DNA of 64,000 nt from Fertoeibacter niger (GTDB taxonomy: Bacteria > Pseudomonadota > Alphaproteobacteria > Rhodobacterales > Rhodobacteraceae). The translations under genes were made by a program, and so were the position numbers. The stretch lies in the NCBI RefSeq assembly GCF_009380135.2, contig NZ_WHUT02000007.1, positions 62,001 through 126,000 of the forward strand. The letters run 5' to 3'. Positions 1-64,000 of this stretch are shown here, one piece after another. The notes under the pieces were generated by a model. It searched no databases and was not told the origin of the DNA. It saw only the letters and a program-made list of their open reading frames with translations. Position 1 is the stretch's first letter; each line of letters starts with the position of its first letter.

Positions 1-1
1 A

Positions 2-226
2 TCCGAGGAACCCGAGGATGTCGAACCCGATACGCTGACGCCGATGATCATCGCCGAGATGGAGACGAAAGTTCCCTCCATCACCGTGGGCGAAGCGGTC
101 ATGCAGCTGGAGCTGGCCGGGCAACGCATGCTGGTGTTCCGCAATGAAGGACATGGCGGAGTGAATGTCGTATACCGTCGGGATGACGGGAATATCGGCT
201 GGATCGACCCGCGCAACAGCAAGTAA
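2..226 (+). CDS. hpf: Long-form ribosome hibernation promoting factor, C-terminal part (5' end outside window)
   Basis: This is the end of a gene that starts before the window; the reading frame is open from the first bases to a TAA stop. The visible 74 residues hold the C-terminal dimerisation domain of long-form HPF/RaiA proteins: the segment VGEAVMQLEL, then MLVFRNEGHGG and the ending VVYRRDDGNIGWIDP, all hallmarks of that domain. Long HPF pairs two 70S ribosomes into inactive 100S particles in stationary phase. The ATG visible at base 44 is internal to the domain and is not the start. ptsN follows 30 bases downstream on the same strand, a common order in Rhodobacterales. The N-terminal ribosome-binding domain cannot be seen. 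Confidence 0.9.
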   Translation, partial: SEEPEDVEPDTLTPMIIAEMETKVPSITVGEAVMQLELAGQRMLVFRNEGHGGVNVVYRRDDGNIGWIDPRNSK

Positions 227-256
227 CGCGCCACAGCGCAGGACAGACATCGGCCT

Positions 257-721
257 ATGGAACTTTCAAAACTACTGATGCCGGAGGCCGTTCGGGTTCT
301 GGGCCATCTGACCAGCAAGAAGCGCCTCTTCCAGGATCTGGGAGAGGTGGCCGCCGCCGCCTACGGCCTGAACGCCGCCGTTGCGGTGGATGGCATGCAG
401 GAACGCGAAAGCCTTGGGCCGACCGGCGTGGGCCATGGCATCGCGCTGCCCCATGCAAGACTGGAAGATTTGTCGAAAATCATCGGCGTTTTCCTGCGGC
501 TGGAAAAACCGCTGGATTATGATTCTGTGGATCGTCAGCCGGTGGATCTGATCTTTGCCCTGTTCGCGCCCAAGGATTCGGGCGTGGATCACCTCAAGGC
601 ACTTGCGCTGGTGTCGCGCACCATGCGCGACCCGGCGATCTGCGCCAAACTGCGCGCCAACACCGATCCGGCCAAACTGCACGCGATCCTGACAGAAGCC
701 CGCGCACCGCAGGCCGCCTGA
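257..721 (+). CDS. ptsN: PTS IIA-like nitrogen regulatory protein PtsN (EIIA-Ntr)
   Basis: A 154-residue protein of the length usual for EIIA-Ntr. The phosphoacceptor histidine lies in GIALPHARL (His66), and the flanking RESLGPTGVGHG and HLKALALVSR segments are typical of the PTS EIIA type-2 fold. In this family PtsN receives phosphate from PtsP/NPr and regulates potassium uptake, nitrogen and carbon balance rather than carrying sugar. It lies 30 bases after hpf and probably shares its transcript. A GC hairpin with a T run follows directly after its stop and should end the transcript before the convergent sulfotransferase gene. Confidence 0.93.
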   Translation: MELSKLLMPEAVRVLGHLTSKKRLFQDLGEVAAAAYGLNAAVAVDGMQERESLGPTGVGHGIALPHARLEDLSKIIGVFLRLEKPLDYDSVDRQPVDLIFALFAPKDSGVDHLKALALVSRTMRDPAICAKLRANTDPAKLHAILTEARAPQAA

Positions 722-733
722 GCGGCATCGGGG

Positions 734-754
734 GCGGCCGGCGGGCCGCTTTTT
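734..754 (+). terminator. Rho-independent terminator after ptsN
   Basis: GCGGCC and GGCCGC form a perfect 6-bp stem with the 4-base loop GGCG, followed at once by five T residues. It sits 13 bases after the ptsN stop, between convergent genes. Confidence 0.8.
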
Positions 755-762
755 GTCTGCCC

Positions 763-2157
763 TCAGCGCCAGCCCGTGAAACCAAAGCCGATGTAATCGC
801 GCTGATAGGCCTCGCGCGCGGCGTCTTCGATTTCGGCATCCCAGATGGTCGCCAGCGCATGCGGTGCCGTTTCGGGCACGGGGGGCAGCGGCGGGCAGGC
901 GGTGCCGGTATCCGCAGCCAGATAGGCCAGCCCCTCGGCCAGACGATCCTCGCGCAGCACCAGATCGGGGCCGTGGAATTGCGCAAAGCCCTGCAACACC
1001 GCCGACTGGCTGGCAAAATGCGGATCCACGCGCAGGCCGGTCTGGCCCGACAGGTTCAGCTTCAGAAACCGCAGAAAGCCAAGGAAAGCCGTGCGATGGG
1101 CTGCGGCATCCTGTTTGTGCCCCTTGCCCGGCGGCGGCAGGTCGATCTTGTAGACCCGCTGCAATGTGCCCCTGATCTCGGCCAGCGCGCCGGTCAGGAT
1201 CTGGCTGCAAAACGCGGCATGGGCGCGGGCGACAGGGTGGCGCAACACGGTGAAACTGCGGTGGCCGGGATGCGCGCGTTTCCACTGGCGCAGGGTTTTC
1301 TGCGCGAACCCGCCCTGCACTTCGCCAATACCCGCCAGCCAGGCCTGCACGGCAGCCTCGGGTCCGCCGCGCACCGGCATGTAGACCAGATCGCCCGCCG
1401 CCAGAAAGCCGGGAATGGCCGCTGACCGGCGGGGTTCGAAATTCGGGGTGCGCGCCAGGTTGAAACGGTCAAGCCGGGCCAGCGCCGCCGTCATGTCCTC
1501 GGCGTTTTCCACCTTGTCGGTGATTTCCTCGGGGTTCTGTTTTTTCAGCGTGTCATCCGGGGCGGCAAGTGCTGCATCCACCCCCAGAAACTGCGCCAGG
1601 CCGTTCAGCACGGCCACATCCTGAATATCATCATAGTCGATGTAGAACGCGGTTTGCCCAGTCACCTGCAAGCCGTGCATCAACAGCACCTGAAATTCCT
1701 GCAGGGCGGCCAGATGCGCCTCGAATTCGTCTGCATCAAACCGGGCGCGGGCAGTTTTCAGGCGTTTCGCCTGTGTCAGTTTCCACTGGCCGGTTGCCTG
1801 CGCGATCTTCCAGCTGACATAGCTTTCCACCGGGTTGCGCGTCAGGATGATCTTCGCGCAGCCGGGATCTTGCAGCACCGCCGCCAGAACGCGCGGGTCG
1901 TGGTCATGGAAAAACCGAAAGCCCGCCAACCCGTCAGTTTCCGCGCGCAACCTTGCCACCAGCGCCAGAGGGTCCGCCGCGCGCGCGGCCATGTCGATGC
2001 CGAACAGCGCCATCTGGTCTTTCTTGCCGATGAAATGCGGGTTGAACACCTCACCATGGCACCGCACGCCCGGCAAGGCGTTCAGATTGGCCTCAAGAAA
2101 GTTGGAACCCGTCCGCATCTCCGCGAACATCACAAAACTTTGGAACTTCTGCGCCAA
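763..2157 (-). CDS. Two-part sulfotransferase-like protein (NodH/Stf0-like)
   Basis: A 464-residue soluble protein. Residues 12-22 (AEMRTGSNFLE) match the PAPS 5'-phosphosulfate loop of Stf0/NodH-type sulfotransferases, and RNPVESYVS (107-115) matches their 3'-phosphate motif. A second sulfotransferase-like half starts near residue 245: RHPVARAHAAF (306-316) repeats the 3'-phosphate motif and the C-terminus RDYIGFGF resembles the end of family-2 sulfotransferases. Its expected 5' loop reads YMPVRGG and looks degenerate. The proposed start is TTG, five bases after the stop of the upstream glycosyltransferase; the first ATG (base 2130) would cut into the first motif region, so an upstream start is preferred but unsure. 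Likely role by context: sulfation of a cell-surface glycan. Confidence 0.75.
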   Translation of the reverse strand: MAQKFQSFVMFAEMRTGSNFLEANLNALPGVRCHGEVFNPHFIGKKDQMALFGIDMAARAADPLALVARLRAETDGLAGFRFFHDHDPRVLAAVLQDPGCAKIILTRNPVESYVSWKIAQATGQWKLTQAKRLKTARARFDADEFEAHLAALQEFQVLLMHGLQVTGQTAFYIDYDDIQDVAVLNGLAQFLGVDAALAAPDDTLKKQNPEEITDKVENAEDMTAALARLDRFNLARTPNFEPRRSAAIPGFLAAGDLVYMPVRGGPEAAVQAWLAGIGEVQGGFAQKTLRQWKRAHPGHRSFTVLRHPVARAHAAFCSQILTGALAEIRGTLQRVYKIDLPPPGKGHKQDAAAHRTAFLGFLRFLKLNLSGQTGLRVDPHFASQSAVLQGFAQFHGPDLVLREDRLAEGLAYLAADTGTACPPLPPVPETAPHALATIWDAEIEDAAREAYQRDYIGFGFTGWR

Positions 2158-2160
2158 GGA

Positions 2161-3858
2161 TCATTTCACCAGATAGGGCCGACCGCGCCGGTTGGCCGAG
2201 GGTTTCGGGTCGTCGCCGGTCGGGAAATCGCCCATCAGCACGGGTTGCATGCCCTGATTGCGCAGGTTCTGCAAAAACTGTCCAAAGCCGGTCAGATCAG
2301 CCATGCGCGGTGCCTCGGTCAGGCGGCGCAGGGCTCGGGGGCTTATCTCGTCCACGATGACTTGCAGCGGCTCCATCGGGTTTTCCACAAAATCGGCCAG
2401 CGTCCAGACGCGCACCCGCGCCTTGACCCAGGGGCTGCGGAGCAGGTTCAGATGCTCTGCCTCGATTTTTTGCAGGCGCGCCGCCTCTTTGCGGATTTCA
2501 CCGAAATTTCGGTTGGAATGGAACAACGGCACGGCCCAGGCCCCGGAAATCACGGAAATCTGGGCATTGGGGTCCGAGGCCAGAAACGAACCCACCTTTT
2601 GCACATCCGCCGGGCCGAATTGAAAGCACTGGCGTTCGCCACGGGTGTTCCAGACCAGATTGACCAGAAAGCTTTTGGGATTGTAGTCGCGCATCGGCGG
2701 TGAATCCGGCATGGCCCCGTTATACACCGTCTCGCCCCCGGCGTAATGCACCCGGTCGGTTGCAAAAAGGTGGCCATGCACCCGGGTGCCCGCCACCTTG
2801 CCCAGCCAGGGTTCGAAATTGTCGAACAGATCGGCAAAGCCCCAGAACACCGAATAGGGCGCGGCTGTCTTGCCATTTTCCCAATTGTCGTTGGGAAAGC
2901 GGCTTTGCATGTAAAGCCCGGGCCGCCCCTTGGTGCGCCGTTCCACCGCCTTGGAAAACAGCCGGTCGATCTTGCCGGGGTTCGGTTCTGCGCGGGTCTG
3001 GGTGGCAGCATCGGGTGACAGGAAACTGCGGTAGAGTTTGCCCGCATGCGGCCAGATCTTGCGGGCCACAAAACAATCGGACCGGCGCAGCAATTGCAGG
3101 TGGTCATCGTAAAAGATATGCGGCTTGCCCTGAAAATCGAATTTCGACAGCGTCAGCGGCCGGCTTTCGACATTCGAGGAATAAAGCCGCACAAGCGTCT
3201 GGAAATAGCTTTCATCCGGGATCCAGACCTTTTTGAAATAGGTGTCATAGGTCTCACGCTCCGGGTCTTCCAGAATCGCGCTCAGCGTCTGGCGGGTCAG
3301 GCACCACCACTGGCTGCCCAGATGCGGCTCCAGCCCCGCCGGGATGCGGCGCTTGAACCGCAGCAGGCGTTGCAACCGCACATAGCCGTCAAACAGCCGC
3401 CGCTGCCTGCGCCATGAAAACGGGAACCGCAGGGTGAAACGCTCGATGTTCAGGCCACCGATGGTCCAGCCCACATCTTCGGTCGTGACCGATTCAATGA
3501 AATCAGTGCGCGGGCGTTCGGCCAGATAGGCCACCAACTCCTCCACCGGGCGCAGCGGCAGGCAGGAGCCCGAGGCCAGATACACATGCCGCACCTGGGG
3601 GAAATCACGCAGCATGATGGTGGCTGCCGATTGCGTGGCCCCCACAATGCCCCAAGTGCCCCATTCGCAGGCGTGCCGGTCGGCAAAACGCACATCGGCC
3701 ACATCAGACAGATCGCGCACCAGTTTGTTGTAGGGGCGTTTGCGCACGCGCCGGTCCACATGGATGACCACGGGGCAGCCGTTTTCGGCCCAGTGCCGCG
3801 CCACCTGCGCCGCACGGTCCAGCGCGGTGTGGCACAGCATGACAAAGCCGACGCTCAC
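2161..3858 (-). CDS. GT14 (core-2/I-branching type) glycosyltransferase with DUF5928-like C-terminal half
   Basis: A 565-residue protein. The N-terminal half (about 1-270) reads MSVGFVMLCHTALDRAAQVARHW, VVIHVDRRVRK, HVYLASGSCLPLRPVEEL and LGSQWWCLTRQTL, the pattern of the beta-1,6-N-acetylglucosaminyltransferase (Branch/GT14) family. The C-terminal half (about 300-565) is the conserved partner region seen in Rhodobacterales homologues, annotated DUF5928; its function is unknown to me. There is no signal peptide or membrane segment, so it is presumably cytoplasmic or peripheral. It sits 13 bases after a GT2 gene and 3 bases before the sulfotransferase, so the three are almost surely one transcript. 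Sugar donor and acceptor cannot be read from sequence. Confidence 0.82.
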   Translation of the reverse strand: MSVGFVMLCHTALDRAAQVARHWAENGCPVVIHVDRRVRKRPYNKLVRDLSDVADVRFADRHACEWGTWGIVGATQSAATIMLRDFPQVRHVYLASGSCLPLRPVEELVAYLAERPRTDFIESVTTEDVGWTIGGLNIERFTLRFPFSWRRQRRLFDGYVRLQRLLRFKRRIPAGLEPHLGSQWWCLTRQTLSAILEDPERETYDTYFKKVWIPDESYFQTLVRLYSSNVESRPLTLSKFDFQGKPHIFYDDHLQLLRRSDCFVARKIWPHAGKLYRSFLSPDAATQTRAEPNPGKIDRLFSKAVERRTKGRPGLYMQSRFPNDNWENGKTAAPYSVFWGFADLFDNFEPWLGKVAGTRVHGHLFATDRVHYAGGETVYNGAMPDSPPMRDYNPKSFLVNLVWNTRGERQCFQFGPADVQKVGSFLASDPNAQISVISGAWAVPLFHSNRNFGEIRKEAARLQKIEAEHLNLLRSPWVKARVRVWTLADFVENPMEPLQVIVDEISPRALRRLTEAPRMADLTGFGQFLQNLRNQGMQPVLMGDFPTGDDPKPSANRRGRPYLVK

Positions 3859-3871
3859 CCCCTGCCCCCTT

Positions 3872-4882
3872 TCACGCCCAGTTGCCTTTGGACATCAGCC
3901 CCAAAATCTCCAGTTGCCGCCAGTTGATGTATTTCTCGCTCCACTTGCACCACAAGTCGGGATGATCGTTCAACGCGGCCTTGTAGGCCCTGTATTCATG
4001 GCTATTGGCGTAATGCTGCCTGCGCTGCATTTCCTCCTCGGCCTTGACCGCAAATGTATCCAGAAATTTGGCATGCAGAAGGCAGCCTGACGCTTTTTCT
4101 CCGCCCCATTCATCATAAACCAGATTAAGCCCGCGCGGCAGAAGGTTGTGGGTGGAGCTGACATAGGCGTAATCACGGTGCCATTTCACCAGCGGTATCT
4201 TGTTCAGCGCAGGCGCGCGTTCCGGCGCATCGGCAAAAAATGCGCGGGCGCGCGGGCCGCCCTGAATCCACAGGTTGCCGTATTTGCGGTTGCGGCTGAT
4301 CATATAGTTTCCGCTGTCGAACCAATTGGCGATCTCGAACGGGTCTTGCCCCTCGCGGTAGGGCTGCGCGCCGATCGGCCCTTTGGGATACATGTCTAGC
4401 AGCATGGCGGAAAAGGATTTGATCGAGGACGCATCAAGCCAGTCGGTCAAGGCCCGCAGGGGCCGCGTATCGCAGAATGGATAGACGAAGAATTCGTCAG
4501 GATCGACGACCAGAATCCAGTGTTTGTGCGCATAGCGGATTTGCAGCCAGTTCAGCCAATCCACCCCGAAACGCGCGCGTTTATAGCTGTGCGCGCTGTG
4601 CCACAGCGACACATCCGGCTGTTCGGCCAGATATTCGCGCGACCCGTCGGTGCTGTCATTGTCCACGATCAGGAAATGGTTGACGCCCATGTCACGGTAG
4701 TAGCGCAGGAAATACGGCAGACGCACCCGTTCGTTGCGCAGGGTGGAAAACACCAGAATGTCATCTGGCTTTATCTTGTCGGTGCGGGCACTGACCGCGC
4801 GCAATTCGCGGCGTTTGCGGAAGGCGCGGATACGCCAGCGTTTGCGGGCCAGACGCAGGCTGTATGTCGAAAGCAATCCCAC
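3872..4882 (-). CDS. Family 2-like glycosyltransferase (Glyco_tranf_2_4 type)
   Basis: A 336-residue protein with a basic N-terminus. The segments LVFSTLRNERVRLPYFLRYY, HFLIVDNDSTDGSREYL and HWILVVDPDEFFVY are the conserved core of the Glyco_tranf_2_4 domain; DPDEF is the metal/nucleotide-sugar DxD equivalent. The C-terminal third carries conserved aromatic segments typical of homologues encoded next to GT14/DUF5928 genes. It is first of the glycosyltransferase-glycosyltransferase-sulfotransferase set and is separated by 43 bases from the GT4 gene upstream. The acceptor is unknown; a role in surface glycan synthesis is inferred from neighbours. Confidence 0.82.
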   Translation of the reverse strand: MGLLSTYSLRLARKRWRIRAFRKRRELRAVSARTDKIKPDDILVFSTLRNERVRLPYFLRYYRDMGVNHFLIVDNDSTDGSREYLAEQPDVSLWHSAHSYKRARFGVDWLNWLQIRYAHKHWILVVDPDEFFVYPFCDTRPLRALTDWLDASSIKSFSAMLLDMYPKGPIGAQPYREGQDPFEIANWFDSGNYMISRNRKYGNLWIQGGPRARAFFADAPERAPALNKIPLVKWHRDYAYVSSTHNLLPRGLNLVYDEWGGEKASGCLLHAKFLDTFAVKAEEEMQRRQHYANSHEYRAYKAALNDHPDLWCKWSEKYINWRQLEILGLMSKGNWA

Positions 4883-4925
4883 CCGTCAGCGTCCCCATGG
4901 GCCTAGACCCGTTCGGCCAGCGCTA

Positions 4926-6167
4926 TCAGACAAGGTTTAAGACCCGGTTGAAGTGGTCTTCCCATCGCGGAACGGCACGAGATGCGCGCCTGTTCCGGTC
5001 TGCCCTGCCCTGCTGCCCCCAGTTGTTTATTGTTTCCAGCCAAGAATAACTGTCAGCGGGGTCAAGGTAAACCGGGTAGTCGCCCAATGTTTCGCGGGTC
5101 ACGGCCAGCGGGGCGGCGATGACCGGCACGCCCAGTGCCGCGGCCTCGACCGGGGGCAGGCCGTAACCTTCGGCCAGGCTGGGAAACAGCAGCGCCTCGG
5201 CCCCCTGCACCAGCGCCGCCACCACGCCATCGGGCAGGCCCGGCAGTTCGCGCACCGGGCTGCCGGGGGGCAGGGCATCCAGCCTGCCGAACACATCTTC
5301 ATTCGCCCAGCCACGCCCGCCGATGATGAAAAGCTGTGGCACGGCTGCGGGCGCATCGGCCTGCATGCCGTCCCAAACATCCAGCAAAAGTGCATGGTTC
5401 TTGCGCGGCTCGATGGTGCCAAGGGTAACGAAATAGGGTCGCGCCAGATCAAGCCCGGGTGGAATCGCCGCTGCATCGGGTTGCGGCACCGGCACCCCCA
5501 GCGCTGCCACCACGCCGGGCGGCACCCGGCCCATGCGGGCAAAATGCGCCTCAGCCCGCGTGCGGGCATCAGCGGTGCTGTAGATCACCAGATCGGCATG
5601 GGTCGCCACCGCCGCCATCTTGCGCGCGAATACCTGCGAAATGCCGGGGCGGGTGAACTGCGGGTAATCCAGCGGAATGGCATCATGCACCAGCACCGCC
5701 ACGCGCAGACCTGCCGCCCTGATCGCCGCCAGCGACCGCGCCGACAGATTGGCATGGCCCACATTCACATAGCTGGAACCCGGCGGCAGATGCCGCCGCA
5801 GCATCCGCGCCAGCAAGGGCCGTGGGCAGCGCGCAATGGCCAGCCTGCGCGCCGTGGCCTCGGCCCGCGCGCGCAAGGTATCACCGCGCCAGAACATCCG
5901 CGACAGCAGGTCGGGCGGGCCAAGCCTGACATCCGCCGTGGCCAGACGGGCGATCATGCGCGCGCCGTCCCTGTCCAGCAGCACATGACCCACGGCGCTG
6001 CGCACCAAAGCAAACAGCGGCGTTTCCGCCGCTGCCAGATGGGTCAGATAGGCCAGTTCCACGCGGTCAACCCCGGTCAGCGCACCGCGCCCCAGACGCG
6101 ACACCAACCGCGTCAAGTCGATCAGCCGCGAAGCCGGGGCAAGCCGCGCCGAACAGGGCGTAACCAC
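4926..6167 (-). CDS. GT4-family glycosyltransferase
   Basis: A 413-residue GT-B fold protein. The C-terminal Rossmann half has PYFVTLGTIEPRKNHALLLDVW, a donor-binding start typical of group 1 transferases, and PSLAEGYGLPPVEAAALGVPVIA, which holds the E-x7-E nucleotide-sugar motif. The N-terminal half contains LVHDAIPLDYPQF, as in mannosyltransferase-like members such as WbdA relatives. It lies 4 bases downstream of galU on the same strand, so it is probably co-transcribed with the UDP-glucose supply gene. Donor and linkage cannot be assigned. Confidence 0.88.
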   Translation of the reverse strand: MVTPCSARLAPASRLIDLTRLVSRLGRGALTGVDRVELAYLTHLAAAETPLFALVRSAVGHVLLDRDGARMIARLATADVRLGPPDLLSRMFWRGDTLRARAEATARRLAIARCPRPLLARMLRRHLPPGSSYVNVGHANLSARSLAAIRAAGLRVAVLVHDAIPLDYPQFTRPGISQVFARKMAAVATHADLVIYSTADARTRAEAHFARMGRVPPGVVAALGVPVPQPDAAAIPPGLDLARPYFVTLGTIEPRKNHALLLDVWDGMQADAPAAVPQLFIIGGRGWANEDVFGRLDALPPGSPVRELPGLPDGVVAALVQGAEALLFPSLAEGYGLPPVEAAALGVPVIAAPLAVTRETLGDYPVYLDPADSYSWLETINNWGQQGRADRNRRASRAVPRWEDHFNRVLNLV

Positions 6168-6171
6168 GAAG

Positions 6172-7068
6172 TTACTGCGCGGCCTTTTGCTGGGCGACCA
6201 TGTCGTTCAGATATTGCGAGAATTCTTCGCGCAATTCCTCACGGGCCAGCCCGAAAGCCACAGTTGCCTGAAGGAAGCCGGCCTTCGATCCGCAATCATA
6301 CCGCTGTCCGCGGAAGCGGAAGCCATAGACCGAATCTCCGCCGTCGATTTCTTCGGCAATCGCGTCGGTCAGTTGAATCTCGCCACCCGCGCCCTGCTTC
6401 ATGCGGTTCAGGTTGTTCAGCACGTTCGGCGTCAGGATATAGCGACCGATCACGGCCAGGTTCGACGGCGCGTCCTCGCGCTTGGGCTTTTCAACCATGC
6501 CTTTCGCGCGCACGATCGACCCCATATCCTCGGCAATGTCCAGCATGCCATAGGACGAGGCCTTTTCTGGCGACACTTCCATAGCGGCTACCATGTTGCC
6601 GCCGGTCTGGGCATAGGCCTCGACCATCTGTTGCAGGCAAGGCTTTTCGGCGGCGATCACGTCATCAGGCAGCATCACAGCAAAAGGCTCGTCCCCGATC
6701 AGGCGGCGGGCACACCACACGGCATGGCCCAGCCCCAGCGCCTTGTGCTGGCGCACATAGGCAATCGCGCCGCTGTCCATGTTGGTGTCCTTGAGGATCT
6801 CCAGAAGCTGATCCTTGCCGGACCGGCGCAGCGACGCCTCAAGCTCCGGCGCGTGGTCGAAGTAATCTTCCAAGGCGCCCTTGCCGCGCGAGGTGACAAA
6901 GATGAACTCCTTGATGCCGGCCGCGCGCGCCTCGTCGATGGCATACTGGATCAGCGGCCGGTCAACCAGGGTCATGATCTCTTTCGGGATAGACTTGGTA
7001 GCGGGCAGAAACCGCGTGCCAAGCCCGGCGACGGGAAAGACTGCCTTGGTGACCTTTTTGATCTTCAT
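6172..7068 (-). CDS. galU: UTP-glucose-1-phosphate uridylyltransferase
   Basis: A 298-residue enzyme that makes UDP-glucose from UTP and glucose 1-phosphate. Near the N-terminus GLGTRFLPATKSIPKEI is the nucleotide-binding signature of bacterial GalU, and VMLPDDVI, GMVEKPK and RYDCGSKAGF are further family marks. I place the start at the ATG giving MKIKKVTKAVFPVAGLGT, the usual family start; a GTG 18 bases upstream in frame is an alternative. UDP-glucose feeds surface polysaccharides and UDP-glucuronate/galactose, which fits the adjoining glycosyltransferases. The 240 bases upstream are noncoding and should hold its promoter. Confidence 0.94.
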   Translation of the reverse strand: MKIKKVTKAVFPVAGLGTRFLPATKSIPKEIMTLVDRPLIQYAIDEARAAGIKEFIFVTSRGKGALEDYFDHAPELEASLRRSGKDQLLEILKDTNMDSGAIAYVRQHKALGLGHAVWCARRLIGDEPFAVMLPDDVIAAEKPCLQQMVEAYAQTGGNMVAAMEVSPEKASSYGMLDIAEDMGSIVRAKGMVEKPKREDAPSNLAVIGRYILTPNVLNNLNRMKQGAGGEIQLTDAIAEEIDGGDSVYGFRFRGQRYDCGSKAGFLQATVAFGLAREELREEFSQYLNDMVAQQKAAQ

Positions 7069-7308
7069 CGCTCTCACTCTGTTCACCGCCCCGTGCTGAG
7101 GGCAATTCGTTGTAACGTCTCAAACTGTCCGCACCAGCCTATGCAACAGCCGTTGGCCGCAACATGTTCCCGCGAACCTATACGGATTTGGGCATATTGG
7201 CACGTCCTTACGTGATGATTCCGGCAAAAATGCGCCTGTCAGCGGGGATAAGCGGGGCAAATGGCCCGTTGCAACATAAAATCTTGGTTTTCTGCGGGTT
7301 TGTGGCGG
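7069..7308 (-). promoter_or_regulatory. Upstream region of galU
   Basis: A 240-base noncoding stretch between the stop of the GT2 gene and galU, both on the minus strand. It is visibly less G+C-rich than the genes. A small inverted repeat CACGT-CCTT-ACGTG lies at 7201-7214. No convincing promoter boxes could be fixed by eye; the length alone suggests galU has its own promoter. Confidence 0.4.
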
Positions 7309-8562
7309 TCATGCGGGACCGACCGGGCGGAACGGGGCCAGCCTTTGCGCCTCGGCGTCCGCTCGCCGGGCCAGCGTGGTCCGGCAAAGCCGGGGTTCGC
7401 TGCGGTCGGCGGGGCCAAAGAGACCGCCATCCTGGATCCAGAAGCCATCGGGGGAAAACATCTGCCGGTGGGGCCGCGCATGGAGGCCAAGACACAGCAG
7501 CGTGACAATCGCGCCACCGGCCGCGACAAGCCGGGCCTCATGCAGCAACGCGCGCCGGTCGCGCCGGTAACCCGCGATCAGGCGGCCCGGCCGCGGCCCT
7601 GTGCCGGGCAGCGCCAGAAAGGCGGGCGGATCTGGCAACAGCGGCTGGCTGACCGGCGGGGGCCGCGCGCGCCCCTCGGCCAGACCCCGTTCCAGACTGT
7701 CCAGCAGGGCCGCAACCTGCCGGGGTTCCAGCCCGCCACTGACCATGTGGCGCAGCGCCCGGGCGCGCTGCCCGGCCCGCAGGGTGGCAAGCGCGGCTGG
7801 CCAGTCGCGCTGGGGCGCATGGCGGCGCAGGAACACCATGCTGCTGGCCCCGATTTCATGCAGCGACAGGGGCACGCGGTCGCCCCGTCGGCGGGCGCTG
7901 GCGGCATAGCCGTGATGCACCTGCGCACCGGGCACGATGGCGGTCAGCCCGCCCCGCGCGGCCAGCCGCAGGTTCACATCGGCCTCATCCAGATAAAACC
8001 GGTAGGCCGGGTCGAACCCGCCAATGGCCAGCAGATCGGCGCGGCGAAAGGCGCAGTTGGTGCCTTGGGTTTTGACCGCCAGCGCCGCCGTGCCCGCGTG
8101 CAGGCTGACCGCGCCGTGATCCACGTCCAGCGGCTGATCCTGCCCCAGATAGTCAACCATTGATGCGCGCCACTGATAGGAAATCCCGTTGCGCCCGCGC
8201 ACGAAACCACCCGCCGCCACGACCCGTTCGTCGGCAAACGGGGCCACCAGCCGCGACAGCCAAGTGGGTTCCGGCACGGCGTCATCATCAAGGAAAGCCA
8301 CCACGTCGCTGGCGGCCTGCGCCAGCCCAAGATTGCGCGCGGCGGAGATGTTGGGTTCGTCATAAGCAACAAGCTTCACCGGCAGGCCCAGCGCCTGCAC
8401 GGCGGCACAGGCGGCAGGGTCTGCCACCACGATCAGCTCGAAACAGGGGTGATCCATCTGGCCGATGCCGGTGATGGCGCGCAACAGGGCGTCTGGGCGG
8501 TGGCGGCTGACGACGACAAGGCTGGCGGGCTGGGCGGCAAGCGCGGGGATGGCCGCGGCCAT
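7309..8562 (-). CDS. Family 2 glycosyltransferase
   Basis: A 417-residue GT-A protein. PASLVVVSRHRPDALLRAI, SAARNLGLAQAASDVVAFLDDDAVPEP (DDD metal site) and FDPAYRFYLDEADVNLRLA are the classic order of GT2 motifs. The C-terminal 150 residues are lower in conservation and contain a short hydrophobic segment (AAGGAIVTLLCLGL) that might associate with the membrane. Its start codon is one base after the kdsB stop, so the two genes are coupled. Pairing with kdsB suggests a transferase acting on a Kdo-containing lipopolysaccharide core or capsule linker (inference). Confidence 0.85.
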   Translation of the reverse strand: MAAAIPALAAQPASLVVVSRHRPDALLRAITGIGQMDHPCFELIVVADPAACAAVQALGLPVKLVAYDEPNISAARNLGLAQAASDVVAFLDDDAVPEPTWLSRLVAPFADERVVAAGGFVRGRNGISYQWRASMVDYLGQDQPLDVDHGAVSLHAGTAALAVKTQGTNCAFRRADLLAIGGFDPAYRFYLDEADVNLRLAARGGLTAIVPGAQVHHGYAASARRRGDRVPLSLHEIGASSMVFLRRHAPQRDWPAALATLRAGQRARALRHMVSGGLEPRQVAALLDSLERGLAEGRARPPPVSQPLLPDPPAFLALPGTGPRPGRLIAGYRRDRRALLHEARLVAAGGAIVTLLCLGLHARPHRQMFSPDGFWIQDGGLFGPADRSEPRLCRTTLARRADAEAQRLAPFRPVGPA

Positions 8563-8563
8563 C

Positions 8564-9364
8564 TCAGCCCGCCATCCCCATTTCGGCCATCATCGCCTCG
8601 ATCCGCGCCACATCCTCGGGGTTGTTCAGCTCCCAGAACTGCCGGCCGCGCGCCTCAACCTCGACACACAGCACCGGGCGTTCACGTTCCAGAAACCGCA
8701 GCTGCTCCAGCCCTTCCAGCACCTCAAGCGGCCCCATCGGCCAGCCGGGATAGGCGGCAAGTGCCGCCGGGCGATAGGCATAGACCCCGACATGGTGGAA
8801 CACCGGGGTCTCGGCGTCGTCGGCCCAGGTCTTGCCGGTGTAGGGTATCACCTCTTTGGAAAAATACAGCGCGCGGCGGTCGGCCCCGAACACCGCCGTC
8901 GTGCCGCCCACCCGGCCCGCGCGCCGGTCAGCCAGAAAGCCGTTCAGCGCCCGCCCGTCACAGCGCAGCACAGGGGTGGCCACCTCGGCCCCCGGATCTG
9001 CCCGCAGGCCCGCCACCAGATCTTCGACAAACCATGCGGGCGTCAGCGGCGCATCGCCTTGCAGGTTCACGACAATCTCGAACCCGCCCAAGTGTTGCAC
9101 CACCTCGGCGCAGCGTTCCGTGCCGTTCTGGCAGGTGGCCGAGGTCATCACCACCTCGGCCCCGAACCCTTCGGCATGGTCGCGGATGCGGTCGTCATCG
9201 GTGGCCACAACCACGCGGTCGATGCCGCGCACGGCCATCGCCGCCTCCCACGACCGGCGGATCAGGGTCTTGGCCACGCCATCCGCGCCGCGCAATTCCA
9301 CCAATGGCTTGCCCGGATAACGGGTCGAGGCGTAGCGCGCGGGAATGGCGATGAGGACCGACAT
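8564..9364 (-). CDS. kdsB: 3-deoxy-manno-octulosonate cytidylyltransferase (CMP-Kdo synthetase)
   Basis: A 266-residue enzyme activating Kdo with CTP to CMP-Kdo for lipopolysaccharide or capsule. The start SVLIAIPARYASTRYPGKPL is the CTP-binding signature, and VVVATDDDRI, NGTERCAEV and VNLQGDAPL are conserved KdsB segments. In most family members the last is NxQGDEP; here Glu is Ala (GDAP), a change in a conserved position worth noting. It lies one base after cysQ's stop region and directly before a GT2 gene. Confidence 0.92.
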   Translation of the reverse strand: MSVLIAIPARYASTRYPGKPLVELRGADGVAKTLIRRSWEAAMAVRGIDRVVVATDDDRIRDHAEGFGAEVVMTSATCQNGTERCAEVVQHLGGFEIVVNLQGDAPLTPAWFVEDLVAGLRADPGAEVATPVLRCDGRALNGFLADRRAGRVGGTTAVFGADRRALYFSKEVIPYTGKTWADDAETPVFHHVGVYAYRPAALAAYPGWPMGPLEVLEGLEQLRFLERERPVLCVEVEARGRQFWELNNPEDVARIEAMMAEMGMAG

Positions 9365-9365
9365 C

Positions 9366-10160
9366 TTACGCCTTCAGGTCAACGCCGGGGGCATAGGCGA
9401 TGAAAAACGGGTTGTCCCAGCCCGGTTTGCCATAGGCCAGCGGTGTGTGGTCATCAAACCGCACCACTTGGCCCCCCGCGCCGCGCAGCACGGCATCGCC
9501 CGCCGCCGTATCCCATTCCATCGTGCGGCCCAGACGCGGGTAAAGATCGGCCTCGCCGGTGGCGACCAGACAGAATTTCAGGCTCGATCCCGCAGATTTC
9601 ATATCCTTCACCGCGTATTTGCCGATGTAGTCATCGGTCGCCTGATCGCGGTGCGATTTTGACGCCACCACCATCAGCGCGGCATTGTCGGCATCGGCCA
9701 CGCGGATCGGTGTCACAACCCCCGGCGCATCCTTGGCCAGATCGCCGGTTTCCTCAACCGCGGTGCCATCGGCCTGGGTGTAGAACAGCCGCCCCTGCGC
9801 CGGGGCATAGACCACGCCGCGCACCGGCACGCCGTTTTCGACATAGGCGATGTTCACCGTGAAATCACCGCGCCGCTGCACGAATTCCTTGGTGCCGTCC
9901 AGCGGATCGACGATGAGGAACGTGCTGGCCGAAAGGCTGTGGCTGTCGGCCTGTTCCTCGGTGATCAGCACGACATCGGGAAAGGCATCGCGCAGGCCTG
10001 CGGAGATGATCGCATCCGCCGCCTCGTCGGCTTCTGTTACCGGGCTGGCATCCGACTTGGCCTTCACCGCGAAATCGGGGCCGTCATAGACCTGCATGAT
10101 CCGGTCGCCCGCCTCCAGCGCCAGACGGCGGATGACCGGGATGAGGGTATCGAAGTTCAT
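9366..10160 (-). CDS. cysQ: 3'(2'),5'-bisphosphate nucleotidase CysQ
   Basis: A 264-residue inositol-monophosphatase-fold phosphatase. It carries SPVTEADEAAD, the metal site FLIVDPLDGTKEFV and, near the C-terminus, MEWDTAAGDAVLRGAGG, all family marks. CysQ hydrolyses PAP, the by-product of PAPS-using enzymes, to AMP. The start MNFDTLIPVIRRL is chosen because GGAG lies 7 bases upstream; the same frame stays open further upstream but overlaps the divergent permease gene, so that extension is not believed. Its place one base before kdsB and in the same block as a sulfotransferase suggests it supports glycan sulfation as well as sulfate assimilation. Confidence 0.92.
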   Translation of the reverse strand: MNFDTLIPVIRRLALEAGDRIMQVYDGPDFAVKAKSDASPVTEADEAADAIISAGLRDAFPDVVLITEEQADSHSLSASTFLIVDPLDGTKEFVQRRGDFTVNIAYVENGVPVRGVVYAPAQGRLFYTQADGTAVEETGDLAKDAPGVVTPIRVADADNAALMVVASKSHRDQATDDYIGKYAVKDMKSAGSSLKFCLVATGEADLYPRLGRTMEWDTAAGDAVLRGAGGQVVRFDDHTPLAYGKPGWDNPFFIAYAPGVDLKA

Positions 10161-10296
10161 GCTGTGCTCCGTCTCCGTGGCGCGGGGGCCGCGTTGTTGA
10201 AAAATCTTGCCTTTGCCCTTATCATGCCTTGTTGGGGGAACATCAAGATTTCCCGGGATACTGTGGTATCGCCGCAGGATGAAGGCGAGGGCAGGC

Positions 10297-11118
10297 ATGT
10301 TTCGAACCGAGGTCAGGAAAAGCGGCGCGCGCACGGCCATAGGCCTGTTGGAACTGGTGTTCCACGCCACGGTGCGCAACGTGCGCAAAAGCCATGGCAA
10401 CGCGCTGATCGGCCTGTTGATGAACATCTTCCAGACCGTGCTGCTGGTGGTGATCTTTTTCCTGATGTTCGATCTGCTGGGCATGCGCGGCAATGCGATA
10501 CGCGGGGATTTCCTGCTGTATGTGATGTCCGGCATCTTCATGTTCATGACCCATGCCAAGGCGATGGGGGCGGTGGTGGCCGCCGAGGGGCCGACCTCGC
10601 CGATGATGAAACATTCGCCGATGAACCCGATCGTGTCGATCACGGCAGCGGCGCTGGGGTCACTTTACACGCAGGTTCTGTCGGCGGGGGTGGTGCTGTA
10701 TTTCTACCATGCCATCTTCACCCCGATCACCATTGATGAACCCGTGGGGATGATGGGCATGTTCCTGCTGTCCTGGGGGTCGGGCGTGGGGATCGGCATG
10801 GTGTTTCTGGCCGCAAAGCCCTGGCAGCCCGATGTGGTGAACATCGCCGCGCAGATCTACATGCGCGCCAACATGATCGCGTCAGGAAAGATGTTCGTCG
10901 CCAACACCCTGCCTGGCTACATGCTGGCGATGTTTGACTGGAACCCGCTGTTTCACACCATCGACCAGGGGCGCGGCTTTATCTTTCTCGACTATTACCC
11001 GCGCTACAGTTCGATCGCCTATCCGATCTATGTGATGATCGCCTGCGTGATGATCGGGCTGATGGGTGAATTCTACACCCGCAAACATGCCTCGATGAGC
11101 TGGAGCGCGAAACGCTGA
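10297..11118 (+). CDS. ABC-2 type polysaccharide/polyol-phosphate export permease (KpsM-like)
   Basis: About 273 residues with six hydrophobic segments, including LIGLLMNIFQTVLLVVIFFLMF, a segment around AAALGSLYTQVLSAGVVLYF and IMIACVMIGLMGEFY near the C-terminus. The N-terminal FHATVRNVRKSHGNALIGL is typical of the Rhodobacterales KpsM/Wzm-like family. Such permeases move capsule or O-polysaccharide across the inner membrane with a partner ATPase, but no ATPase gene lies nearby. The start giving MFRTEVRKSGART is preferred, with GCGAGGG upstream; an ATG at 10279 is possible. It is transcribed divergently from cysQ. Confidence 0.83.
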   Translation: MFRTEVRKSGARTAIGLLELVFHATVRNVRKSHGNALIGLLMNIFQTVLLVVIFFLMFDLLGMRGNAIRGDFLLYVMSGIFMFMTHAKAMGAVVAAEGPTSPMMKHSPMNPIVSITAAALGSLYTQVLSAGVVLYFYHAIFTPITIDEPVGMMGMFLLSWGSGVGIGMVFLAAKPWQPDVVNIAAQIYMRANMIASGKMFVANTLPGYMLAMFDWNPLFHTIDQGRGFIFLDYYPRYSSIAYPIYVMIACVMIGLMGEFYTRKHASMSWSAKR

Positions 11119-11148
11119 GGCGGGCGTTGCCCCGCCCGCGCCTCACCC
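11119..11148. terminator. Hairpin between convergent genes
   Basis: GAGGCG near 11118-11123 can pair with CGCCTC near 11139-11144, enclosing a GC-rich loop, between the ends of the export permease and the aminotransferase. There is no T run, so factor-independent termination is uncertain. Confidence 0.35.
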
Positions 11149-12501
11149 GCCCGTTGCCGACAGGCCCGCGTCCAGCGCCGACAGGATCACCTGCACATCG
11201 CCCGAGGTCAGGATCAGTGGTGGCGACAGGATGATGTTGGCCCCCGAAACCCGCACCATCGCGCCCTCCTGATAGGCCACCTGCTGCACCCGGGCGGGCA
11301 CCGCCTTGTCGGCGGGCTTTTTCGTGGCCCGGTCGGCGACCAGTTCCAGCGCCAGCATCAGGCCGTGGCCTCCGCGCACATCGCCGATGGCCTCGTGCCT
11401 GCCCTGCAAGGCCAGCAGGCCCGCATGCAGTTCTGCCCCCCGTGCCGCCGCGTTTTCGTTCACCCGCAGGCGCTGCGTTTCCGCCAGACAGGCCAGCGCC
11501 GCCGCCGCCCCCACCGGATGCCCGGAATAGGTATAGCCATGGCCGATGGCGGCGCGGCCTGTCTCATCCCGCTCGAACACCTGCGCCACGCTTTCCGAGA
11601 TCATCACCGCGCCAAAGGGGAAATAGCCGTTGGTGATGGCCTTGGCCGTGCACATCATGTCAGGCTGCACCCCCCACAGGCGCGACCCTGACCAGGCCCC
11701 GGTGCGGCCGAATGCGGTGATCACCTCATCCGCGATCAGCAGGATGCCGTGCCGCGTGCAAATCTCGCGCACCCCGGGCATGAAACTGTGATGCGGCGGG
11801 ATCACACCGCCCGCGCCCAGAATGGGCTCCATGATGAAGGCGGCGATGGTGCCTGCCCCCTGAAAGGCGATCTCATCCTCCAATGCCGCAAGGCACAGCT
11901 GCGCCAGCCGTGCGGGGTCAGCTTCGTTGAAGGGGTTGCGGTAGGTGTAGGGTGCGGGCACATGGAAGCAGCCGGGCAGCAGCGGCTCATATTGCGTGCG
12001 GAAATTGGCGTTGCCGTTCACCGACGCGCCGCCGATATGCGTGCCGTGATAGCCCTTTTTCAGCGACAGGAATTTCACCCGGCCCGCCTCGCCCCGCACC
12101 TTGTGATACTGCCGCGCCAGCCGCAGCGCGGTTTCCACCGAATCCGACCCGCCCGAGGTGAAGAACGCGCGGCTCAGCCCGTCGGGTTCAAAGAACAGGC
12201 GCAGTTCCTCGGCCAGTTCGATCACCGCGTCATTCGTGGTGCCGCGAAAGGTGGAATAATAAGGCAGCCGGTCAAGCTGTGCCGCGATGGCCTGTTTCAC
12301 CACGTCGCAGGAAAAGCCCAGGTTCACGTTCCACAGGCCCCCCACGGCATCCACCGCCTCGTGCCCGTCAATGTCGCGGATGCGCACGCCCTTGGCCCCG
12401 GTGATGATGGTGGGCGCGTTTTTCAGGCTGTCGGCAGGATGCGTCATCGGGTGCCAGAAACTGCGGGCATTGTTGGCCTTGAGGAAATTCTGATCTTTCA
12501 T
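11143..12501 (-). CDS. Class III PLP-dependent aminotransferase (omega-aminotransferase type)
   Basis: A 452-residue enzyme with the class III layout. SGGSDSVETALRLAR (about 116-130) binds the cofactor phosphate, IADEVITAFGRTG holds the PLP-ring Asp258, and TAKAITNGYFP supplies the Schiff-base Lys287. The N-terminal FWHPMTHP is seen in beta-alanine/polyamine:pyruvate aminotransferases. Such enzymes move a terminal amino group to pyruvate or 2-oxoglutarate and give an aldehyde or semialdehyde. An aldehyde dehydrogenase gene 4 kb away could oxidise the product (inference). The IclR gene is 21 bases upstream on the same strand, so the two may share a transcript. The exact amine donor is not readable. 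Confidence 0.88.
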   Translation of the reverse strand: MKDQNFLKANNARSFWHPMTHPADSLKNAPTIITGAKGVRIRDIDGHEAVDAVGGLWNVNLGFSCDVVKQAIAAQLDRLPYYSTFRGTTNDAVIELAEELRLFFEPDGLSRAFFTSGGSDSVETALRLARQYHKVRGEAGRVKFLSLKKGYHGTHIGGASVNGNANFRTQYEPLLPGCFHVPAPYTYRNPFNEADPARLAQLCLAALEDEIAFQGAGTIAAFIMEPILGAGGVIPPHHSFMPGVREICTRHGILLIADEVITAFGRTGAWSGSRLWGVQPDMMCTAKAITNGYFPFGAVMISESVAQVFERDETGRAAIGHGYTYSGHPVGAAAALACLAETQRLRVNENAAARGAELHAGLLALQGRHEAIGDVRGGHGLMLALELVADRATKKPADKAVPARVQQVAYQEGAMVRVSGANIILSPPLILTSGDVQVILSALDAGLSATGG

Positions 12502-12522
12502 GGCGTGCCTTTCGGATGCGGG

Positions 12523-13305
12523 TCAGCGGTTCTGCCAGCGGGTGACAAGTTCGGGCGGCAGGCTGCCCCCCCAGAGTGCGGTAATGTCGGCCCCGGCGCG
12601 GCCCAGTTCGGTGCGAATCAGCGCCGCCAGTGCGGTCGTCACCCGGGCATCGGGCGCGGCCACGGCCAGCGCGCCGGTGCAGTTGTTGGTCGCATCGAAC
12701 AGCGGCACGGCAAAGCTGTGAACATCGGCCTCAAAGGCGCTGGTGCATTCCGCCATGCCAATGGCGCGGGTCTGGTCCAGCTTTGCGCGCAGGCGGGCCG
12801 GGTCGGTTTCGGTCTGCGGTGTATAGGCCTCCAGCCGTTGCGCCAAAACCCTTTCGCACAGCGCGGGTGCGGCAAAGGCCATCAGCGCCAGACCCGAGGA
12901 TGTGGCGTGAAACGGCAGGATCTCGGTATCCTCCATCGTCACCTTAGTGCCGTGCGCCGCAGCATAGGCAAAGCCGATCAACGCCAGCTTTTCCCCAACG
13001 ATCACTGACAGATGCGCAGTTTCGCCTGTGGCAAGCGCCAGACGGCGCAGCACCGGTTGCGCAGCCTCTTGCATCGGCACATGGGCCTCGCGCAGCGCGG
13101 CCAGACGCAGCATTGCGGGCCCCAGCCGATATTCGCGGGCAAGGCCCGCCTGTTCCACAAAACCAAACTCCTGCAACTCGGTCAGCAGGCGGTGGCAGGT
13201 GGCCTTGTTTAGCCCCGAAAGCCGCGCAAAATCGCTAAGCCCGATCTGCGGCCGGGCGCGGCTGAAGTAATCCAGCAGTTCCAGCGCCTTTCCAACGGTG
13301 CCCAT
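12523..13305 (-). CDS. IclR-family transcriptional regulator
   Basis: A 260-residue protein with an N-terminal winged helix (MGTVGKALELLDYF; HTH around SDFARLSGLNKATCHRLLTELQEFGFVEQ) and a C-terminal effector-binding GAF-like domain (GETAHLSVIVGEKLALIGF through AVPLFDATNNCTGALAVAAP). IclR proteins typically control adjacent catabolic operons in response to a small carboxylate. It is divergent from the first TctCBA transporter, and the gap between them holds two perfect inverted repeats. It probably regulates both its own aminotransferase partner and the transporter-dehydrogenase operon (inference). Confidence 0.9.
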   Translation of the reverse strand: MGTVGKALELLDYFSRARPQIGLSDFARLSGLNKATCHRLLTELQEFGFVEQAGLAREYRLGPAMLRLAALREAHVPMQEAAQPVLRRLALATGETAHLSVIVGEKLALIGFAYAAAHGTKVTMEDTEILPFHATSSGLALMAFAAPALCERVLAQRLEAYTPQTETDPARLRAKLDQTRAIGMAECTSAFEADVHSFAVPLFDATNNCTGALAVAAPDARVTTALAALIRTELGRAGADITALWGGSLPPELVTRWQNR

Positions 13306-13371
13306 TTTTTCGCCCCTTGCCCGTGCCCTGCGCCGCCGGAAGTCGGCTGTGCAGATGTGGTTTCATTTTTG

Positions 13372-13398
13372 TTGACAGATTGGCGGGCGGTCTGTCAA
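13372..13398. promoter_or_regulatory. Inverted repeat and likely promoter of the first TctCBA operon
   Basis: TTGACAGA and TCTGTCAA form a perfect 8-bp inverted repeat around an 11-base spacer. TTGACA in the left arm is also a perfect sigma-70 -35 box, so an operator and a promoter may coincide here. It lies between the divergent IclR and tctC genes. Confidence 0.55.
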
Positions 13399-13415
13399 TC
13401 TAAATTCAAACCAAT

Positions 13416-13432
13416 GGTTCAAATAATGAACC
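13416..13432. promoter_or_regulatory. 17-bp palindrome, candidate IclR operator
   Basis: GGTTCA-AATAA-TGAACC is a perfect inverted repeat 21 bases before the tctC start codon. Its position near the expected transcription start would let a bound IclR protein block transcription. The form (short arms, A/T centre) is like operators known for the family, but binding is inference. Confidence 0.55.
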
Positions 13433-13452
13433 GACAAAACCGGGAGACGATC

Positions 13453-14397
13453 ATGACCAAGACGGGCCTTCTGGCCGGTGCCTGTGCGCTGGCGCTTTCT
13501 GCCTTTGGGGGTGCGGCGCTGGCCGAATACCCCGAAAGACCCGTGACCTTCATCGTGCCATGGCCGCCCGGTGATCTGGAGGATGTGCTGACCCGCATGA
13601 TCGCCGAGGAGTTCCAGTCGATGTATGGCGCACCCGCTGCGGTGGTGAACCGCCCCGGCGGCGGCGGCATCGTGGGCGCGCTGGAGGTGGCTGGCGCGGC
13701 CCCCGACGGCCATGTGATCGGGTCGTTCGTTCTGGGCATTCCCACGGTCAAGACGATGGGGCCGGATGCGCAGGTGGCCCGCGACACGTTCGAACCGGTG
13801 GGCATTTTCCTGACCTACCCGTTCCTCATCGCGGCGGCCGCGGATGCGCCCTACAATTCGTTGCAGGAACTGGCCGATTATTCCAAGACCAACACCGTGC
13901 GTCTGGGCCATTTCGGCTATGGGCTGGAACCCACGCTGCTGACCGTGCTGGGCGTGCAGGAACTGGGTGGCACATTCGGGGCCGAGGCGGCGTTTGATGC
14001 GCTGGATTGCTCCACCCTCGCCAACGGCGATGCCGATGTGATCAACACCACCGCGCAGCTTGTGCTGCCCTGCCTGAACGAGATCAAGGTTCTGGCCACC
14101 ATCACCGGCGAGCGGATGGGCATCACCCCCGACGCGCCCACGCTGGGCGAACTGGAGCCCAGCCTTGACAGCACGTTGTGGAACGGCCTTTTCGTGCCCA
14201 AAGGCACCCCGCAAGAGGTGAAAGACAAGATCGCCGCAGCCGCGCAGGCCGTTGTCGCCAGCCCCGAGGCGCAAGAGATTGCCGCAACCACCGGCGCGCT
14301 GGTTTACTGGATGGATCAGGCGGCAAGCGCCGAACGCATCAACCTTGACTTCGACCAGTTGACCCGCGTGCGCGAAACGCTGGGTGTGACCGAGTGA
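13453..14397 (+). CDS. tctC: Tripartite tricarboxylate transporter substrate-binding protein (TctC/BUG family)
   Basis: A 314-residue periplasmic protein with a Sec signal peptide (MTKTGLLAGACALALSAFGG, cleavage after AALA before EYPERP). The mature start YPERPVTFIVPWPPG and the NRPGGGGIVG segment are hallmarks of BUG-type binding proteins, which present carboxylates to the TctAB membrane pair. The start is set by GGGAGA seven bases upstream; the frame is open further upstream through the promoter region and that part is not believed. The usual Gly-Gly-x-x-Asp motif after PWPPG is replaced by DLEDV, so ligand specificity may be unusual. Confidence 0.9.
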   Translation: MTKTGLLAGACALALSAFGGAALAEYPERPVTFIVPWPPGDLEDVLTRMIAEEFQSMYGAPAAVVNRPGGGGIVGALEVAGAAPDGHVIGSFVLGIPTVKTMGPDAQVARDTFEPVGIFLTYPFLIAAAADAPYNSLQELADYSKTNTVRLGHFGYGLEPTLLTVLGVQELGGTFGAEAAFDALDCSTLANGDADVINTTAQLVLPCLNEIKVLATITGERMGITPDAPTLGELEPSLDSTLWNGLFVPKGTPQEVKDKIAAAAQAVVASPEAQEIAATTGALVYWMDQAASAERINLDFDQLTRVRETLGVTE

Positions 14398-14408
14398 TCT
14401 GACCAGCC

Positions 14409-14438
14409 GGGCGCAGCGGGCAACCGCCGCGCCCTTTT
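14409..14438 (+). terminator. Hairpin with T run between tctC and tctB (attenuator type)
   Basis: GGGCGC (14409-14414) pairs with GCGCCC (14429-14434), with an inner GCGG/CCGC stem and GCAA loop, followed by four T residues. Placed just after the binding-protein gene, it may reduce read-through to tctBA or protect the tctC message. Confidence 0.6.
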
Positions 14439-14480
14439 CTTTGGCCCGGGGGCCGGGCTGAAACGCAGGCGGGGTGCGGC

Positions 14481-15029
14481 ATGACCAATGACGAGGACAA
14501 GGCGAACCGGTTGGAAAGCATGGCCCTGACAGTGCTGTTCTTCGCCATATCGCTGGCGCTGCTGCTGGCGCTGTTTGCCGTCACCCGGCCCGGGCAGGCG
14601 TCGGGCGGCTGGTGGACCCGCCCGGCGCTGGCCCCCGGTGTGGCGCTGGGCCTGCTGGTGCTGGCTAATCTGGTGACGCTGGCCCGGTCGGCTGTTGATC
14701 TGCGCCGCCGTCCGGCCACAACCGCCGAGCGGGCCGAGGCGCGGGCAAGGATGCTGGGCTGGCTGCGACCGCTGGAATTTCTGGCCTATTTCGCGGGTTA
14801 CATCTGGGCGCTGGGCCTTGTCGGCTATTTTGCCGCCACGCTGCTGTTTCTGCTGGGGCTGATGCTGCGCGTGGGGCTGCGCAGCCCGCGCTGGCTGCTG
14901 GCCGGTGCGCTGACCGCGCTGGCGCTGACGGCGGTGTTCCGCATGGGTCTGGGGGTCTGGATGCCGCCCGCCATGGCCTATGACCTGTTCCCTGCCGCCA
15001 TCCGCACCGCCCTGACCCGCTGGTTCTGA
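14481..15029 (+). CDS. tctB: Tripartite tricarboxylate transporter small membrane subunit TctB
   Basis: A 182-residue membrane protein with four hydrophobic segments: TVLFFAISLALLLALFAV, ALAPGVALGLLVLANLV, the pair around AYFAGYIWALGLVGYFAATLLFLLGL and LLAGALTALALTAVF. This is the size and layout of TctB. Sequence is poorly conserved in this family; the assignment relies on the topology and the tctC-tctB-tctA order. It ends 9 bases before tctA. Confidence 0.85.
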   Translation: MTNDEDKANRLESMALTVLFFAISLALLLALFAVTRPGQASGGWWTRPALAPGVALGLLVLANLVTLARSAVDLRRRPATTAERAEARARMLGWLRPLEFLAYFAGYIWALGLVGYFAATLLFLLGLMLRVGLRSPRWLLAGALTALALTAVFRMGLGVWMPPAMAYDLFPAAIRTALTRWF

Positions 15030-15038
15030 GGACATATC

Positions 15039-16541
15039 ATGGATTTCATCCTGCTGGGCCTGCAACAACTGGCCGATCCCACGGTATTTGCCGTCATGGT
15101 GTTTGGCGCGATGCTGGGGGTGGTGGTGGGGGCCATACCGGGGGCCGGGGCGGCGGTGACAATCTCGATCCTGCTGCCCACCACCTTTTCCATGGACCCG
15201 CTGACCGGCATGACCCTGCTGCTGGGGGTCTATTGCGGATCGGCCTATGGGTCGGCCATCCCGGCGGTGTTGATAAACACGCCCGGCTCGCCCGTGGCGG
15301 TGCTGACCGCGCTGGAGGCGAAACCCTTCGTTGAACGGGGCGAGGCGCGGCGGGCCATGTCGCTGGCCTATTCGTCGTCGTTTGTGGGCGGTGTGCTGGC
15401 GGTGCTGGCCCTGATGCTGCTGACACAGCCGCTGGCACAGGTGGCGCGGCATTTCGGATCGGCCGAATTTGCCATGGTGGCGCTGGCGGCGCTGGTTCTG
15501 GTGGTCATCGGCCATGCCGGGCGCCGGGTCGAGGCGACGGCGGCGCTGTGTTTCGGCCTGTTTCTGGCCACGGTGGGGGTGGAAACCGCCTATGCGACGC
15601 AGCGATATACCTTCGGCTTTCAAAGCCTTTTGTCGGGCATCCCGCTGGTGCCCACGGTCATCGGCCTGTTCGCCATGTCCGAGGCGCTGGTGCAACTGAC
15701 GCGGCGCGAACATGCCCGCCCGCCAGTGCAACTGGGCGGCCGGTTCTTTTCCGGCTTTGCCGAGGTGTTCCGCTATCCGGTCACGCTTTATGGCTCGTCA
15801 TTGGTCGGCATCATCTGCGGCATCATGCCGGGGGTAGGCGAATTTCTGGCGCAGCAGGTGAATTACGTCTGGGCGCGCAAGGTGTCAAAGCACCCGGAAC
15901 TGTTCGGCAAAGGCTCGCCCGAGGGCATCATCGTGTCCGAGGCCACCAACAACGCCGTGCCCCCCGCCGCACTGATCCCCATGCTGGCACTGGGCATCCC
16001 GGGCGAGGAACTGACGGCAATGATGCTGGCGGTGTTTCTGGTACACAACGTGGTGCCGGGGCCAGACCTGTTCCTGAACCGGCCCGAGTTTGTATCGGGC
16101 CTCTATTGGACGCTGCTGGCGATGAATGTGGTCATCATCCTGTTCCTGATGGTGGCAACGAAATGGATCGCGCGGGCCACTTTGGTGGACAAACGCTATC
16201 TGGGTGCGGTGATCCTGACGCTGAGCCTGATCGGCACCTATGCCAGCAACTATTCGCTGGCGGATTGCGGCATTGCCATGGTGTTCGGCCTTCTGGGCTT
16301 CATCCTGCGCAGCCACCGCTGGCCGCTGACCCCGATTTTGCTGGGGCTGGTGATGGGCCCGATACTGGAAGGGCGGATGCGGCAGGCGCTGGGCGGATCG
16401 AACGGCGATCTGACCATTTTCGTGACGCGGCCCATATCGGCGCTGATGGTGGCGCTGCTGGCGCTGCTGATTTTCTTCACCATAAGGGGCGGGTTGAAAC
16501 GCCGCCGCCCGCGCGAGGACTGGCAGATCAATGACACTTGA
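15039..16541 (+). CDS. tctA: Tripartite tricarboxylate transporter large permease TctA
   Basis: A 500-residue integral membrane protein with about twelve hydrophobic segments. GAIPGAGAAVTISILLP and VYCGSAYGSAIPAVLINTPGSP near the N-terminus and the second-half repeat GIMPGVGEFLAQQV followed by EATNNAVPPAALIPMLALGIPG are the diagnostic TctA segments. It carries the proton- or sodium-coupled transport step. Its last 11 bases overlap the start of the aldehyde dehydrogenase gene, tying uptake to catabolism. Confidence 0.93.
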   Translation: MDFILLGLQQLADPTVFAVMVFGAMLGVVVGAIPGAGAAVTISILLPTTFSMDPLTGMTLLLGVYCGSAYGSAIPAVLINTPGSPVAVLTALEAKPFVERGEARRAMSLAYSSSFVGGVLAVLALMLLTQPLAQVARHFGSAEFAMVALAALVLVVIGHAGRRVEATAALCFGLFLATVGVETAYATQRYTFGFQSLLSGIPLVPTVIGLFAMSEALVQLTRREHARPPVQLGGRFFSGFAEVFRYPVTLYGSSLVGIICGIMPGVGEFLAQQVNYVWARKVSKHPELFGKGSPEGIIVSEATNNAVPPAALIPMLALGIPGEELTAMMLAVFLVHNVVPGPDLFLNRPEFVSGLYWTLLAMNVVIILFLMVATKWIARATLVDKRYLGAVILTLSLIGTYASNYSLADCGIAMVFGLLGFILRSHRWPLTPILLGLVMGPILEGRMRQALGGSNGDLTIFVTRPISALMVALLALLIFFTIRGGLKRRRPREDWQINDT

Positions 16542-18018
16542 CCAAGCAACGATTGACCGGCTGGCCGCAGCGCCGGTCGCACCGGGCCGCCTGCTGATCG
16601 GGGCTGATCGGGTGGAGGGGCAGAATGCGCCGCTGGAGGTTTTATCGCCCATCGACGGGCAGGTGTTGACCACGCTTGCATCCGCATCGGCCGCCGATGT
16701 GAACCGTGCGGTGGCGGCGGCGCGGGCGGCCTTTGACGATGGCCGCTGGTCGCGCCAGCCCCCCGCCGCCCGCAAGGCGGTGCTGACCCGGCTGGCAGAC
16801 CTGATCGACCGGCATGCGCCGGAACTGGCCGTGCTGGGCGTGCGCGACAACGGCACCGAGATTGCGATGGCTCTGAAGGCCGAACCCGGATCGGCGGCAG
16901 GCACCTTCCGCTACTATGCCGAGGCGCTGGACAAGGTGTATGGCCAGATTGCCCCCACGCCCGAGGGCGTTCTGGGCCTGATCCACCGCGAACCCGTGGG
17001 CGTGGTGGCGGCCATCGTGCCGTGGAACTTTCCGCTGATGATCGGGGCATGGAAACTGGCCCCGGCGCTGGCGGCGGGCAATTCGGTGGTGCTGAAACCG
17101 GCGGAAACCGCCTCGCTTTCCTTGTTGCGTCTGGCCGAACTGGCGCTGGAGGCAGGCCTGCCGCCCGGCGTGCTGAACGTGGTCACAGGCCCGGGCCGGG
17201 TGACGGGCGAGGCTTTGGCCCTGTCGATGGATGTGGATGTGCTGGTGTTCACCGGGTCCGGCCCTACGGGCCGCAGGCTGCTGGAATATGCGGCGCGGTC
17301 AAACCTGAAACGTGTCTATCTGGAATTGGGCGGCAAAAGCCCCAACATCGTCTTTGCCGATGCGCCCGATCTGGCGCAGGCGGCCAAGGTGGCGGCCACG
17401 GCCATATTCCGCAATGCGGGGCAGGTCTGCGTGGCGGGGTCGCGCCTGCTGGTGGAAGCATCGGTGCATGATGATTTCGTGGCGGCGGTGGCCGAGGCCA
17501 CGGCGGCGATGCGGCTGGGCAATCCGCTGGACCTGACCACACAGATCGGCGCGGTGAACAGCCTGCCGCAGTTGCAGGGCAACCTGCGTTTCGTGGCCGA
17601 GGCGCAGGCCGAAGGGGCCACGCTTGCGCTTGGCGGCGCACGGGCGCTGGAGGGCACTGGCGGCTATTACATGCAACCCACGATCCTGACCGGTGTGCAA
17701 CCGGACCATCGCCTTGCACAGGCCGAGGTGTTCGGCCCGGTGCTGGCCGTCACCCCTTTTGCCGATGAGGCCGAGGCGCTGCGTCTGGCCAATGGCACCG
17801 ATTTCGGGCTGGCGGCGGGGGTCTGGACCAGCAACCTTTCCCGCGCACACCGCATGGTGCGGGGTATCCGCGCGGGCGTGGTGCATGTGAATACCTATGG
17901 CGGGGCCGACAACACCGTGCCCCTTGGCGGGGTGAAACAATCGGGCAACGGGCATGACAAATCCTTGCACGCGCTGGACAAATACACCGATCTGAAAACC
18001 GCCTGGATTCAGCTGTAA
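16531..18018 (+). CDS. NAD(P)+-dependent aldehyde dehydrogenase
   Basis: A 495-residue member of the ALDH superfamily. VPWNFP (163-168) contains the oxyanion Asn166, LELGGKSPN holds the general base Glu265, and FRNAGQVCVAGSR holds the catalytic Cys300. The pattern is closest to gamma-glutamyl-gamma-aminobutyraldehyde or betaine-aldehyde dehydrogenase-like members. It is translationally coupled to tctA by an 11-base overlap and precedes the UPF0261 gene by 10 bases. It may oxidise an aldehyde formed from the imported acid or by the nearby aminotransferase; the substrate is not known. Confidence 0.92.
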   Translation: MTLDQATIDRLAAAPVAPGRLLIGADRVEGQNAPLEVLSPIDGQVLTTLASASAADVNRAVAAARAAFDDGRWSRQPPAARKAVLTRLADLIDRHAPELAVLGVRDNGTEIAMALKAEPGSAAGTFRYYAEALDKVYGQIAPTPEGVLGLIHREPVGVVAAIVPWNFPLMIGAWKLAPALAAGNSVVLKPAETASLSLLRLAELALEAGLPPGVLNVVTGPGRVTGEALALSMDVDVLVFTGSGPTGRRLLEYAARSNLKRVYLELGGKSPNIVFADAPDLAQAAKVAATAIFRNAGQVCVAGSRLLVEASVHDDFVAAVAEATAAMRLGNPLDLTTQIGAVNSLPQLQGNLRFVAEAQAEGATLALGGARALEGTGGYYMQPTILTGVQPDHRLAQAEVFGPVLAVTPFADEAEALRLANGTDFGLAAGVWTSNLSRAHRMVRGIRAGVVHVNTYGGADNTVPLGGVKQSGNGHDKSLHALDKYTDLKTAWIQL

Positions 18019-18028
18019 GGGGGCAGGC

Positions 18029-19267
18029 ATGGGCAACCGTATTCTCGTCATAGGCACCTATGACACCAAGGATGATGAGCTGTCCTATCTGGCCGCACGC
18101 ATCCGGTCGCAGGGGGGCGAGGTGCTGACCATGGATGTGTCGGTGCTGGGCGACCCCCGTTTGGCGACCGACTGGTCAAAGCATGATGTCGCGGCAGAGG
18201 CCGGTTCCAACATCGCGGCCGCGATTGCGTCGCAGAATGAAAACCACGCCATGCAGATGATGGCCAGCGGGGCGGCGGCACTGGTGCGGCGGCTGTTCGA
18301 TGAGGGCCGGTTTGACGGGGTGATCATTCTGGGCGGGTCGATGGGCACCGATCTGGCGCTGGATGTCTGCGCGGCCCTGCCGCTGGGCGTGCCGAAATAC
18401 ATCGTCTCCACCGTCAGCTTTTCGCCGATGATCCCGCCGGAACGGCTGGCGGCGGATGTTCAGATGATCCTGTGGGCCGGGGGGCTTTACGGGCTGAACC
18501 CGGTCTGCAAGGCGTCACTGTCACAGGCGGCGGGGGCGGTGCTGGGCGCCGCGCGGGCGGTGGAGCCTCCGGCACGCGACCGCCCGCTGATCGGCATGAC
18601 CAGTTTCGGCAAGACGGTGCTGCGTTACATGGTGCCGCTGAAACCCGCGTTGGAGGCGCGCGGATACGAGGTGGCGGTGTTTCACGCCACCGGCATGGGC
18701 GGGCGGGCGTTCGAGTGCATGGCGGCAGACGGGGCCTTTGCCGCCGTGATGGATTTTGCCCCGCAGGAACTGGGCAACCATCTGTTCGGTTCCGCCATTT
18801 CGGCGGGCCCGGAACGGCTAATGGCGGCGGGGCGGCGCGGCATCCCGCAGATGGTGGCACCCGGCTGCTATGATCTGGTCGATCTAGTGGGATGGCACCC
18901 GCTGCCGGAACGATTCAGGGACAGTGTGCAGCATGCCCATAACCGGCTGATCACCTCGGTTGTGCTGAACACGGCCGAAAGGCGCAGCTTGGCGCAGGCG
19001 ATCTGCGCGCGGCTGGCGCAGGCCAATGGCCCGGTGACGCTGCTGATGCCGACGGCCGGCTGCAACGAATGGGACCGCCCGGGCGCGCCCCTGCATGATG
19101 CAGCCGGGCTGGCGGCGTTTTGTGCTGCACTGGTTGCGGAATGCCCGGCAAACGTGACGCTGCAACAGGTGCCCGGCCATATCAACGACGCTGCCTTTGC
19201 CGAAGCCGCGCTGGCGGTGCTTGATGGCTGGGTGGCACAGGGGCTGGTGGCGCCCGGCAAGCCCTGA
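18029..19267 (+). CDS. Tm-1-like/UPF0261 family protein
   Basis: A 412-residue cytoplasmic protein. The N-terminus ILVIGTYDTKDDELSYLAARI and the glycine-rich FDGVIILGGSMGTDLAL match the Tm-1-like ATP-binding domain, named for the tomato virus-resistance protein; the C-terminal half (IGMTSFGKTVLRYMVPLKP, HATGMGGRAFE, LLMPTAGCNEWDRPG) is the second conserved domain. No enzymatic reaction is established for the bacterial family as far as I know. It sits at the end of a TctCBA-dehydrogenase operon, so a role in the same catabolic path is likely. Confidence 0.88.
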   Translation: MGNRILVIGTYDTKDDELSYLAARIRSQGGEVLTMDVSVLGDPRLATDWSKHDVAAEAGSNIAAAIASQNENHAMQMMASGAAALVRRLFDEGRFDGVIILGGSMGTDLALDVCAALPLGVPKYIVSTVSFSPMIPPERLAADVQMILWAGGLYGLNPVCKASLSQAAGAVLGAARAVEPPARDRPLIGMTSFGKTVLRYMVPLKPALEARGYEVAVFHATGMGGRAFECMAADGAFAAVMDFAPQELGNHLFGSAISAGPERLMAAGRRGIPQMVAPGCYDLVDLVGWHPLPERFRDSVQHAHNRLITSVVLNTAERRSLAQAICARLAQANGPVTLLMPTAGCNEWDRPGAPLHDAAGLAAFCAALVAECPANVTLQQVPGHINDAAFAEAALAVLDGWVAQGLVAPGKP

Positions 19268-19334
19268 CCGGGCTGCCCCCTATACAACCCGCGCCCCATC
19301 GCCCAAGATGCGGCCAGGGATCAGGGAGACCGCG

Positions 19335-21161
19335 ATGACGGTGCGCAGGGTGGTGCTATCGGCGCTGGCGGTGCTGGCGCTGTTTGCCGTGATGTTGCAG
19401 GGTGATCGGCTGGCCACGCGGTTCTACCTCAGCGAAGGCATGTCGCGCGCCGATACGGCCCTGCGGCTGACGGTGAACGGGCTGGAAGGCCACCTGCGCC
19501 GGTATGAGGCGCTGCCAGAACTGCTGGCCGATCACGACGATATCCGCGCGCTGTTCGCGCCGGGGGCCGAGGGGCGGCGGCAGGCCATGAACATGTGGTT
19601 GCAGGAAACAAACGATGTGCTGCAATCGTCTGACATCTACGTGATGGGAATGGACGGCACCACCATCGCCGCCAGCAATTACCAACGGGCTGACAGTTTC
19701 ATCGGCCAGAATTTCGCGTATCGCCCCTATTTCACCGAGGCGGCAGCGGGCCGCAACGGGCGGTTCTATGCGCTGGGCACCACATCGGGGGTGCGGGGCT
19801 ACTATTTCTCGGCGCCGGTGCGGGGGGCGGATGGTGCGGTGGCCGGGGTGATCGTGTTCAAGATCGGCCTTGATGCGCTGGAATCCAGCTGGGCGGGGGG
19901 TGAGTTCCGCATTCTGGTGCTGGATACCGAGGGCATCATCTTCATGTCGTCGGAACCCGAGTGGCGCTATACCGCGATGCTGCCCCTGACCGGCGAACGC
20001 AGCGAGCGCACCACCGCCTCGCGCCGCTATTCCGATGCCACGATCGGGCTTCTGCCGCACAGCCGCAGCGCCGAGCAAGGCATGCCCCTGCTGCGGCTGG
20101 CCAACCGTGACGCCCCGCCGCAGGAGTATCTGGAGGCGACACAGGCCATGCCTGACGCGGGCTGGACGGTGCATGTGCTGGTCGATACCGCCTATCTGCG
20201 CGGGCAGGCGCGGCTGGCGGTTGTGGCGCTGCTGCTGTTGATCTGTGCCGCGGGCTTTGGCGCGGTGCTGGTCTGGCAGCGCCGGGCGCGGCTGGCCGAA
20301 CGCATGCAGATGCAGGCGGCGGCACAGGTCGAACTTGAACGCCGGGTCGACGAACGCACCGCCGATCTGGCCCGGGTGAATGCCCTGATCGAGATGGAGA
20401 TTGCCGAGCGCCGCCTGACCGAACAGGAGCTGCGCCGCACGCAGGCCGATCTGGTGCAGGCGGGCAAGCTGGCGGCGCTGGGGCAGATGTCGGCGGCGCT
20501 GTCGCATGAAATCAACCAGCCCCTCGCCGCCGCGCGCAACTATGCCGACAGCGCGGCCATCCTGATCGACCGGGGCGAACCGGTCCGCGCGCGCGAAAAC
20601 GTGGGGCAGATCCTGTCCTTGATCGACCGGATGGCGGCCATCGCCAAACATCTGCGCAATGTGGCCCGCAAGCCCAACGAGCCGCTGAAGGATCTGGCGC
20701 TGCCGCTGGTTGTGGCCGAGGCGATGCAGATCGTGGGCAACCGCTTGCAGGCGGCGGGCGCCGAGGTGCTGGTTGACCTTGCCCCCGACCTGCCCCCGGT
20801 GCGCGGTGGCGCGGTGCGGCTGCAACAGGTGCTGGTGAACGTGCTGTCCAACGCCGCCGATGCCACCGAGGATGGCCCCGACCGCCGCATCCACCTGACC
20901 GCCCACGCCGAGGGCGACGCGGTGGTGATCCACATACGCGACCATGGGCCGGGGGTGCCTGCGGCGATTGCGGAACGCATTTTCGACCCGTTCTTCACCA
21001 CCAAAAGGGTGGGGTCGGGGTTGGGGCTGGGCCTGTCGATTTCCTACAACATCATGAAGGATTTCGGCGGTGAGCTGCGCGTGGCCAACGACCCGGATGG
21101 CGGTGCGGTGTTCAGCCTGATCCTGCAATCCGCCCTGCCCCGCCGGATGGCCGCCGAATGA
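19335..21161 (+). CDS. dctB: DctB-like membrane sensor histidine kinase
   Basis: A 608-residue kinase. A membrane segment near residues 5-21, an extracytoplasmic double-PAS sensor region (about 30-290, including YRPYFTEAAAGRNGRFYALGTTSG) and a second membrane segment (about 294-314) are followed by a coiled coil. The kinase core starts with GKLAALGQMSAALSHEINQP; His391 is the phosphorylated residue. The N box (VLVNVLSNAADA), G1 (RDHGPGVP), F (DPFFTTK) and G2 (GSGLGLGLS) boxes are intact. DctB-type sensors read external C4-dicarboxylates or related acids. The start is chosen from the AGGGAG 7 bases upstream; the stop overlaps the regulator gene by 4 bases. Confidence 0.9.
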   Translation: MTVRRVVLSALAVLALFAVMLQGDRLATRFYLSEGMSRADTALRLTVNGLEGHLRRYEALPELLADHDDIRALFAPGAEGRRQAMNMWLQETNDVLQSSDIYVMGMDGTTIAASNYQRADSFIGQNFAYRPYFTEAAAGRNGRFYALGTTSGVRGYYFSAPVRGADGAVAGVIVFKIGLDALESSWAGGEFRILVLDTEGIIFMSSEPEWRYTAMLPLTGERSERTTASRRYSDATIGLLPHSRSAEQGMPLLRLANRDAPPQEYLEATQAMPDAGWTVHVLVDTAYLRGQARLAVVALLLLICAAGFGAVLVWQRRARLAERMQMQAAAQVELERRVDERTADLARVNALIEMEIAERRLTEQELRRTQADLVQAGKLAALGQMSAALSHEINQPLAAARNYADSAAILIDRGEPVRARENVGQILSLIDRMAAIAKHLRNVARKPNEPLKDLALPLVVAEAMQIVGNRLQAAGAEVLVDLAPDLPPVRGGAVRLQQVLVNVLSNAADATEDGPDRRIHLTAHAEGDAVVIHIRDHGPGVPAAIAERIFDPFFTTKRVGSGLGLGLSISYNIMKDFGGELRVANDPDGGAVFSLILQSALPRRMAAE

Positions 21162-22522
21162 ACCTGCCCGCCCCGATCCGCGTTCTGCTGGCCGATGACG
21201 ACGAACAGATGCGCCGGTCAACCGAACAGGCGCTGGATCTGGCGGGTTTCACGGTCGAGGCGGTGTCATCGGCCGAAGAGGTGCTGGCGCTGGCCGGGCC
21301 GGGGCTGACGGCAGCAGTGGTCAGCGACATCCGGATGCCGGGAATGGATGGCATGACCCTGCTGCAACGCCTGCGCGAGATTGACCCGGATATTCCGGTG
21401 ATCCTTGTCACCGGCCATGCCGAGGTGCAGCTGGCGGTCGAGGCGATGCGCGGCGGGGCCTATGATTTCATTGAAAAGCCCTTCACCACGCAGGCGCTGG
21501 CCTCGGTCTTGCGGCGTGCGGTGGACCATCGCGCGCTGGTGTTGGAAAACCGCCGGTTGCGGGCGGTGGCGGGCAAGCGCGATGATGTCGAGGCGCGGCT
21601 GCCGGGGCGCAGTCAGGTGATGGTGGACCTGCGCTACCGCCTGCGGGCCATCGGCGCGTCGGATGCCGATGCGCTGATCATCGGCCCTACCGGCGCGGGT
21701 AAAGAGGTGGTGGCGCGCGCCCTGCATGACCTGTCGACGCGGGCCAATCGGCCCTTCATCGCCATCAACTGCGCCGCCCTGCCGGAAACGCTGATTGAAA
21801 GCGAATTGTTCGGGCATGAGGCCGGGGCCTTCATGGGCGCGTTGCGTGCCCGCTTCGGCAAGTTCGAACATGCGCGGGGCGGCACAATCCTGCTGGATGA
21901 GATCGGGTCCATGCCCTTTGACCTGCAAGCGAAATTCCTGCGGGTGTTGCAGGAACGGGTGATCACCCGGCTGGGCTCGAACGAGCCCATTCCGCTGGAT
22001 GTGCGGTTTCTGGCCACCAGCAAATCCGATCTGGAGCCCGAGGTGGCACAGGGCCGGTTTCGCGCCGATCTGTATTACCGGCTGAACGTGGCGGTTCTGC
22101 GGGTGCCGCCCCTGTCGGCGCGGCGCGAGGATATTCCGCTGCTGTTCCTGCAACTCTTGCGCGAATCCGCCGCCCGGCACGGGGTCGAGGACCGCAGCCC
22201 GCCGCCCGATCTGCTGGCGATGCTGCCCGCGCAAGACTGGCCCGGCAATGTGCGCGAATTGCGCAACATGGCCGAGCGGGTGGTGCTGGGGCTGGACGGA
22301 TCACCCGTGGCGGGCGGCACGGTGGAACGGCTGGCCGAACGGGTGGCGGGGTTTGAGCGCAGCGTGATCGCGGGCGCGATTGCGGCGCATGGCGGGCGGC
22401 TGCGCGCGGTCTATGAAACGCTGGGGATCTCGCGCAAGACGCTTTACGAAAAGATGCAGAAACACGGGCTTGACCGGCGGCTGATCGTCGAGCCGCCGGA
22501 AAGTGACGCCGAAAGCCCCTGA
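21158..22522 (+). CDS. dctD: DctD-like response regulator, AAA+ activator with GAFMGA in place of GAFTGA
   Basis: A 454-residue NtrC-family regulator. The receiver domain has acidic residues LADDDE and phosphoacceptor Asp57 (SDIRMPGMDG) with Lys107. The AAA+ domain has Walker A GPTGAGKE (176-183), Walker B TILLDEIG (Asp247) and arginine residues in FRADLYYRLN. The C-terminal helix-turn-helix (RLRAVYETLGISRKTLYEKM) is Fis-like. The sigma-54 contact loop reads GAFMGA (223-228); the family consensus is GAFTGA, and the Thr is generally needed for work with sigma-54. It may thus use another polymerase form or tolerate the change. It lies between two TctCBA sets and probably controls at least the downstream one. 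Confidence 0.9.
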   Translation: MNLPAPIRVLLADDDEQMRRSTEQALDLAGFTVEAVSSAEEVLALAGPGLTAAVVSDIRMPGMDGMTLLQRLREIDPDIPVILVTGHAEVQLAVEAMRGGAYDFIEKPFTTQALASVLRRAVDHRALVLENRRLRAVAGKRDDVEARLPGRSQVMVDLRYRLRAIGASDADALIIGPTGAGKEVVARALHDLSTRANRPFIAINCAALPETLIESELFGHEAGAFMGALRARFGKFEHARGGTILLDEIGSMPFDLQAKFLRVLQERVITRLGSNEPIPLDVRFLATSKSDLEPEVAQGRFRADLYYRLNVAVLRVPPLSARREDIPLLFLQLLRESAARHGVEDRSPPPDLLAMLPAQDWPGNVRELRNMAERVVLGLDGSPVAGGTVERLAERVAGFERSVIAGAIAAHGGRLRAVYETLGISRKTLYEKMQKHGLDRRLIVEPPESDAESP

Positions 22523-22563
22523 GGTGTGGGCAGGGGTGGCGACAGCCGGGTGCCTGCCGCCGA

Positions 22564-22613
22564 TGGGTGGATTTCCACCCACCCCTTTCCCGCCATGTTC
22601 CGCTTTCCACCCA
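22564..22613. promoter_or_regulatory. Three TCCACCCA half-sites upstream of second TctC gene, candidate DctD-like binding site
   Basis: TGGGTGGA-TT-TCCACCCA (22564-22581) is a perfect 8-bp-arm palindrome, and a third copy, TTTCCACCCA, recurs at 22604-22613. The two direct copies are 32 bases apart, about three helical turns. The site is 145-190 bases upstream of the tctC start, as expected for an enhancer site used by NtrC-family activators. Which protein binds is inference. Confidence 0.5.
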
Positions 22614-22756
22614 TTGCCGCAGCGGCAGGCCGCAATTTCCGCAAACGCCCGCGCAAATGCGTTGCGCCACAGCCCGCCTATCGGTTTCGTGGACGGGACC
22701 GCGCAACCCGGGAGGGGTCGCGCGGCAGACATAGCCAAGAACCTCGGGAGGAGATT

Positions 22757-23734
22757 ATGGCAGTTTCCGTAAAAGTCGGCGGGTTTACCGTCGCAGCTAT
22801 CCTTGCGGCATCGGGTGCCTTCGCGCAGGCCTATCCGGAGCGGTCGATCACCATGGTGGTGCCTTTCGCCGCCGGTGGCCCGACCGATACCGTTGCCCGT
22901 CTGGTGGCCGAAAAGATGTCGGCCGACCTCGGCCAGCAGATCATCGTGGAAAACGTGGGCGGTGCCGGTGGCACCTTGGGCGCGGGCCGCGTGGCAAGTG
23001 CCGAGGCTGACGGCTATACCGTGCTGCTGCACCACATCGGCATGGCCACCAGCGCAACCCTGTATCGCAGCCTGGCCTATGACACGCTGAATGCGTTCGA
23101 ATATGTGGGCCTCGTCACATCCGTGCCGATGACCATCGTGGCGCGCGCCGATTTCGAGCCTGCCGATTTCCCGGCCTTCATCGACTATGTGAAGGCCAAT
23201 GCCGACACCGTGACCATGGCCAATGCGGGCATCGGTGCGGCCTCGCATCTGTGCGGCATGATGTTCATGAGCGCGCTGGACGTGCCGCTGGTCACTGTGC
23301 CCTACAAGGGCACCGGCCCGGCGATGACCGACCTTCTGGGCGGGCAGGTTGACATCATGTGCGACCAGACCACCAACACCACCAAGCAGATCCAGGGCGG
23401 CACGATCAAGGGCTATGCGGTGACATCCCCCGCGCGGCTGGACATCTTCCCCGACATGCCGACCGCCATCGAAGGCGGGCTGGATGGCTTTGAAGTGTCG
23501 ATCTGGCACGGCATCTACAGCCCCAAGGGCACACCGGCCGAGGTGAACGACCGTCTGTCCGCCGCGCTGCAAAAGGCACTGGCCGATGCCGACATCGCGG
23601 CGCGCTTTGCCGAACTGGGCACCGCGCCCTCGACCGCCGAAGAGGCGACCCCGGCTGCGCTGAAAGCCACGCTGGAAACCGAAATCGGCCGCTGGAAGCC
23701 GGTGATCGAAGCCGCCGGCGTTTACGCCGACTGA
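22757..23734 (+). CDS. tctC: Second tripartite tricarboxylate transporter substrate-binding protein
   Basis: A 325-residue periplasmic binding protein with a Sec signal (MAVSVKVGGFTVAAILAASG, cleavage near AFAQ). The mature part starts AYPERSITMVVPFAAGGPTDTVARLVAE, the canonical BUG/TctC motif with the Gly-Gly-x-x-Asp that the first TctC lacks, and continues VENVGGAGGTLGAGRVA. The start is fixed by GGGAGGAG five bases upstream. It heads the second TctCBA operon, is preceded by likely activator sites, and is followed by a strong intercistronic stem-loop. Confidence 0.93.
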   Translation: MAVSVKVGGFTVAAILAASGAFAQAYPERSITMVVPFAAGGPTDTVARLVAEKMSADLGQQIIVENVGGAGGTLGAGRVASAEADGYTVLLHHIGMATSATLYRSLAYDTLNAFEYVGLVTSVPMTIVARADFEPADFPAFIDYVKANADTVTMANAGIGAASHLCGMMFMSALDVPLVTVPYKGTGPAMTDLLGGQVDIMCDQTTNTTKQIQGGTIKGYAVTSPARLDIFPDMPTAIEGGLDGFEVSIWHGIYSPKGTPAEVNDRLSAALQKALADADIAARFAELGTAPSTAEEATPAALKATLETEIGRWKPVIEAAGVYAD

Positions 23735-23744
23735 CGTCGCAAAC

Positions 23745-23770
23745 CCCCGGCACCGCCACTGGTGCCGGGG
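23745..23770 (+). other. Intercistronic stem-loop after second tctC
   Basis: CCCCGGCACC and GGTGCCGGGG form a perfect 10-bp stem with loop GCCACT, 10 bases after the tctC stop. No T run follows. Such stems after binding-protein genes commonly stabilise the upstream message so that the binding protein is made in excess over the membrane subunits. Confidence 0.65.
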
Positions 23771-23814
23771 ACGTCGCGCAACTTCAGCCCCTTTGCCAAG
23801 GCGGAGCCTTATCC

Positions 23815-24276
23815 ATGACATCGCAATCCTACGACAAGGCCGACGCGGCAGCGGGCGTGCTTTTCATCCTCATCGGCCTCGGGTTCGGGGTGCAGTCCTG
23901 GTGGCTGGATATCGGCACCGCGCTGCGCATGGGCCCGGGCTATTTCCCGCTGGTGCTGTCTGTGATCCTTGTGTTGCTGGGGGCTGCCGTGGTGGTCAAC
24001 GCCACCAAACAGCCCGGTGAACCCATCGGGTCGCTGGCCGCGCGCGGCATGATCTATATCCTGCCCGCGCCGATCTTTTTCGGGCTGACGGTGCGGGGGC
24101 TGGGCTTTGTGCCCTCGATCTTCCTGACCACATTCATCGCCTGTTTCGCGTCGCTGAAGATGAAGCCGCTGCCCGCGCTGCTGCTGTCGGTCGTGGTCGC
24201 AGTGTTTTCGACGCTGGTGTTCAGCTATGCGCTTGGCCTGCCGTTCCGGCGGTTCGGCCCGTGGCTTTCGTTCTGA
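23815..24276 (+). CDS. tctB: Second TctB small membrane subunit
   Basis: A 153-residue membrane protein with four hydrophobic segments: AAGVLFILIGLGFGVQSWWL, FPLVLSVILVLLGAAVVV, IYILPAPIFFGLTVRGLGF and LPALLLSVVVAVFSTLVFSY. The LRMGPGYFPLVLS motif in the first loop is a recognised TctB mark. It lies between tctC and tctA and ends 10 bases before tctA. Confidence 0.9.
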   Translation: MTSQSYDKADAAAGVLFILIGLGFGVQSWWLDIGTALRMGPGYFPLVLSVILVLLGAAVVVNATKQPGEPIGSLAARGMIYILPAPIFFGLTVRGLGFVPSIFLTTFIACFASLKMKPLPALLLSVVVAVFSTLVFSYALGLPFRRFGPWLSF

Positions 24277-24286
24277 AAGGCGCATC

Positions 24287-25792
24287 ATGGAACTCTTATC
24301 CAACCTCGCATTGGGTTTTTCCACAGCCGGATCGCTGGAAAACCTGTTCTTCTGCCTGATCGGCGTCATCCTTGGCACGCTGATCGGGGTTTTGCCGGGC
24401 ATCGGGGCCACGGCCACCATCGCCATGCTGCTGCCGATCACGTTCCAGCTGGAACCGGTGTCATCGCTGATCATGCTGGCCGGCATCTATTACGGCGCAC
24501 AATATGGCGGATCGACAACCGCCATCCTGATCAACCTGCCGGGCGAATCGTCGTCCGCTGTCACGGCCATCGACGGCTATCAGATGGCGCGCAAGGGCAA
24601 GGCGGGCACGGCGCTGGCGATTGCCGCGCTGGGGTCGTTCTTTGCCGGGTCCGTCTCCACCCTGCTGGTGGCTATCTTTGCCATTCCGCTGACGGTGGTT
24701 GCGCTGAAATTCGGTGCGGCAGAGTATTTCTCGCTGATGGTGCTGGGGCTGGTATCCTCCATCGCGCTGGCGCATGGCTCGATACTCAAGGCGCTGGCCA
24801 TGGTGGTGACGGGCCTTTTGCTGGGGCTGGTGGGCACCGACATCTACACCGGTGCACCGCGCTTCAACCTTGGCATCCGCGAATATGCCGACGGGCTGAA
24901 TTTCGTGGCGCTGGCGGTGGGGGTGTTCGGCATCGCCGAGATCCTGCGCAATCTGGAAGGTGAAGTGCAGCGTGAGGTCATCAAGACCAAGGTCAGCAGC
25001 CTGTTGCCCTCGAAAGAGGATTTCCGCGCGATGATCGCCCCGGTGCTGCGCGGCACGGCCATTGGTTCGGCACTGGGCATCTTGCCGGGGGGCGGGGCCA
25101 TTCTGGCTTCCTTTGCCTCTTACACCGTTGAAAAGAAGATGTCGAAACACCCCGAGGAATTCGGCCATGGCGCGATTGCCGGGGTGGCGGGGCCGGAATC
25201 GGCCAACAACGCGGGCGCGCAGACCAGTTTCATTCCGCTGTTGACACTGGGCATTCCGGCCAACCCGGTGATGGCGCTGATGGTGGGGGCGATGATCATC
25301 CAAGGCATCGTGCCGGGGCCGAACGTGGCCGCCGAACAACCGGCGCTGTTCTGGGGCATCATCGCGTCGATGTGGATCGGCAACCTGATGCTGGTGATCC
25401 TGAACCTTCCGCTGATCGGGCTGTGGGTGAAACTGCTGACCGTGCCCTATTATGTGCTGTTTCCCATCATCATGGCGATGTGTTCCATCGGGGTCTATTC
25501 GGTCAATTCCAATGTCTATGACCTTTACGCCGTCGCGTTCTTCGGCCTGCTGGGCTACGTCCTGCTGAAGCTGCGGTGCGAGCCTGCACCCCTGCTGCTG
25601 GGCTTTGTCCTTGGCCCGATGCTGGAGGAAAACCTGCGCCGCGCCATGATCCTGGGCCGGGGCGACCCGACCACCTTCCTGACGCGGCCCATCAGCCTGA
25701 CGCTGCTGATCCTGTCGCTGGCGGTGCTGGTGGTGGTGTTCTTGCCGCAGGTCCGCAAGAAGCGCGACGAGGTGTTCACCGAAAGCGACTGA
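24287..25792 (+). CDS. tctA: Second TctA large permease
   Basis: A 501-residue membrane protein with the two diagnostic TctA repeats: GVLPGIGATATIAMLLPITF followed by GIYYGAQYGGSTTAILINLPGE, and LGILPGGGAILASFASYTVEKK followed by PESANNAGAQTSFIPLLTLGIP. The start MELLSNLALGFSTAG is preceded by GAAAGGCG; an in-frame upstream ATG lies inside tctB and is not believed. It is clearly diverged from the first TctA, so the two systems are not a recent duplication. A strong bidirectional terminator follows. Confidence 0.94.
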   Translation: MELLSNLALGFSTAGSLENLFFCLIGVILGTLIGVLPGIGATATIAMLLPITFQLEPVSSLIMLAGIYYGAQYGGSTTAILINLPGESSSAVTAIDGYQMARKGKAGTALAIAALGSFFAGSVSTLLVAIFAIPLTVVALKFGAAEYFSLMVLGLVSSIALAHGSILKALAMVVTGLLLGLVGTDIYTGAPRFNLGIREYADGLNFVALAVGVFGIAEILRNLEGEVQREVIKTKVSSLLPSKEDFRAMIAPVLRGTAIGSALGILPGGGAILASFASYTVEKKMSKHPEEFGHGAIAGVAGPESANNAGAQTSFIPLLTLGIPANPVMALMVGAMIIQGIVPGPNVAAEQPALFWGIIASMWIGNLMLVILNLPLIGLWVKLLTVPYYVLFPIIMAMCSIGVYSVNSNVYDLYAVAFFGLLGYVLLKLRCEPAPLLLGFVLGPMLEENLRRAMILGRGDPTTFLTRPISLTLLILSLAVLVVVFLPQVRKKRDEVFTESD

Positions 25793-25808
25793 GGCTGCAA
25801 CCATCGCC

Positions 25809-25838
25809 AAAGCCCCGCCCGAAACGGCGGGGCTTTTT
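25809..25838. terminator. Bidirectional rho-independent terminator
   Basis: AAAGCCCCGCC (25809-25819) pairs with GGCGGGGCTTT (25826-25836) around loop CGAAAC, with a run of five T on the plus strand and A residues giving T on the minus strand. It lies between convergent tctA and the ABC ATPase gene. Confidence 0.9.
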
Positions 25839-25854
25839 GCATGCGCGGTGCCGG

Positions 25855-26931
25855 TCAGGCCAACGCCGCACCGTCCGCACCAAACAGGTGGCATTGCCCG
25901 GGGTCGGCGGTCAGGGCCACATCCGCCCCCGCGCCGATCACCTGCGCCCCGTCCATCTGCACCACCAGCGCCTCGGCCCCCGGCTGCGGCACATGCAGCA
26001 GGGTCAGCCCGCCCAGATGTTCGGCCACCTGCACCCGGCCCGTGAACATGGCGGGCCCGCCGGTCAGGCGCAGATGTTCGGGGCGAATGCCCAGCGTCAG
26101 CGCCTGACCGGCGCGCGCCACCAGCCGCCGTGGCAGCACCAGCGCCCCACCGCCCGGCAGCGCCAGCGCCGTGCCCGCCGCATCGCTGCCCTGCACCGTC
26201 ACCGGCAGAAAGTTCATCCGGGGCGAGCCGATGAAGCCCGCGACAAAGATGTTGGCCGGGTGGTGGTAAAGCTCCAGCGGCGGGCCGACCTGTGCGATAC
26301 GCCCGGCATTCATCACCACGATGCGGGTGGCCATGGTCATCGCCTCGATCTGGTCATGGGTCACATAGATCATGGTGGCGTTCAGTTCGCGGTGCAGGCG
26401 CATCAGTTCCAACCGCATGTTCACCCGCAAGGCGGCATCCAGATTCGACAGCGGCTCGTCGAACAAAAACACCTTGGGCTGGCGCACGATGGCCCGCCCG
26501 ATGGCCACCCTTTGCCGCTGCCCGCCCGACAGCGCCTTGGGGCGGCGGTCCAGCAGCGGGGTCAGTTGCAGCACATCGGCGGCGGCGCGCACGCGCTGGT
26601 CACGCTCTGCCGGGGGCACGCCCGCGATGCGCAGCGCGAAACCCATGTTTTCGGCCACCGTCATATGCGGGTAAAGCGCATAGCTTTGAAACACCATGGC
26701 CAGCCCCCGGCTGGAGGGGTCGACCTCGTTCGCGCGGGTGCCGTCGATGGTCAGCTCGCCCGCCGTGATTTCCTCCAGCCCCGCGATCATGCGCAACAGG
26801 GTGGATTTGCCGCAGCCGGACGGGCCGACAAACACCACGAAATCGCGGTCCTGCACGTCAAGGTCGATGCCCTTGATCACCTGCACCGCCCCGAAGGATT
26901 TCGTCAGCCCCGTGAGTTTCAGATCAGCCAT
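25855..26931 (-). CDS. CUT1-type sugar ABC transporter ATP-binding protein (MalK/UgpC family)
   Basis: A 358-residue ATPase. GPSGCGKST (Walker A), [16 protein letters not shown] (signature) and [13 protein letters not shown] (Walker B) are intact, and the C-terminal 120 residues form the MalK-type TOBE regulatory domain (GIRPEHLRL). One such ATPase energises two permeases and a binding protein, here those 7-9 kb upstream in the same operon. The start [14 protein letters not shown] is 8 bases inside the ROK gene's end, indicating coupling. It is the last gene of the ten-gene operon; a terminator follows. Confidence 0.95.
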
Positions 26932-27931
26932 CCTGCCGCCCCCCTTCCATTGCCCCGGCCCCATGGGGACCGGGCTGCATATCCTGCGCCGTGAACACCA
27001 GCCCCGCCGCGCCGATCAGCCCGGCGCGGCTGCCCAGCGCCGCCGGCACCACCGCCACATCGCGGTAGGCAGGCATGGCGCGGCGGTTGATCTCGGCCCT
27101 GATGCCGCCGATCAGCAGGTCAAAGGCATTCGCCAGCCCGCCGCCCAGCACGATCACATCGGGCGAATAAAGGTGCAAAAGGTTGGTGAACCCCCGGCCC
27201 AGCCAGCGCGCCTCATCCGCCACCAGACCTGCGGCCATGGCATCGCCCGCCCGGGCTGCACCCACCACCGACCGGGCGGTGATGCGTCCACCCTCGGCCT
27301 GCTGCGCGATCGCCTCTCCCCCGGGCCGTTTCGCCAGACGCCCGCCGTTGCGGCCCAGCGCGGTGCCCGAGGCCAGCGCCTCGAAACAGCCCACGGCCCC
27401 GCAAAAACAGCGCGGACCGCTGCCCGCGATGGTCATGTGGCCGATCTCGGCGGCCAGCCCCCGGCTGCCGTGAAATACCCGGCCCTGCGTGATCACCCCG
27501 CCGCCGATTCCGGTGGACACGGTGACAAACACCACCGTGCCCTGCCCGCGCCCCGCGCCAAAGCGCCATTCGCCCAGCGCCGCCGCATTGGCGTCATTCT
27601 CCAGCCAGACCGGCAGGCCCAGCCGTTCGCGCAACCGTGCGGCCAGCGGCACATTCTGCCAGCCATCCAGCGTGGGCGGCGCGATCATCAGCCCTGCCAG
27701 CGGGTCCAGCGGCCCCGGCGCGCCGATGCCCATGCCGATGGGCCGCAACCCCGGGCGCTCGGCCATCACCCGCCCGGCCAGCGCCGCAATCTGGGCGATC
27801 ACGGCCTCTGGCCCGGCACGGGCCCGCGTGGGTTCCGCCGCATGGGCCAGCACCCTGCCGTCACGGGCCACCAAGGCCGCGCGCAGATCCGTGCCCCCCA
27901 GATCGACGGCAAGGGCGGCCTCGGCTGTCAT
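26924..27931 (-). CDS. ROK-family sugar kinase
   Basis: A 335-residue protein. [13 protein letters not shown] (Asp10-Thr14) binds ATP phosphate, [13 protein letters not shown] carries the catalytic Asp, and [21 protein letters not shown] is the ROK zinc motif (CxCGxxGCxE). There is no N-terminal helix-turn-helix, so it is a kinase rather than a NagC-type repressor. ROK kinases include glucokinase, N-acetylmannosamine kinase and allose kinase. Its start overlaps the stop of the epimerase-like gene by 4 bases; a kinase-epimerase pair of this type resembles AlsK-AlsE of the allose pathway (inference). Confidence 0.88.
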
Positions 27932-28635
27932 GCCAAAGGCTCCATCCCGTGCAGCCAGCCGATACACGCCGCCAGATCGGGGTCGCCAAAGGCCAGCGAG
28001 CCCAGAACCACGGTTTCAGCCCCCGCGCGGCGCAGCAGGGGCACGGTTTCCTGCCTTATGCCGCCATCCGCCGCCAGAATGATGCGCTGCGGCATGGCGG
28101 CGATCAGCGCCCGCGCTTCGGCCAGCCGGTCAGCCGCCTCGGGGGCCAGCGACTGCCCCTTCACCCCGATGCGGGTGCCCAGCAGGGTGAACATCTGCAC
28201 CTGCGGCAGAAAGGGTGCGGCCACCTCCACCGGCGTTTCCAGCCGCAGCACCACGCCGCCCGCCACACCCGCAGCCTGCGCCAGCGCCAGCGCCCGCAGC
28301 CCGGCCTCGCCGGTTTCGGCATGGACCGAGATCAGGCTGGCCCCCGCGTCGATGAACTGGCGTGTCTGGTCCTCGACCACATCGGCCCCGACCATCAGAT
28401 GCACATGGATCGGCACGGCGGTCAGCTGCGCGATGCGGGCCACCAGATCGGGAAAGAATAGATAGCCGGGGGCAAAACGACCATCGGCCACGTCGATGTG
28501 GTGCAGATCGGCAAGGGGTTCGATCCGTTCCAGATCGCGCTGCATGTTCGCCAGATCGGCAGACCACAGCGAAAACTCGGCCAGCAGGCGGTGGCCGGGC
28601 AGGCGGGCAATGGCGGCAAGATGGTCGGGGGTCAT
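27928..28635 (-). CDS. Ribulose-phosphate 3-epimerase-like enzyme (possibly ketohexose-6-phosphate 3-epimerase)
   Basis: A 235-residue TIM barrel of the Rpe family. Metal-binding residues are in place: HHIDVADGRFAP (His46, Asp48), HVHLMV (His79) and ILAADGGI (Asp190). It differs from housekeeping Rpe by the segment GYLFFPDLV where Rpe has a NITFGP-like loop, and by an N-terminal extension, both of which suit an AlsE-like allulose-6-phosphate epimerase or another non-housekeeping role. Overlaps of 4 bases on both sides tie it to the ROK kinase and the hydrolase genes. Confidence 0.82.
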   Translation of the reverse strand: MTPDHLAAIARLPGHRLLAEFSLWSADLANMQRDLERIEPLADLHHIDVADGRFAPGYLFFPDLVARIAQLTAVPIHVHLMVGADVVEDQTRQFIDAGASLISVHAETGEAGLRALALAQAAGVAGGVVLRLETPVEVAAPFLPQVQMFTLLGTRIGVKGQSLAPEAADRLAEARALIAAMPQRIILAADGGIRQETVPLLRRAGAETVVLGSLAFGDPDLAACIGWLHGMEPLA

Positions 28636-29378
28636 GGCTGGGCCTTGGCAACAGAGGACAGGAAAGCGGCAAGCGCCGTGCGGATGGCAGCAAGATGCGC
28701 CTCGGGGGCGGTGGATTTGGGCGGCACTTCGGCCAGCCGCGCACCGGGAATGGCGGCGGCCAGTTGCCCGGCGGTGGCCAGCGGGTGAATCATGTCGCCG
28801 TCATTGGCCAGGATCAGGCATGGCAGGCGCAAGGCTGCGGCATCCCGTGGCGTGATGCCCGGACCATCGGCGGCAATATCGGCCAGCACCGTGGCAAATT
28901 CCGCGGCATCGGGGCGGTCGCAATAGGCCAGAAGCGAGGCCAGATTGTCGGGCGCATCGCGCGCCAGCCGCTGGCCCAAGGCGCTGGCGGCAAAGGTGGC
29001 GCGCGCCTTTGCGGGTGGCATGCGGCGCAGCAGGCCGGCGATGTCGCGCACCGGGGCCATGTTGGCGGGTGCCGGGTCAAACCCCCATGCCGGGCGTATC
29101 AGGACCAGACCCGCCACCCGTGCGGGATGCAGGCAGGCCAGCCGCAGCGCGATCGCGGCCCCCATGGAAATGCCCGCCGCCACAAAACGCGGAGCCTGCA
29201 CCGCCGCCAGCGCTTCATCGGCAAACATCGCCAGCGAAAACGGCCGCTCCGCCCCAAGGCCCGTGCCGCCATGGCCCCGGCTGTTGCGCGTCACGCGCTG
29301 CGCCGGTGTTTCGGGCCAGTGACGCATCACCTGCGCCTCATCCCCGCCAAGCCCGTGCTGGAACAGAACCACCGTCAC
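28632..29378 (-). CDS. Alpha/beta hydrolase
   Basis: A 248-residue hydrolase. The oxyanion start VVLFQHGLGGD, nucleophile elbow AAGISMGAA (Ser71), the acid in ILANDGDMIHPL and a C-terminal His near PPKSTAPEAH form a likely catalytic triad. It lacks a signal peptide, so it acts in the cytoplasm. The start is GTG, overlapping the stop of the sugar isomerase-like gene by 4 bases (GTGA). In this operon it might cleave an ester or a lactone formed by the neighbouring dehydrogenase; this is inference. Confidence 0.8.
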   Translation of the reverse strand: MTVVLFQHGLGGDEAQVMRHWPETPAQRVTRNSRGHGGTGLGAERPFSLAMFADEALAAVQAPRFVAAGISMGAAIALRLACLHPARVAGLVLIRPAWGFDPAPANMAPVRDIAGLLRRMPPAKARATFAASALGQRLARDAPDNLASLLAYCDRPDAAEFATVLADIAADGPGITPRDAAALRLPCLILANDGDMIHPLATAGQLAAAIPGARLAEVPPKSTAPEAHLAAIRTALAAFLSSVAKAQP

Positions 29379-30196
29379 AGCAGCGCCTTCAGATAACGCG
29401 CCACGCCCGGGGCCTCGGCAGCCTCCAGCCCGTGGGTGACAAGCGGGCCGTCAAACCCCGCGGCCCGCAACCCTGCGACAAAGGCCGGAAAATCGACGAT
29501 CCCCGCGCCAGCCGTGGCAAAACGGCCATCGGCCTGCCGGTCCTTGGCATGGGCCATGGCGATATGGCCCGCCGACCGGTCTATGGCCGCCGCCACGATG
29601 CGCCGGGCCTGATCCGGGGTCGCCTGTTCAAAGAGGTTAGCCGGGTCCAGCACGATTTTCAGGCGCGGCGAGGCCATCTCGCCGATCAGCCGCCGCGCAT
29701 CCGCCGCCGAGGTCACGATATTCGCCTGTTCAGGCTCGATGCCCAGCGTCACGCCTGCCGCCTCGGCCAAGGTCAGGGCCGCAGCCATCTCGCGCGCCAT
29801 GTCGGCCCATGCCGCCGGTTCGGCATTGGCGGGGTGATGCGCCCATTGGTCAGTCGCATGCCGCGTGCCGGTGCACAGCGTCACCAGCGGAATGCCAAGG
29901 CGGGCCGCGACCGCGATCACCACCCCCAGCCCCCCCAGCCCCGCCGCGCGCTGCGCCGGATCGGGATGCGCCATGTTGTAGGTGCCCGACAGCGCCGCCA
30001 GTTCCACGCCCGTGGCCGTGGCCGCAGCGGCGATACCGTCAAGCACCGCATCGGGCGGCAGGTCTGCGGGCAGCGACGGCAGCCCGGCACAGGCCAGATT
30101 GAACTGCACCGCGCCATAGCCCGCATCACGCGCAGCCCCCAGCACCGCCAGCGGCTGTGTGCCCGCAAAGGTCTTGGCAAAGATGCCCAGCCGCAT
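29375..30196 (-). CDS. Sugar phosphate isomerase/epimerase-like TIM barrel
   Basis: A 273-residue AP-endonuclease-2-like barrel. LGIFAKTFAGTQPLAVLGAARDAGYGAVQFN begins the barrel; EPEQANIV, LDPANLFE, AMAHAKD and the terminal VTHGLEA supply the usual Glu, Asp, His and Glu metal ligands. Family members isomerise or epimerise keto-sugars, and some split 3-keto-glycosides. Its ATG shares one base with the stop of the Gfo/Idh gene (TGATG). I chose this start because the longer frame upstream lies wholly inside that gene. Confidence 0.85.
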   Translation of the reverse strand: MRLGIFAKTFAGTQPLAVLGAARDAGYGAVQFNLACAGLPSLPADLPPDAVLDGIAAAATATGVELAALSGTYNMAHPDPAQRAAGLGGLGVVIAVAARLGIPLVTLCTGTRHATDQWAHHPANAEPAAWADMAREMAAALTLAEAAGVTLGIEPEQANIVTSAADARRLIGEMASPRLKIVLDPANLFEQATPDQARRIVAAAIDRSAGHIAMAHAKDRQADGRFATAGAGIVDFPAFVAGLRAAGFDGPLVTHGLEAAEAPGVARYLKALL

Positions 30197-31272
30197 CACA
30201 CCGCCCCCGTGACGGAGGCCAGCGCAACCCGCCCGCCGCTTTCCACAGACCGGGCAATGGCCACCATGGCGCGGATCGACGCGATGCCATCCTGCACATC
30301 GGCCCCGCGCAGCGGCGCGCCGGTCAGCGCGGCATCGGCCAACCCCTCCAGCTGACGGCGGAAGAAATGGCCGTCGGCCCCCAGCGGCTTGCGGATCGTC
30401 GCATCGCTTTCGTGGAAAATCTCGACTTCCGCCGCGCGGAAATACCATGGGTTGAAGATTTTCGCCGTGACTGACCCGTTTTCACCGTAAAGCTGAAACC
30501 CCTCGTGCCAGTCCATCCGCACGGCCACCGTCAGATCCAGATGGCCCAGGGCACCGCTGGCAAATTCGGTCTCGACGAACCAGCAATAGGCGCCGAACCG
30601 TTCCAGCAGGCGGGCACGCACGGCCACGATCTCGCCGCACAGGAAGCGGGCCGTGTCCACCAGATGCGAGCCATGGGCCAGCATGAAATACTGCCGCAGG
30701 TCGGCCTTGGGGTTGCCTGCGGGCTTGCGCGCCAGCGCGCTTGTCACCGGCAGAGGCTGAATGGCGTCGGTGTTGGTGTAGCGGTGGGTGCTGTCGCAAT
30801 ACCAGGCCTTCAGCGCCAGCACCTGCCCCATGTCCTGCTGCACGAAATCGCGGGCGGCCTCCAGCGCCGGGTCAAAGCGCTTCATGTGCCCCACCTGCAA
30901 CAGGCAGCCCGAGGTGGCCACGGCATCGGCCAGCGCCTGCCCCTCTTCGACCGACACGCCGATGGGTTTTTCGCACAGCACATGCTTGCCCGCCTGCAAC
31001 GCCTTGATCGCCATAGGCACATGCCAGGCGTCGGATGTGGCGATGATCACCGCCTCCAGATCCGGGTCGGCCAGCATCATGTCGTAATCGGCAAAGGCCT
31101 TTTGCGGGGCATGGGTGGCCTGCATCCGCGCCAGCAGGTCAGGTGCCGTATCGCAGATGGCGTAAAGATCGGCGTTGCGCGCCTTGGTGCAGGATTCCAG
31201 ATGGGCGAATTGTGCGATCGGGCCACAGCCCAGTACGCCGACGCGCAGGCGTCGGTCTTGCTTGCGGATCAT
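30196..31272 (-). CDS. Gfo/Idh/MocA-family sugar dehydrogenase
   Basis: A 358-residue oxidoreductase. The NAD(P) Rossmann start RVGVLGCGPIAQFAHLES, the conserved EKPIG (residues about 99-103) after AGKHVLC, and the C-terminal alpha/beta domain match the family; the catalytic His lies in the MLAHGSHLVDTARFL region. Such enzymes oxidise a ring hydroxyl of a sugar or cyclitol, often C3 or C2. AGGAG lies seven bases upstream of the start. It sits between two isomerase-like genes, a pairing seen in inositol and 3-keto-glycoside pathways. Confidence 0.9.
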   Translation of the reverse strand: MIRKQDRRLRVGVLGCGPIAQFAHLESCTKARNADLYAICDTAPDLLARMQATHAPQKAFADYDMMLADPDLEAVIIATSDAWHVPMAIKALQAGKHVLCEKPIGVSVEEGQALADAVATSGCLLQVGHMKRFDPALEAARDFVQQDMGQVLALKAWYCDSTHRYTNTDAIQPLPVTSALARKPAGNPKADLRQYFMLAHGSHLVDTARFLCGEIVAVRARLLERFGAYCWFVETEFASGALGHLDLTVAVRMDWHEGFQLYGENGSVTAKIFNPWYFRAAEVEIFHESDATIRKPLGADGHFFRRQLEGLADAALTGAPLRGADVQDGIASIRAMVAIARSVESGGRVALASVTGAV

Positions 31273-31282
31273 GTCGTTTCTC

Positions 31283-32101
31283 CTAAAGCCCGAGACGGCG
31301 AAGCGTGGCGCGGTTGGTTTTCACGGCGGCGGCAGGATCGGCTGCGGCGGTGGCGGATTCCTCCTCCAGCACCAGCCAGCCGTTGAACTGCGGGGCAGCC
31401 GTGGCGGCAGCGATGACGGCCGGCGTGTCGCACACACCGTCGCCCAGCATGGCCCACTGGCCCTGCGCATCCACATCCTTGAGGTGGACATAGCGGATGC
31501 GCGCGGCATGGCTGGCCAGAGTATCACCCATGTCCTGCCCGCCGCGCAGGATATGGCCGGTGTCGGGCACCCAGCCCACGCCGGGATCCAGCAGGGCAAA
31601 GATGCGGTCATAATCGGCGCGGTCGAACAGCAGCGTGTTGTGATGCGAGGACGGATGCACCGCCACCTGCACGCCCGCCGCCTGCCCGATCTCGGCCGCG
31701 CGGTTGTAAACCTCTGCCGCCACGGCGAAATGCGCATCGCGTGGCCCGTCTGTCACCACGGTGGCCGACCCCATCGACACCAGCGCGCCGGGGAAATGTG
31801 CGGCATAGCCGACCCAGCGTTTCGCAGCCTCCAGATCCGCCGCGATGTGGTCGGGGCGGGCAAAGCCGCTGTCGGACCCAAAGGCAAAGGCCACCAGCCG
31901 CAGCCCCGCCGCATCCAGCGCGCGGCCAAAGGCGGCGGGATCAGTGGCGTAATGGCCGATCATCGTGTCGGTGATCTCGATCCCGGCATAGCCACCGTCG
32001 GCAATCGCGCGGATCAGGTCATCCGGCCCGCCGGTGAAACGGGGGCCCAGCATTTCCCAGGTGAAGGTCTGGCAGGCGATCTGCAACTTTGTCATGGTCA
32101 T
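31283..32101 (-). CDS. IolE/MocC-like sugar isomerase or dehydratase-type TIM barrel
   Basis: A 272-residue barrel of the xylose-isomerase-like superfamily. QIACQTFTWEMLGPRF at the start and VAVHPSSHHNTLLFD, GWVPDTGHILRGG, YVHLKDVD and WLVLEEES near the C-terminus carry the metal-binding Glu/Asp/His set. The pattern resembles inosose dehydratase IolE and MocC. The start MTMTKLQ overlaps the permease stop by 4 bases; six bases downstream a second ATG is possible. It differs clearly from the other isomerase gene in the operon, so two different steps are likely. Confidence 0.85.
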   Translation of the reverse strand: MTMTKLQIACQTFTWEMLGPRFTGGPDDLIRAIADGGYAGIEITDTMIGHYATDPAAFGRALDAAGLRLVAFAFGSDSGFARPDHIAADLEAAKRWVGYAAHFPGALVSMGSATVVTDGPRDAHFAVAAEVYNRAAEIGQAAGVQVAVHPSSHHNTLLFDRADYDRIFALLDPGVGWVPDTGHILRGGQDMGDTLASHAARIRYVHLKDVDAQGQWAMLGDGVCDTPAVIAAATAAPQFNGWLVLEEESATAAADPAAAVKTNRATLRRLGL

Positions 32102-32934
32102 TCCTTGATGCCGCCCTGGGTCAGGCCTTCGATGATGTGGCGCTGGAAGAACAGCACCAGCAGGATCAACGGCAGCGTCACCACGGCAGAGGCCGCCGCA
32201 ATGTCGCCCCAGGGCACATAGTAAAGGTTGGTGAAATTGGCGATTCCGACCGGAATCGTCTGGGTGCGTTCGTCCGAGGTGAAGGCCAGCGCAAAGAGAA
32301 ACTCGTTCCAGGCCGTGATGAAGGCCAAAAGGCCGGTCGTCACCAGACCCGGGCCCGACATCGGCAGGATCACATACCACAGCAGCCCGGGGGTCGAGAC
32401 GCCATCCATCCGCGCGGCCTCGTCGATCTCGCGCGGCAGCGTTTCGAAATAGCCGAACATCACCCAGGTGACGATGGGCAGGCACAGAGCCAGATAGGTC
32501 AGCACCAGCACCGCATAGGTATCCAGCAGCCCCAGCGCCGAGGCCAGCAGGTAAAGCGGCCCCACCAGCGCGATCTGCGGAAACATCGACACCGACAGGA
32601 TCAGGAACAGGATGCCATAACGCCCCCTGATCCGCAGCCGCGACAGCGCAAAGGCCGCAAGTGACCCCACCGTCAGGCACAAAAGCGTGGTGCAGGCCGA
32701 CACGATGGCCGAGTTTATCATGTAGCGGTGCAGGCCCTTTTCAACGAAGGCGTTGAAATAATGCACGAATGTCACCGGATCGGGGATCAGCCGCGGCGTG
32801 CCTGATGTCAGCGCCTTGTCCATCTGCAAAGAGGTCGAGAATTGCCAGATGAACGGCCCGACCGACCAGATCAGGATCAGCGCCGCCGCCAGCCCGATCA
32901 GGGCGCGGCGCAGGGGCGTGCGGCGGCCGGTCAT
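32098..32934 (-). CDS. CUT1 sugar ABC transporter permease (MalG-like)
   Basis: A 278-residue membrane protein with six hydrophobic segments. The coupling-helix EAA motif reads EAARMDGVSTPGLLWYVILPMSGPG. The N-terminal LIWSVGPFIWQFSTSL and the C-terminal FFQRHIIEGLTQGGIKE are typical of MalG-type subunits, the last binding into the ATPase dimer. It overlaps both neighbours by 4 bases. The frame upstream of the ATG is a shadow of the other permease gene. Confidence 0.93.
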   Translation of the reverse strand: MTGRRTPLRRALIGLAAALILIWSVGPFIWQFSTSLQMDKALTSGTPRLIPDPVTFVHYFNAFVEKGLHRYMINSAIVSACTTLLCLTVGSLAAFALSRLRIRGRYGILFLILSVSMFPQIALVGPLYLLASALGLLDTYAVLVLTYLALCLPIVTWVMFGYFETLPREIDEAARMDGVSTPGLLWYVILPMSGPGLVTTGLLAFITAWNEFLFALAFTSDERTQTIPVGIANFTNLYYVPWGDIAAASAVVTLPLILLVLFFQRHIIEGLTQGGIKE

Positions 32935-33860
32935 GACAGCCTCCGCAACTGGCTGACCATGAAGATCACGAAGACCAACGCGATCAGCCCCTCGGTGATG
33001 AACATCGCGGTGGATATGGTGGAGCCGTAGCCGAATTGCAGCGTGGCAAACAGCACCTTGTAAGACAGGGTAGACAGGGTTTCGGTGCTGTCGCCCGGCC
33101 CGCCGCCGGTCAGCACATAAACCAGATCGAACACGCGAAACGCATCCAGCGCCCGCAGCATGCCCGCGATCAGCAGCGTGGGCAGCAGCAGCGGCAGGCG
33201 CACATGCCAGAAGGTCGCCCAGGCCTTTGCCCCGTCCATCCGCGCCGCCTCGGTCAGCGAGGCCGGGATGGTCTGCAACCCGGTCAGCAGCAGCAACGCC
33301 ATGAAGGGCGTGGTTTTCCACACATCGGCGATGATGATGGTCCACATCGCGGTGTCGGGCGAGCCATACCAGTTCACGTTCTGGTCGATCAGCCCCAGTT
33401 GCAGCAACACATAGTTGATCACCCCGAACTGCCCGTCGAACAGCCAGCCGAACATCTTTGACGTGACTACCGTGGGCATCGCCCAGGGGATCAGCATCGC
33501 CGCGCGCACGATGCCCCGGCCCGGAAACGCCTCCACCAGCACCAGCGCCATGGCCAGACCGATCAGCGTTTCCAGCAGGGTGGAAACGGCGGTGAACCAC
33601 ATCGTATGGCCCCAGGCCTTCCAGAACAGCGCATCACCCATCAGGCGGGCGTAATTGTCGAAACCCGTGAAATCATCTGTGCGCGAAATCAGCGAGGTAT
33701 TGGTGAACGACAGGTAGATGCCATTCACAATCGGATAAAGCGCCACCGACCCTAGTGCGACAAAGGCCGGAAGCAGCAGCAGCCAGGGCCAGAGGGTGCC
33801 GCGAAGCACCCTCCCTGTCCCACCCGGCGGGCGCGGTGCTGGATGAGACGCCTCTGCCAT
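32931..33860 (-). CDS. CUT1 sugar ABC transporter permease (MalF/UgpA-like)
   Basis: A 309-residue membrane protein with six hydrophobic segments, starting with LWPWLLLLPAFVALGSVALYPIVNGIYLSF. The EAA motif reads EAARMDGAKAWATFWHVRLPLLLP. It follows the binding-protein gene with only three bases between them, unlike the other transporters in this window, which have a hairpin there. It pairs with the MalG-like subunit next to it. Confidence 0.93.
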   Translation of the reverse strand: MAEASHPAPRPPGGTGRVLRGTLWPWLLLLPAFVALGSVALYPIVNGIYLSFTNTSLISRTDDFTGFDNYARLMGDALFWKAWGHTMWFTAVSTLLETLIGLAMALVLVEAFPGRGIVRAAMLIPWAMPTVVTSKMFGWLFDGQFGVINYVLLQLGLIDQNVNWYGSPDTAMWTIIIADVWKTTPFMALLLLTGLQTIPASLTEAARMDGAKAWATFWHVRLPLLLPTLLIAGMLRALDAFRVFDLVYVLTGGGPGDSTETLSTLSYKVLFATLQFGYGSTISTAMFITEGLIALVFVIFMVSQLRRLS

Positions 33861-33863
33861 GGG

Positions 33864-35192
33864 TCAGGCCACGATCCGGTTGATCTCGGTCGCCAGCGCG
33901 TCCATTTCGGCCTGCACATTGCCCGAAACGAAGGCCTTGGAGATGCCCGATTGCAGCGCCAGCGACACTTCGGAATATTTGGGCGTGATCGGGCGGGCGG
34001 TGGCCCCGGTGAACACGCTTTGCAGGCTTGCCATGAAGGGCTGTTCGGCCTTGATCGTGGCATCGTCGAACAGGTTGGCGCGGGTGGGGGCCAGACCGAA
34101 GTTCAGCGCAATGCGCTGCTGCACCTCGGCCGACGACAGCCAGGTCAGGAATTCCACCGCGGCCTCGCGGTACTTTGAATTGGCGTTGATGCCCAGCTGA
34201 TAGCCGCCCAGACAGGCCGCGCTCTTGCCACCATCAAAGGCGGGCAGCGGGGCGACACCCACCTTGTCCACCACATCCGACGCCGCAGGGTCTTGCGCGA
34301 TCGGATAGACATAGGACCAGTTGCGCATGAACGTGCCCCGGCCCGCCGTGAACGGCATGCGCGAGGGTTCCTCATCCCAGCTCAGCACGTTCTGCGGGCT
34401 GATCTTGGTGGTAGCGATCGTGTCATACAGGAACTGGATCGCGGCCACCGCCTCGGGCTGGTTGACCAGCGCGCTCTTGCCATCGGCGGCAAGGATCGCG
34501 CCGTTGTTCGAGGTGATGATTTCCACCGCGTCGCAAACCAGCACTTCGGCCTGTTTGCCCTGCCACAGATAGCCGAATTCGGCGTCGCCCGCACCTTGGG
34601 CGGCGGCGGCCAGCGTGGCCATCTGATCCCAGGTGGTCGGCACCTCGGCACCCATCTTTTCCAGAATGTCGCGGCGGTAATACAGCATGCCCGAATCCAT
34701 GAACCAGGGCAGCGCGGTCAACTGGTTGTTGTAGGTGCAGGCGGCCACGGTGCCGCTGAAGTAATCCTTGGTATCGGGGAAATATTCGCCCAGCGGCAGC
34801 GCCCATCCGGCCTCGGCGAAGCCGGCGATCCAGATCACATCCTGGCTGAACACATCGGGGGTGCCGTCAGCGCGGGCCAGCTGCTGCACAAGCCCCTGAA
34901 ACACCTCGGTCGAAGAGCTGGGCGGCGGCAGTTCGATAAAGCGCACAAAGATGCGGTCCTGCGATTCGTTGAACGTGTCGCACAGGTCGCCAAAGCTTTC
35001 CTTGCCGAAGAAGGCGGCGCTGGCAAAGGAGATCTCGACCCGGCTTTGCGCCCGGGCGCGGGTGACGCCAAGGCCCGCCATGCCGGCAGCACCAAAGGCG
35101 GCAGAGGTTTGCAGGAACTGGCGGCGGCTGGTCATGCTGCGGTCGGCCAGTTTGACGGGGCCGTGAACCGGCCCTTTGGCTGTATGTGTCAT
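33864..35192 (-). CDS. CUT1 sugar ABC transporter substrate-binding protein, Tat-exported
   Basis: A 442-residue periplasmic protein. The N-terminus bears the twin-arginine motif SRRQFLQ, then the hydrophobic AAFGAAGMAGLGV and a cleavage site near RARA. The mature part is a family-1 solute-binding fold (VEISFASAAFFGKESFGD, GRGTFMRNWSYVYP). The start at the outer ATG is supported by GGGAGG six bases upstream; an inner ATG 57 bases later directly before the Tat motif is possible. Export in folded form by Tat is unusual but known for sugar-binding proteins. It heads the ten-gene operon. Confidence 0.92.
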   Translation of the reverse strand: MTHTAKGPVHGPVKLADRSMTSRRQFLQTSAAFGAAGMAGLGVTRARAQSRVEISFASAAFFGKESFGDLCDTFNESQDRIFVRFIELPPPSSSTEVFQGLVQQLARADGTPDVFSQDVIWIAGFAEAGWALPLGEYFPDTKDYFSGTVAACTYNNQLTALPWFMDSGMLYYRRDILEKMGAEVPTTWDQMATLAAAAQGAGDAEFGYLWQGKQAEVLVCDAVEIITSNNGAILAADGKSALVNQPEAVAAIQFLYDTIATTKISPQNVLSWDEEPSRMPFTAGRGTFMRNWSYVYPIAQDPAASDVVDKVGVAPLPAFDGGKSAACLGGYQLGINANSKYREAAVEFLTWLSSAEVQQRIALNFGLAPTRANLFDDATIKAEQPFMASLQSVFTGATARPITPKYSEVSLALQSGISKAFVSGNVQAEMDALATEINRIVA

Positions 35193-35359
35193 TTCATCCT
35201 CCCTGATGGTCGGCAGCGGCCCTCACGCCATCGCTGACTTGTCGAACGTAGTTTAAAAATTTATCGCGCGTCAACAAAAAACATGCTTTAAATGCGGGCA
35301 GCCAGCAGGGATGCTGCCCGCACGAAGGGCAGGCCCCGCCACGACGATGAGGGAAGGAA
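35193..35359. promoter_or_regulatory. Divergent promoter region of the sugar operon and the second Gfo/Idh gene
   Basis: An A/T-rich gap between divergent genes. On the minus strand TTGACG (about 35269-35274) is a good -35 box for the ten-gene operon. A perfect 9-bp inverted repeat, GCGGGCAGC (35294-35302) and GCTGCCCGC (35313-35321), lies in the leader of the plus-strand gene. AGGGAAGGA precedes the plus-strand start. A LacI protein encoded 2 kb away probably acts here, but no classic LacI operator was seen. Confidence 0.55.
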
Positions 35360-36514
35360 ATGAAAATGACAACAAAATCAACACGCAAACTGGGCATCGG
35401 CGTTATCGGATGCGGCAATATCGCAATGACCTATCTGCGCAATGCCGCGCTGTTTCCGGGCGTGCGCCTGGTGGCCTGCGCCGATCTGAACGCGGAACTT
35501 GCGGCACAGCGGGCGGCGGAATACGGGCTGCGGGCCGTGCCGGTCGATACGCTGCTGGCCGACCCAGAGGTGGATCTGGTGCTGAACCTCACGATTCCCG
35601 CTGCGCATTTCGACGTCTCGCACAGCGCGCTGACCGCCGGAAAGCATGTGTTCACTGAAAAGCCGCTGGCCGTGACCGCCGATCTGGGGCGCAGGCTGGT
35701 GGAGGAGGCCGAGGCGCGCGGCCTGCTGATCGGTTCGGCGCCCGATACGTTTCTGGGCGCGGCGGGGCGGAAGGCGCGGCGGCTGGTGGATGGCGGGGCG
35801 ATCGGCCGGGTTGTGACCGGCACCGCCTTCATGATGGGGCGCGGGATGGAACACTGGCACCCCAACCCGCAGTTCTATTACCAGCCGGGCGGCGGGCCGG
35901 TGCTGGATATGGGGCCCTATTACCTGACGATGCTGGTCAACCTGCTGGGGCCGGTGGCGCGGGTTCAGGCGGTGGCGACATCCGGGCAGACCGAACGCCT
36001 GATCACGGCGGAGGGGCCGTTCAAGGGCACCCGCTTTGCCGTGGGCACGCCGACCAACGTGATGTCGCTGCTGCAATTCGCGGGCGGGGCCACGGTGACA
36101 TTCGGCGCGTCGTGGGATGTGTATCGCCATTCCATCCCGCCGATCGAATTGCATGGCACCATGGGCTCGCTGCGCCTGCCCGACCCCGACACATTCGGCG
36201 GCACCGTCAGCCTGTCAGACCATGGCGCGCATTGGCAGGATTTTGCCAGCGAGCCGCAGCTTTATGGCGCGCTGAATTTTCCCTTCGCGGCACCAGACCG
36301 CGCGAATTACCGCATGCTGGGCGTGGCCGATCTGGCGGCGGCACTGGCCACGGGCCGCGCGCCCCGGGCCTCGGGGCGGCTGGCCCTGCATGTGCTGGAG
36401 GTGATGGAGGCGGTGCTGCGTGCAGGCGAAACCGGCAGCGCCCAGACCATCGGCGGCGACACCGCGCAGCCGCAGCCGCTGGGCGATGACGAAGCGCAGG
36501 CGCTGCTGGAATGA
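35360..36514 (+). CDS. Second Gfo/Idh/MocA-family sugar dehydrogenase
   Basis: A 384-residue oxidoreductase with GIGVIGCGNIAMTYLRNAALFPGVRLVACAD as NAD(P) domain start and the family EKPLA motif after AGKHVFT. GGGPVLDMGPYYLTML carries the region where the catalytic acid/base residues lie. The sequence is closer to the glucose-fructose-oxidoreductase-like group annotated in glycoside-degrading loci than to the dehydrogenase in the operon on the other strand. Its stop overlaps the hydrolase gene by 4 bases (ATGA). Confidence 0.9.
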   Translation: MKMTTKSTRKLGIGVIGCGNIAMTYLRNAALFPGVRLVACADLNAELAAQRAAEYGLRAVPVDTLLADPEVDLVLNLTIPAAHFDVSHSALTAGKHVFTEKPLAVTADLGRRLVEEAEARGLLIGSAPDTFLGAAGRKARRLVDGGAIGRVVTGTAFMMGRGMEHWHPNPQFYYQPGGGPVLDMGPYYLTMLVNLLGPVARVQAVATSGQTERLITAEGPFKGTRFAVGTPTNVMSLLQFAGGATVTFGASWDVYRHSIPPIELHGTMGSLRLPDPDTFGGTVSLSDHGAHWQDFASEPQLYGALNFPFAAPDRANYRMLGVADLAAALATGRAPRASGRLALHVLEVMEAVLRAGETGSAQTIGGDTAQPQPLGDDEAQALLE

Positions 36515-37434
36515 CCGGGCTCGACCCCTCGGCCCGGGACTTGCTGGCAAGCGCCGCCCCGGGCCGCCCGTTTGAGGATGGCACGGTGGCCGAGGCGCGC
36601 GCCGCCTATGCCGCGTCATGGCAGGCGGCGCTGGGGCCGCTGGCCCCGGTGGCGGAAAGCCGCACTCTTTGGCATGACGGCCTGCGCCTGCGGCTGTGGC
36701 GCGGCGTCACGGCACCCGCCACCGGGGCCCGCGCGCTGCTGTATCTGCACGGCGGCGGCTGGGTGATCGGCAGCCCCGAAAGCCACGAGGATATCTGCCG
36801 CACTCTGGCCCACAGCGCGGGCGCGGTGGTAATCAGCCCGGACTATCGCCTTGCCCCCGAACACCACTTTCCATCTGCATTGGAGGATGGGGCCGCCGCA
36901 TTGCGCTGGATGGCGGATCAGGCGGGTAGGCTTGGCATTGACCCCGCCCGGCTGGCCGTGGGCGGCGACAGCGCGGGTGGCAATCTGGCGGCGGTTTTGG
37001 CGCTGATGGCGCGCGACGGGGCATTGCCGCCACTGGCAGCACAACTGCTGTTCTACCCCAACACCGATGCGGGGCAGACCCATGCCAGCTATCGGCGCTT
37101 TGCCAGCGGCCATGGGCTGACCGCCCGCACGATGCGCTGGTTCCGCGATCTGTATCTGACCGATCCGTCACAGGCCGACGACTGGCGCGTGTCGCCCTTG
37201 CGCGCGCCCAGCCTTCAGGGCGTGGCCCCGGCCTTTGTCGCGCTGGCGGGACATGACATTTTGCACGACGAGGGGGCCGCCTATGCCTCCCGGTTGCGGG
37301 GCGAGTCCCGTGCAGAGGTGCAGACATGGCCCGGACAGTTGCACGGCTTTGTGTCACAGGGCGCGCGCATCCCCGAGGCGGCAGAGGCGCTTGCAGCGGC
37401 AGCGGCGGCATGGCTGACGTTGGATCAAGCCTGA
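36511..37434 (+). CDS. Alpha/beta hydrolase, hormone-sensitive-lipase type (carboxylesterase)
   Basis: A 307-residue hydrolase. HGGGWVIG (80-87) is the HSL oxyanion motif, GGDSAGGNLA holds the nucleophile Ser154, and the acid and base lie near GHDILHDEG and GQLHGFV. It has no signal peptide. Coupled to a Gfo/Idh dehydrogenase gene, it could remove acyl groups from a decorated sugar (for instance acetyl esters) before or after oxidation; this is inference. Confidence 0.9.
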   Translation: MTGLDPSARDLLASAAPGRPFEDGTVAEARAAYAASWQAALGPLAPVAESRTLWHDGLRLRLWRGVTAPATGARALLYLHGGGWVIGSPESHEDICRTLAHSAGAVVISPDYRLAPEHHFPSALEDGAAALRWMADQAGRLGIDPARLAVGGDSAGGNLAAVLALMARDGALPPLAAQLLFYPNTDAGQTHASYRRFASGHGLTARTMRWFRDLYLTDPSQADDWRVSPLRAPSLQGVAPAFVALAGHDILHDEGAAYASRLRGESRAEVQTWPGQLHGFVSQGARIPEAAEALAAAAAAWLTLDQA

Positions 37435-37437
37435 GGG

Positions 37438-38475
37438 TCAGGCCGAATCCCGCATCACCAGTGTCGCATCCAGGATCACGCTTTCCGCCGCACTTTCGCG
37501 GCCTTCGTCGGCATCGTCCATCCGCGCCAGCAGCATTTCCACGCTGCGGCCCGCCATCGCGCTGACATCCTGCGCCATGGTTGTCAGCGGCGGGCAGGTA
37601 TATCGGCTGAGCGGGTGGTCGTCATGCCCGGCGATGCGCAGATCGCTGTCGCGCCGCCGCCCCACCTTGCGCCCCGCGGCAAAGGCCGCCGCCATCGCGC
37701 CAAAGGCCATGCGGTCATTGGCACACAGCACCGTCTGCCCCGGCAGGCTGCCGCGCGCCAGCATCGCCTGCATCTGTTCATACCCCGCACGCTCGAAGTC
37801 CCAGCAATAGCGGGCCGGGCAGGCGATCACCTCGGGCGCATGGCCCTGCACCTGCATGGCCGAAATGTAACTGTTCAACCGCTCGGGCGAGTTGTTGTTC
37901 ACATGCGGAATGTCAAAGAACAGCGGCGGTTCGCCCGACCGGCACAGATATTCGACAATCACCGACATGCTCTGCCCGTTGTTGTTGCCGACAAACGGCA
38001 TGCCGGGGCCGATATGGCTGTCGAAACACACCACGGGTATCGCCTCGGTCAGCCGGTCGAAGGTGCCGCGCTCGCTGTCATGGCCCAGGGGCGCCACAAC
38101 CGCCCCCGCCACCTTCAGCGCCAGCAGCGTGCGCACGGCCTCTGCCTCCAGATCGGCGCGGCTGTGCGTGGCGATGAGGATCGGCCAATAGCCATCGTCG
38201 CGCAGGCGCAGCTCGATCCGGCCCACCACCTCGGCATAGAACGGGTCCGACATCGAGGGCACGATGATGCCGATATGCCGGGTGCGCTTTCGGTTCAGGT
38301 TCCGCGCGAACAGGTTCGGCTGGTAATCCGACGCCGCCAGCGCCAGTTCGATCCGTTCGCGGGTCGAGGCTTTCACGCTGCCCGGATCATCGAAGTATTT
38401 TGACAGCGTGGGCCGCGACACGCCGCAGGCGCGCGCGAAATCATCCATGGTCTTGTGGCTGGCCTGTCTGGTCAT
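37438..38475 (-). CDS. LacI-family transcriptional regulator
   Basis: A 345-residue regulator. The N-terminal helix-turn-helix reads TMDDFARACGVSRPTLSKYFDDPGSV with hinge YQPNLFARNLNRKRTRHIGI, followed by a periplasmic-binding-protein-like effector domain. The start giving MTRQASHKTMDD is favoured since it fits the usual length before the DNA-binding helix, although no strong ribosome-binding site is visible. It is convergent with the hydrolase and divergent from the kinase-GatZ fusion gene. It probably controls the fusion gene and the sugar operon (inference). Confidence 0.9.
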   Translation of the reverse strand: MTRQASHKTMDDFARACGVSRPTLSKYFDDPGSVKASTRERIELALAASDYQPNLFARNLNRKRTRHIGIIVPSMSDPFYAEVVGRIELRLRDDGYWPILIATHSRADLEAEAVRTLLALKVAGAVVAPLGHDSERGTFDRLTEAIPVVCFDSHIGPGMPFVGNNNGQSMSVIVEYLCRSGEPPLFFDIPHVNNNSPERLNSYISAMQVQGHAPEVIACPARYCWDFERAGYEQMQAMLARGSLPGQTVLCANDRMAFGAMAAAFAAGRKVGRRRDSDLRIAGHDDHPLSRYTCPPLTTMAQDVSAMAGRSVEMLLARMDDADEGRESAAESVILDATLVMRDSA

Positions 38476-38649
38476 CCCGTATCTGCTTTCCGCGCTTATC
38501 CCGCTGCCCCGCAGTAGCACAGCCGCAGTTGCCCGAAGCAACTGGTTTTTGCTTACGCTGTCAGTATTTTTCTATACGCATGTAAATTTATTGTTTGACG
38601 CATTAAATTTTGCGCCCTAGCTGTTGCGCTGGGATACAGGGAGGCGGGC
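38476..38649. promoter_or_regulatory. Divergent promoter region of LacI gene and kinase-GatZ fusion gene
   Basis: The gap is markedly A/T-rich around 38575-38615. TTGACG (38595-38600) is a fair -35 box for the fusion gene and AGGGAGGCGGGC precedes its ATG. No perfect LacI-type palindrome was found. Confidence 0.45.
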
Positions 38650-40857
38650 ATGAAAACGCTGGTCAGCGCAGGCGAGATCGTGGTGGAGGTGATGGCCAGG
38701 CACCGCGGCCAAAGCCTGCTAGCTGCCGGCCCGCTGACCGGGCCTTACCCGTCAGGGGCGCCCGCCATCTTTCTGGCGCAGGCGGCGGCGTTGGGCCAAC
38801 CCTGCGGCATGATCGGCGCGGTGGGCGATGATGCTTTCGGTGCGCTGAACCTTGACCGGCTGCGCGGGTTGGGGGTGGATGTGTCGGCGGTGGCCTGCTT
38901 GCCGGGCCGGGCCACCGGCAGCGCCTTTGTCAGCTACCGCGCCGATGGCAGCCGGCAATTCGTGTTCAACATCCGCCACAGTGCTGCGGCAGAACTGGTG
39001 CAGGGGCCAGAGGCGCGGGCGCTGCTGGGCCGGGCGGACCATCTGCATGTGATGGGGTCATCGCTGTTTTCCGATGCGGCTGTGGCCATGGCGATGGCGG
39101 GCATTGCGGCGGTGAAGGGCCGGGGCGGCACGGTATCGTTCGACCCCAACATCCGGCCCGAGATGATGACAGAGCCGATGCGCGTCGCCTTGGCCGATGT
39201 GCTGGCCGCGACGGATCTGTTCCTGCCCAGCGGTGACGAGATTTTCCTGTTCGCCCCGCCGGGCATGACCGATGCCGATGCGGCCGCCGCAGACCTGCTG
39301 GCGCGAGGCATCAGGGCCGTGGTGCTGAAATGCGGCATACAAGGCGCGGTCTATTTCGACGCGACGCAGCGCATTGCGCAGCCGGCGTTTGCCGTGGCCG
39401 AGGTGGACCCGACCGGCGCGGGCGATTGCTTTGGCGGGGCTTTCGTCGCGCTGTGGCTGCGCGGCGCGGCACCTGCACAGGCCTTGCAGGTGGCGGCGGC
39501 CTGCGGCGCGCTGGCCGTCACCCGCCAAGGGCCGATGGAGGGTATCTGCACCCTGCCGCATGCAGAGGCGTTTCTGGCAACGCAGCATGGTGACGGGGCT
39601 GCGGCGTGGCTGGCTGCCTTTCCCGCGCTGCGGCAGGCGGGGGCGCGGCCCGGCATTGCATCTGTCTGCTCGGCGCATCCCCGGGTGATCGCGGCGGCGC
39701 TGCGGCACGGGCGCGACCGCGACGGCCCGGTGCTGATCGAGGCGACCTGCAATCAGGTGAACCATCAGGGCGGCTATACCGGGCAGACACCGGCCATGTT
39801 CCGCGACGGCGTGCTGGCGCTGGCGCGGCAGGCGGGCTTTCCGGCAGACCGGCTGATATTGGGCGGCGACCATCTGGGGCCAAACCCCTGGCGGCACCTG
39901 CCCGCGGCACAGGCCATGGCCGAGGCGGCGCGGATGATGGCGGATTATGCGCAGGCGGGTTTTGCCAAGCTGCATCTGGATACCAGCATGGCCTGCGCCG
40001 ATGACCCCCTGCCCCTGCCGCTGGACCTGATTGCCACCCGCGCTGCCGAACTGGCGCAGGTGGCCGAGGCCAACGCCAACCCCGCCCGCCTGCCGGTCTA
40101 TGTCATCGGGTCCGAAGTGCCGGTGCCGGGTGGCGCGGCCGAACCGCTGCACGCGCTGGCCGTCACCACACCCGCCAGTGCCGCCGCCACCCTGGCCGCG
40201 CACCGGCGGGCCTTTGCCGCGCGCGGGCTGGACGCGGCGTTTCGCCGTGTGATCGGCATCGTGGTGCAGCCGGGCGTGGAATTCGGCAGCACCGATGTGG
40301 CGGTCTATGCCCCCGATGCGGCGCGCGCATTGGTGCAGACCCCCCTGCCCGGCGTGGTGTTCGAGGCGCATTCGACCGACTACCAGCCAACCGACGCTTT
40401 GCGGGCGCTGGTTTCCGATGGATTTGCCATTCTCAAGGTCGGGCCGTGGCTGACCTTCGCCCTGCGGGAAACGCTGTATGGTCTGGCGGCGATTGCCGCA
40501 GACATGCTGCCCGATCCGCCCGAACCGCTGCCGCAGGTGATGGAGCGTCTGATGCTGGCCGATCCGGCGCATTGGGCGGCCTATTACCCCGGCGATGCGG
40601 TGGACCAGCGGCTGCAACGCCATGCGTCCTACAGCGACCGCATCCGCTATTACTGGCCGCAGCCGGAGGCCGAAGGCGCGGTGTCAGCCCTGCTGGCCGC
40701 CCTTGGCCCGCGCCCCATTCCGCGCCCGCTGATCAGCCGCCATCTGGGCCTGCTGGATGGCTTCGCAGCCATGCACCCCGCCTGCACCGCCGACATGCTG
40801 CTGGAGGCGGGCATCGCCCGGGTGCTGGGGATTTATGCTGCGGCAACAGCGCCGTAA
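38650..40857 (+). CDS. Fusion of PfkB-family sugar kinase and GatZ/KbaZ-type protein (tagatose kinase + tagatose-6-phosphate 4-epimerase-like)
   Basis: A single 735-residue reading frame with two complete domains. Residues 1 to about 312 are a PfkB kinase: TVSFDPNIRPE, then VDPTGAGDCFGGAF with catalytic Asp259. Residues about 318-735 match GatZ/KbaZ, once called the non-catalytic tagatose-bisphosphate aldolase subunit: SVCSAHPRVIAAAL, VLIEATCNQVNHQGGYTG, ILGGDHLGPNPW (401-414), VQPGVEFGSTDV and the C-terminal RIRYYWP. In Agrobacterium a stand-alone GatZ homologue is known to act as D-tagatose 6-phosphate 4-epimerase beside a tagatose kinase. Here both activities would be on one chain, turning D-tagatose into fructose 6-phosphate (inference). 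No GatY/KbaY aldolase lies nearby. Confidence 0.88.
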   Translation: MKTLVSAGEIVVEVMARHRGQSLLAAGPLTGPYPSGAPAIFLAQAAALGQPCGMIGAVGDDAFGALNLDRLRGLGVDVSAVACLPGRATGSAFVSYRADGSRQFVFNIRHSAAAELVQGPEARALLGRADHLHVMGSSLFSDAAVAMAMAGIAAVKGRGGTVSFDPNIRPEMMTEPMRVALADVLAATDLFLPSGDEIFLFAPPGMTDADAAAADLLARGIRAVVLKCGIQGAVYFDATQRIAQPAFAVAEVDPTGAGDCFGGAFVALWLRGAAPAQALQVAAACGALAVTRQGPMEGICTLPHAEAFLATQHGDGAAAWLAAFPALRQAGARPGIASVCSAHPRVIAAALRHGRDRDGPVLIEATCNQVNHQGGYTGQTPAMFRDGVLALARQAGFPADRLILGGDHLGPNPWRHLPAAQAMAEAARMMADYAQAGFAKLHLDTSMACADDPLPLPLDLIATRAAELAQVAEANANPARLPVYVIGSEVPVPGGAAEPLHALAVTTPASAAATLAAHRRAFAARGLDAAFRRVIGIVVQPGVEFGSTDVAVYAPDAARALVQTPLPGVVFEAHSTDYQPTDALRALVSDGFAILKVGPWLTFALRETLYGLAAIAADMLPDPPEPLPQVMERLMLADPAHWAAYYPGDAVDQRLQRHASYSDRIRYYWPQPEAEGAVSALLAALGPRPIPRPLISRHLGLLDGFAAMHPACTADMLLEAGIARVLGIYAAATAP

Positions 40858-40865
40858 CCGCGCCG

Positions 40866-41561
40866 TCAGTTGATCCGCCCGCTGTCGGGTGCCGTGCCGT
40901 GCTGGATGCGCCGCTCCAGCGCGGCGCGGTCCAGCACCTCGATCGCCCCCTTGCGCAGGGCGATGATGTTGTCATCACGCAGCACACCAAGCGTGCGGTT
41001 GATCGTCTGGCGCGAACAGCCCACCACATTGGCAAGATAGGCCTGGCTCTGGGTGATCAGGGGTTTTTTCTTGCTGGACAACTGGCTGAGGTAGCTACAG
41101 ATTTTCTGGTCAACCGTGTAGAACTGATCCACCGATTTCAGCTTGTTGTCGCGCACCAGCCGGTCATAGAAGATGCCCGCCAGATTGCGCACGAACACGG
41201 GTGATTTCAGCTGTTCAAAGATCAGCGGCGTGGCGCAGAACAGCAGCGCGGTGTTGGGCAGGGCGGTGCAGGTGGCGGCGCAGGGCTTGTCGGCAATCGC
41301 CTCGACCTCGCCCACCACTTCGCAGGGGCCGGCCAGATGGATGATGGTCTTGTGCCCGTCCTGGCTGTGATAGGCCAGCTCGATCGTGCCATGTGCCACC
41401 AGCAGCAGCCCCGACGTGGTTTCACCCTGCACCAGCACGGGCGTCGCCGCTTCATAGAACCGCAGCGCGCATTGGTCGATAAAACCAACCTTCTGGTCAT
41501 CAGGCAGATCGTTCAACAGGCTGCATTTCAGCAGATGCGGGTAGCGGAGGCTGTTTTTCAC
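40866..41561 (-). CDS. Crp/Fnr-family transcriptional regulator
   Basis: A 231-residue regulator: a cyclic-nucleotide-binding-like beta barrel (VLVQGETTSGLLLVAHGTIELAY, HLAGPCEVVGEVEAI) and a C-terminal winged helix with ITQSQAYLANVVGCSRQTINRTLGVLR. The N-terminal cysteine cluster of true Fnr is missing, so oxygen sensing by an iron-sulfur cluster is unlikely. I choose the GTG start that overlaps the cytochrome gene stop by 4 bases (GTGA), with GGGGGA upstream; an ATG 33 bases earlier is the alternative. It is the fourth gene of the molybdenum-hydroxylase operon and may autoregulate it (inference). Confidence 0.87.
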   Translation of the reverse strand: MKNSLRYPHLLKCSLLNDLPDDQKVGFIDQCALRFYEAATPVLVQGETTSGLLLVAHGTIELAYHSQDGHKTIIHLAGPCEVVGEVEAIADKPCAATCTALPNTALLFCATPLIFEQLKSPVFVRNLAGIFYDRLVRDNKLKSVDQFYTVDQKICSYLSQLSSKKKPLITQSQAYLANVVGCSRQTINRTLGVLRDDNIIALRKGAIEVLDRAALERRIQHGTAPDSGRIN

Positions 41562-42496
41562 TCGGCGTCCCCCGGTATCGGCTCCATCTGGCACATGGCC
41601 TGGCCGGGATCATCGCAGCAGGCGCGCAGCTGATCAACCGACTGCGCGTAGATTTGATTCCACGCAGCCTCGGTCTGGCCAAAGCCGGGCGGCATGGCAT
41701 GCGACAGCGGGTAAGTGGACGCCAGCGCATTGGCCCCCGGCGGAATGTCGCGGCCCGTCATCCACAGCGTAAGGCTGTTGCAGGTCTGGTCAATGCCGAC
41801 GCGGTGGCAGCCCACGCAGGTGTTGTCACGCGGCGCGATGGATTGCGTGGGCCAGTCACCGAAACCGAACTCGGGGGCCACATGGGCATAGGGGCCGAAC
41901 GGGTTCACCGGCACATGCGCCCAGACCTGCCCCACAAAGGCCGAGAACATGAACGGGTCATTGTCATGGCAATTGCCGCAGCCATCCTGCACCACCGCCT
42001 CGGGCGTCTGCCAGAAACTGTCGTCTGTGGCCTCGGTGGGCGAGGGCACGGCGGCCCCGTTCACCGGCGCATCCGTGCCTTTGGCCTGAAACCAGCAGGT
42101 CGCCCCGGTGGCCGGGTTGTGGGCGATCACGTCGATCTCGTCAAAATCCATGCTGTCGGCGCTGCGGATCATCTTCTGGCGGCACATGACAGACACCTGA
42201 TGTGTGTCGGTGCTCAGCGACAGGATGCGCGAGTAAGGCACGCATTGGCCGTCAGAGGTTGACCCGTTGTTCAAGAGCGCCGGGCGGTCGCATGTCATGC
42301 CGGGTGTGTAGGTGGCAGGCGTCTGGCCATCCACCGTCACCGGCACCGGCACGCCATCGGCGCAGGAAAACGCGGGCAGCGGCCCCACGGCGGCCTGACA
42401 GGCGGCGGCATATTCGGCGTTGCTGGTCTGGGCCTGCGCCCCGCCCGCCATCAACATCAGCGCCAGTGTCAAGTGGATCAGTGCGGGGCGGATCAT
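41558..42496 (-). CDS. Exported diheme cytochrome c-like protein
   Basis: A 312-residue periplasmic protein with a Sec signal (MIRPALIHLTLALMLMAGGA, cleavage near AQAQ). Two heme-binding motifs, CGNCH (Cys173-His177) and CVGCH (Cys227-His231), and several further Cys residues are seen. The rest of the protein does not match a cytochrome family I know well. Placed between the 2Fe-2S subunit and a regulator with 4-base overlaps, it is the likely electron acceptor passing electrons from the hydroxylase to the respiratory chain. Confidence 0.82.
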   Translation of the reverse strand: MIRPALIHLTLALMLMAGGAQAQTSNAEYAAACQAAVGPLPAFSCADGVPVPVTVDGQTPATYTPGMTCDRPALLNNGSTSDGQCVPYSRILSLSTDTHQVSVMCRQKMIRSADSMDFDEIDVIAHNPATGATCWFQAKGTDAPVNGAAVPSPTEATDDSFWQTPEAVVQDGCGNCHDNDPFMFSAFVGQVWAHVPVNPFGPYAHVAPEFGFGDWPTQSIAPRDNTCVGCHRVGIDQTCNSLTLWMTGRDIPPGANALASTYPLSHAMPPGFGQTEAAWNQIYAQSVDQLRACCDDPGQAMCQMEPIPGDAE

Positions 42497-43005
42497 GGCC
42501 CTACCCCCGCCATCACCGCCACCGCCGTGCGGCGCAGCGCCTGATAATAGCGCACATAGCCGGTGCAACGGCAGATATGCGCGCCAATCGCGTCACTGAT
42601 CGCGGCATCCAGTTGATCCGGGGCCACCGGCCGCACCGCCAGCCCGTCGAGGAATATCTTCGACGCCATCACGAAACCCGGCGTGCAATAGCCGCATTGA
42701 AAGGCGAAATCCTGCAGGAACGCCTCTTGCACCGGGTGCAGGTCCGGCCCCTGCGACACGCCTTCCACCGTGGTAATGGCACAGCCATCAAGGCTGGCCA
42801 GCGCGGTGGAACAGGCGATGACCGGCGAGGCGGCAAGGCTGGGCGGCTTTGTCACCGCCACGGTGCAGGCCCGGCACACGCCGATACCGCAGCAGAATTT
42901 TGTGCCGGTCAGGTTCATCTGGTCATGCAGGTAATCCACCAGCTTGTCATCGCCCTGCGCATCATCCACCTGCTGCGCCATGCCGTTGACAGTAAAGGAA
43001 ATCAT
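42493..43005 (-). CDS. 2Fe-2S subunit of a molybdenum hydroxylase
   Basis: A 170-residue protein with both clusters of the xanthine oxidase family small subunit. The plant-ferredoxin-like site is GTKFCCGIGVCRACTV (Cys39, 44, 47 and a later Cys65), and the helical-domain site is CGYCTPGF with ICRCTGY. The first cluster has an extra Cys38 where Gly is normal. There is no signal peptide, so it is probably exported by Tat bound to the large subunit. It overlaps the genes on both sides by 4 bases. Confidence 0.92.
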   Translation of the reverse strand: MISFTVNGMAQQVDDAQGDDKLVDYLHDQMNLTGTKFCCGIGVCRACTVAVTKPPSLAASPVIACSTALASLDGCAITTVEGVSQGPDLHPVQEAFLQDFAFQCGYCTPGFVMASKIFLDGLAVRPVAPDQLDAAISDAIGAHICRCTGYVRYYQALRRTAVAVMAGVGP

Positions 43006-45824
43006 TGGCCCAGCCCCTCGCGTATCTTTTGCGGCGTGATCGGCAGCGATGAATAGCGCACGCCCAGCGCATCGCGCAAAGCATTGGAAATGGCGGGCGC
43101 GATCGAACACATCACCGCCTCGGCAATGCCGCGCCCCGCGCCGTTGTCGCCCGGGCTTTCCGGCAGGATAACCAGTTCCTGCGCCCGCCCGCCCGGGGTG
43201 TAGACCGGCGCCATCGGCACATCCTGCGCCCGCGCCATGTGGTAGATGTTCAGGTTCCAGGTGCCATTCGCAGGGCCCGCCATGCCGGGCGGCATATCCT
43301 CCAGCAAGGTATAGCTTATCGCCATCGCCACGCCGCCCTGACTTTGCCCCGACACAAGCTGCGGCACATGCACCTTTCCGGCGTTCAGGATGCTGACCAC
43401 GTTTTCCACCTGCACCGCGCCACTGGTAGGGTCTGCCACCAGCCCGATGATGTTGATACAGGGCGCCCAGACCGTGCGCGAAAACCGCGATGATTCCGTG
43501 CCCGGCCCGGTGGCGTTCTGCCGCGTGACCTGCACCGGGGTGGCCGTGTCGGGCAGGTAGAACGACAGCCCGTCCAGCGCCAGATGCGCCAGCCCGCCTG
43601 CTGTTGGAAAATCGGCCTCGGCCCAGAACTGCTGGAAATAGGCATGGCCCAGCGCCCCGCGCGGTAGGTCGCGGGCATAGATCGCATCGGCCAGCGCCTG
43701 CATCGACAGCGGCGGCATACCCCCGGCGGCTAGCACCAGCAGCCCGTTCGACCACGCGGTTTCCCCGGCCATCAGCGCAGGCATCCCCCACAGATCACGC
43801 GCGGCAGGCAGGATCGCGCCCGCAAACAGCCCCTGCGCCGTCTGCTGCATCACATGCACCTGATGCAGCGCCGTCAGGCAGGCGGATGACGAGCCCACCG
43901 ATTTGGGCGTCCAGTCAGGGTTGGCCCAGCGTTGGCCTGCGGGGTCGGATGTGGTCAGCCCGGTCTGGCCGAACAGGGTATAGCAGCCCATGTCCACCCG
44001 CCGGGCGTTGTTGCCCAGGATCGGCCCCACCACCACGCCCAGCGTGGTGGCCGACCCGTTGCCCATATCCACCCCGTCCGACTGCACGGTGAGGCTGCCG
44101 TCACGCTCCAGCAACACCGCCGCCACCACCCCGTCGCCCGAAGTGCCATAGGCCTGCAACGACATCGCCAGCCCCGTGCCATAGGTCAGCCCGCGTGCCG
44201 CATAGTCGGCCTTGATCTGGGCACGGTCGGCCCACAGCGGATGCGCCTCGGCCAGATCCAGCATCTCGGCCAGCCGCAGCTCCTGCACCACAGGGCCGCC
44301 GACCACGGTGGTATCGCCCTGCACCAGCAGATTGGCGCGGCGCAGCGCCACCGGATCCCAACCCTGCCCGATGGCCATCTCGTCCAGCGCGGTTTCAATC
44401 GCAAAGAACGCCTGCGTGCCGCCAAAGCCGCGCTGCGACCCGCCCGACACGTTTTCGGTATGCACGGCCTCGCCAAAGATATTCGCCATCGGGCAGCGGT
44501 ATGACCCGCCCACACACAGCGAGGCCAACCCCGCCACATAGGGGCTGAGGTTGCGCAGCCCCCCGCCGTCAAAGGTCAGCGCCGCCTCGACCAGTTGCAG
44601 CGTCATGTCGGGGGCCGCCACCACCTGCCCGGTGATCACCGCCGCATGGCGTTTCAGCCCGATGCGGAATTGTTCAAACCGGTCATATTCCAGCCGCACC
44701 GGGGCGTCACCGGAATAGGCCGCCGCCAGCGCCAGCATCAGCGAAAACGGCGAACTGTCGCGGCCCCCGAACCCGCCACCCGGGTAGCAACTGGTCAGCA
44801 CCACGTTGGCAAGGGTGAAGGGCGCATCCGCCTCTTCATACATCGCCAGAATGTCGCCCACATCGCCGTCGGGCGACTGGGTGCCCAGCACGATATGCAG
44901 GGTTTCGGTTGCCGCCTCGTGCCAGACGATACCCGCCTCGGGCTCCATGAACACCGGGTCCATCGCCTGCATGTCGCAGCCGATGGACTGCCGGATGAAC
45001 TGCGGATTTCCGGCGATGGTGTCGGCGATCTTCGCCTGCCATTGCGGCACATCAGTCATGTAGGTGGATGGGTCAGCACTGGCATAGCTGAAATGCTCGC
45101 CGCCCTCGGCATATTTCACATAGGTGGTCTGCGGCGAAAACGGCTGGCCAAGACCGGGAGAGGGGGTTTCGGCCGCAGCATAGCTTTGGAAATCCGCATC
45201 GCGGAACTGCATGAACACCCGCGCGGCGCGATAGGCGGCCAGGCTGTCGAACATCAGCAGCGCAACCGCCTGCCCCAGATAATCGGGCACATTGCCGGGA
45301 ACCACGATGAGGTCGTAGTCAATCGACGGCGGCTTGTCGAAACTGCCGGTCTGCGCGGTGGGGGCTGTCGCCCGCGGCGCTGTGCCCGGGGCGGCCACCA
45401 CCAGATCGTCGATATGCAGGTCGCGCTGCAAGCGCAGTTTCGGCGCGCGCTGGCTGTCGCTAAGGTGATCGCCCATCACCACCCGGGTCGGCTGCGCTGC
45501 GGGCGGCAGCGACGACAGATCAATGCCCAGAAACGCATGGTCGGTGGTCAGCGCATGCAGATACAGCGCATACCACTGGCCCGCAGGCCAGCCCGCCATG
45601 TCACGCGCGTTGAAATCGCGGGCGTAAACCTTTTGCCCCGTGACCTTGGCGCGACCCTCGATCCGTTCGGTGGCCACGCCTGCGGTCTGCGGCGCATCTG
45701 TTGCAGGCTGCGCGCGCAGACCGGGCACGCCCAGAATGCTGACGGCCACGACGCCGCTGGTTGCCTGCAAGAATACCCGGCGCGTCAGCCGGACGGGGTG
45801 TTGCGGGGGGAACGGGGTATTCAT
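43002..45824 (-). CDS. Molybdopterin-binding large subunit of xanthine-oxidase-type hydroxylase (IorB/isoquinoline-1-oxidoreductase-like), Tat-exported
   Basis: A 940-residue enzyme with an N-terminal Tat signal (LTRRVFLQATSGVVAVSI). The cofactor motifs YPGGGFGGRDSS and GSQRGFGGTQAFFAIETALDEMA are intact, and GAGRGIAEAVMCSIAPAISNAL carries the active-site Glu. The order large subunit, small subunit, cytochrome c and the absence of an FAD subunit fit the exported aldehyde/isoquinoline oxidoreductase group that passes electrons to cytochrome c. Substrate is unknown: aldehyde or N-heterocycle. The start MNTPFPPQHP is the usual distance from the Tat motif; an earlier in-frame ATG (45878) lies inside a leader hairpin and has no ribosome-binding site. 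Confidence 0.9.
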   Translation of the reverse strand: MNTPFPPQHPVRLTRRVFLQATSGVVAVSILGVPGLRAQPATDAPQTAGVATERIEGRAKVTGQKVYARDFNARDMAGWPAGQWYALYLHALTTDHAFLGIDLSSLPPAAQPTRVVMGDHLSDSQRAPKLRLQRDLHIDDLVVAAPGTAPRATAPTAQTGSFDKPPSIDYDLIVVPGNVPDYLGQAVALLMFDSLAAYRAARVFMQFRDADFQSYAAAETPSPGLGQPFSPQTTYVKYAEGGEHFSYASADPSTYMTDVPQWQAKIADTIAGNPQFIRQSIGCDMQAMDPVFMEPEAGIVWHEAATETLHIVLGTQSPDGDVGDILAMYEEADAPFTLANVVLTSCYPGGGFGGRDSSPFSLMLALAAAYSGDAPVRLEYDRFEQFRIGLKRHAAVITGQVVAAPDMTLQLVEAALTFDGGGLRNLSPYVAGLASLCVGGSYRCPMANIFGEAVHTENVSGGSQRGFGGTQAFFAIETALDEMAIGQGWDPVALRRANLLVQGDTTVVGGPVVQELRLAEMLDLAEAHPLWADRAQIKADYAARGLTYGTGLAMSLQAYGTSGDGVVAAVLLERDGSLTVQSDGVDMGNGSATTLGVVVGPILGNNARRVDMGCYTLFGQTGLTTSDPAGQRWANPDWTPKSVGSSSACLTALHQVHVMQQTAQGLFAGAILPAARDLWGMPALMAGETAWSNGLLVLAAGGMPPLSMQALADAIYARDLPRGALGHAYFQQFWAEADFPTAGGLAHLALDGLSFYLPDTATPVQVTRQNATGPGTESSRFSRTVWAPCINIIGLVADPTSGAVQVENVVSILNAGKVHVPQLVSGQSQGGVAMAISYTLLEDMPPGMAGPANGTWNLNIYHMARAQDVPMAPVYTPGGRAQELVILPESPGDNGAGRGIAEAVMCSIAPAISNALRDALGVRYSSLPITPQKIREGLGQ

Positions 45825-46224
45825 CAGACCGGCCCTCGGTGGAAAGCCCGCGCGGATTGCTTCGGGGACATGAGACATGACCGCGCGGGCGGGTTGCCAC
45901 TCGTATTGCAACACAGGGGAATGATACTCAATCCGCAGCCTAGTGATGTCGCCCAGCCGACAAAAGGGGGAATTTGCACAAGAATGCCAATTGCGGCAAC
46001 AGGATGCACGGCGCAGGCCGACCAGCCTCGCGGCCAGAGTCCGCAACCCACGGTTTAAATGGCGAAACTTCAACTGGCAGGCGGTCAGCCTCTTGCCGGG
46101 CCAGCCGACCGGCGCGGCCATTGCCCTGCGCCGCAGCACCAGCCACCGAAGCGGCAGCGCCGCGCCCGACTGGCTTGCGCGCGCGGAACGGGGCAAACCG
46201 GCATTGCTGCGGCCACACGGGCCG
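45825..46224. other. 400-base noncoding region upstream of the molybdenum-hydroxylase operon
   Basis: The stretch separates the hydroxylase operon start from the end of the aldose epimerase gene. It should hold the operon promoter. A 10-bp-arm inverted repeat near the operon start is listed separately. Several open frames cross the region but show no recognisable protein, ribosome-binding site or codon pattern, so I call none. A clear Fnr- or Crp-type box was not found. Confidence 0.6.
45846..45890 (-). promoter_or_regulatory. Leader stem-loop 20 bases before the hydroxylase start
   Basis: GCCCGCGCGG (45846-45855) and CCGCGCGGGC (45881-45890) form a perfect 10-bp stem with a 25-base loop in the 5' leader. 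In the mRNA direction it is followed by TTT. It may act as an attenuator, a protein-binding site or a stability element. Confidence 0.5.
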
Positions 46225-47205
46225 CTACAGCGGCTCCACCCCGATGCGGTAGCGGGTGGTCCAGGGCTGGCCTGCCGTCAGGCTGACAGCCGTGGCCGCA
46301 CCGGCCTTGCTCAGCGGGTTTGGCCGGGCCGAAATTGCGGTGCCAAGGTCAAAGGCGGCGCAGCAGGGTTCAACCCCCAGCGCCAGATGCCGCCCGTTCC
46401 AGGGGCCATGCGCGCGGCCCCGGTTGCTGATCCACAGCATCAGATGCGGAAAGGCGGCGGTTTCCCATTCCAGCACCGCACGGAAGCCCTCGGCCAGATT
46501 GTCCAGCGCGAAAACGCCCGGCGCATGGGTCAGCAGGATGCGGCTTTCGGTGGCGTCCGCCAGCGGCAGATGGGTAAAGTCCACCACGCCGCCATCCGCC
46601 CCCGGCATCTGGGCAAGCCCCGCGCAGTTGCTGTCAGGCCGCAGCAGGCAGGTATCCGGCGACTGCGCCGGATGCGTCCACACCGGGCCATGCGTGCCCG
46701 GGTTCAGCCGCGCCATGCCGGGCGCAGCAGGCAGGCGGAACACGGGGTGCAGGGCCAGCGGCAGCTGGCAATCGCGCCGCGGGTGAACGGCCAGCGTGAT
46801 TTCCACCCCGCCCGCGCAGGGCGTGACGCTGCGGGCCAACCGCACGACGGGGCTGTCGGCAGGATAGGTGATCCCGGCCCGCAGCGCATTTCCGTCGCTC
46901 CAGACCTGCCAGACCTCGTTGGACCCGAACCCATGCGGCGGGCCATGTGGCGCGCCCGGTTCCGCCCGCCAGCGGTCGGGCAAGGGGGCGGGGTCATCGG
47001 CCCCGAACGGCACGCAGGGCCATTCGCCGCGCAACCGCCGCAGGATGCCGGGCAAGGATTCGACCCCCGGCTCATCTGCCCAAGGGGCGGTGTGCAGCGG
47101 TTCAACCATCCGCCCGTCGGGCAGGCGCAGGCTCAGCCCGTCAAGCATCGCCCCCAGGGGTTGCAGGCCCACCGCGCCCCCGGCCCATTGCAAAGCCACC
47201 GTCAT
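46225..47205 (-). CDS. Aldose 1-epimerase-like protein (galactose mutarotase family)
   Basis: A 326-residue beta-sandwich protein. LPLALHPVFRLP contains the catalytic His of the family, and the segment HGFGSNEVWQV near residue 90 holds an earlier conserved His. The C-terminal CAAFDLGTAIS region is typical of a mutarotase subgroup found in sugar operons. It interconverts alpha and beta anomers in the cytoplasm. It is 132 bases after the ribokinase gene on the same strand, so it may or may not belong to that operon. Confidence 0.82.
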   Translation of the reverse strand: MTVALQWAGGAVGLQPLGAMLDGLSLRLPDGRMVEPLHTAPWADEPGVESLPGILRRLRGEWPCVPFGADDPAPLPDRWRAEPGAPHGPPHGFGSNEVWQVWSDGNALRAGITYPADSPVVRLARSVTPCAGGVEITLAVHPRRDCQLPLALHPVFRLPAAPGMARLNPGTHGPVWTHPAQSPDTCLLRPDSNCAGLAQMPGADGGVVDFTHLPLADATESRILLTHAPGVFALDNLAEGFRAVLEWETAAFPHLMLWISNRGRAHGPWNGRHLALGVEPCCAAFDLGTAISARPNPLSKAGAATAVSLTAGQPWTTRYRIGVEPL

Positions 47206-47337
47206 TTTCTGTTGCTCACATCATCCACAGACACCACCCCGGATCAGCGCCCGTTCCTTACCAGCGCGCAAGGGGCAGAATGCCCGGCACCCCTGCAAGC
47301 CGCCGCAGGATACCCCAGACCCGCCTTTTCCGGTTGC

Positions 47338-48267
47338 CTATCCGGCATTGCGCGCCAGCAGCGCCTCGATCTCGGCGCGGCCGGGCATTGACGGTGCGGT
47401 GCCGGCCCGCGTCACCGAAATGCCCGCCGTGGCGCAGCCGAACCGCACGGCGGCCACCGGGTCGGCCCGGCCTGCCAAGGCCGCCGCGAAACCGCCGTTG
47501 AACGCATCGCCCGCGCCGGTCGTCTCCACCACCGGCCCCGCCACCATCACCGGCACATGCACGGTCTGGCCTGCATCGTGATAGAGCGCGCCCTTGTCGC
47601 CCAGCGTGATGATCGCCGCACCCGCCCCCATGGCGCGCAGCGCCTGCGCGGCGGCAATCGCCTCGGCCACAGTCGTCACAGGCAGGCCGGTCAGCGCCTC
47701 GGCCTCTGACTCGTTCGGCGTCACGAAATCGCACAGGGCCAGCATGCCTTCGGGCAATGGTGCGGCTGGCGCGGGGTTCAGCACCGTGCGCGCGCCACCG
47801 GCCCGTGCAATCTGCAAGGCGCGCAGGGCGGCGGGCAACGGCTGTTCCAACTGGGTGACAAACACCGCCGCCCCGCCGATCAGGGCCGATTGCGCGTCAA
47901 TATCCGCCTCGCTGATATGCCCCGCCACGCCGGGGCAGACGATGATGGCATTGTTGCCCGTGGCCGCCTCGACAAAGATATAGGCGGCCCCGGTATAGCT
48001 GTCGTCATGCTGCGTCACCGCGGCATGCACCCCGGCCCCGGCCCATGTCTTCAACGCCATGTCGGCAAACGGGTCACGCCCCAGACGGCTGATGAAATGC
48101 GTCTCGGCCCCGGCCCGGGCAGCGGCCACCGCCTGATTTGATCCCTTGCCCCCCGGCCCCAGCGCAAAGCCCTGCCCCATGATGGTTTCGCCCGTGCGCG
48201 GCTGGCGGTCGGCGCGGTAAGCCGTATCGGCCACGAACACCCCAAGGATCACCACGCGGCCCATCAT
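47338..48267 (-). CDS. rbsK: Ribokinase-like PfkB sugar kinase
   Basis: A 309-residue kinase. The substrate loop GPGGKGSNQAVAAARAG near residue 40 and the ATP/catalytic motif TTGAGDAFNGGFAAA (base Asp about 255) are both intact. TPNESEAEALTG is a further ribokinase segment. It overlaps the upstream FucU gene by 4 bases (ATGA). With a mutarotase and an ABC ATPase in the same operon, it probably phosphorylates the sugar imported by the divergent transporter; ribose is one candidate. Confidence 0.9.
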   Translation of the reverse strand: MMGRVVILGVFVADTAYRADRQPRTGETIMGQGFALGPGGKGSNQAVAAARAGAETHFISRLGRDPFADMALKTWAGAGVHAAVTQHDDSYTGAAYIFVEAATGNNAIIVCPGVAGHISEADIDAQSALIGGAAVFVTQLEQPLPAALRALQIARAGGARTVLNPAPAAPLPEGMLALCDFVTPNESEAEALTGLPVTTVAEAIAAAQALRAMGAGAAIITLGDKGALYHDAGQTVHVPVMVAGPVVETTGAGDAFNGGFAAALAGRADPVAAVRFGCATAGISVTRAGTAPSMPGRAEIEALLARNAG

Positions 48268-48716
48268 GCCTCCGGCGGGATCACGCCCTTGCGGAAGATG
48301 AAACAGCCATAGAACCGCCGCTCGCCGGTCTGTATCACGGCATAGGCCCCCTTGGCACGGTCATAGAAATCAAACCGCTCGATCCCGATCATGGGGCGGG
48401 GGCGCCCCTCGGAGGCATCAATCACCGCCTGCACCTCGGCCTGCACGGGTTCTATCTGGTCGGGGTCGCCCACCACCTGCATCCGCCCCGCAAAATCATC
48501 CACGAATGTATCCAGCGGAAAGACCGAAAGCACCGCTTCGGCCGCCTGCCCGCAGGTCAGGTTTTCCATGCGCAGCAATTTGCCCAGCACGGTCTGCCGC
48601 GCGATGGCATCGGCAGGAAAGTTGGTGTCGGCAATCACCAGCGTATCGCCATGCCCCATGGCGCGCAGCGCATACAGCACATCGGCGTTCAGCCGGTTGT
48701 CCAGCCCTTTCAGCAT
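48264..48716 (-). CDS. fucU: RbsD/FucU-family sugar mutarotase
   Basis: A 150-residue protein. The start MLKGLDNRLNADVLYALRAMGHGDTLVIADTNFPA is the FucU/RbsD signature with active-site His22, and FYDRAKGAYAVIQTGERRFYGCFIFRKGV ends it. These decamers speed anomer exchange of L-fucose or D-ribose after transport. A close paralogue is encoded 5 kb away in the divergent operon. It lies 9 bases after the ABC ATPase gene. Confidence 0.92.
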   Translation of the reverse strand: MLKGLDNRLNADVLYALRAMGHGDTLVIADTNFPADAIARQTVLGKLLRMENLTCGQAAEAVLSVFPLDTFVDDFAGRMQVVGDPDQIEPVQAEVQAVIDASEGRPRPMIGIERFDFYDRAKGAYAVIQTGERRFYGCFIFRKGVIPPEA

Positions 48717-48725
48717 GTCATCCTC

Positions 48726-49787
48726 CTACCCTATCCTTTGGCCGGTTTCGGCATCGAACACATGCACCATGCCGGGCTGGGGCGACAGGCGCAGCGTATT
48801 ACCCGGCCGCAGCCCCAGCCTGTCGCGGAACACCGCCACCACATCGCGCGCGCCCATGCGCAGCACCACATGGGTTTCCGCGCCCGTCGGTTCCACCACC
48901 GCGACGGCCGCGGCAAAGCCCGCATCGTCGCGCAGCAGATGTTCGGGGCGGATGCCGAAAATCACCCGCCGCCCGTCATCCATTCCCGGCAGATCGGGGG
49001 CTGGCAGCCGGTCTGTGCCCGCCTCGACCACCACCCCGCCGTCACGCCGCACCACGCCTTCGATCAGGTTCATCGCGGGTGACCCGATGAACCCCGCGAC
49101 AAATACATTGGCCGGGCGGTCATACAGATCCAGCGGTGCGCCGATCTGGCTGACATGGCCATCCTTCATCACCACGATCCGGTCAGCCATGGTCATCGCC
49201 TCGATCTGGTCATGGGTGACGTAGACCGTGGTGGTGGACAGCCGCTGGTGCAATTCACGGATTTCCGACCGCATCTGCACCCGCAACTTGGCATCAAGGT
49301 TCGAAAGCGGTTCGTCAAACAGGAACACCTCGGGGTCGCGCACGATGGCCCGGCCCATGGCAACGCGCTGCCGCTGCCCGCCCGACAATTCGCGGGGAAA
49401 GCGCGCCAGATAGGGCTTCAGCCCCAGAATATCCGCCGCCCGCGCCACCCGGGCGTCAATCTCTGCCCTGTCCATCCGCTGCATCTTCAGCGCGAAACCC
49501 ATGTTCGCGGCCACTGTCTTGTGCGGGTAAAGCGCATAGTTCTGGAACACCATTGCAATGTTGCGTTCCGCGGGGGGCAGGTTGTTCACCACGCGCCCGC
49601 CGATACGGATCGTGCCGCCGGTCACGCCTTCGAGCCCCGCGATCATGCGCAAAAGCGTGGATTTGCCACAGCCCGACGGACCGACCAGCACCACGAACTC
49701 GCCATCGGGAATGTCGACATTGACGCCATGCATCACGTCCAACCCGCCATAGGACTTGCGCAGATCGCTGATCGTCACCTCGGCCAT
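48726..49787 (-). CDS. CUT1-type sugar ABC transporter ATP-binding protein (MalK/UgpC family)
   Basis: A 353-residue ATPase with [14 protein letters not shown] (Walker A), [16 protein letters not shown] (signature), [13 protein letters not shown] (Walker B) and the C-terminal TOBE-type domain ([10 protein letters not shown]). It is divergent from the binding protein and permease genes that lack an ATPase of their own, so it should be their partner. It heads the minus-strand operon with FucU and RbsK. Confidence 0.95.
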
Positions 49788-50029
49788 GCGTCCCCCCGTG
49801 CCCGTTGCTGCCCAAGGGATAACGCAGGGAATTGCCCCTGTCCATCATCTAGACATACTAACATGTTAGATGCTTGACAGGTTCCATGAAGGCTGAGAAT
49901 GTCTGCCCACGCCCGGCAAAGCCCGGGCCCGGCCTGTGGCAGAAGGCGGCACATGACCCCGAACGGGGCAATGGCCACACCGGAACGGACCGCCCGCAAC
50001 GGGCGGGCAACCTTTAGGGAGGTCTTTGC
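49788..50029. promoter_or_regulatory. Divergent promoter region of second CUT1 sugar system
   Basis: The gap carries the perfect 12-bp palindrome CTAACATGTTAG (49858-49869), with CATCTA (49846-49851) mirrored by TAGATG (49867-49872) as a second nested repeat. Downstream in the plus-strand leader, CCGCCCG and CGGGCGG (49990-50006) form a hairpin before the ribosome-binding site AGGGAGG. The palindrome sits where one protein could control both directions; which one is not known. Confidence 0.55.
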
Positions 50030-51676
50030 ATGAAAGTCGAACTTTACGAACATGCGGTGCGGTCGGCGCTGACCCGCCGCCGCCTGCTGCAATCGGCGGC
50101 CAGCATGGGGGGTCTTGCGCTGATGGGCGGCCTGCCCCGCATGGCCCGCGCCGATGCGCACAGCGATGTGCGCGCCGCCATCCTGAAAATTCCGGGCGTG
50201 GGTGCCGGTTCGCCCACTGATGCCGACTGGCAGAAGGTGGGCGAAATGTGCCTTGCCGCCACAAGGGAAAGCGTGGCCGAAGGTGAATTTGCCGGGGTGG
50301 AGCTGACCTTCCTTGGCCTGAACAACCAGAACCTGCACAATTTCCTGTTCCGCGGTTTCCTGAAACCGTGGGAGGCCTATACCGGCGCCAAGATCAACTG
50401 GATCGACCTGGCGCAGGCCGATTACAACGCCCGCCTGCAACAGGCCATCGCCACCGGCACCGTTGATTTCGACATTGCCGAAATGGGTGCGCCGTTCGAG
50501 GGTGATGTCTGCGGCAAGGGTCTGGCCTCGGAAATGCCCGATTGGGTCAAGGCCCAGATCGACATGGACGATTACGTTGGCTACCTGAAAGACCCGGTCG
50601 GCACATGGGATGGCAAGACCTACCGCATTTCCATTGACGGCGACTGCCACACCTTTGCCTACCGCACCGACTACCTGACCGATCCGGCGATCACCGCCGC
50701 CACCGGCATGACCGAACCGCCCGCGACATGGCAGCAGGTGCAGGCCTATACCAAGGCGCTGAAAGGCCAGAAAGACCCGCTGACGGGGCTGGATGCGCAT
50801 GGCTATCTTGACCCGCTGAAAGGCTGGGGTGGCTTTGGTTTCTACTTCCTTGAAAGCCGCGCCACCGCCTATGCCAAACATCCCGACAACAAGGCCTGGC
50901 TCTTCGACCCCGAAACCATGAAGCCCTATGTCAACAACCCCGCATTCGTCCGCGCCATTCAGGATGTGATGGATGTGATGGATACACAGCCCGCCGACCA
51001 GATCAACGCCGATCCGGGCACCACCGCGTTCCAGCAGTTCCTGGCAGGCACCGGATCCGGGATCAGCTGGTGGGGCGATGTGGGCTCATCCGCCCGCACA
51101 TCCGATGGTTCGGTCGTGGGCGATGTGGTGGGCTTTTCCATCCTGCCCGGATCGGATGACGTCTACAACAACGTGACCGGCGCGTGGGACACGCTGCCTT
51201 CCGGCCCCAACTATGCGCCCAACATGGCCTATATCGGCTGGGGCGTCTATGTGATGGCCCGGGTGGACAGCGACGAGAAACGCAAGAAGGCGGCATGGTC
51301 CGCCGCGGCCCATCTGGGCGGCAAGGATCTGTCGCTGTGGACCGCCGCCTATCCCTCGGGCTTCCAGCCCTACCGCAACTCGCATTTCCAGTATGAGGAA
51401 TGGGAAACGGCGGGTTATGACCGGGCCTTTGTCGAGGATTATCTGGGCTCGAACGCCGACAGCTACAACCACCCGAACGCGGCCATCGAACCCCGCATCC
51501 CCGGCATCTTCCAATACTATTCCGTCGCCGAGGATGAACTGGCCAAGGGCTTTGCCGGGCAATACGCTTCGGCCCAGGAAACCGCCGATGCCATTGCAGC
51601 CGCCTGGGAAAAGATCACCGACCAGATCGGCCGCGACAGCCAGATTGCGCTCTACAAGGCATCTCTGGGCATGTGA
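50030..51676 (+). CDS. CUT1 ABC transporter substrate-binding protein, Tat-exported
   Basis: A 548-residue periplasmic protein with the twin-arginine segment LTRRRLLQSAASMGGLALMG and a cleavage site near ARADA. It is about 100 residues longer than most family-1 binding proteins; the binding fold starts near GVELTFLGLNN and includes FDIAEMGAPFEGDV. Tryptophan-rich stretches such as GSGISWWGDVG suggest a carbohydrate pocket. It heads an operon with two permeases and a FucU mutarotase, and is followed by a strong intercistronic stem-loop. Confidence 0.9.
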   Translation: MKVELYEHAVRSALTRRRLLQSAASMGGLALMGGLPRMARADAHSDVRAAILKIPGVGAGSPTDADWQKVGEMCLAATRESVAEGEFAGVELTFLGLNNQNLHNFLFRGFLKPWEAYTGAKINWIDLAQADYNARLQQAIATGTVDFDIAEMGAPFEGDVCGKGLASEMPDWVKAQIDMDDYVGYLKDPVGTWDGKTYRISIDGDCHTFAYRTDYLTDPAITAATGMTEPPATWQQVQAYTKALKGQKDPLTGLDAHGYLDPLKGWGGFGFYFLESRATAYAKHPDNKAWLFDPETMKPYVNNPAFVRAIQDVMDVMDTQPADQINADPGTTAFQQFLAGTGSGISWWGDVGSSARTSDGSVVGDVVGFSILPGSDDVYNNVTGAWDTLPSGPNYAPNMAYIGWGVYVMARVDSDEKRKKAAWSAAAHLGGKDLSLWTAAYPSGFQPYRNSHFQYEEWETAGYDRAFVEDYLGSNADSYNHPNAAIEPRIPGIFQYYSVAEDELAKGFAGQYASAQETADAIAAAWEKITDQIGRDSQIALYKASLGM

Positions 51677-51683
51677 CCGCACA

Positions 51684-51708
51684 GGGCGGCGGGGCCAACC
51701 CGCCGCCC
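51684..51708 (+). other. Intercistronic stem-loop after the binding-protein gene
   Basis: GGGCGGCGGG and CCCGCCGCCC form a perfect 10-bp stem with loop GCCAA, 7 bases after the stop codon and 20 bases before the permease start. Likely a stability element raising binding-protein output over the permeases. Confidence 0.65.
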
Positions 51709-51728
51709 ATTTCTGCAAAGGCTGACCC

Positions 51729-52835
51729 GTGGCTGACACCGGCGATCTCCTGCATACCGTGACCAACGACAACCTCTCGCCCCGGCGGGTGGCGTTTGGC
51801 CGTGCGGTGATCTGGGGGTCGGCGGGGGTGCTGGCGCTGGTGGCGCTGCTGCAAACCCTGCATGCCACCGGGCAGATCGACGTCGGCCTCACCACATGGC
51901 GGCCGACGCTTTACGCCTATGTGCTTTGGGCCATCTGCTTTTGCTGGGGTCAGGTGCTGGTGCGGGGCGAGCAGGGCAAGCGCGTGCTGTTCGTGCTGCC
52001 CGCCGCGCTGTTCGTCATCTCCATGGTGGTATTCCCGCTGCTCTTCGGGCTCGTCATCGCCTTTTCCGACTGGAACCTGTCGTCCCCCACGGGCCGCAAG
52101 TTCAACGGGGTCGATAACCTGATCCAGATGTGGGGCGACCCGTTCTATTGGAACGCGCTGCGCAACATGGTCTGGTATACGCTTGCGATCATTGTGGAAT
52201 ATGCCATCGCATTTGGCCTTGCCCTGATGCTGAACAGCCAGATACGGGCGCGGAAATTCTTCCGCGTGGCGTTCCTTTTGCCGCTGATGCTGTCGCCCGT
52301 CGCGGTAAGCTGGATGGTCGGCAAGTCGATGATGGAAATCCGCTTTGGCCCCCTCGCCCGCCTTGCCCGCGAACTCGGCTGGGCGGAACCATCATTTTTC
52401 GGCAGCCCGTGGATGGCGAAACTGACCATCATGCTGATGGATGCCTGGACGTTCATCCCCTTCATGATGATCATGATCCTTGCCGGGCTTCAGGCCATCC
52501 CGAAGGAAGTGCAGGAAGCCGCTAAGGTTGATGGCGCAAACGGCTGGCGCGGGTTCTGGGAAGTCACCTTTCCCCTGATGCTGCCCGTCACCATCACCGT
52601 GATCCTGATCCGCATCATCTTCAAGCTGAAGCTGGCCGACATCATCATCAACGTGACGGCGGGCGGGCCGGGCGGGGCCACAGACAGCGTCACCAGCTTC
52701 ATCTTCCGCGAATACCGGGACAGGTCGAACGTGGGCTACGGCACCTTGCTGGCAATGGTTTATCTGGTGATCATCATCCTGGCGATCACCCTGTTCATGA
52801 AACTGGTGGACCGCTGGATGAGGCCGAAATACTGA
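51729..52835 (+). CDS. CUT1 sugar ABC transporter permease (MalF-like)
   Basis: A 368-residue membrane protein. An extra N-terminal pair of hydrophobic segments (AVIWGSAGVLALVALLQTL; TLYAYVLWAICFCWGQVLV) precedes the normal six-segment core, so it is longer than the average UgpA. The EAA motif is EAAKVDGANGWRGFWEVTFPLMLP. The start is GTG. Its stop shares one base with the start of the second permease (TGATG). Confidence 0.92.
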   Translation: MADTGDLLHTVTNDNLSPRRVAFGRAVIWGSAGVLALVALLQTLHATGQIDVGLTTWRPTLYAYVLWAICFCWGQVLVRGEQGKRVLFVLPAALFVISMVVFPLLFGLVIAFSDWNLSSPTGRKFNGVDNLIQMWGDPFYWNALRNMVWYTLAIIVEYAIAFGLALMLNSQIRARKFFRVAFLLPLMLSPVAVSWMVGKSMMEIRFGPLARLARELGWAEPSFFGSPWMAKLTIMLMDAWTFIPFMMIMILAGLQAIPKEVQEAAKVDGANGWRGFWEVTFPLMLPVTITVILIRIIFKLKLADIIINVTAGGPGGATDSVTSFIFREYRDRSNVGYGTLLAMVYLVIIILAITLFMKLVDRWMRPKY

Positions 52836-53749
52836 TGACCCAGATTTTCCGCGACAGCGAAAGTGATCTTGCGCATCGCGCCAAATGGTTCACCGGCCGC
52901 GTGGCGATCTATGGCGCGCTGATCCTGTGGACGGTGATCTGCCTGTTCCCGATCTACTGGACCATCACCACCAGCTTCAAGATGGCGCCCGACGTGATGA
53001 AGGGCCACATGGTGCCATGGTGGGATTACACGCCGAAATGGCTGGGGTGGAAGTCGCTTGGCCTGTCACCCGACACGATCGGGGCGGAATCGACGGTGCG
53101 GGACGAATTCATGAAGCGGTTCCTGAACTCGGTCATCACCTCGGTGTCATCCTCGGCGCTGGCGGTGGTGCTGGGGTCTTTGGCCGCCTATGGCCTGTCG
53201 CGGTTTTCCTACAAATTCGGCTATATGCGCAACAGCGACATATCGTTTTTCTTCCTCAGCCAGTTGATCCTGCCGCCGGTGGTGCTGGCCCTGCCGTTTC
53301 TGGTTCTGTATAAATCGCTGGCCCTGCTGGATACCCGCATCGGGCTGATACTGCTGTATACTTTAACGGTGCTGCCCATTGTGATCTGGATCATGCGCGA
53401 TCAGTTCGCGGGCATCCCGACCGAGTTGGAAGAGGCGGCGATGGTGGACGGCCTGTCGATCTGGGGGGCCTTTGCCACCATCGTCATGCCGATTGCCCTG
53501 CCGGGCATGGTGGCGGCCTTCATCCTGTCGCTGGTGCTGACGTGGAACGAGTATTTCTTTGCGGCGCTGCTGACCTCGACCCATGCCAACACCCTGCCGG
53601 TGATGGTGGCCAGCCAGACCGGATCGCAGGGCATAAGCTGGTGGTCCATGGCAGCCTTGAGCTTTGCCGCCATCCTGCCGCTGATCGTGATCGGCGTGGT
53701 GCTGGAGCGGTATATCATCAAGGGCATGGCGGCGGGGGCGGTGAAGTGA
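52835..53749 (+). CDS. CUT1 sugar ABC transporter permease (MalG-like)
   Basis: A 304-residue membrane protein with six hydrophobic segments, starting at YGALILWTVICLFPIYWTITTSF. The EAA motif is EAAMVDGLSIWGAFATIVMPIALPG, and the C-terminal ERYIIKGMAAGAVK is typical of MalG-type subunits. It is coupled to the preceding permease by a one-base overlap. The ATPase partner is encoded on the other strand 3 kb away. Confidence 0.93.
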   Translation: MTQIFRDSESDLAHRAKWFTGRVAIYGALILWTVICLFPIYWTITTSFKMAPDVMKGHMVPWWDYTPKWLGWKSLGLSPDTIGAESTVRDEFMKRFLNSVITSVSSSALAVVLGSLAAYGLSRFSYKFGYMRNSDISFFFLSQLILPPVVLALPFLVLYKSLALLDTRIGLILLYTLTVLPIVIWIMRDQFAGIPTELEEAAMVDGLSIWGAFATIVMPIALPGMVAAFILSLVLTWNEYFFAALLTSTHANTLPVMVASQTGSQGISWWSMAALSFAAILPLIVIGVVLERYIIKGMAAGAVK

Positions 53750-53755
53750 CGCCAC

Positions 53756-53806
53756 GATTTTCCTGCGAAAAATCAGGGATGCGCCATGATCTTTCGCAGA
53801 AAGATC
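53756..53806. repeat. Pair of inverted 19-base palindromes (REP/BIME-like)
   Basis: GATTTTCCTGCGAAAAATC (53756-53774) and GATCTTTCGCAGAAAGATC (53788-53806) are each near-perfect hairpins. Read on the opposite strand, the second matches the first at 16 of 19 positions, so the pair is arranged head to head with 13 bases between. They fill most of the 64-base gap between permease and FucU genes. Confidence 0.6.
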
Positions 53807-53813
53807 GCCCGCC

Positions 53814-54272
53814 ATGCTGAAAGGCATCGACCAACGGCTGTCAGCCGACATCGTTCACGCCCTGATGCTGATGGGGCACGGCGACGATCTGGTGATCTGC
53901 GACGTGAACCACCCTGCCGCGACCATTGCCAAAGAAACCACCCATGGCCGCCTGATCGCGATGCCGGGCTGCGACATTCCCACCGCCGCCCGCGCCATCC
54001 TGACCCTGATGCCGCTGGATACATTCGTGCCCGCCCCCGTCACGCGGATGCAGGTGGTGGGCAACCCCGGGGCGCAGATGCCGGTCTTTGCGGCGATGCA
54101 GGCGGTATGCGATGCCGCCGAGGGCCGCGCTGTCACGATGCTGGCGGTGGAGCGTTTTGCGTTCTACGAGACCGCCAAACGCAGCTTCTGCATCATCCGC
54201 ACCGCCGATTCAGGGCCTTATGGCTGTTTCATCCTGAAAAAGGGCGTGGTGGATCTGCCGCCGCTGGCCTGA
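53814..54272 (+). CDS. fucU: RbsD/FucU-family sugar mutarotase (second copy)
   Basis: A 152-residue protein clearly related to the other FucU in the window: MLKGIDQRLSADIVHALMLMGHGDDLVICDVNHPA with active-site His22, and ending PYGCFILKKGV. A small stem-loop lies seven bases before the start and no good ribosome-binding site is seen, so its translation may be lowered or controlled. It is the last gene of the plus-strand CUT1 operon and convergent with the orphan RbsB gene. Confidence 0.92.
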   Translation: MLKGIDQRLSADIVHALMLMGHGDDLVICDVNHPAATIAKETTHGRLIAMPGCDIPTAARAILTLMPLDTFVPAPVTRMQVVGNPGAQMPVFAAMQAVCDAAEGRAVTMLAVERFAFYETAKRSFCIIRTADSGPYGCFILKKGVVDLPPLA

Positions 54273-54293
54273 CTGACCGCAGCGGCATAGCCC

Positions 54294-55211
54294 TTACTTT
54301 GCCGTCGCCACATTCGCCCCGGTAATCAGCACCGTCGGCACATAGATCACATTCGCCCGCAACTCCTCACCCGCCAGAACGCGCGCCACGGTATCGGCAG
54401 TCGTGCGCCCGATGCCCGCGAAATCCTGCGCCACAGAGGCCTCGAAACTGCCGCCCGCCGCAATCGCCACACGCGCCTGCGGGTTGGCGTCGATGCCGGT
54501 GATCACGATACCCTCACCCTGCCGCCCCGCCGCCTCGATGGCCTGCAATGCGCCCAGCGCCGGCTGATCCCACGCGGCCCAGACCGCCTTGATGCTGCCG
54601 GGTTCGGGGTTGGCGGCCAGAAGCGCCTCCATCTTGGCCCGGCTGTCGGCGATGCCGCCGTCATCCACCGCCGGGGTGATGCGGTCCAGCACGTTTATGT
54701 CGGGAAAGTTGGCAAAGACCGCATCGGCGATCACGCCGCGCGCCTGCACCGGGGGAAACGGATCAAAGGTGAACATCACCACATTCCCCGCCCCGCCCAT
54801 CCGGTTGGCCACATAAACCGCCGTCTCCGCAGCCATCGCATAGCCGTTCGACGTGACATTGGCCGCCAGCAGCGCGTCGGTGCCCGCATCCATGCCCACC
54901 ACTGGAATGCCTGCCGCATCGGCCGCCGCCAGCCCTGCGCCCACCTGCGCCGGATCGACGTTGATCACGATGGCATCCACCCCCTGCGTCACCACATCCT
55001 CGATGCGGCTGATTACCGCCGCCACGTCGCCCGCCGTGTCGATCACATTCACCTCCCACCCCAGTTCTGTGGCGCGGGCCTGAAACGCCTCGACATAAAA
55101 CTGCGTGCCGGGCTGGGCCAGATAGGGGGTGATCACCGCCACTTTTTCCTGCGCCTGCGCCGCGAGCGCCGAGGCGAAAAGGGCTGCCGAAGTCATGAGG
55201 GAACGAAGCAT
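54294..55211 (-). CDS. RbsB-like sugar ABC transporter substrate-binding protein (no adjacent permease/ATPase)
   Basis: A 305-residue periplasmic protein with a Sec signal (MLRSLMTSAALFASALAAQA) and a type-I periplasmic-binding fold: VAVITPYLAQPGTQFYVEAF, VDAIVINVDPAQVG, GIPVVGMDAGTD, VWAAWDQPALGAL and VITGIDANPQA. GGGAGG precedes the start by seven bases. It stands alone on the minus strand, divergent from the xylulokinase; the CUT2 permease and ATPase 4 kb away have their own binding protein. It may be an alternative binding protein for that transporter. Confidence 0.88.
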   Translation of the reverse strand: MLRSLMTSAALFASALAAQAQEKVAVITPYLAQPGTQFYVEAFQARATELGWEVNVIDTAGDVAAVISRIEDVVTQGVDAIVINVDPAQVGAGLAAADAAGIPVVGMDAGTDALLAANVTSNGYAMAAETAVYVANRMGGAGNVVMFTFDPFPPVQARGVIADAVFANFPDINVLDRITPAVDDGGIADSRAKMEALLAANPEPGSIKAVWAAWDQPALGALQAIEAAGRQGEGIVITGIDANPQARVAIAAGGSFEASVAQDFAGIGRTTADTVARVLAGEELRANVIYVPTVLITGANVATAK

Positions 55212-55300
55212 TCTGTGGCCTCCCGCCAGATTTCATTTTGCTTGCGGGGGGCAGCTTGGCAGGCCAGTGTTCCGCCGTCCAGAGAATAGGCGAGGGTGCA

Positions 55301-56743
55301 ATGCAGGGTGACAGCCTGATCGGGATCGACATCGGCACCACCTCGGTCAAGGCGGTGCTGCTGGGGCTGGACGGGCAGCGGCGGGGCGAATTTTCGGCAC
55401 CCTACCCCACACAACACCCCGGCCCCGGGCTGGCCGAGCAAGACCCCGCCGATTGGCTGCGGCTGGCCGAGGCGGCGCTGGCGCAGTTTGACGGCGCACA
55501 GGTGCTGGCCATCGGGCTGACCAGCCAGGTCAACACCCATGTCTTTGCCGATGCAGGTTTCACCCCGCTGCGGCCCGCGATCACCTGGCAGGATCAGCGC
55601 GCGGCAGCCGCCGGGGCGGCGGTCGATGCGCTTGTGACGGCGGCACAAAAGCTGGCATGGCTGGGCGCGCCGATCCCCGTCGATGCCAGTCACGCATTGG
55701 CGCGGATGGTCTGGCTGGCGGGGGCAGAGCCTGACCTGTGGGCGCAGACCGCGCATGTGATGGCGCCAAAGGATTGGGTGCTGGCGCGGCTGACCGGTGC
55801 TGTGCTGGCCGACCCTTTGGCCTCGGTGGGGCTGGTGGGGCCGGATCTGGCCTATGCGGCTGGCCTGATCGCACTGGTGCCCGGGGCTGCGGCGCGGCTG
55901 GCCCCCCTCGCCGACCCGCTGGGCATCGGCGGCACCATGGCCGCTGGGCCCTTTGCCGGGGTGCCGGTGGTGCCGGGCACGATGGACGCCTGGGCCAGCC
56001 TCTTGGGTCTGGGCGTCGCCGAACCCGGGCAGGCGATGTATCTGAGCGGGACCAGCGAGGTGCTGGGTCTGGTATCCCCCCACCGCAATGGCGAACCGGG
56101 CGTCATCACCTTTCCCGATTGGGCCGCAATCACGCTGCATGCCGCCCCCACTCAGGCGGGGGGGGCATCGCTGGGCTGGGTGGCGCGCCTGCTGGGCCTG
56201 CCGGTCGAGGCGGCACTGGCGCTGGCCCGGCCTGTGACCGCCGACAGCCCGCTGTTCCTGCCGCATCTGCAAGGCGAACGCGCGCCCCTGTGGGATGCCA
56301 CGGCGCGCGGGGCCTTTGCCGGGCTGACCGGCGCGCATGGCGCAGGTGCCTTGGTGACGGCTGTGCTGGAGGGTGTGGCCTTTTCCGCCCGGCTGGCGCT
56401 GGAGGCGCTGGAGCGGTCGGGCGCCATGGTGCCGCCCGAGGTGCGGCTGGGCGGCGGTGGCGCGGGCTCCGATCTCTGGTGCCAGATGCGGGCCGATGCG
56501 CTGGGCAAACCGTTGCTGCGCATGCAGGGGCGAGATCCGGGGGCGGTGGGGGCGGCCGTGATGGCGGGCGTGGGCTGTGGCGCTATGCCCGATCTGGCGC
56601 AGGCCGCGCGGGCACTGGTGCAGCCCGAGCGGCGGTTTTTGCCAGACCCCGCCCGGCAGGCGCTGGCCAATGCGCGCTTCACGCGCTGGCAGCAGCTTTA
56701 CCAGCAGATGCGCCCGGTGAATGCGGGCTTTGCCACCGCGTGA
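55301..56743 (+). CDS. xylB: Xylulokinase-like FGGY carbohydrate kinase
   Basis: A 480-residue kinase. The ATP-phosphate motif GIDIGTTSVKAVLLGLDG opens the protein, and the C-terminal VRLGGGGAGSDLWCQMRADALG plus the FGGY-type signature around FLPHLQGERAPLWDATARGAF identify the XylB group. Residue pattern fits D-xylulose or a related ketose as substrate. The start giving MQGDSLIGIDIG has GAGG six bases upstream. It lies 90 bases from the divergent RbsB-like gene and precedes the isomerase gene, a pairing known from pentose pathways. Confidence 0.88.
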   Translation: MQGDSLIGIDIGTTSVKAVLLGLDGQRRGEFSAPYPTQHPGPGLAEQDPADWLRLAEAALAQFDGAQVLAIGLTSQVNTHVFADAGFTPLRPAITWQDQRAAAAGAAVDALVTAAQKLAWLGAPIPVDASHALARMVWLAGAEPDLWAQTAHVMAPKDWVLARLTGAVLADPLASVGLVGPDLAYAAGLIALVPGAAARLAPLADPLGIGGTMAAGPFAGVPVVPGTMDAWASLLGLGVAEPGQAMYLSGTSEVLGLVSPHRNGEPGVITFPDWAAITLHAAPTQAGGASLGWVARLLGLPVEAALALARPVTADSPLFLPHLQGERAPLWDATARGAFAGLTGAHGAGALVTAVLEGVAFSARLALEALERSGAMVPPEVRLGGGGAGSDLWCQMRADALGKPLLRMQGRDPGAVGAAVMAGVGCGAMPDLAQAARALVQPERRFLPDPARQALANARFTRWQQLYQQMRPVNAGFATA

Positions 56744-56873
56744 CATCCACGGCATCGGCATGCGGATATGCATCACCTGTGCATGCGCTGTGTATCGCTT
56801 GTGCCACCCTGTTGCGTTCAGCGTGCGACGATCGCAGGCCGCGCCGCCTGCCAAAAGGAAACCGCTTGTAAAC

Positions 56874-56899
56874 TTCACAAATTTATAGTTTTCTGTGAA
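56874..56899. promoter_or_regulatory. Candidate RpiR operator 1: TTCACA-N14-TGTGAA
   Basis: A perfect 6-bp inverted repeat with a 14-base A/T-rich spacer, just upstream of the sugar isomerase gene. The same layout (ACTTCACA-N14-TGTG) recurs before the CUT2 binding-protein gene 1 kb away. Confidence 0.55.
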
Positions 56900-56913
56900 T
56901 CAGGGAGAACATG

Positions 56914-57897
56914 ATGCTTGGACAAAGATTCGCCACCCGTCTCAACTCCTTTGCCTCGGGGGCGCAGGTCTATTGGCCTGATCTGGCGGGCAAGCCGACG
57001 CTGCGGCATCTGGTGGAACGCGCCGCCACGGCGAAAGGGCTGACAGAGGTTGACCTGAACTTTCCCGACCACGCTGGCGGCAATCTGGCGGAAACGGCGG
57101 CGATCATTTCCGGCACAGGGCTGATCGTGAACGGGCTGGCCATGCGCTATTACTCCAACCCCGCATTCAAGCTGGGGGCCTTTACCAACCCCGACCGGGC
57201 CGTGCGCCGCGAGGCGATTGACCTGACCAAACGCGGCATCGACGCGGCGCGCAGCCTTGGCACAAATCTGATGACACTGTGGCTGGGGCAGGATGGCTTC
57301 GACTATGCCTTTCAATGCGACTATCAGGCCTTGTGGGATGATGAGGTGGCCGGCATCGCCGAAGTGGCCGCGCATGACCCCGACTGCCAGATCAGCATTG
57401 AATACAAGCCCAATGAACCAAGGGCTTACAGCCTTCTGCCCGATGCCGCCACCACGCTGTTGGCGATTGCCGATGTGGGGGCGGCCAACCTGGGCGTGAC
57501 GCTAGATTTCGCGCATTCGCTTTACGCCGATGAACAGCCCGCCAATGCCGCCGCGATGATCCTGCGCCGCTCGCAGCTTCTGGGCCTGCATCTGAACGAC
57601 GGCTATGCCAAGCGTGACGACGGGTTGATGGTGGGCGCGGTGCATGGCCAGGCCACGCTGGAACTCTTGCGGCAGGTGGCGCGGGCGGGCTGGGACGGCG
57701 CGATCTACTTTGACACCTTCCCCGACGCATCGGGCCTCGACCCGGTGCGCGAATGCGAGGTGAACATCCGCACCGTGCGCCGCATGCTGGCCCAGGTGGC
57801 GCGGATGGAGGGTGACAACCGGCTGGGCGAGGCGCAGGCACGGCAGGATGCCGTGGCCGCGCAAGACATCGTGCAGGAGACGATGGCGGGGGGCTGA
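56914..57897 (+). CDS. Sugar isomerase-like TIM barrel (xylose-isomerase superfamily)
   Basis: A 327-residue barrel. FATRLNSFASGAQVYWPDL begins the fold; SIEYKPNEPRAYSLL, TLDFAHSLYADEQPA, LHLNDGYAKRDDG and IYFDTFPDASGLDP carry Glu, Asp, His and Asp metal ligands expected of the rhamnose/xylose isomerase-like group. Of two adjacent ATG codons the second is better spaced (six bases) from AGGGAG. Preceded by a xylulokinase and followed by a CUT2 transporter, it probably turns the imported aldose into a ketose. Confidence 0.85.
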   Translation: MLGQRFATRLNSFASGAQVYWPDLAGKPTLRHLVERAATAKGLTEVDLNFPDHAGGNLAETAAIISGTGLIVNGLAMRYYSNPAFKLGAFTNPDRAVRREAIDLTKRGIDAARSLGTNLMTLWLGQDGFDYAFQCDYQALWDDEVAGIAEVAAHDPDCQISIEYKPNEPRAYSLLPDAATTLLAIADVGAANLGVTLDFAHSLYADEQPANAAAMILRRSQLLGLHLNDGYAKRDDGLMVGAVHGQATLELLRQVARAGWDGAIYFDTFPDASGLDPVRECEVNIRTVRRMLAQVARMEGDNRLGEAQARQDAVAAQDIVQETMAGG

Positions 57898-57906
57898 CCC
57901 GCTTAC

Positions 57907-57932
57907 TTCACATCATACAAAAATACTGTGTT
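57907..57932. promoter_or_regulatory. Candidate RpiR operator 2: TTCACA-N14-TGTGTT
   Basis: Same architecture and spacer length as the site before the isomerase gene, including the flanking AC. It lies 17 bases before the CUT2 binding-protein start, where bound protein would block transcription. Confidence 0.55.
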
Positions 57933-57948
57933 GAAACGGGAGGAACCT

Positions 57949-58998
57949 ATGAAACACATTCTCAAGACCTGCCTTCTGGGCAGCGCCTTTGCGCTGTCCC
58001 TTGGCATCGCCCAGGCGCAAGACCTGACACCCCTGAATTCCGACGCCGAACCCGACCGTATGGACTGGTCAGAGCTGGAGGCCAGGTTCGGCCCGATGCC
58101 CGAAACCCCCGCGGGCACCAAGGTGGGCGGCGTGTCGAAAACCCTGACCAACGAATACTGGCGGTCGCTGGGCGAGGGCTATGCCAATGTCGCCAAGGCC
58201 GAGGGGCTGGAATTCGTCTATCAGGCCGCGCAATCCGAAGGCGACCAGCTGGGCCAGCTTTCCATCGCGGAAAACCTGATAACCCAAGGGTTTGCCGTGC
58301 TGCTGTTCTCGCCCCAGACCGACGCCAACCTGATCCCGGCGGTGGAAAAGGCCGAAGCGGCGGGCGTGCCGATACTGAACGTGAATGATGCGGTGATCCC
58401 CAGCGCCAAGAACTATGTCGGCAATGTGCAAAAGGGCAACGGCGTGAACGTGGCGCAATGGTTCATCGACAACCGGCCCGATGGCGGCAAGGTGGCGGTG
58501 ATCGAGGGCCAGCCGGGCGTTTACGCGGCAGGCCAGCGCACGGCGGGCTTTACAGAAACCATCACGGCCGCGGGCAATTTCGAGGTTGTGGCCTCGGTCC
58601 CCGCCGACTGGAGCCGGGAACTGGCCTTCAACGCCGCGGCGACCATCCTGCAACAGCACCCCGACCTGATCGGTTTTTATGCCAACAATGACGGCATGGC
58701 TTTGGGTGTGGTCGAGGCGGTGAAGGCGGCGGGCAAGGCCGAACAGGTGGCTGTCTTTGGCACCGACGGCATTTCCGATGCCTATGCCGCGATCCGCGCG
58801 GGCGATCTGACAGGCACGGTTGACAGCTTTCCGGTGCTGACCGGCGAAGTGGCGCTGGAGGTCGCGCTGCGCCTGCTGGCGGGGCAGGATCTGCCGCGCG
58901 TCGTGGCCACGCCGCAGGCGCTGGTGACGGCGGACAATGTGGAAACCTTTGCCACATCCGACATGGCGGCTTTGCGCGCGGCGCTGCTGGCTCAATAG
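57949..58998 (+). CDS. CUT2 sugar ABC transporter substrate-binding protein (RbsB-like)
   Basis: A 349-residue periplasmic protein with a Sec signal (MKHILKTCLLGSAFALSLG, cleavage near AQAQ). After a linker of about 45 residues the type-I fold starts at GTKVGGVSKTLTNEYW and includes LLFSPQTDANLIPAVEKAEAAGVP, VAVIEGQPGVYAAGQRTAGF and FYANNDGMALGVVEAV. The start is set by GGGAGG five bases upstream. It heads the rbsBAC-type operon and is followed by a strong terminator-like hairpin. Confidence 0.92.
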   Translation: MKHILKTCLLGSAFALSLGIAQAQDLTPLNSDAEPDRMDWSELEARFGPMPETPAGTKVGGVSKTLTNEYWRSLGEGYANVAKAEGLEFVYQAAQSEGDQLGQLSIAENLITQGFAVLLFSPQTDANLIPAVEKAEAAGVPILNVNDAVIPSAKNYVGNVQKGNGVNVAQWFIDNRPDGGKVAVIEGQPGVYAAGQRTAGFTETITAAGNFEVVASVPADWSRELAFNAAATILQQHPDLIGFYANNDGMALGVVEAVKAAGKAEQVAVFGTDGISDAYAAIRAGDLTGTVDSFPVLTGEVALEVALRLLAGQDLPRVVATPQALVTADNVETFATSDMAALRAALLAQ

Positions 58999-59005
58999 CC
59001 CCTGT

Positions 59006-59035
59006 GGCCCGTCCCTTGCCGGGGCGGGCCTTTTT
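59006..59035 (+). terminator. Strong hairpin plus T run between CUT2 binding-protein and ATPase genes
   Basis: GGCCCGTCCC (59006-59015) pairs with GGGGCGGGCC (59021-59030) over 10 bp with one G-T pair and the 5-base loop TTGCC, followed by five T. It has all marks of a rho-independent terminator inside the operon, 8 bases before the next possible start. It likely sets a high binding-protein to membrane-subunit ratio. Confidence 0.85.
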
Positions 59036-59048
59036 GAACGGAATGCAC

Positions 59049-60536
59049 ATGGCGCGCCTGACCCTGACCGGCATCACCAAATCCTACGGCCCTGTGCAGG
59101 TGTTGCACGGGGTCGATCTGACCGTGGCCAAGGGTGAGGTGCATGGCCTGCTGGGCGAGAATGGCGCAGGCAAATCGACCATGCTCAACATCCTGTCAGG
59201 CGTGATCCGCGCCGATGGCGGCAGCATCGCGGTGGATGGCGCGCCCGTGACCATCGCCTCGCCGCAGGGCGCGCGGGCAGCGGGCATTGCCATGATTCAT
59301 CAGGAATTGCAGCAGGTGCCCGAACTGACCGTGGCGCAGAACATGTATCTGGGCCGCCCCCTGCGCCGATTGGGCGGCCTAATCGTGGATCGGGGCACGC
59401 AAGAGGCCCGCGCGCGGGCCGTTCTGGCGCAGCTTGACCCGGGCATTGACCCTGCCGCCCCCGTGGGCCGGCTGCGGGTGGCGCAGCGCCAGATAGTCGA
59501 GATCGGCAAGGCGCTGCTGGGCAATGCGCGGATCATCGCGATGGATGAACCCACATCAAGCCTGACCCCCACCGAGTTTGAACGGCTGGTGCAGGTGATC
59601 GCGGCGCTGACCGCGCAGGGGGTGTCGGTGATCTATGTCTCGCACAAGATGGATGAGGTGTTTCGCCTGTGCCAGCGCGCCACGGTGCTGCGCGACGGGC
59701 GGCGGGTGGGGCAGGTGGACATCGCCGATGTAAGCCCCCCGCAGGTGATCGAGATGATGGTGGGCCGCGAACTGGCGCAGGCCAGCCACCGCAGCTTTGC
59801 CACCGGTCAGGTGATGATGCGGGTGCAGGGCCTGACGCGCGGGCGGCATGTGCAGGATGCCGGTTTCACCCTGCACCGGGGCGAGGTTCTGGGCGTGGCG
59901 GGGCTGGTCGGCTCGGGCCGGACCGAACTGATGCGCCTGATCGCCGGGGTGGACCGGGCCGAGGCGGGCACGGTGGAAATCGCCGGGCGTGTGGTGCCGC
60001 AGGGCGTGCGGGCGCGGATCAGCGCCGGTCTGGGTCTGGTGCCCGAAGAACGCAAGCGCGAGGGCATCATCCGGCACCGCCCGGTGGCGGTGAACATGGC
60101 GCTGCCCTCGATGCGGCTGTTTTCGCGCCTTGGCATCACGCGGGCGGCGCATCTGAACCGCACCGCCGAGACGGTGATGGGCGACATGCAGTTGCGCCCG
60201 CTGGCGGTGCGCCGCGCCATCGGCACGTTCAGCGGCGGCAATCAGCAAAAGGCCATCATCGGGCGCTGGATCGCGGCCCGTGCGCAGATATTGCTGTTTG
60301 ACGAACCCACACGCGGCATCGACGTGGGGGCCAAGGCCGAGATCTATGCCCTGATCGAACGGCTGGCATCCGAGGGGCATGGCATCATCGTGGTGTCGTC
60401 GGAACTGCCCGAGGTGATCCGCCTGTCTGACCGCGTGTTGGTGATGCGCGAGGGGCGCATCGCCGCCACCCTGCCCGGCCCCGAGATCACCGAGGCGAAC
60501 ATCGCCCGCCACGCCATTCCCGCCACACGGCCCTGA
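59049..60536 (+). CDS. CUT2 sugar ABC transporter ATP-binding protein (RbsA/XylG-like)
   Basis: A 495-residue protein with two fused ABC domains. The first has GENGAGKSTMLNILSG (Walker A) and AMDEPTSSLTP (Walker B); the second has GLVGSGRTELMRLIAG, FSGGNQQKAIIGRWI and LLFDEPTRGIDVGAK. The degenerate second Walker A is normal for RbsA-type proteins. Several in-frame starts exist; the ATG giving MARLTLTGITKSYG fits the family length best. It is 7 bases from the permease gene. Confidence 0.93.
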   Translation: MARLTLTGITKSYGPVQVLHGVDLTVAKGEVHGLLGENGAGKSTMLNILSGVIRADGGSIAVDGAPVTIASPQGARAAGIAMIHQELQQVPELTVAQNMYLGRPLRRLGGLIVDRGTQEARARAVLAQLDPGIDPAAPVGRLRVAQRQIVEIGKALLGNARIIAMDEPTSSLTPTEFERLVQVIAALTAQGVSVIYVSHKMDEVFRLCQRATVLRDGRRVGQVDIADVSPPQVIEMMVGRELAQASHRSFATGQVMMRVQGLTRGRHVQDAGFTLHRGEVLGVAGLVGSGRTELMRLIAGVDRAEAGTVEIAGRVVPQGVRARISAGLGLVPEERKREGIIRHRPVAVNMALPSMRLFSRLGITRAAHLNRTAETVMGDMQLRPLAVRRAIGTFSGGNQQKAIIGRWIAARAQILLFDEPTRGIDVGAKAEIYALIERLASEGHGIIVVSSELPEVIRLSDRVLVMREGRIAATLPGPEITEANIARHAIPATRP

Positions 60537-60543
60537 GGATACC

Positions 60544-61494
60544 ATGACAAAATCCCCCTTCCGTCACCTGCGGCTGCGCGATGCGGGCACCCTGCTGGGC
60601 CTTCTGCTGATCGGGGGCGTGTTTGCCGTGCTGACGCCGGTGTTTCTGACCGCGCCCAACCTGCTGAACATCCTGCAACAATCCTCGATCAACGCCTGCA
60701 TCGCGCTGGGGATGACGCTGGTCATCATCTCGGGCGGCATCGACCTGTCGGTGGGGCCGGTGGCGGCGCTGTCTGCGGTGGTCGGGGCGGCGCTGATGGT
60801 GGGCGGTGCGCCGATTGCCGTGGCGGTGCTGGCGGCGCTGGGGGTGGGCATGCTGTGCGGGCTGATGAACGGCGTGCTGATAACCCTTGGCGGGTTGCAG
60901 CCCTTCATCGTCACACTGGGCGGGCTGTCGCTCTACCGCGCGCTGGCGCTGATATTCACCGGGGGCACGCCGATATTCGGCCTGCCCGACGGGTTCCGCG
61001 CGCTGACCAACGGCACGTTGCTGGGCGTGCCGAACCCGGTTGTGGTGGTGGCGGTGCTGGCGCTGCTGGCCTGGGTGGTGCTGAACAAGACACCCCTGGG
61101 TGAATATCTGATGGCCGTGGGCGGCAATGCCGAGGCTGCGCGCATATCGGGGGTCCCGGTAACGCTGACAAAACTGGCCGCCTACATGATTTCCGGCGCG
61201 TTGGCAGCGGTGGCGGCGCTGATCCTGTTGGGCCGTCTGGGGGCAGCCGAACCCACCATGGGCAACCTGTGGGAACTGGATGCGATTGCCGCCGCCGCCA
61301 TCGGGGGGGCCAGCCTGATGGGCGGGCGGGGCAGCATCATCGGCACGCTGGTCGGCTGCATCATTCTGGGGGCGTTGCGCAACGGTCTGACGCTGATGAA
61401 TGTTCAGGCTTTCTATCAGTTGCTGGCGACGGGTATCATCATCATCGTGGCGATGCTGATCGACCGGGCCACCGCTGGCAAAGAAGGGCACTGA
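60544..61494 (+). CDS. CUT2 sugar ABC transporter permease (RbsC-like)
   Basis: A 316-residue membrane protein with about eight to ten hydrophobic segments. ISGGIDLSVGPVAALSAVVGAALMV is the family signature, as is GNAEAARISGVPV and the C-terminal GGASLMGGRGSIIGTLVGCIILGALRNGLTLM. It follows the ATPase gene by seven bases and its stop is directly joined to the RpiR start. Confidence 0.94.
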   Translation: MTKSPFRHLRLRDAGTLLGLLLIGGVFAVLTPVFLTAPNLLNILQQSSINACIALGMTLVIISGGIDLSVGPVAALSAVVGAALMVGGAPIAVAVLAALGVGMLCGLMNGVLITLGGLQPFIVTLGGLSLYRALALIFTGGTPIFGLPDGFRALTNGTLLGVPNPVVVVAVLALLAWVVLNKTPLGEYLMAVGGNAEAARISGVPVTLTKLAAYMISGALAAVAALILLGRLGAAEPTMGNLWELDAIAAAAIGGASLMGGRGSIIGTLVGCIILGALRNGLTLMNVQAFYQLLATGIIIIVAMLIDRATAGKEGH

Positions 61495-62349
61495 ATGAAC
61501 GACCCCCGCACCGTCGCCGCACAGGTCCGCATGCGCCTGCCCACCTTGACGCCACTGGAGGCCAAGGTGGCCGAGCATATCCTGGCGCAGAAAGATATCG
61601 ACGCCAGCATGTCGCTGCGCGATGTGGCCGTGGGGTCGGGCGTGTCGGATGCGATGGTGGTGAAGGTGGCGAAAAAGCTGGGCTTCGCGGGGTTCCGCGA
61701 ATTCCGGCAGGGGCTGATGGACTATTACCGTTCCGACACGGCGGGGCTTTATTCCGAGATTTCGCCACAGGATACGGCTGGCCAGATCATCCAGAAAGTG
61801 TTCCGCACCTCGATGCAGGCGCTGGAGGAAACCTTTGCCATTCTGGATCTTGAGGCGTTCGAGCGTGCCGCCGATTACCTGCACCGGGCCAAGCAGCGCG
61901 ATTTCTATGGCGTGGGCGGGTCGGCCCAGATCGCCCGCGACGTGGCGCATAAATTCCTGCGCATCGGGCTGCGGGTGTCGGTGTTCGACGATGCCCATAT
62001 GATGATGATGTCGGCGGCGCTGCTGGGCCCCGAGGATGTGGCGGTGGTGTTTTCGCATTCCGGCAAGACCACCGCGGTGCTGGAACCGTTGGAGCTGGCC
62101 CGCAAGAATGGCGCGCGCACCATCGCGGTGACGAACTACGACGACAGCCCCACCGCACGGATCGCCGATCTGGTGCTGTGTTCCACCGCACAGAACTCGC
62201 CCCTTCTGGGTGAAAATGCCACGGCCCGCATCGCGCAGCTGAACATCCTTGATGCGCTGTTCGTGGCAACTGCGCAGCGCGACCGCAAGGCCGCCGAGGC
62301 GAACATGGAGCGCACGATGCGCGCCGTCGCCTCCAAACGCAAACCATAG
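61495..62349 (+). CDS. RpiR-family transcriptional regulator with SIS domain
   Basis: A 284-residue regulator. The N-terminal helix-turn-helix covers LTPLEAKVAEHILAQKDIDASMSLRDVAVGSGVSDAMVVKVAKKLGF (in order, residues about 18-64), and the SIS sugar-phosphate domain follows (YGVGGSAQIARDVAHKFLRIG; VFSHSGKTTAVLEPLELARKNGA). RpiR proteins sense a phosphosugar. The ATG follows the permease stop without a gap. It probably controls the surrounding isomerase, transporter and kinase genes through the two TTCACA-N14-TGTG sites (inference). Confidence 0.92.
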   Translation: MNDPRTVAAQVRMRLPTLTPLEAKVAEHILAQKDIDASMSLRDVAVGSGVSDAMVVKVAKKLGFAGFREFRQGLMDYYRSDTAGLYSEISPQDTAGQIIQKVFRTSMQALEETFAILDLEAFERAADYLHRAKQRDFYGVGGSAQIARDVAHKFLRIGLRVSVFDDAHMMMMSAALLGPEDVAVVFSHSGKTTAVLEPLELARKNGARTIAVTNYDDSPTARIADLVLCSTAQNSPLLGENATARIAQLNILDALFVATAQRDRKAAEANMERTMRAVASKRKP

Positions 62350-62359
62350 GGACATGCCG

Positions 62360-63211
62360 ATGCCTACCGTCCTTGTCTGCGGCAGCCTGCACCATGACAT
62401 CATGGTTGCCGCCCCCAGCCTGCCGCGCCGCGATGAAACCATGGTGGGCACCGGCTGGTTCGCCAAATTCGGCGGCAAGGGCGGCAATCAGGCGGTGGCA
62501 GCGGCGCGCGGCGGTGCGTGTCGCATGCTGGGCGCGGTGGGGGATGACGGGTTCGGGGCCTTCATGCGCGCGGGGTTGCAGGCGGGCGGGGTGCAGGATT
62601 GCGTGCAGGTGGTTGCGGGCTTGGGCACAGGCATCAGCGTGGCGATCAGCGAGCCTTCGGGTGACTACGCGGCCATCATCGTGTCCGGGGCCAATCTGGC
62701 GGTGGATCACGCGCCTTTGACCGGGGATGCGCTGTGGCAGGATGTGACGGTGCTGCTGTTGCAAAACGAGGTGCCCGAGGTGCTGAACCTTGCGGCGGCG
62801 CGGGCCGCACGGGCGCGCGGCGTGACTGTGGTGCTGAACGCTGCACCCGCCCGGGCGCTGGGGGCCGATTTTGCCGCATTGGTTGATGTGCTGGTGGTGA
62901 ACGCGGTGGAGGCCGAGATGATGGGCACCGCGCCCGTCACCGATCTGGACAGTGCCGCCACGGCCGCCGAAACGCTGGCAGCCCGGTTCAGCGCAGTGGT
63001 GGTGACAGCAGGCGGCGCAGGGCTGGCAGCCTGGTCGGCGCTGGACGAGGCATTCACCATCCCCGCGACGCCAGTCGCCGTGCAAAGCACCCATGGCGCT
63101 GGCGACATGTTCACCGGCACGCTGGCGGCGGCGTTGGCGCAGGGTGAAACGCTGCAATCGGCCTGCCAGAAAGGCAGCAATGCCGCCGCCGCCCATGTGG
63201 CGGGCCGATAG
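62360..63211 (+). CDS. PfkB-family sugar kinase (ribokinase group)
   Basis: A 283-residue kinase. FGGKGGNQAVAAARGG is the substrate loop and STHGAGDMFTGTLAAAL the ATP and catalytic motif; the usual TTGAGD/DTTGAGD reads STHGAGD, a conservative variant. It is slightly shorter than RbsK. The second of two close ATGs is better spaced from AGGGA. It is last in the CUT2 operon and likely phosphorylates the sugar or its isomer. Confidence 0.88.
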   Translation: MPTVLVCGSLHHDIMVAAPSLPRRDETMVGTGWFAKFGGKGGNQAVAAARGGACRMLGAVGDDGFGAFMRAGLQAGGVQDCVQVVAGLGTGISVAISEPSGDYAAIIVSGANLAVDHAPLTGDALWQDVTVLLLQNEVPEVLNLAAARAARARGVTVVLNAAPARALGADFAALVDVLVVNAVEAEMMGTAPVTDLDSAATAAETLAARFSAVVVTAGGAGLAAWSALDEAFTIPATPVAVQSTHGAGDMFTGTLAAALAQGETLQSACQKGSNAAAAHVAGR

Positions 63212-63235
63212 GGCCTTGCGGGATCAGCCGCTTAT

Positions 63236-63289
63236 CAGCCCTGCCGGGCATCGTCGCTTTGCCGCAACGCGGAACGCCCGGCGGGGCTG
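63236..63289. terminator. Long stem between convergent genes
   Basis: CAGCCCTGCCGGGC (63236-63249) pairs with GCCCGGCGGGGCTG (63276-63289) over 14 bp with one G-T pair, around a 26-base loop. No T run is present. It lies between the PfkB gene and the dehydratase gene and may end transcripts from both sides. Confidence 0.5.
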
Positions 63290-63317
63290 ACGAGCGGCCG
63301 TTGCGAACCCTCTTGCG

Positions 63318-64000
63318 CTACATCACCGCGCCCATCTGCCAGGGCACGAATTCGGCCCCGCCAAAGCCCAGTTCCTCGGATTTCGTCTGCTCTCCCGAGG
63401 CCACGCGGATGAACAACTCAAAAATCTCGCGCGCCTTGGCCTCGATCGTCACCCCGTCGATGATGTCACCACAGTTCACGTCCATATCCTCGGACATGCG
63501 GCCATACATTTCCGAGTTGGTTGCCAGCTTGATGCAGGGCGTGGGTTTGTAGCCCGAAACCGAACCCCGCCCGGTGGTAAAGGCAATCAGATTGGCCCCC
63601 GAGGCGATTTGCCCGGTGACGGAACAGGGGTCATACCCCGGGCTGTCCATGAACACGAACCCGCGTTCGGTAATCGGTTCGGCGAATTTATACACCTGTG
63701 TCAGCGGGGCCGTGCCGCCCTTGGCCACCGCACCCAGCGATTTTTCAAGGATCGTGGTCAGCCCGCCTTTCTTGTTGCCGGGCGAAGGGTTGTTGTCCAT
63801 CTCGCCGCCGTTTCTTGCGGTGTAATCCTCCCACCACCGGATCCGCTCGACGATCTTGGCACCCACTTCGGGCGTCACCGCGCGGCGGGTCAGCAGATGC
63901 TCGGCCCCATAGATTTCAGAGGTTTCCGACAGGATCGTCGTGCCACCATGTGCCACCAGCAGGTCGGATGCCGCCCCCAGCGCCGGGTTGGCCGTGATGC
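63318..64000 (-). CDS. Altronate/galactarate dehydratase (UxaA/GarD family), C-terminal part (5' end outside window)
   Basis: The frame is open from the end of the window to the stop, giving the last 227 residues. NPALGAASDLLVAHGGTTILSETSEIYGAEHLLTRRAV, in order, then NPSPGNKKGGLTTILEKSLGA and ANLIAFTTGRGS are the conserved C-terminal segments of UxaA and GarD. These iron-dependent enzymes dehydrate altronate or galactarate to a 2-keto-3-deoxy acid. The valine GTG at 63956 is internal, not a start. It fits a hexuronate or sugar-acid branch beside the sugar operons. Confidence 0.92.
   Translation of the reverse strand, partial: ITANPALGAASDLLVAHGGTTILSETSEIYGAEHLLTRRAVTPEVGAKIVERIRWWEDYTARNGGEMDNNPSPGNKKGGLTTILEKSLGAVAKGGTAPLTQVYKFAEPITERGFVFMDSPGYDPCSVTGQIASGANLIAFTTGRGSVSGYKPTPCIKLATNSEMYGRMSEDMDVNCGDIIDGVTIEAKAREIFELFIRVASGEQTKSEELGFGGAEFVPWQMGAVM

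Follow-up and report, generated by a model that had tools for sequence, protein, structure and literature searches.

The window (the whole stretch of 64,000 nucleotides from Fertoeibacter niger that was analysed) carries a single ATG-started open reading frame in which a PfkB-family sugar kinase is joined to a GatZ-type epimerase (Table 1). The PfkB domain (PF00294) covers residues 2-297 with 144.4 bits (gathering cut-off 25.8), and the GatZ_KbaZ-like domain (PF08013) covers residues 327-733 with 517.6 bits (gathering cut-off 26.7). Both Pfam domains are near full-length and the junction is open, which agrees with the first-pass annotation, where one 735-residue frame joining two complete domains had been described; the catalytic Asp that it placed in the GAGD motif of the kinase was located at residue 259. 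The frame is uninterrupted and has no usual start codon near the N-terminus of GatZ, as expected of a kinase and an epimerase made as one chain. The AlphaFold2 model, built with 46 aligned rows, has a mean pLDDT of 93.2 and a pTM of 0.81. In this model the junction is short and mostly helical, without a long disordered linker (pLDDT 73 for residues 311-320 and 83 for residues 321-330), and the lowest block (pLDDT 56) is the loop 491-500, directly after Glu489. In Foldseek searches, the structural matches were 3txv and 2fiq for the GatZ half, and 3k9e and 3iq0 for the kinase half. A chance open frame is excluded, because both halves have homologues in the same frame, the mean pLDDT is high, and both halves have structural matches.

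Table 1. Features of the fused gene and of its surroundings (window positions)
Feature	Position	Strand	Remarks
MalK/UgpC-type ABC transporter ATPase	25855..26964	-	conserved cluster
ROK-family sugar kinase	26924..27931	-	conserved cluster
Ribulose-phosphate / allulose-6-phosphate 3-epimerase family protein (C3 epimerase)	27928..28635	-	both models below cut-off
Alpha/beta hydrolase	28632..29378	-	conserved cluster
Xylose-isomerase-like TIM barrel 2	29375..30163	-	weak similarity to ketose 3-epimerases
Gfo/Idh/MocA dehydrogenase 2	30196..31272	-	conserved cluster
Xylose-isomerase-like TIM barrel 1	31283..32080	-	weakly IolE-like
Sugar ABC transporter permease 2	32098..32940	-	conserved cluster
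Sugar ABC transporter permease 1	32931..33860	-	conserved cluster
Sugar ABC transporter solute-binding protein	33864..35192	-	conserved cluster
Gfo/Idh/MocA dehydrogenase 1 (Gfo1)	35360..36514	+	conserved cluster
Abhydrolase_3 esterase-like protein	36511..37434	+	conserved cluster
LacI-family regulator, divergent from the fusion	37438..38541	-	TTG-started frame; in-frame ATG at 38475; Pfam scan of 37438-38481
Putative LacI-family operator	38580..38601	+	degenerate, 17/22 of the L036 palindrome
Fused PfkB-family (tagatose-kinase-like) / GatZ-type 4-epimerase gene	38650..40857	+	735 aa
Kinase domain, ~residues 1-318	38650..39603	+	Asp259 in GAGD
Junction, ~residues 313-327	39586..39630	+	no stop and no in-frame ATG/GTG/TTG
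GatZ/KbaZ domain, residues 327-735	39628..40854	+	C340, E364, D407, H408, E489, H574, K596

The fused gene belongs to a sugar cluster of 15 genes (14 in the window because of the fusion), which runs from MalK (25855) to GatZ and spans window positions 25855-40857. The gene order is identical in Rhizobium sp. ICMP 5592 (L160) and Mesorhizobium temperatum (L163), with 55-86% identity. Five other regions that were fetched are incomplete: L161, L164, and L166 are cut off by the end of the stretch or of the contig, the transporter is missing from L162 and L165, L165 is also without TIM barrel 1 and Gfo1, L161 is without the esterase-like gene, and the permeases in L164 and L166 are just 33-36% identical. 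No zinc or short-chain polyol dehydrogenase was found among the cluster proteins scanned; Gfo/Idh and TIM-barrel proteins are present instead. Gfo/Idh and TIM-barrel enzymes are found paired in pathways for 3-keto-glycosides and levoglucosan, and levoglucosan dehydrogenase appears as a weak match for each of the two Gfo/Idh proteins, which is a lead rather than a test. The conservation of the cluster points to a rare-sugar pathway in rhizobia. Large molybdenum-hydroxylase-like and [2Fe-2S]-like frames, recognised by eye from their translations, lie just past the cluster (42493-46196), and a second sugar locus (47338-49787, minus strand) contains an RbsK-type kinase, a fucose-mutarotase/RbsD-like protein, and an ABC-transporter ATPase-like frame.

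For the kinase half, the best NCBIfam model is TagKinase (NF049991), which scores 381.7 bits against 129.5 bits for the next model. Tagatose kinase, the identity given by the first-pass annotation, is by far the best-scoring model, with a score below the curated equivalog cut-off of 420. Two fusion models match the kinase half only, and weakly: NF047869 with 45.5 bits (cut-off 600) and NF041633 with 48.0 bits (cut-off 700). Among seven relatives whose kinases were scanned against TagKinase, three of the same cluster (398-416 bits) and one other (412 bits) are below 420, and three are above. Since both halves of the fused protein score just under the NCBI curated cut-offs, we infer the sugar from family similarity, by which D-tagatose is most likely the leading substrate, though both equivalog thresholds are missed. 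The three scanned split kinases of the cluster also lie below the cut-off, so the cluster kinase may prefer another ketohexose. It is conceivable, if rather unlikely, that the kinase acts mainly on D-allulose, D-sorbose, or D-fructose in partnership with the C3 epimerase of the cluster, and that several D-ketohexose 6-phosphates are thereby led to fructose 6-phosphate. The low scores of the window kinase and of its three cluster relatives fit such a role, as does the RPE/AlsE-family C3 epimerase itself, which is conserved (69-73% identical in 13 of the 14 genomes searched) and adjoins the cluster in the fetched regions. However, TagKinase is far ahead of every other NCBIfam model, and the C3 epimerase scores higher as a ribulose-phosphate epimerase (139 bits) than as an allulose-6-phosphate epimerase (100 bits), with both scores below cut-off.

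The GatZ half, scored alone, is best matched by the NCBIfam model agaZ_gatZ (TIGR02810) with 552.0 bits, below the curated equivalog cut-off of 568.8, and the split relatives L029 and L070 reach 628.9 and 632.1 bits with the same model. The active-site residues of E. coli GatZ (C20, E44, D87, H88, E171, H257, and K279) were proposed from modelling, not mutagenesis (PMC11907403). All seven have equivalents in the window protein (Table 1), comprising the Asp base, the His/Glu/His metal site, and the Cys, Glu, and Lys expected of a GatZ-type 4-epimerase; catalytic residues are thus present in this domain too. The same seven are invariant across all 132 GatZ domains that were aligned, a set in which some genes are repeated. 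In E. coli, deletion and expression tests support C4-epimerase activity of GatZ/KbaZ: tagatose production was abolished by gatZ deletion, gatZ alone failed to restore it, and gatZ or kbaZ together with the phosphatase HxpA did (PMC11907403).

The genome assembly, which is 99.07% complete in 33 contigs, carries one GatZ and one gene of the class II aldolase family (PF01116), the latter on a contig other than that of the fusion. This aldolase scores best as a class II FBA (203 bits, cut-off 423), followed by GatY (168 bits, cut-off 383) and tag_bisphos_ald (146 bits, cut-off 443.55), and its neighbours look IolB-like and PfkB-like by eye, suggesting an inositol-pathway aldolase. The sole PF01116 gene of the genome is therefore below every cut-off shown, those of the GatY/KbaY models included. 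The first-pass annotation had argued that no GatY/KbaY aldolase is nearby, that an aldolase role is unlikely, and that GatZ acts as a 4-epimerase, and these points gain weight from the genome-wide result and from the E. coli tests reported in PMC11907403. That the GatZ domain is merely a stabilising subunit of tagatose-1,6-bisphosphate aldolase, as its family names in Pfam and NCBIfam would have it and as the partial similarity of the PF01116 gene to GatY and tag_bisphos_ald might suggest, is very improbable given the other contig, the higher FBA score, and the neighbours of that gene, together with the E. coli results.

At the junction, the frame stays open codon by codon, without a stop, from the PMEG motif of the kinase to the SVCSAH start of GatZ, and the codons between the ATG of PMEG and the GTG after SAHPR include no in-frame ATG, GTG, or TTG. 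The gap from PMEG to CSAH is 132 nt in the window, with GatZ in frame 0, and 137-158 nt in the 14 closest cluster relatives (L022-L031 and L033-L036), with GatZ in frame 2; in this motif-pair comparison, loci without a PMEG/CSAH pair gave no row, and the kinase tails of L139 and L140 were misread. In L025, L029, and L033, the three relatives compared by coordinates, the kinase stop overlaps the GatZ start. Judging from these sequences, the join would be explained most simply by a small net deletion in which the stop and the start were both lost. An error of one base does not account for the junction: with a single-base indel, either the kinase would continue out of frame, or GatZ would have no usual start codon (ATG, GTG, or TTG). 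Although the join is read from the assembly of one draft genome, the only one of its genus examined, a sequencing or assembly error that turned two normal genes into one is hardly credible, because GatZ is in another frame in the 14 relatives, the window lacks both the stop and the start, and independent fusions occur in two Actinomycetes genomes.

The kinase and GatZ are normally separate proteins, as the first-pass annotation had stated for known pathways. A scan of the genome collection confirmed 589 loci, and the 80 listed include 59 adjacent kinase-GatZ pairs, of which 58 are split and one (L018) is fused; the split pairs have GatZ in frame 2 (47), frame 1 (four), or frame 0 (seven), and the remaining 21 of the 80 listed loci gave no kinase match. 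In the family sample, a strong TagKinase match was found in 38 of 394 genomes. Thirty TagKinase loci from this sample comprise 28 with a separate adjacent GatZ, the window, and L107, which is without GatZ in a short locus. The other eight genomes comprise G001 with a split pair (L008), G331 without a fusion, and six whose kinase frames of 308-341 codons are too short to be fusions. With the whole protein as query, the window was the sole stop-free match over both domains among 292 genomes of the order (51 with a match), 385 of the class (four with a match), and 398 of the phylum (46 with a match); the samples overlap, and scoring was limited to the two or three best candidates of each genome.

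The search for two-domain homologues that the first-pass annotation had proposed did yield fusions, in two Actinomycetes genomes, and the window fusion is therefore not unique, which goes beyond that annotation. Among 395 genomes of the class of L018, its protein was matched in three and was fused in two, namely its own genome (a MAG) and G1595. The L018 fusion is 816 codons from stop to stop and that of G1595 (L182) is 762 codons. A further GatZ-type frame, without a fused kinase, was observed on the contig of the G1595 fusion (L183, 7349-8875). Three other candidates were rejected: G332 has a kinase frame of 757 codons, but its GatZ is encoded by a distinct gene that overlaps it; G331 has a kinase frame of 769 codons, but the 16 kb around the kinase gave no GatZ match, its GatZ being on another contig; in G602, both domains are spanned and a TGA lies between them. 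The fusion in the window is real, rare, and recurrent, and it joins two enzymes that act one after the other in a known route.

Trees were built from 88 kinases and 88 GatZ domains, which remained from 107 and 132 rows after duplicates, short rows, and unpaired rows were removed. Both halves of the window protein nest in the clade of the cluster (15 rows; support 98/94 and 100/98), and the window and L018 are already apart in these trees. One clade of the window, L018, and L182 was rejected by a subsequent AU test (p 0.005 for the kinase and 0.002 for GatZ) on 40 kinase and 41 GatZ rows that were chosen, with the constrained group chosen for being fused. As a common origin of the three is rejected, the fusion arose at least twice; the tree test gave no support for L018 and L182 as sisters, and there may have been a third event. 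Long branches limit the certainty of this analysis. The fused state is derived from a widespread arrangement in which the two genes are adjacent, a point absent from the first-pass annotation. The mean identity between the window and Mesorhizobium is 63% for both the kinase and GatZ, compared with 68% (kinase) and 66% (GatZ) between Mesorhizobium and Rhizobium, and neighbouring genes drop similarly (Gfo1 75.8 versus 82.5, LacI 65.7 versus 70.7, some genes resting on one to three loci). Since the kinase and GatZ diverge in line with the neighbouring cluster genes, there is no sign of decay of the fused gene.

A putative LacI-family operator precedes the fused gene; neither this site nor the conserved sugar cluster figures in the first-pass annotation. 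In 15 relatives (the 14 closest and L079), the best 22-mer resembling the L036 site, a perfect palindrome with 9-bp arms, shares 15-22 of the 22 positions with it and is situated some 63-124 nt upstream of the kinase start; the weak matches in L079 (15) and L033 (17) mean little, since choosing the best match guarantees one per relative. With a matrix made from the sites of these 15 relatives, excluding the window, the window site at 38580 scores 25.7, whereas ten mononucleotide shuffles of the window reach 10.2 at best. An inverted-repeat search of the window reported another pair (38584-38593/38601-38610) rather than the operator palindrome. A LacI-family match (E 1e-20) is present somewhere in 56 of 92 relative loci, and a LacI-family repressor would be predicted to bind the putative operator. 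A shared operator before the ABC/Gfo1 pair is not supported in the window, where the best site (35246) scores 9.1, within the range of the shuffles. Operator-like sites were seen just before Gfo1 in L164 (4269, 11.9 bits) and L166 (3375, 15.8 bits), a hint that the other arm of the cluster may be under the same repressor. A sigma-70 scan of 38450-41000 found no promoter.

Taken together, the gene probably encodes one bifunctional protein, a ketohexokinase (most likely for D-tagatose) and C4 epimerase, which would have arisen by deletion between adjacent genes of the cluster. The activities of both halves are predicted from their domains and residues. The N-terminal PfkB domain would phosphorylate a D-ketohexose, most likely D-tagatose, at O6, and the C-terminal GatZ domain, a metal-dependent TIM barrel, would then invert C4 of the product to give fructose 6-phosphate. 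If the modelled E. coli GatZ is a guide, the inversion may proceed by retro-aldol and aldol steps, with Asp407 as the base and the metal held by His408, Glu489, and His574. A small deletion would have erased the stop and start between the two genes in this cluster, which Rhizobium and Mesorhizobium also have. That the same pair has been fused more than once, in distant phyla, indicates that the two steps are closely linked in function. Substrate channelling between the kinase and the epimerase is speculative. We regard it as doubtful that the fusions arose independently in Alphaproteobacteria and Actinomycetes because joined active sites help, with tagatose 6-phosphate handed directly from kinase to epimerase, and that together with the C3 epimerase the protein forms a hub through which D-tagatose, D-sorbose, D-allulose, and their precursors, derived from a sugar oxidised by the Gfo/Idh enzymes, reach fructose 6-phosphate by C3 and C4 epimerisation. 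A one-chain kinase/4-epimerase would allow the role of GatZ as an enzyme or as an aldolase chaperone to be tested without a partner aldolase, and a natural one would serve as a compact tool in tagatose chemistry.

No tagatose kinase-GatZ fusion was recognised in the titles and abstract openings of the PMC open-licence papers listed by the literature searches. The L018 and L182 fusions have the same domain order as the window protein in one uninterrupted frame, while they differ in their separate origin, longer linker, and neighbours (Gfo/Idh, SDR, and ROK proteins at L018; Zn-ADH, AKR, and LacI proteins at L182, with domains read from ten frames picked by length and GC pattern). The kinase/aldolase fusion NF047869 and the KHG/KDPG aldolase/kinase fusion NF041633 also join a PfkB kinase to a pathway enzyme, but the partner is an aldolase, not GatZ. 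Among known structures, the kinase half is 46% identical to the PfkB kinase 3iq0/3k9e (E. coli 'putative ribokinase II'; target TM 0.93-0.94), and the GatZ half is 44% identical to 2fiq, which its residue numbering suggests to be E. coli GatZ, and 53% identical to 3txv of S. meliloti (target TM 0.92-0.95); unlike the window protein, all of these are stand-alone proteins, and the entry title of 3iq0/3k9e names no tested substrate. In the N. hansenii locus L058, a kinase and a 4-epimerase are likewise predicted side by side, but as separate genes accompanied by a sorbitol dehydrogenase. The known two-protein route uses the same two enzyme families and the same expected chemistry to fructose 6-phosphate in separate proteins, whereas in the window they form one chain, encoded in a cluster that also carries genes for Gfo/Idh and TIM-barrel enzymes.
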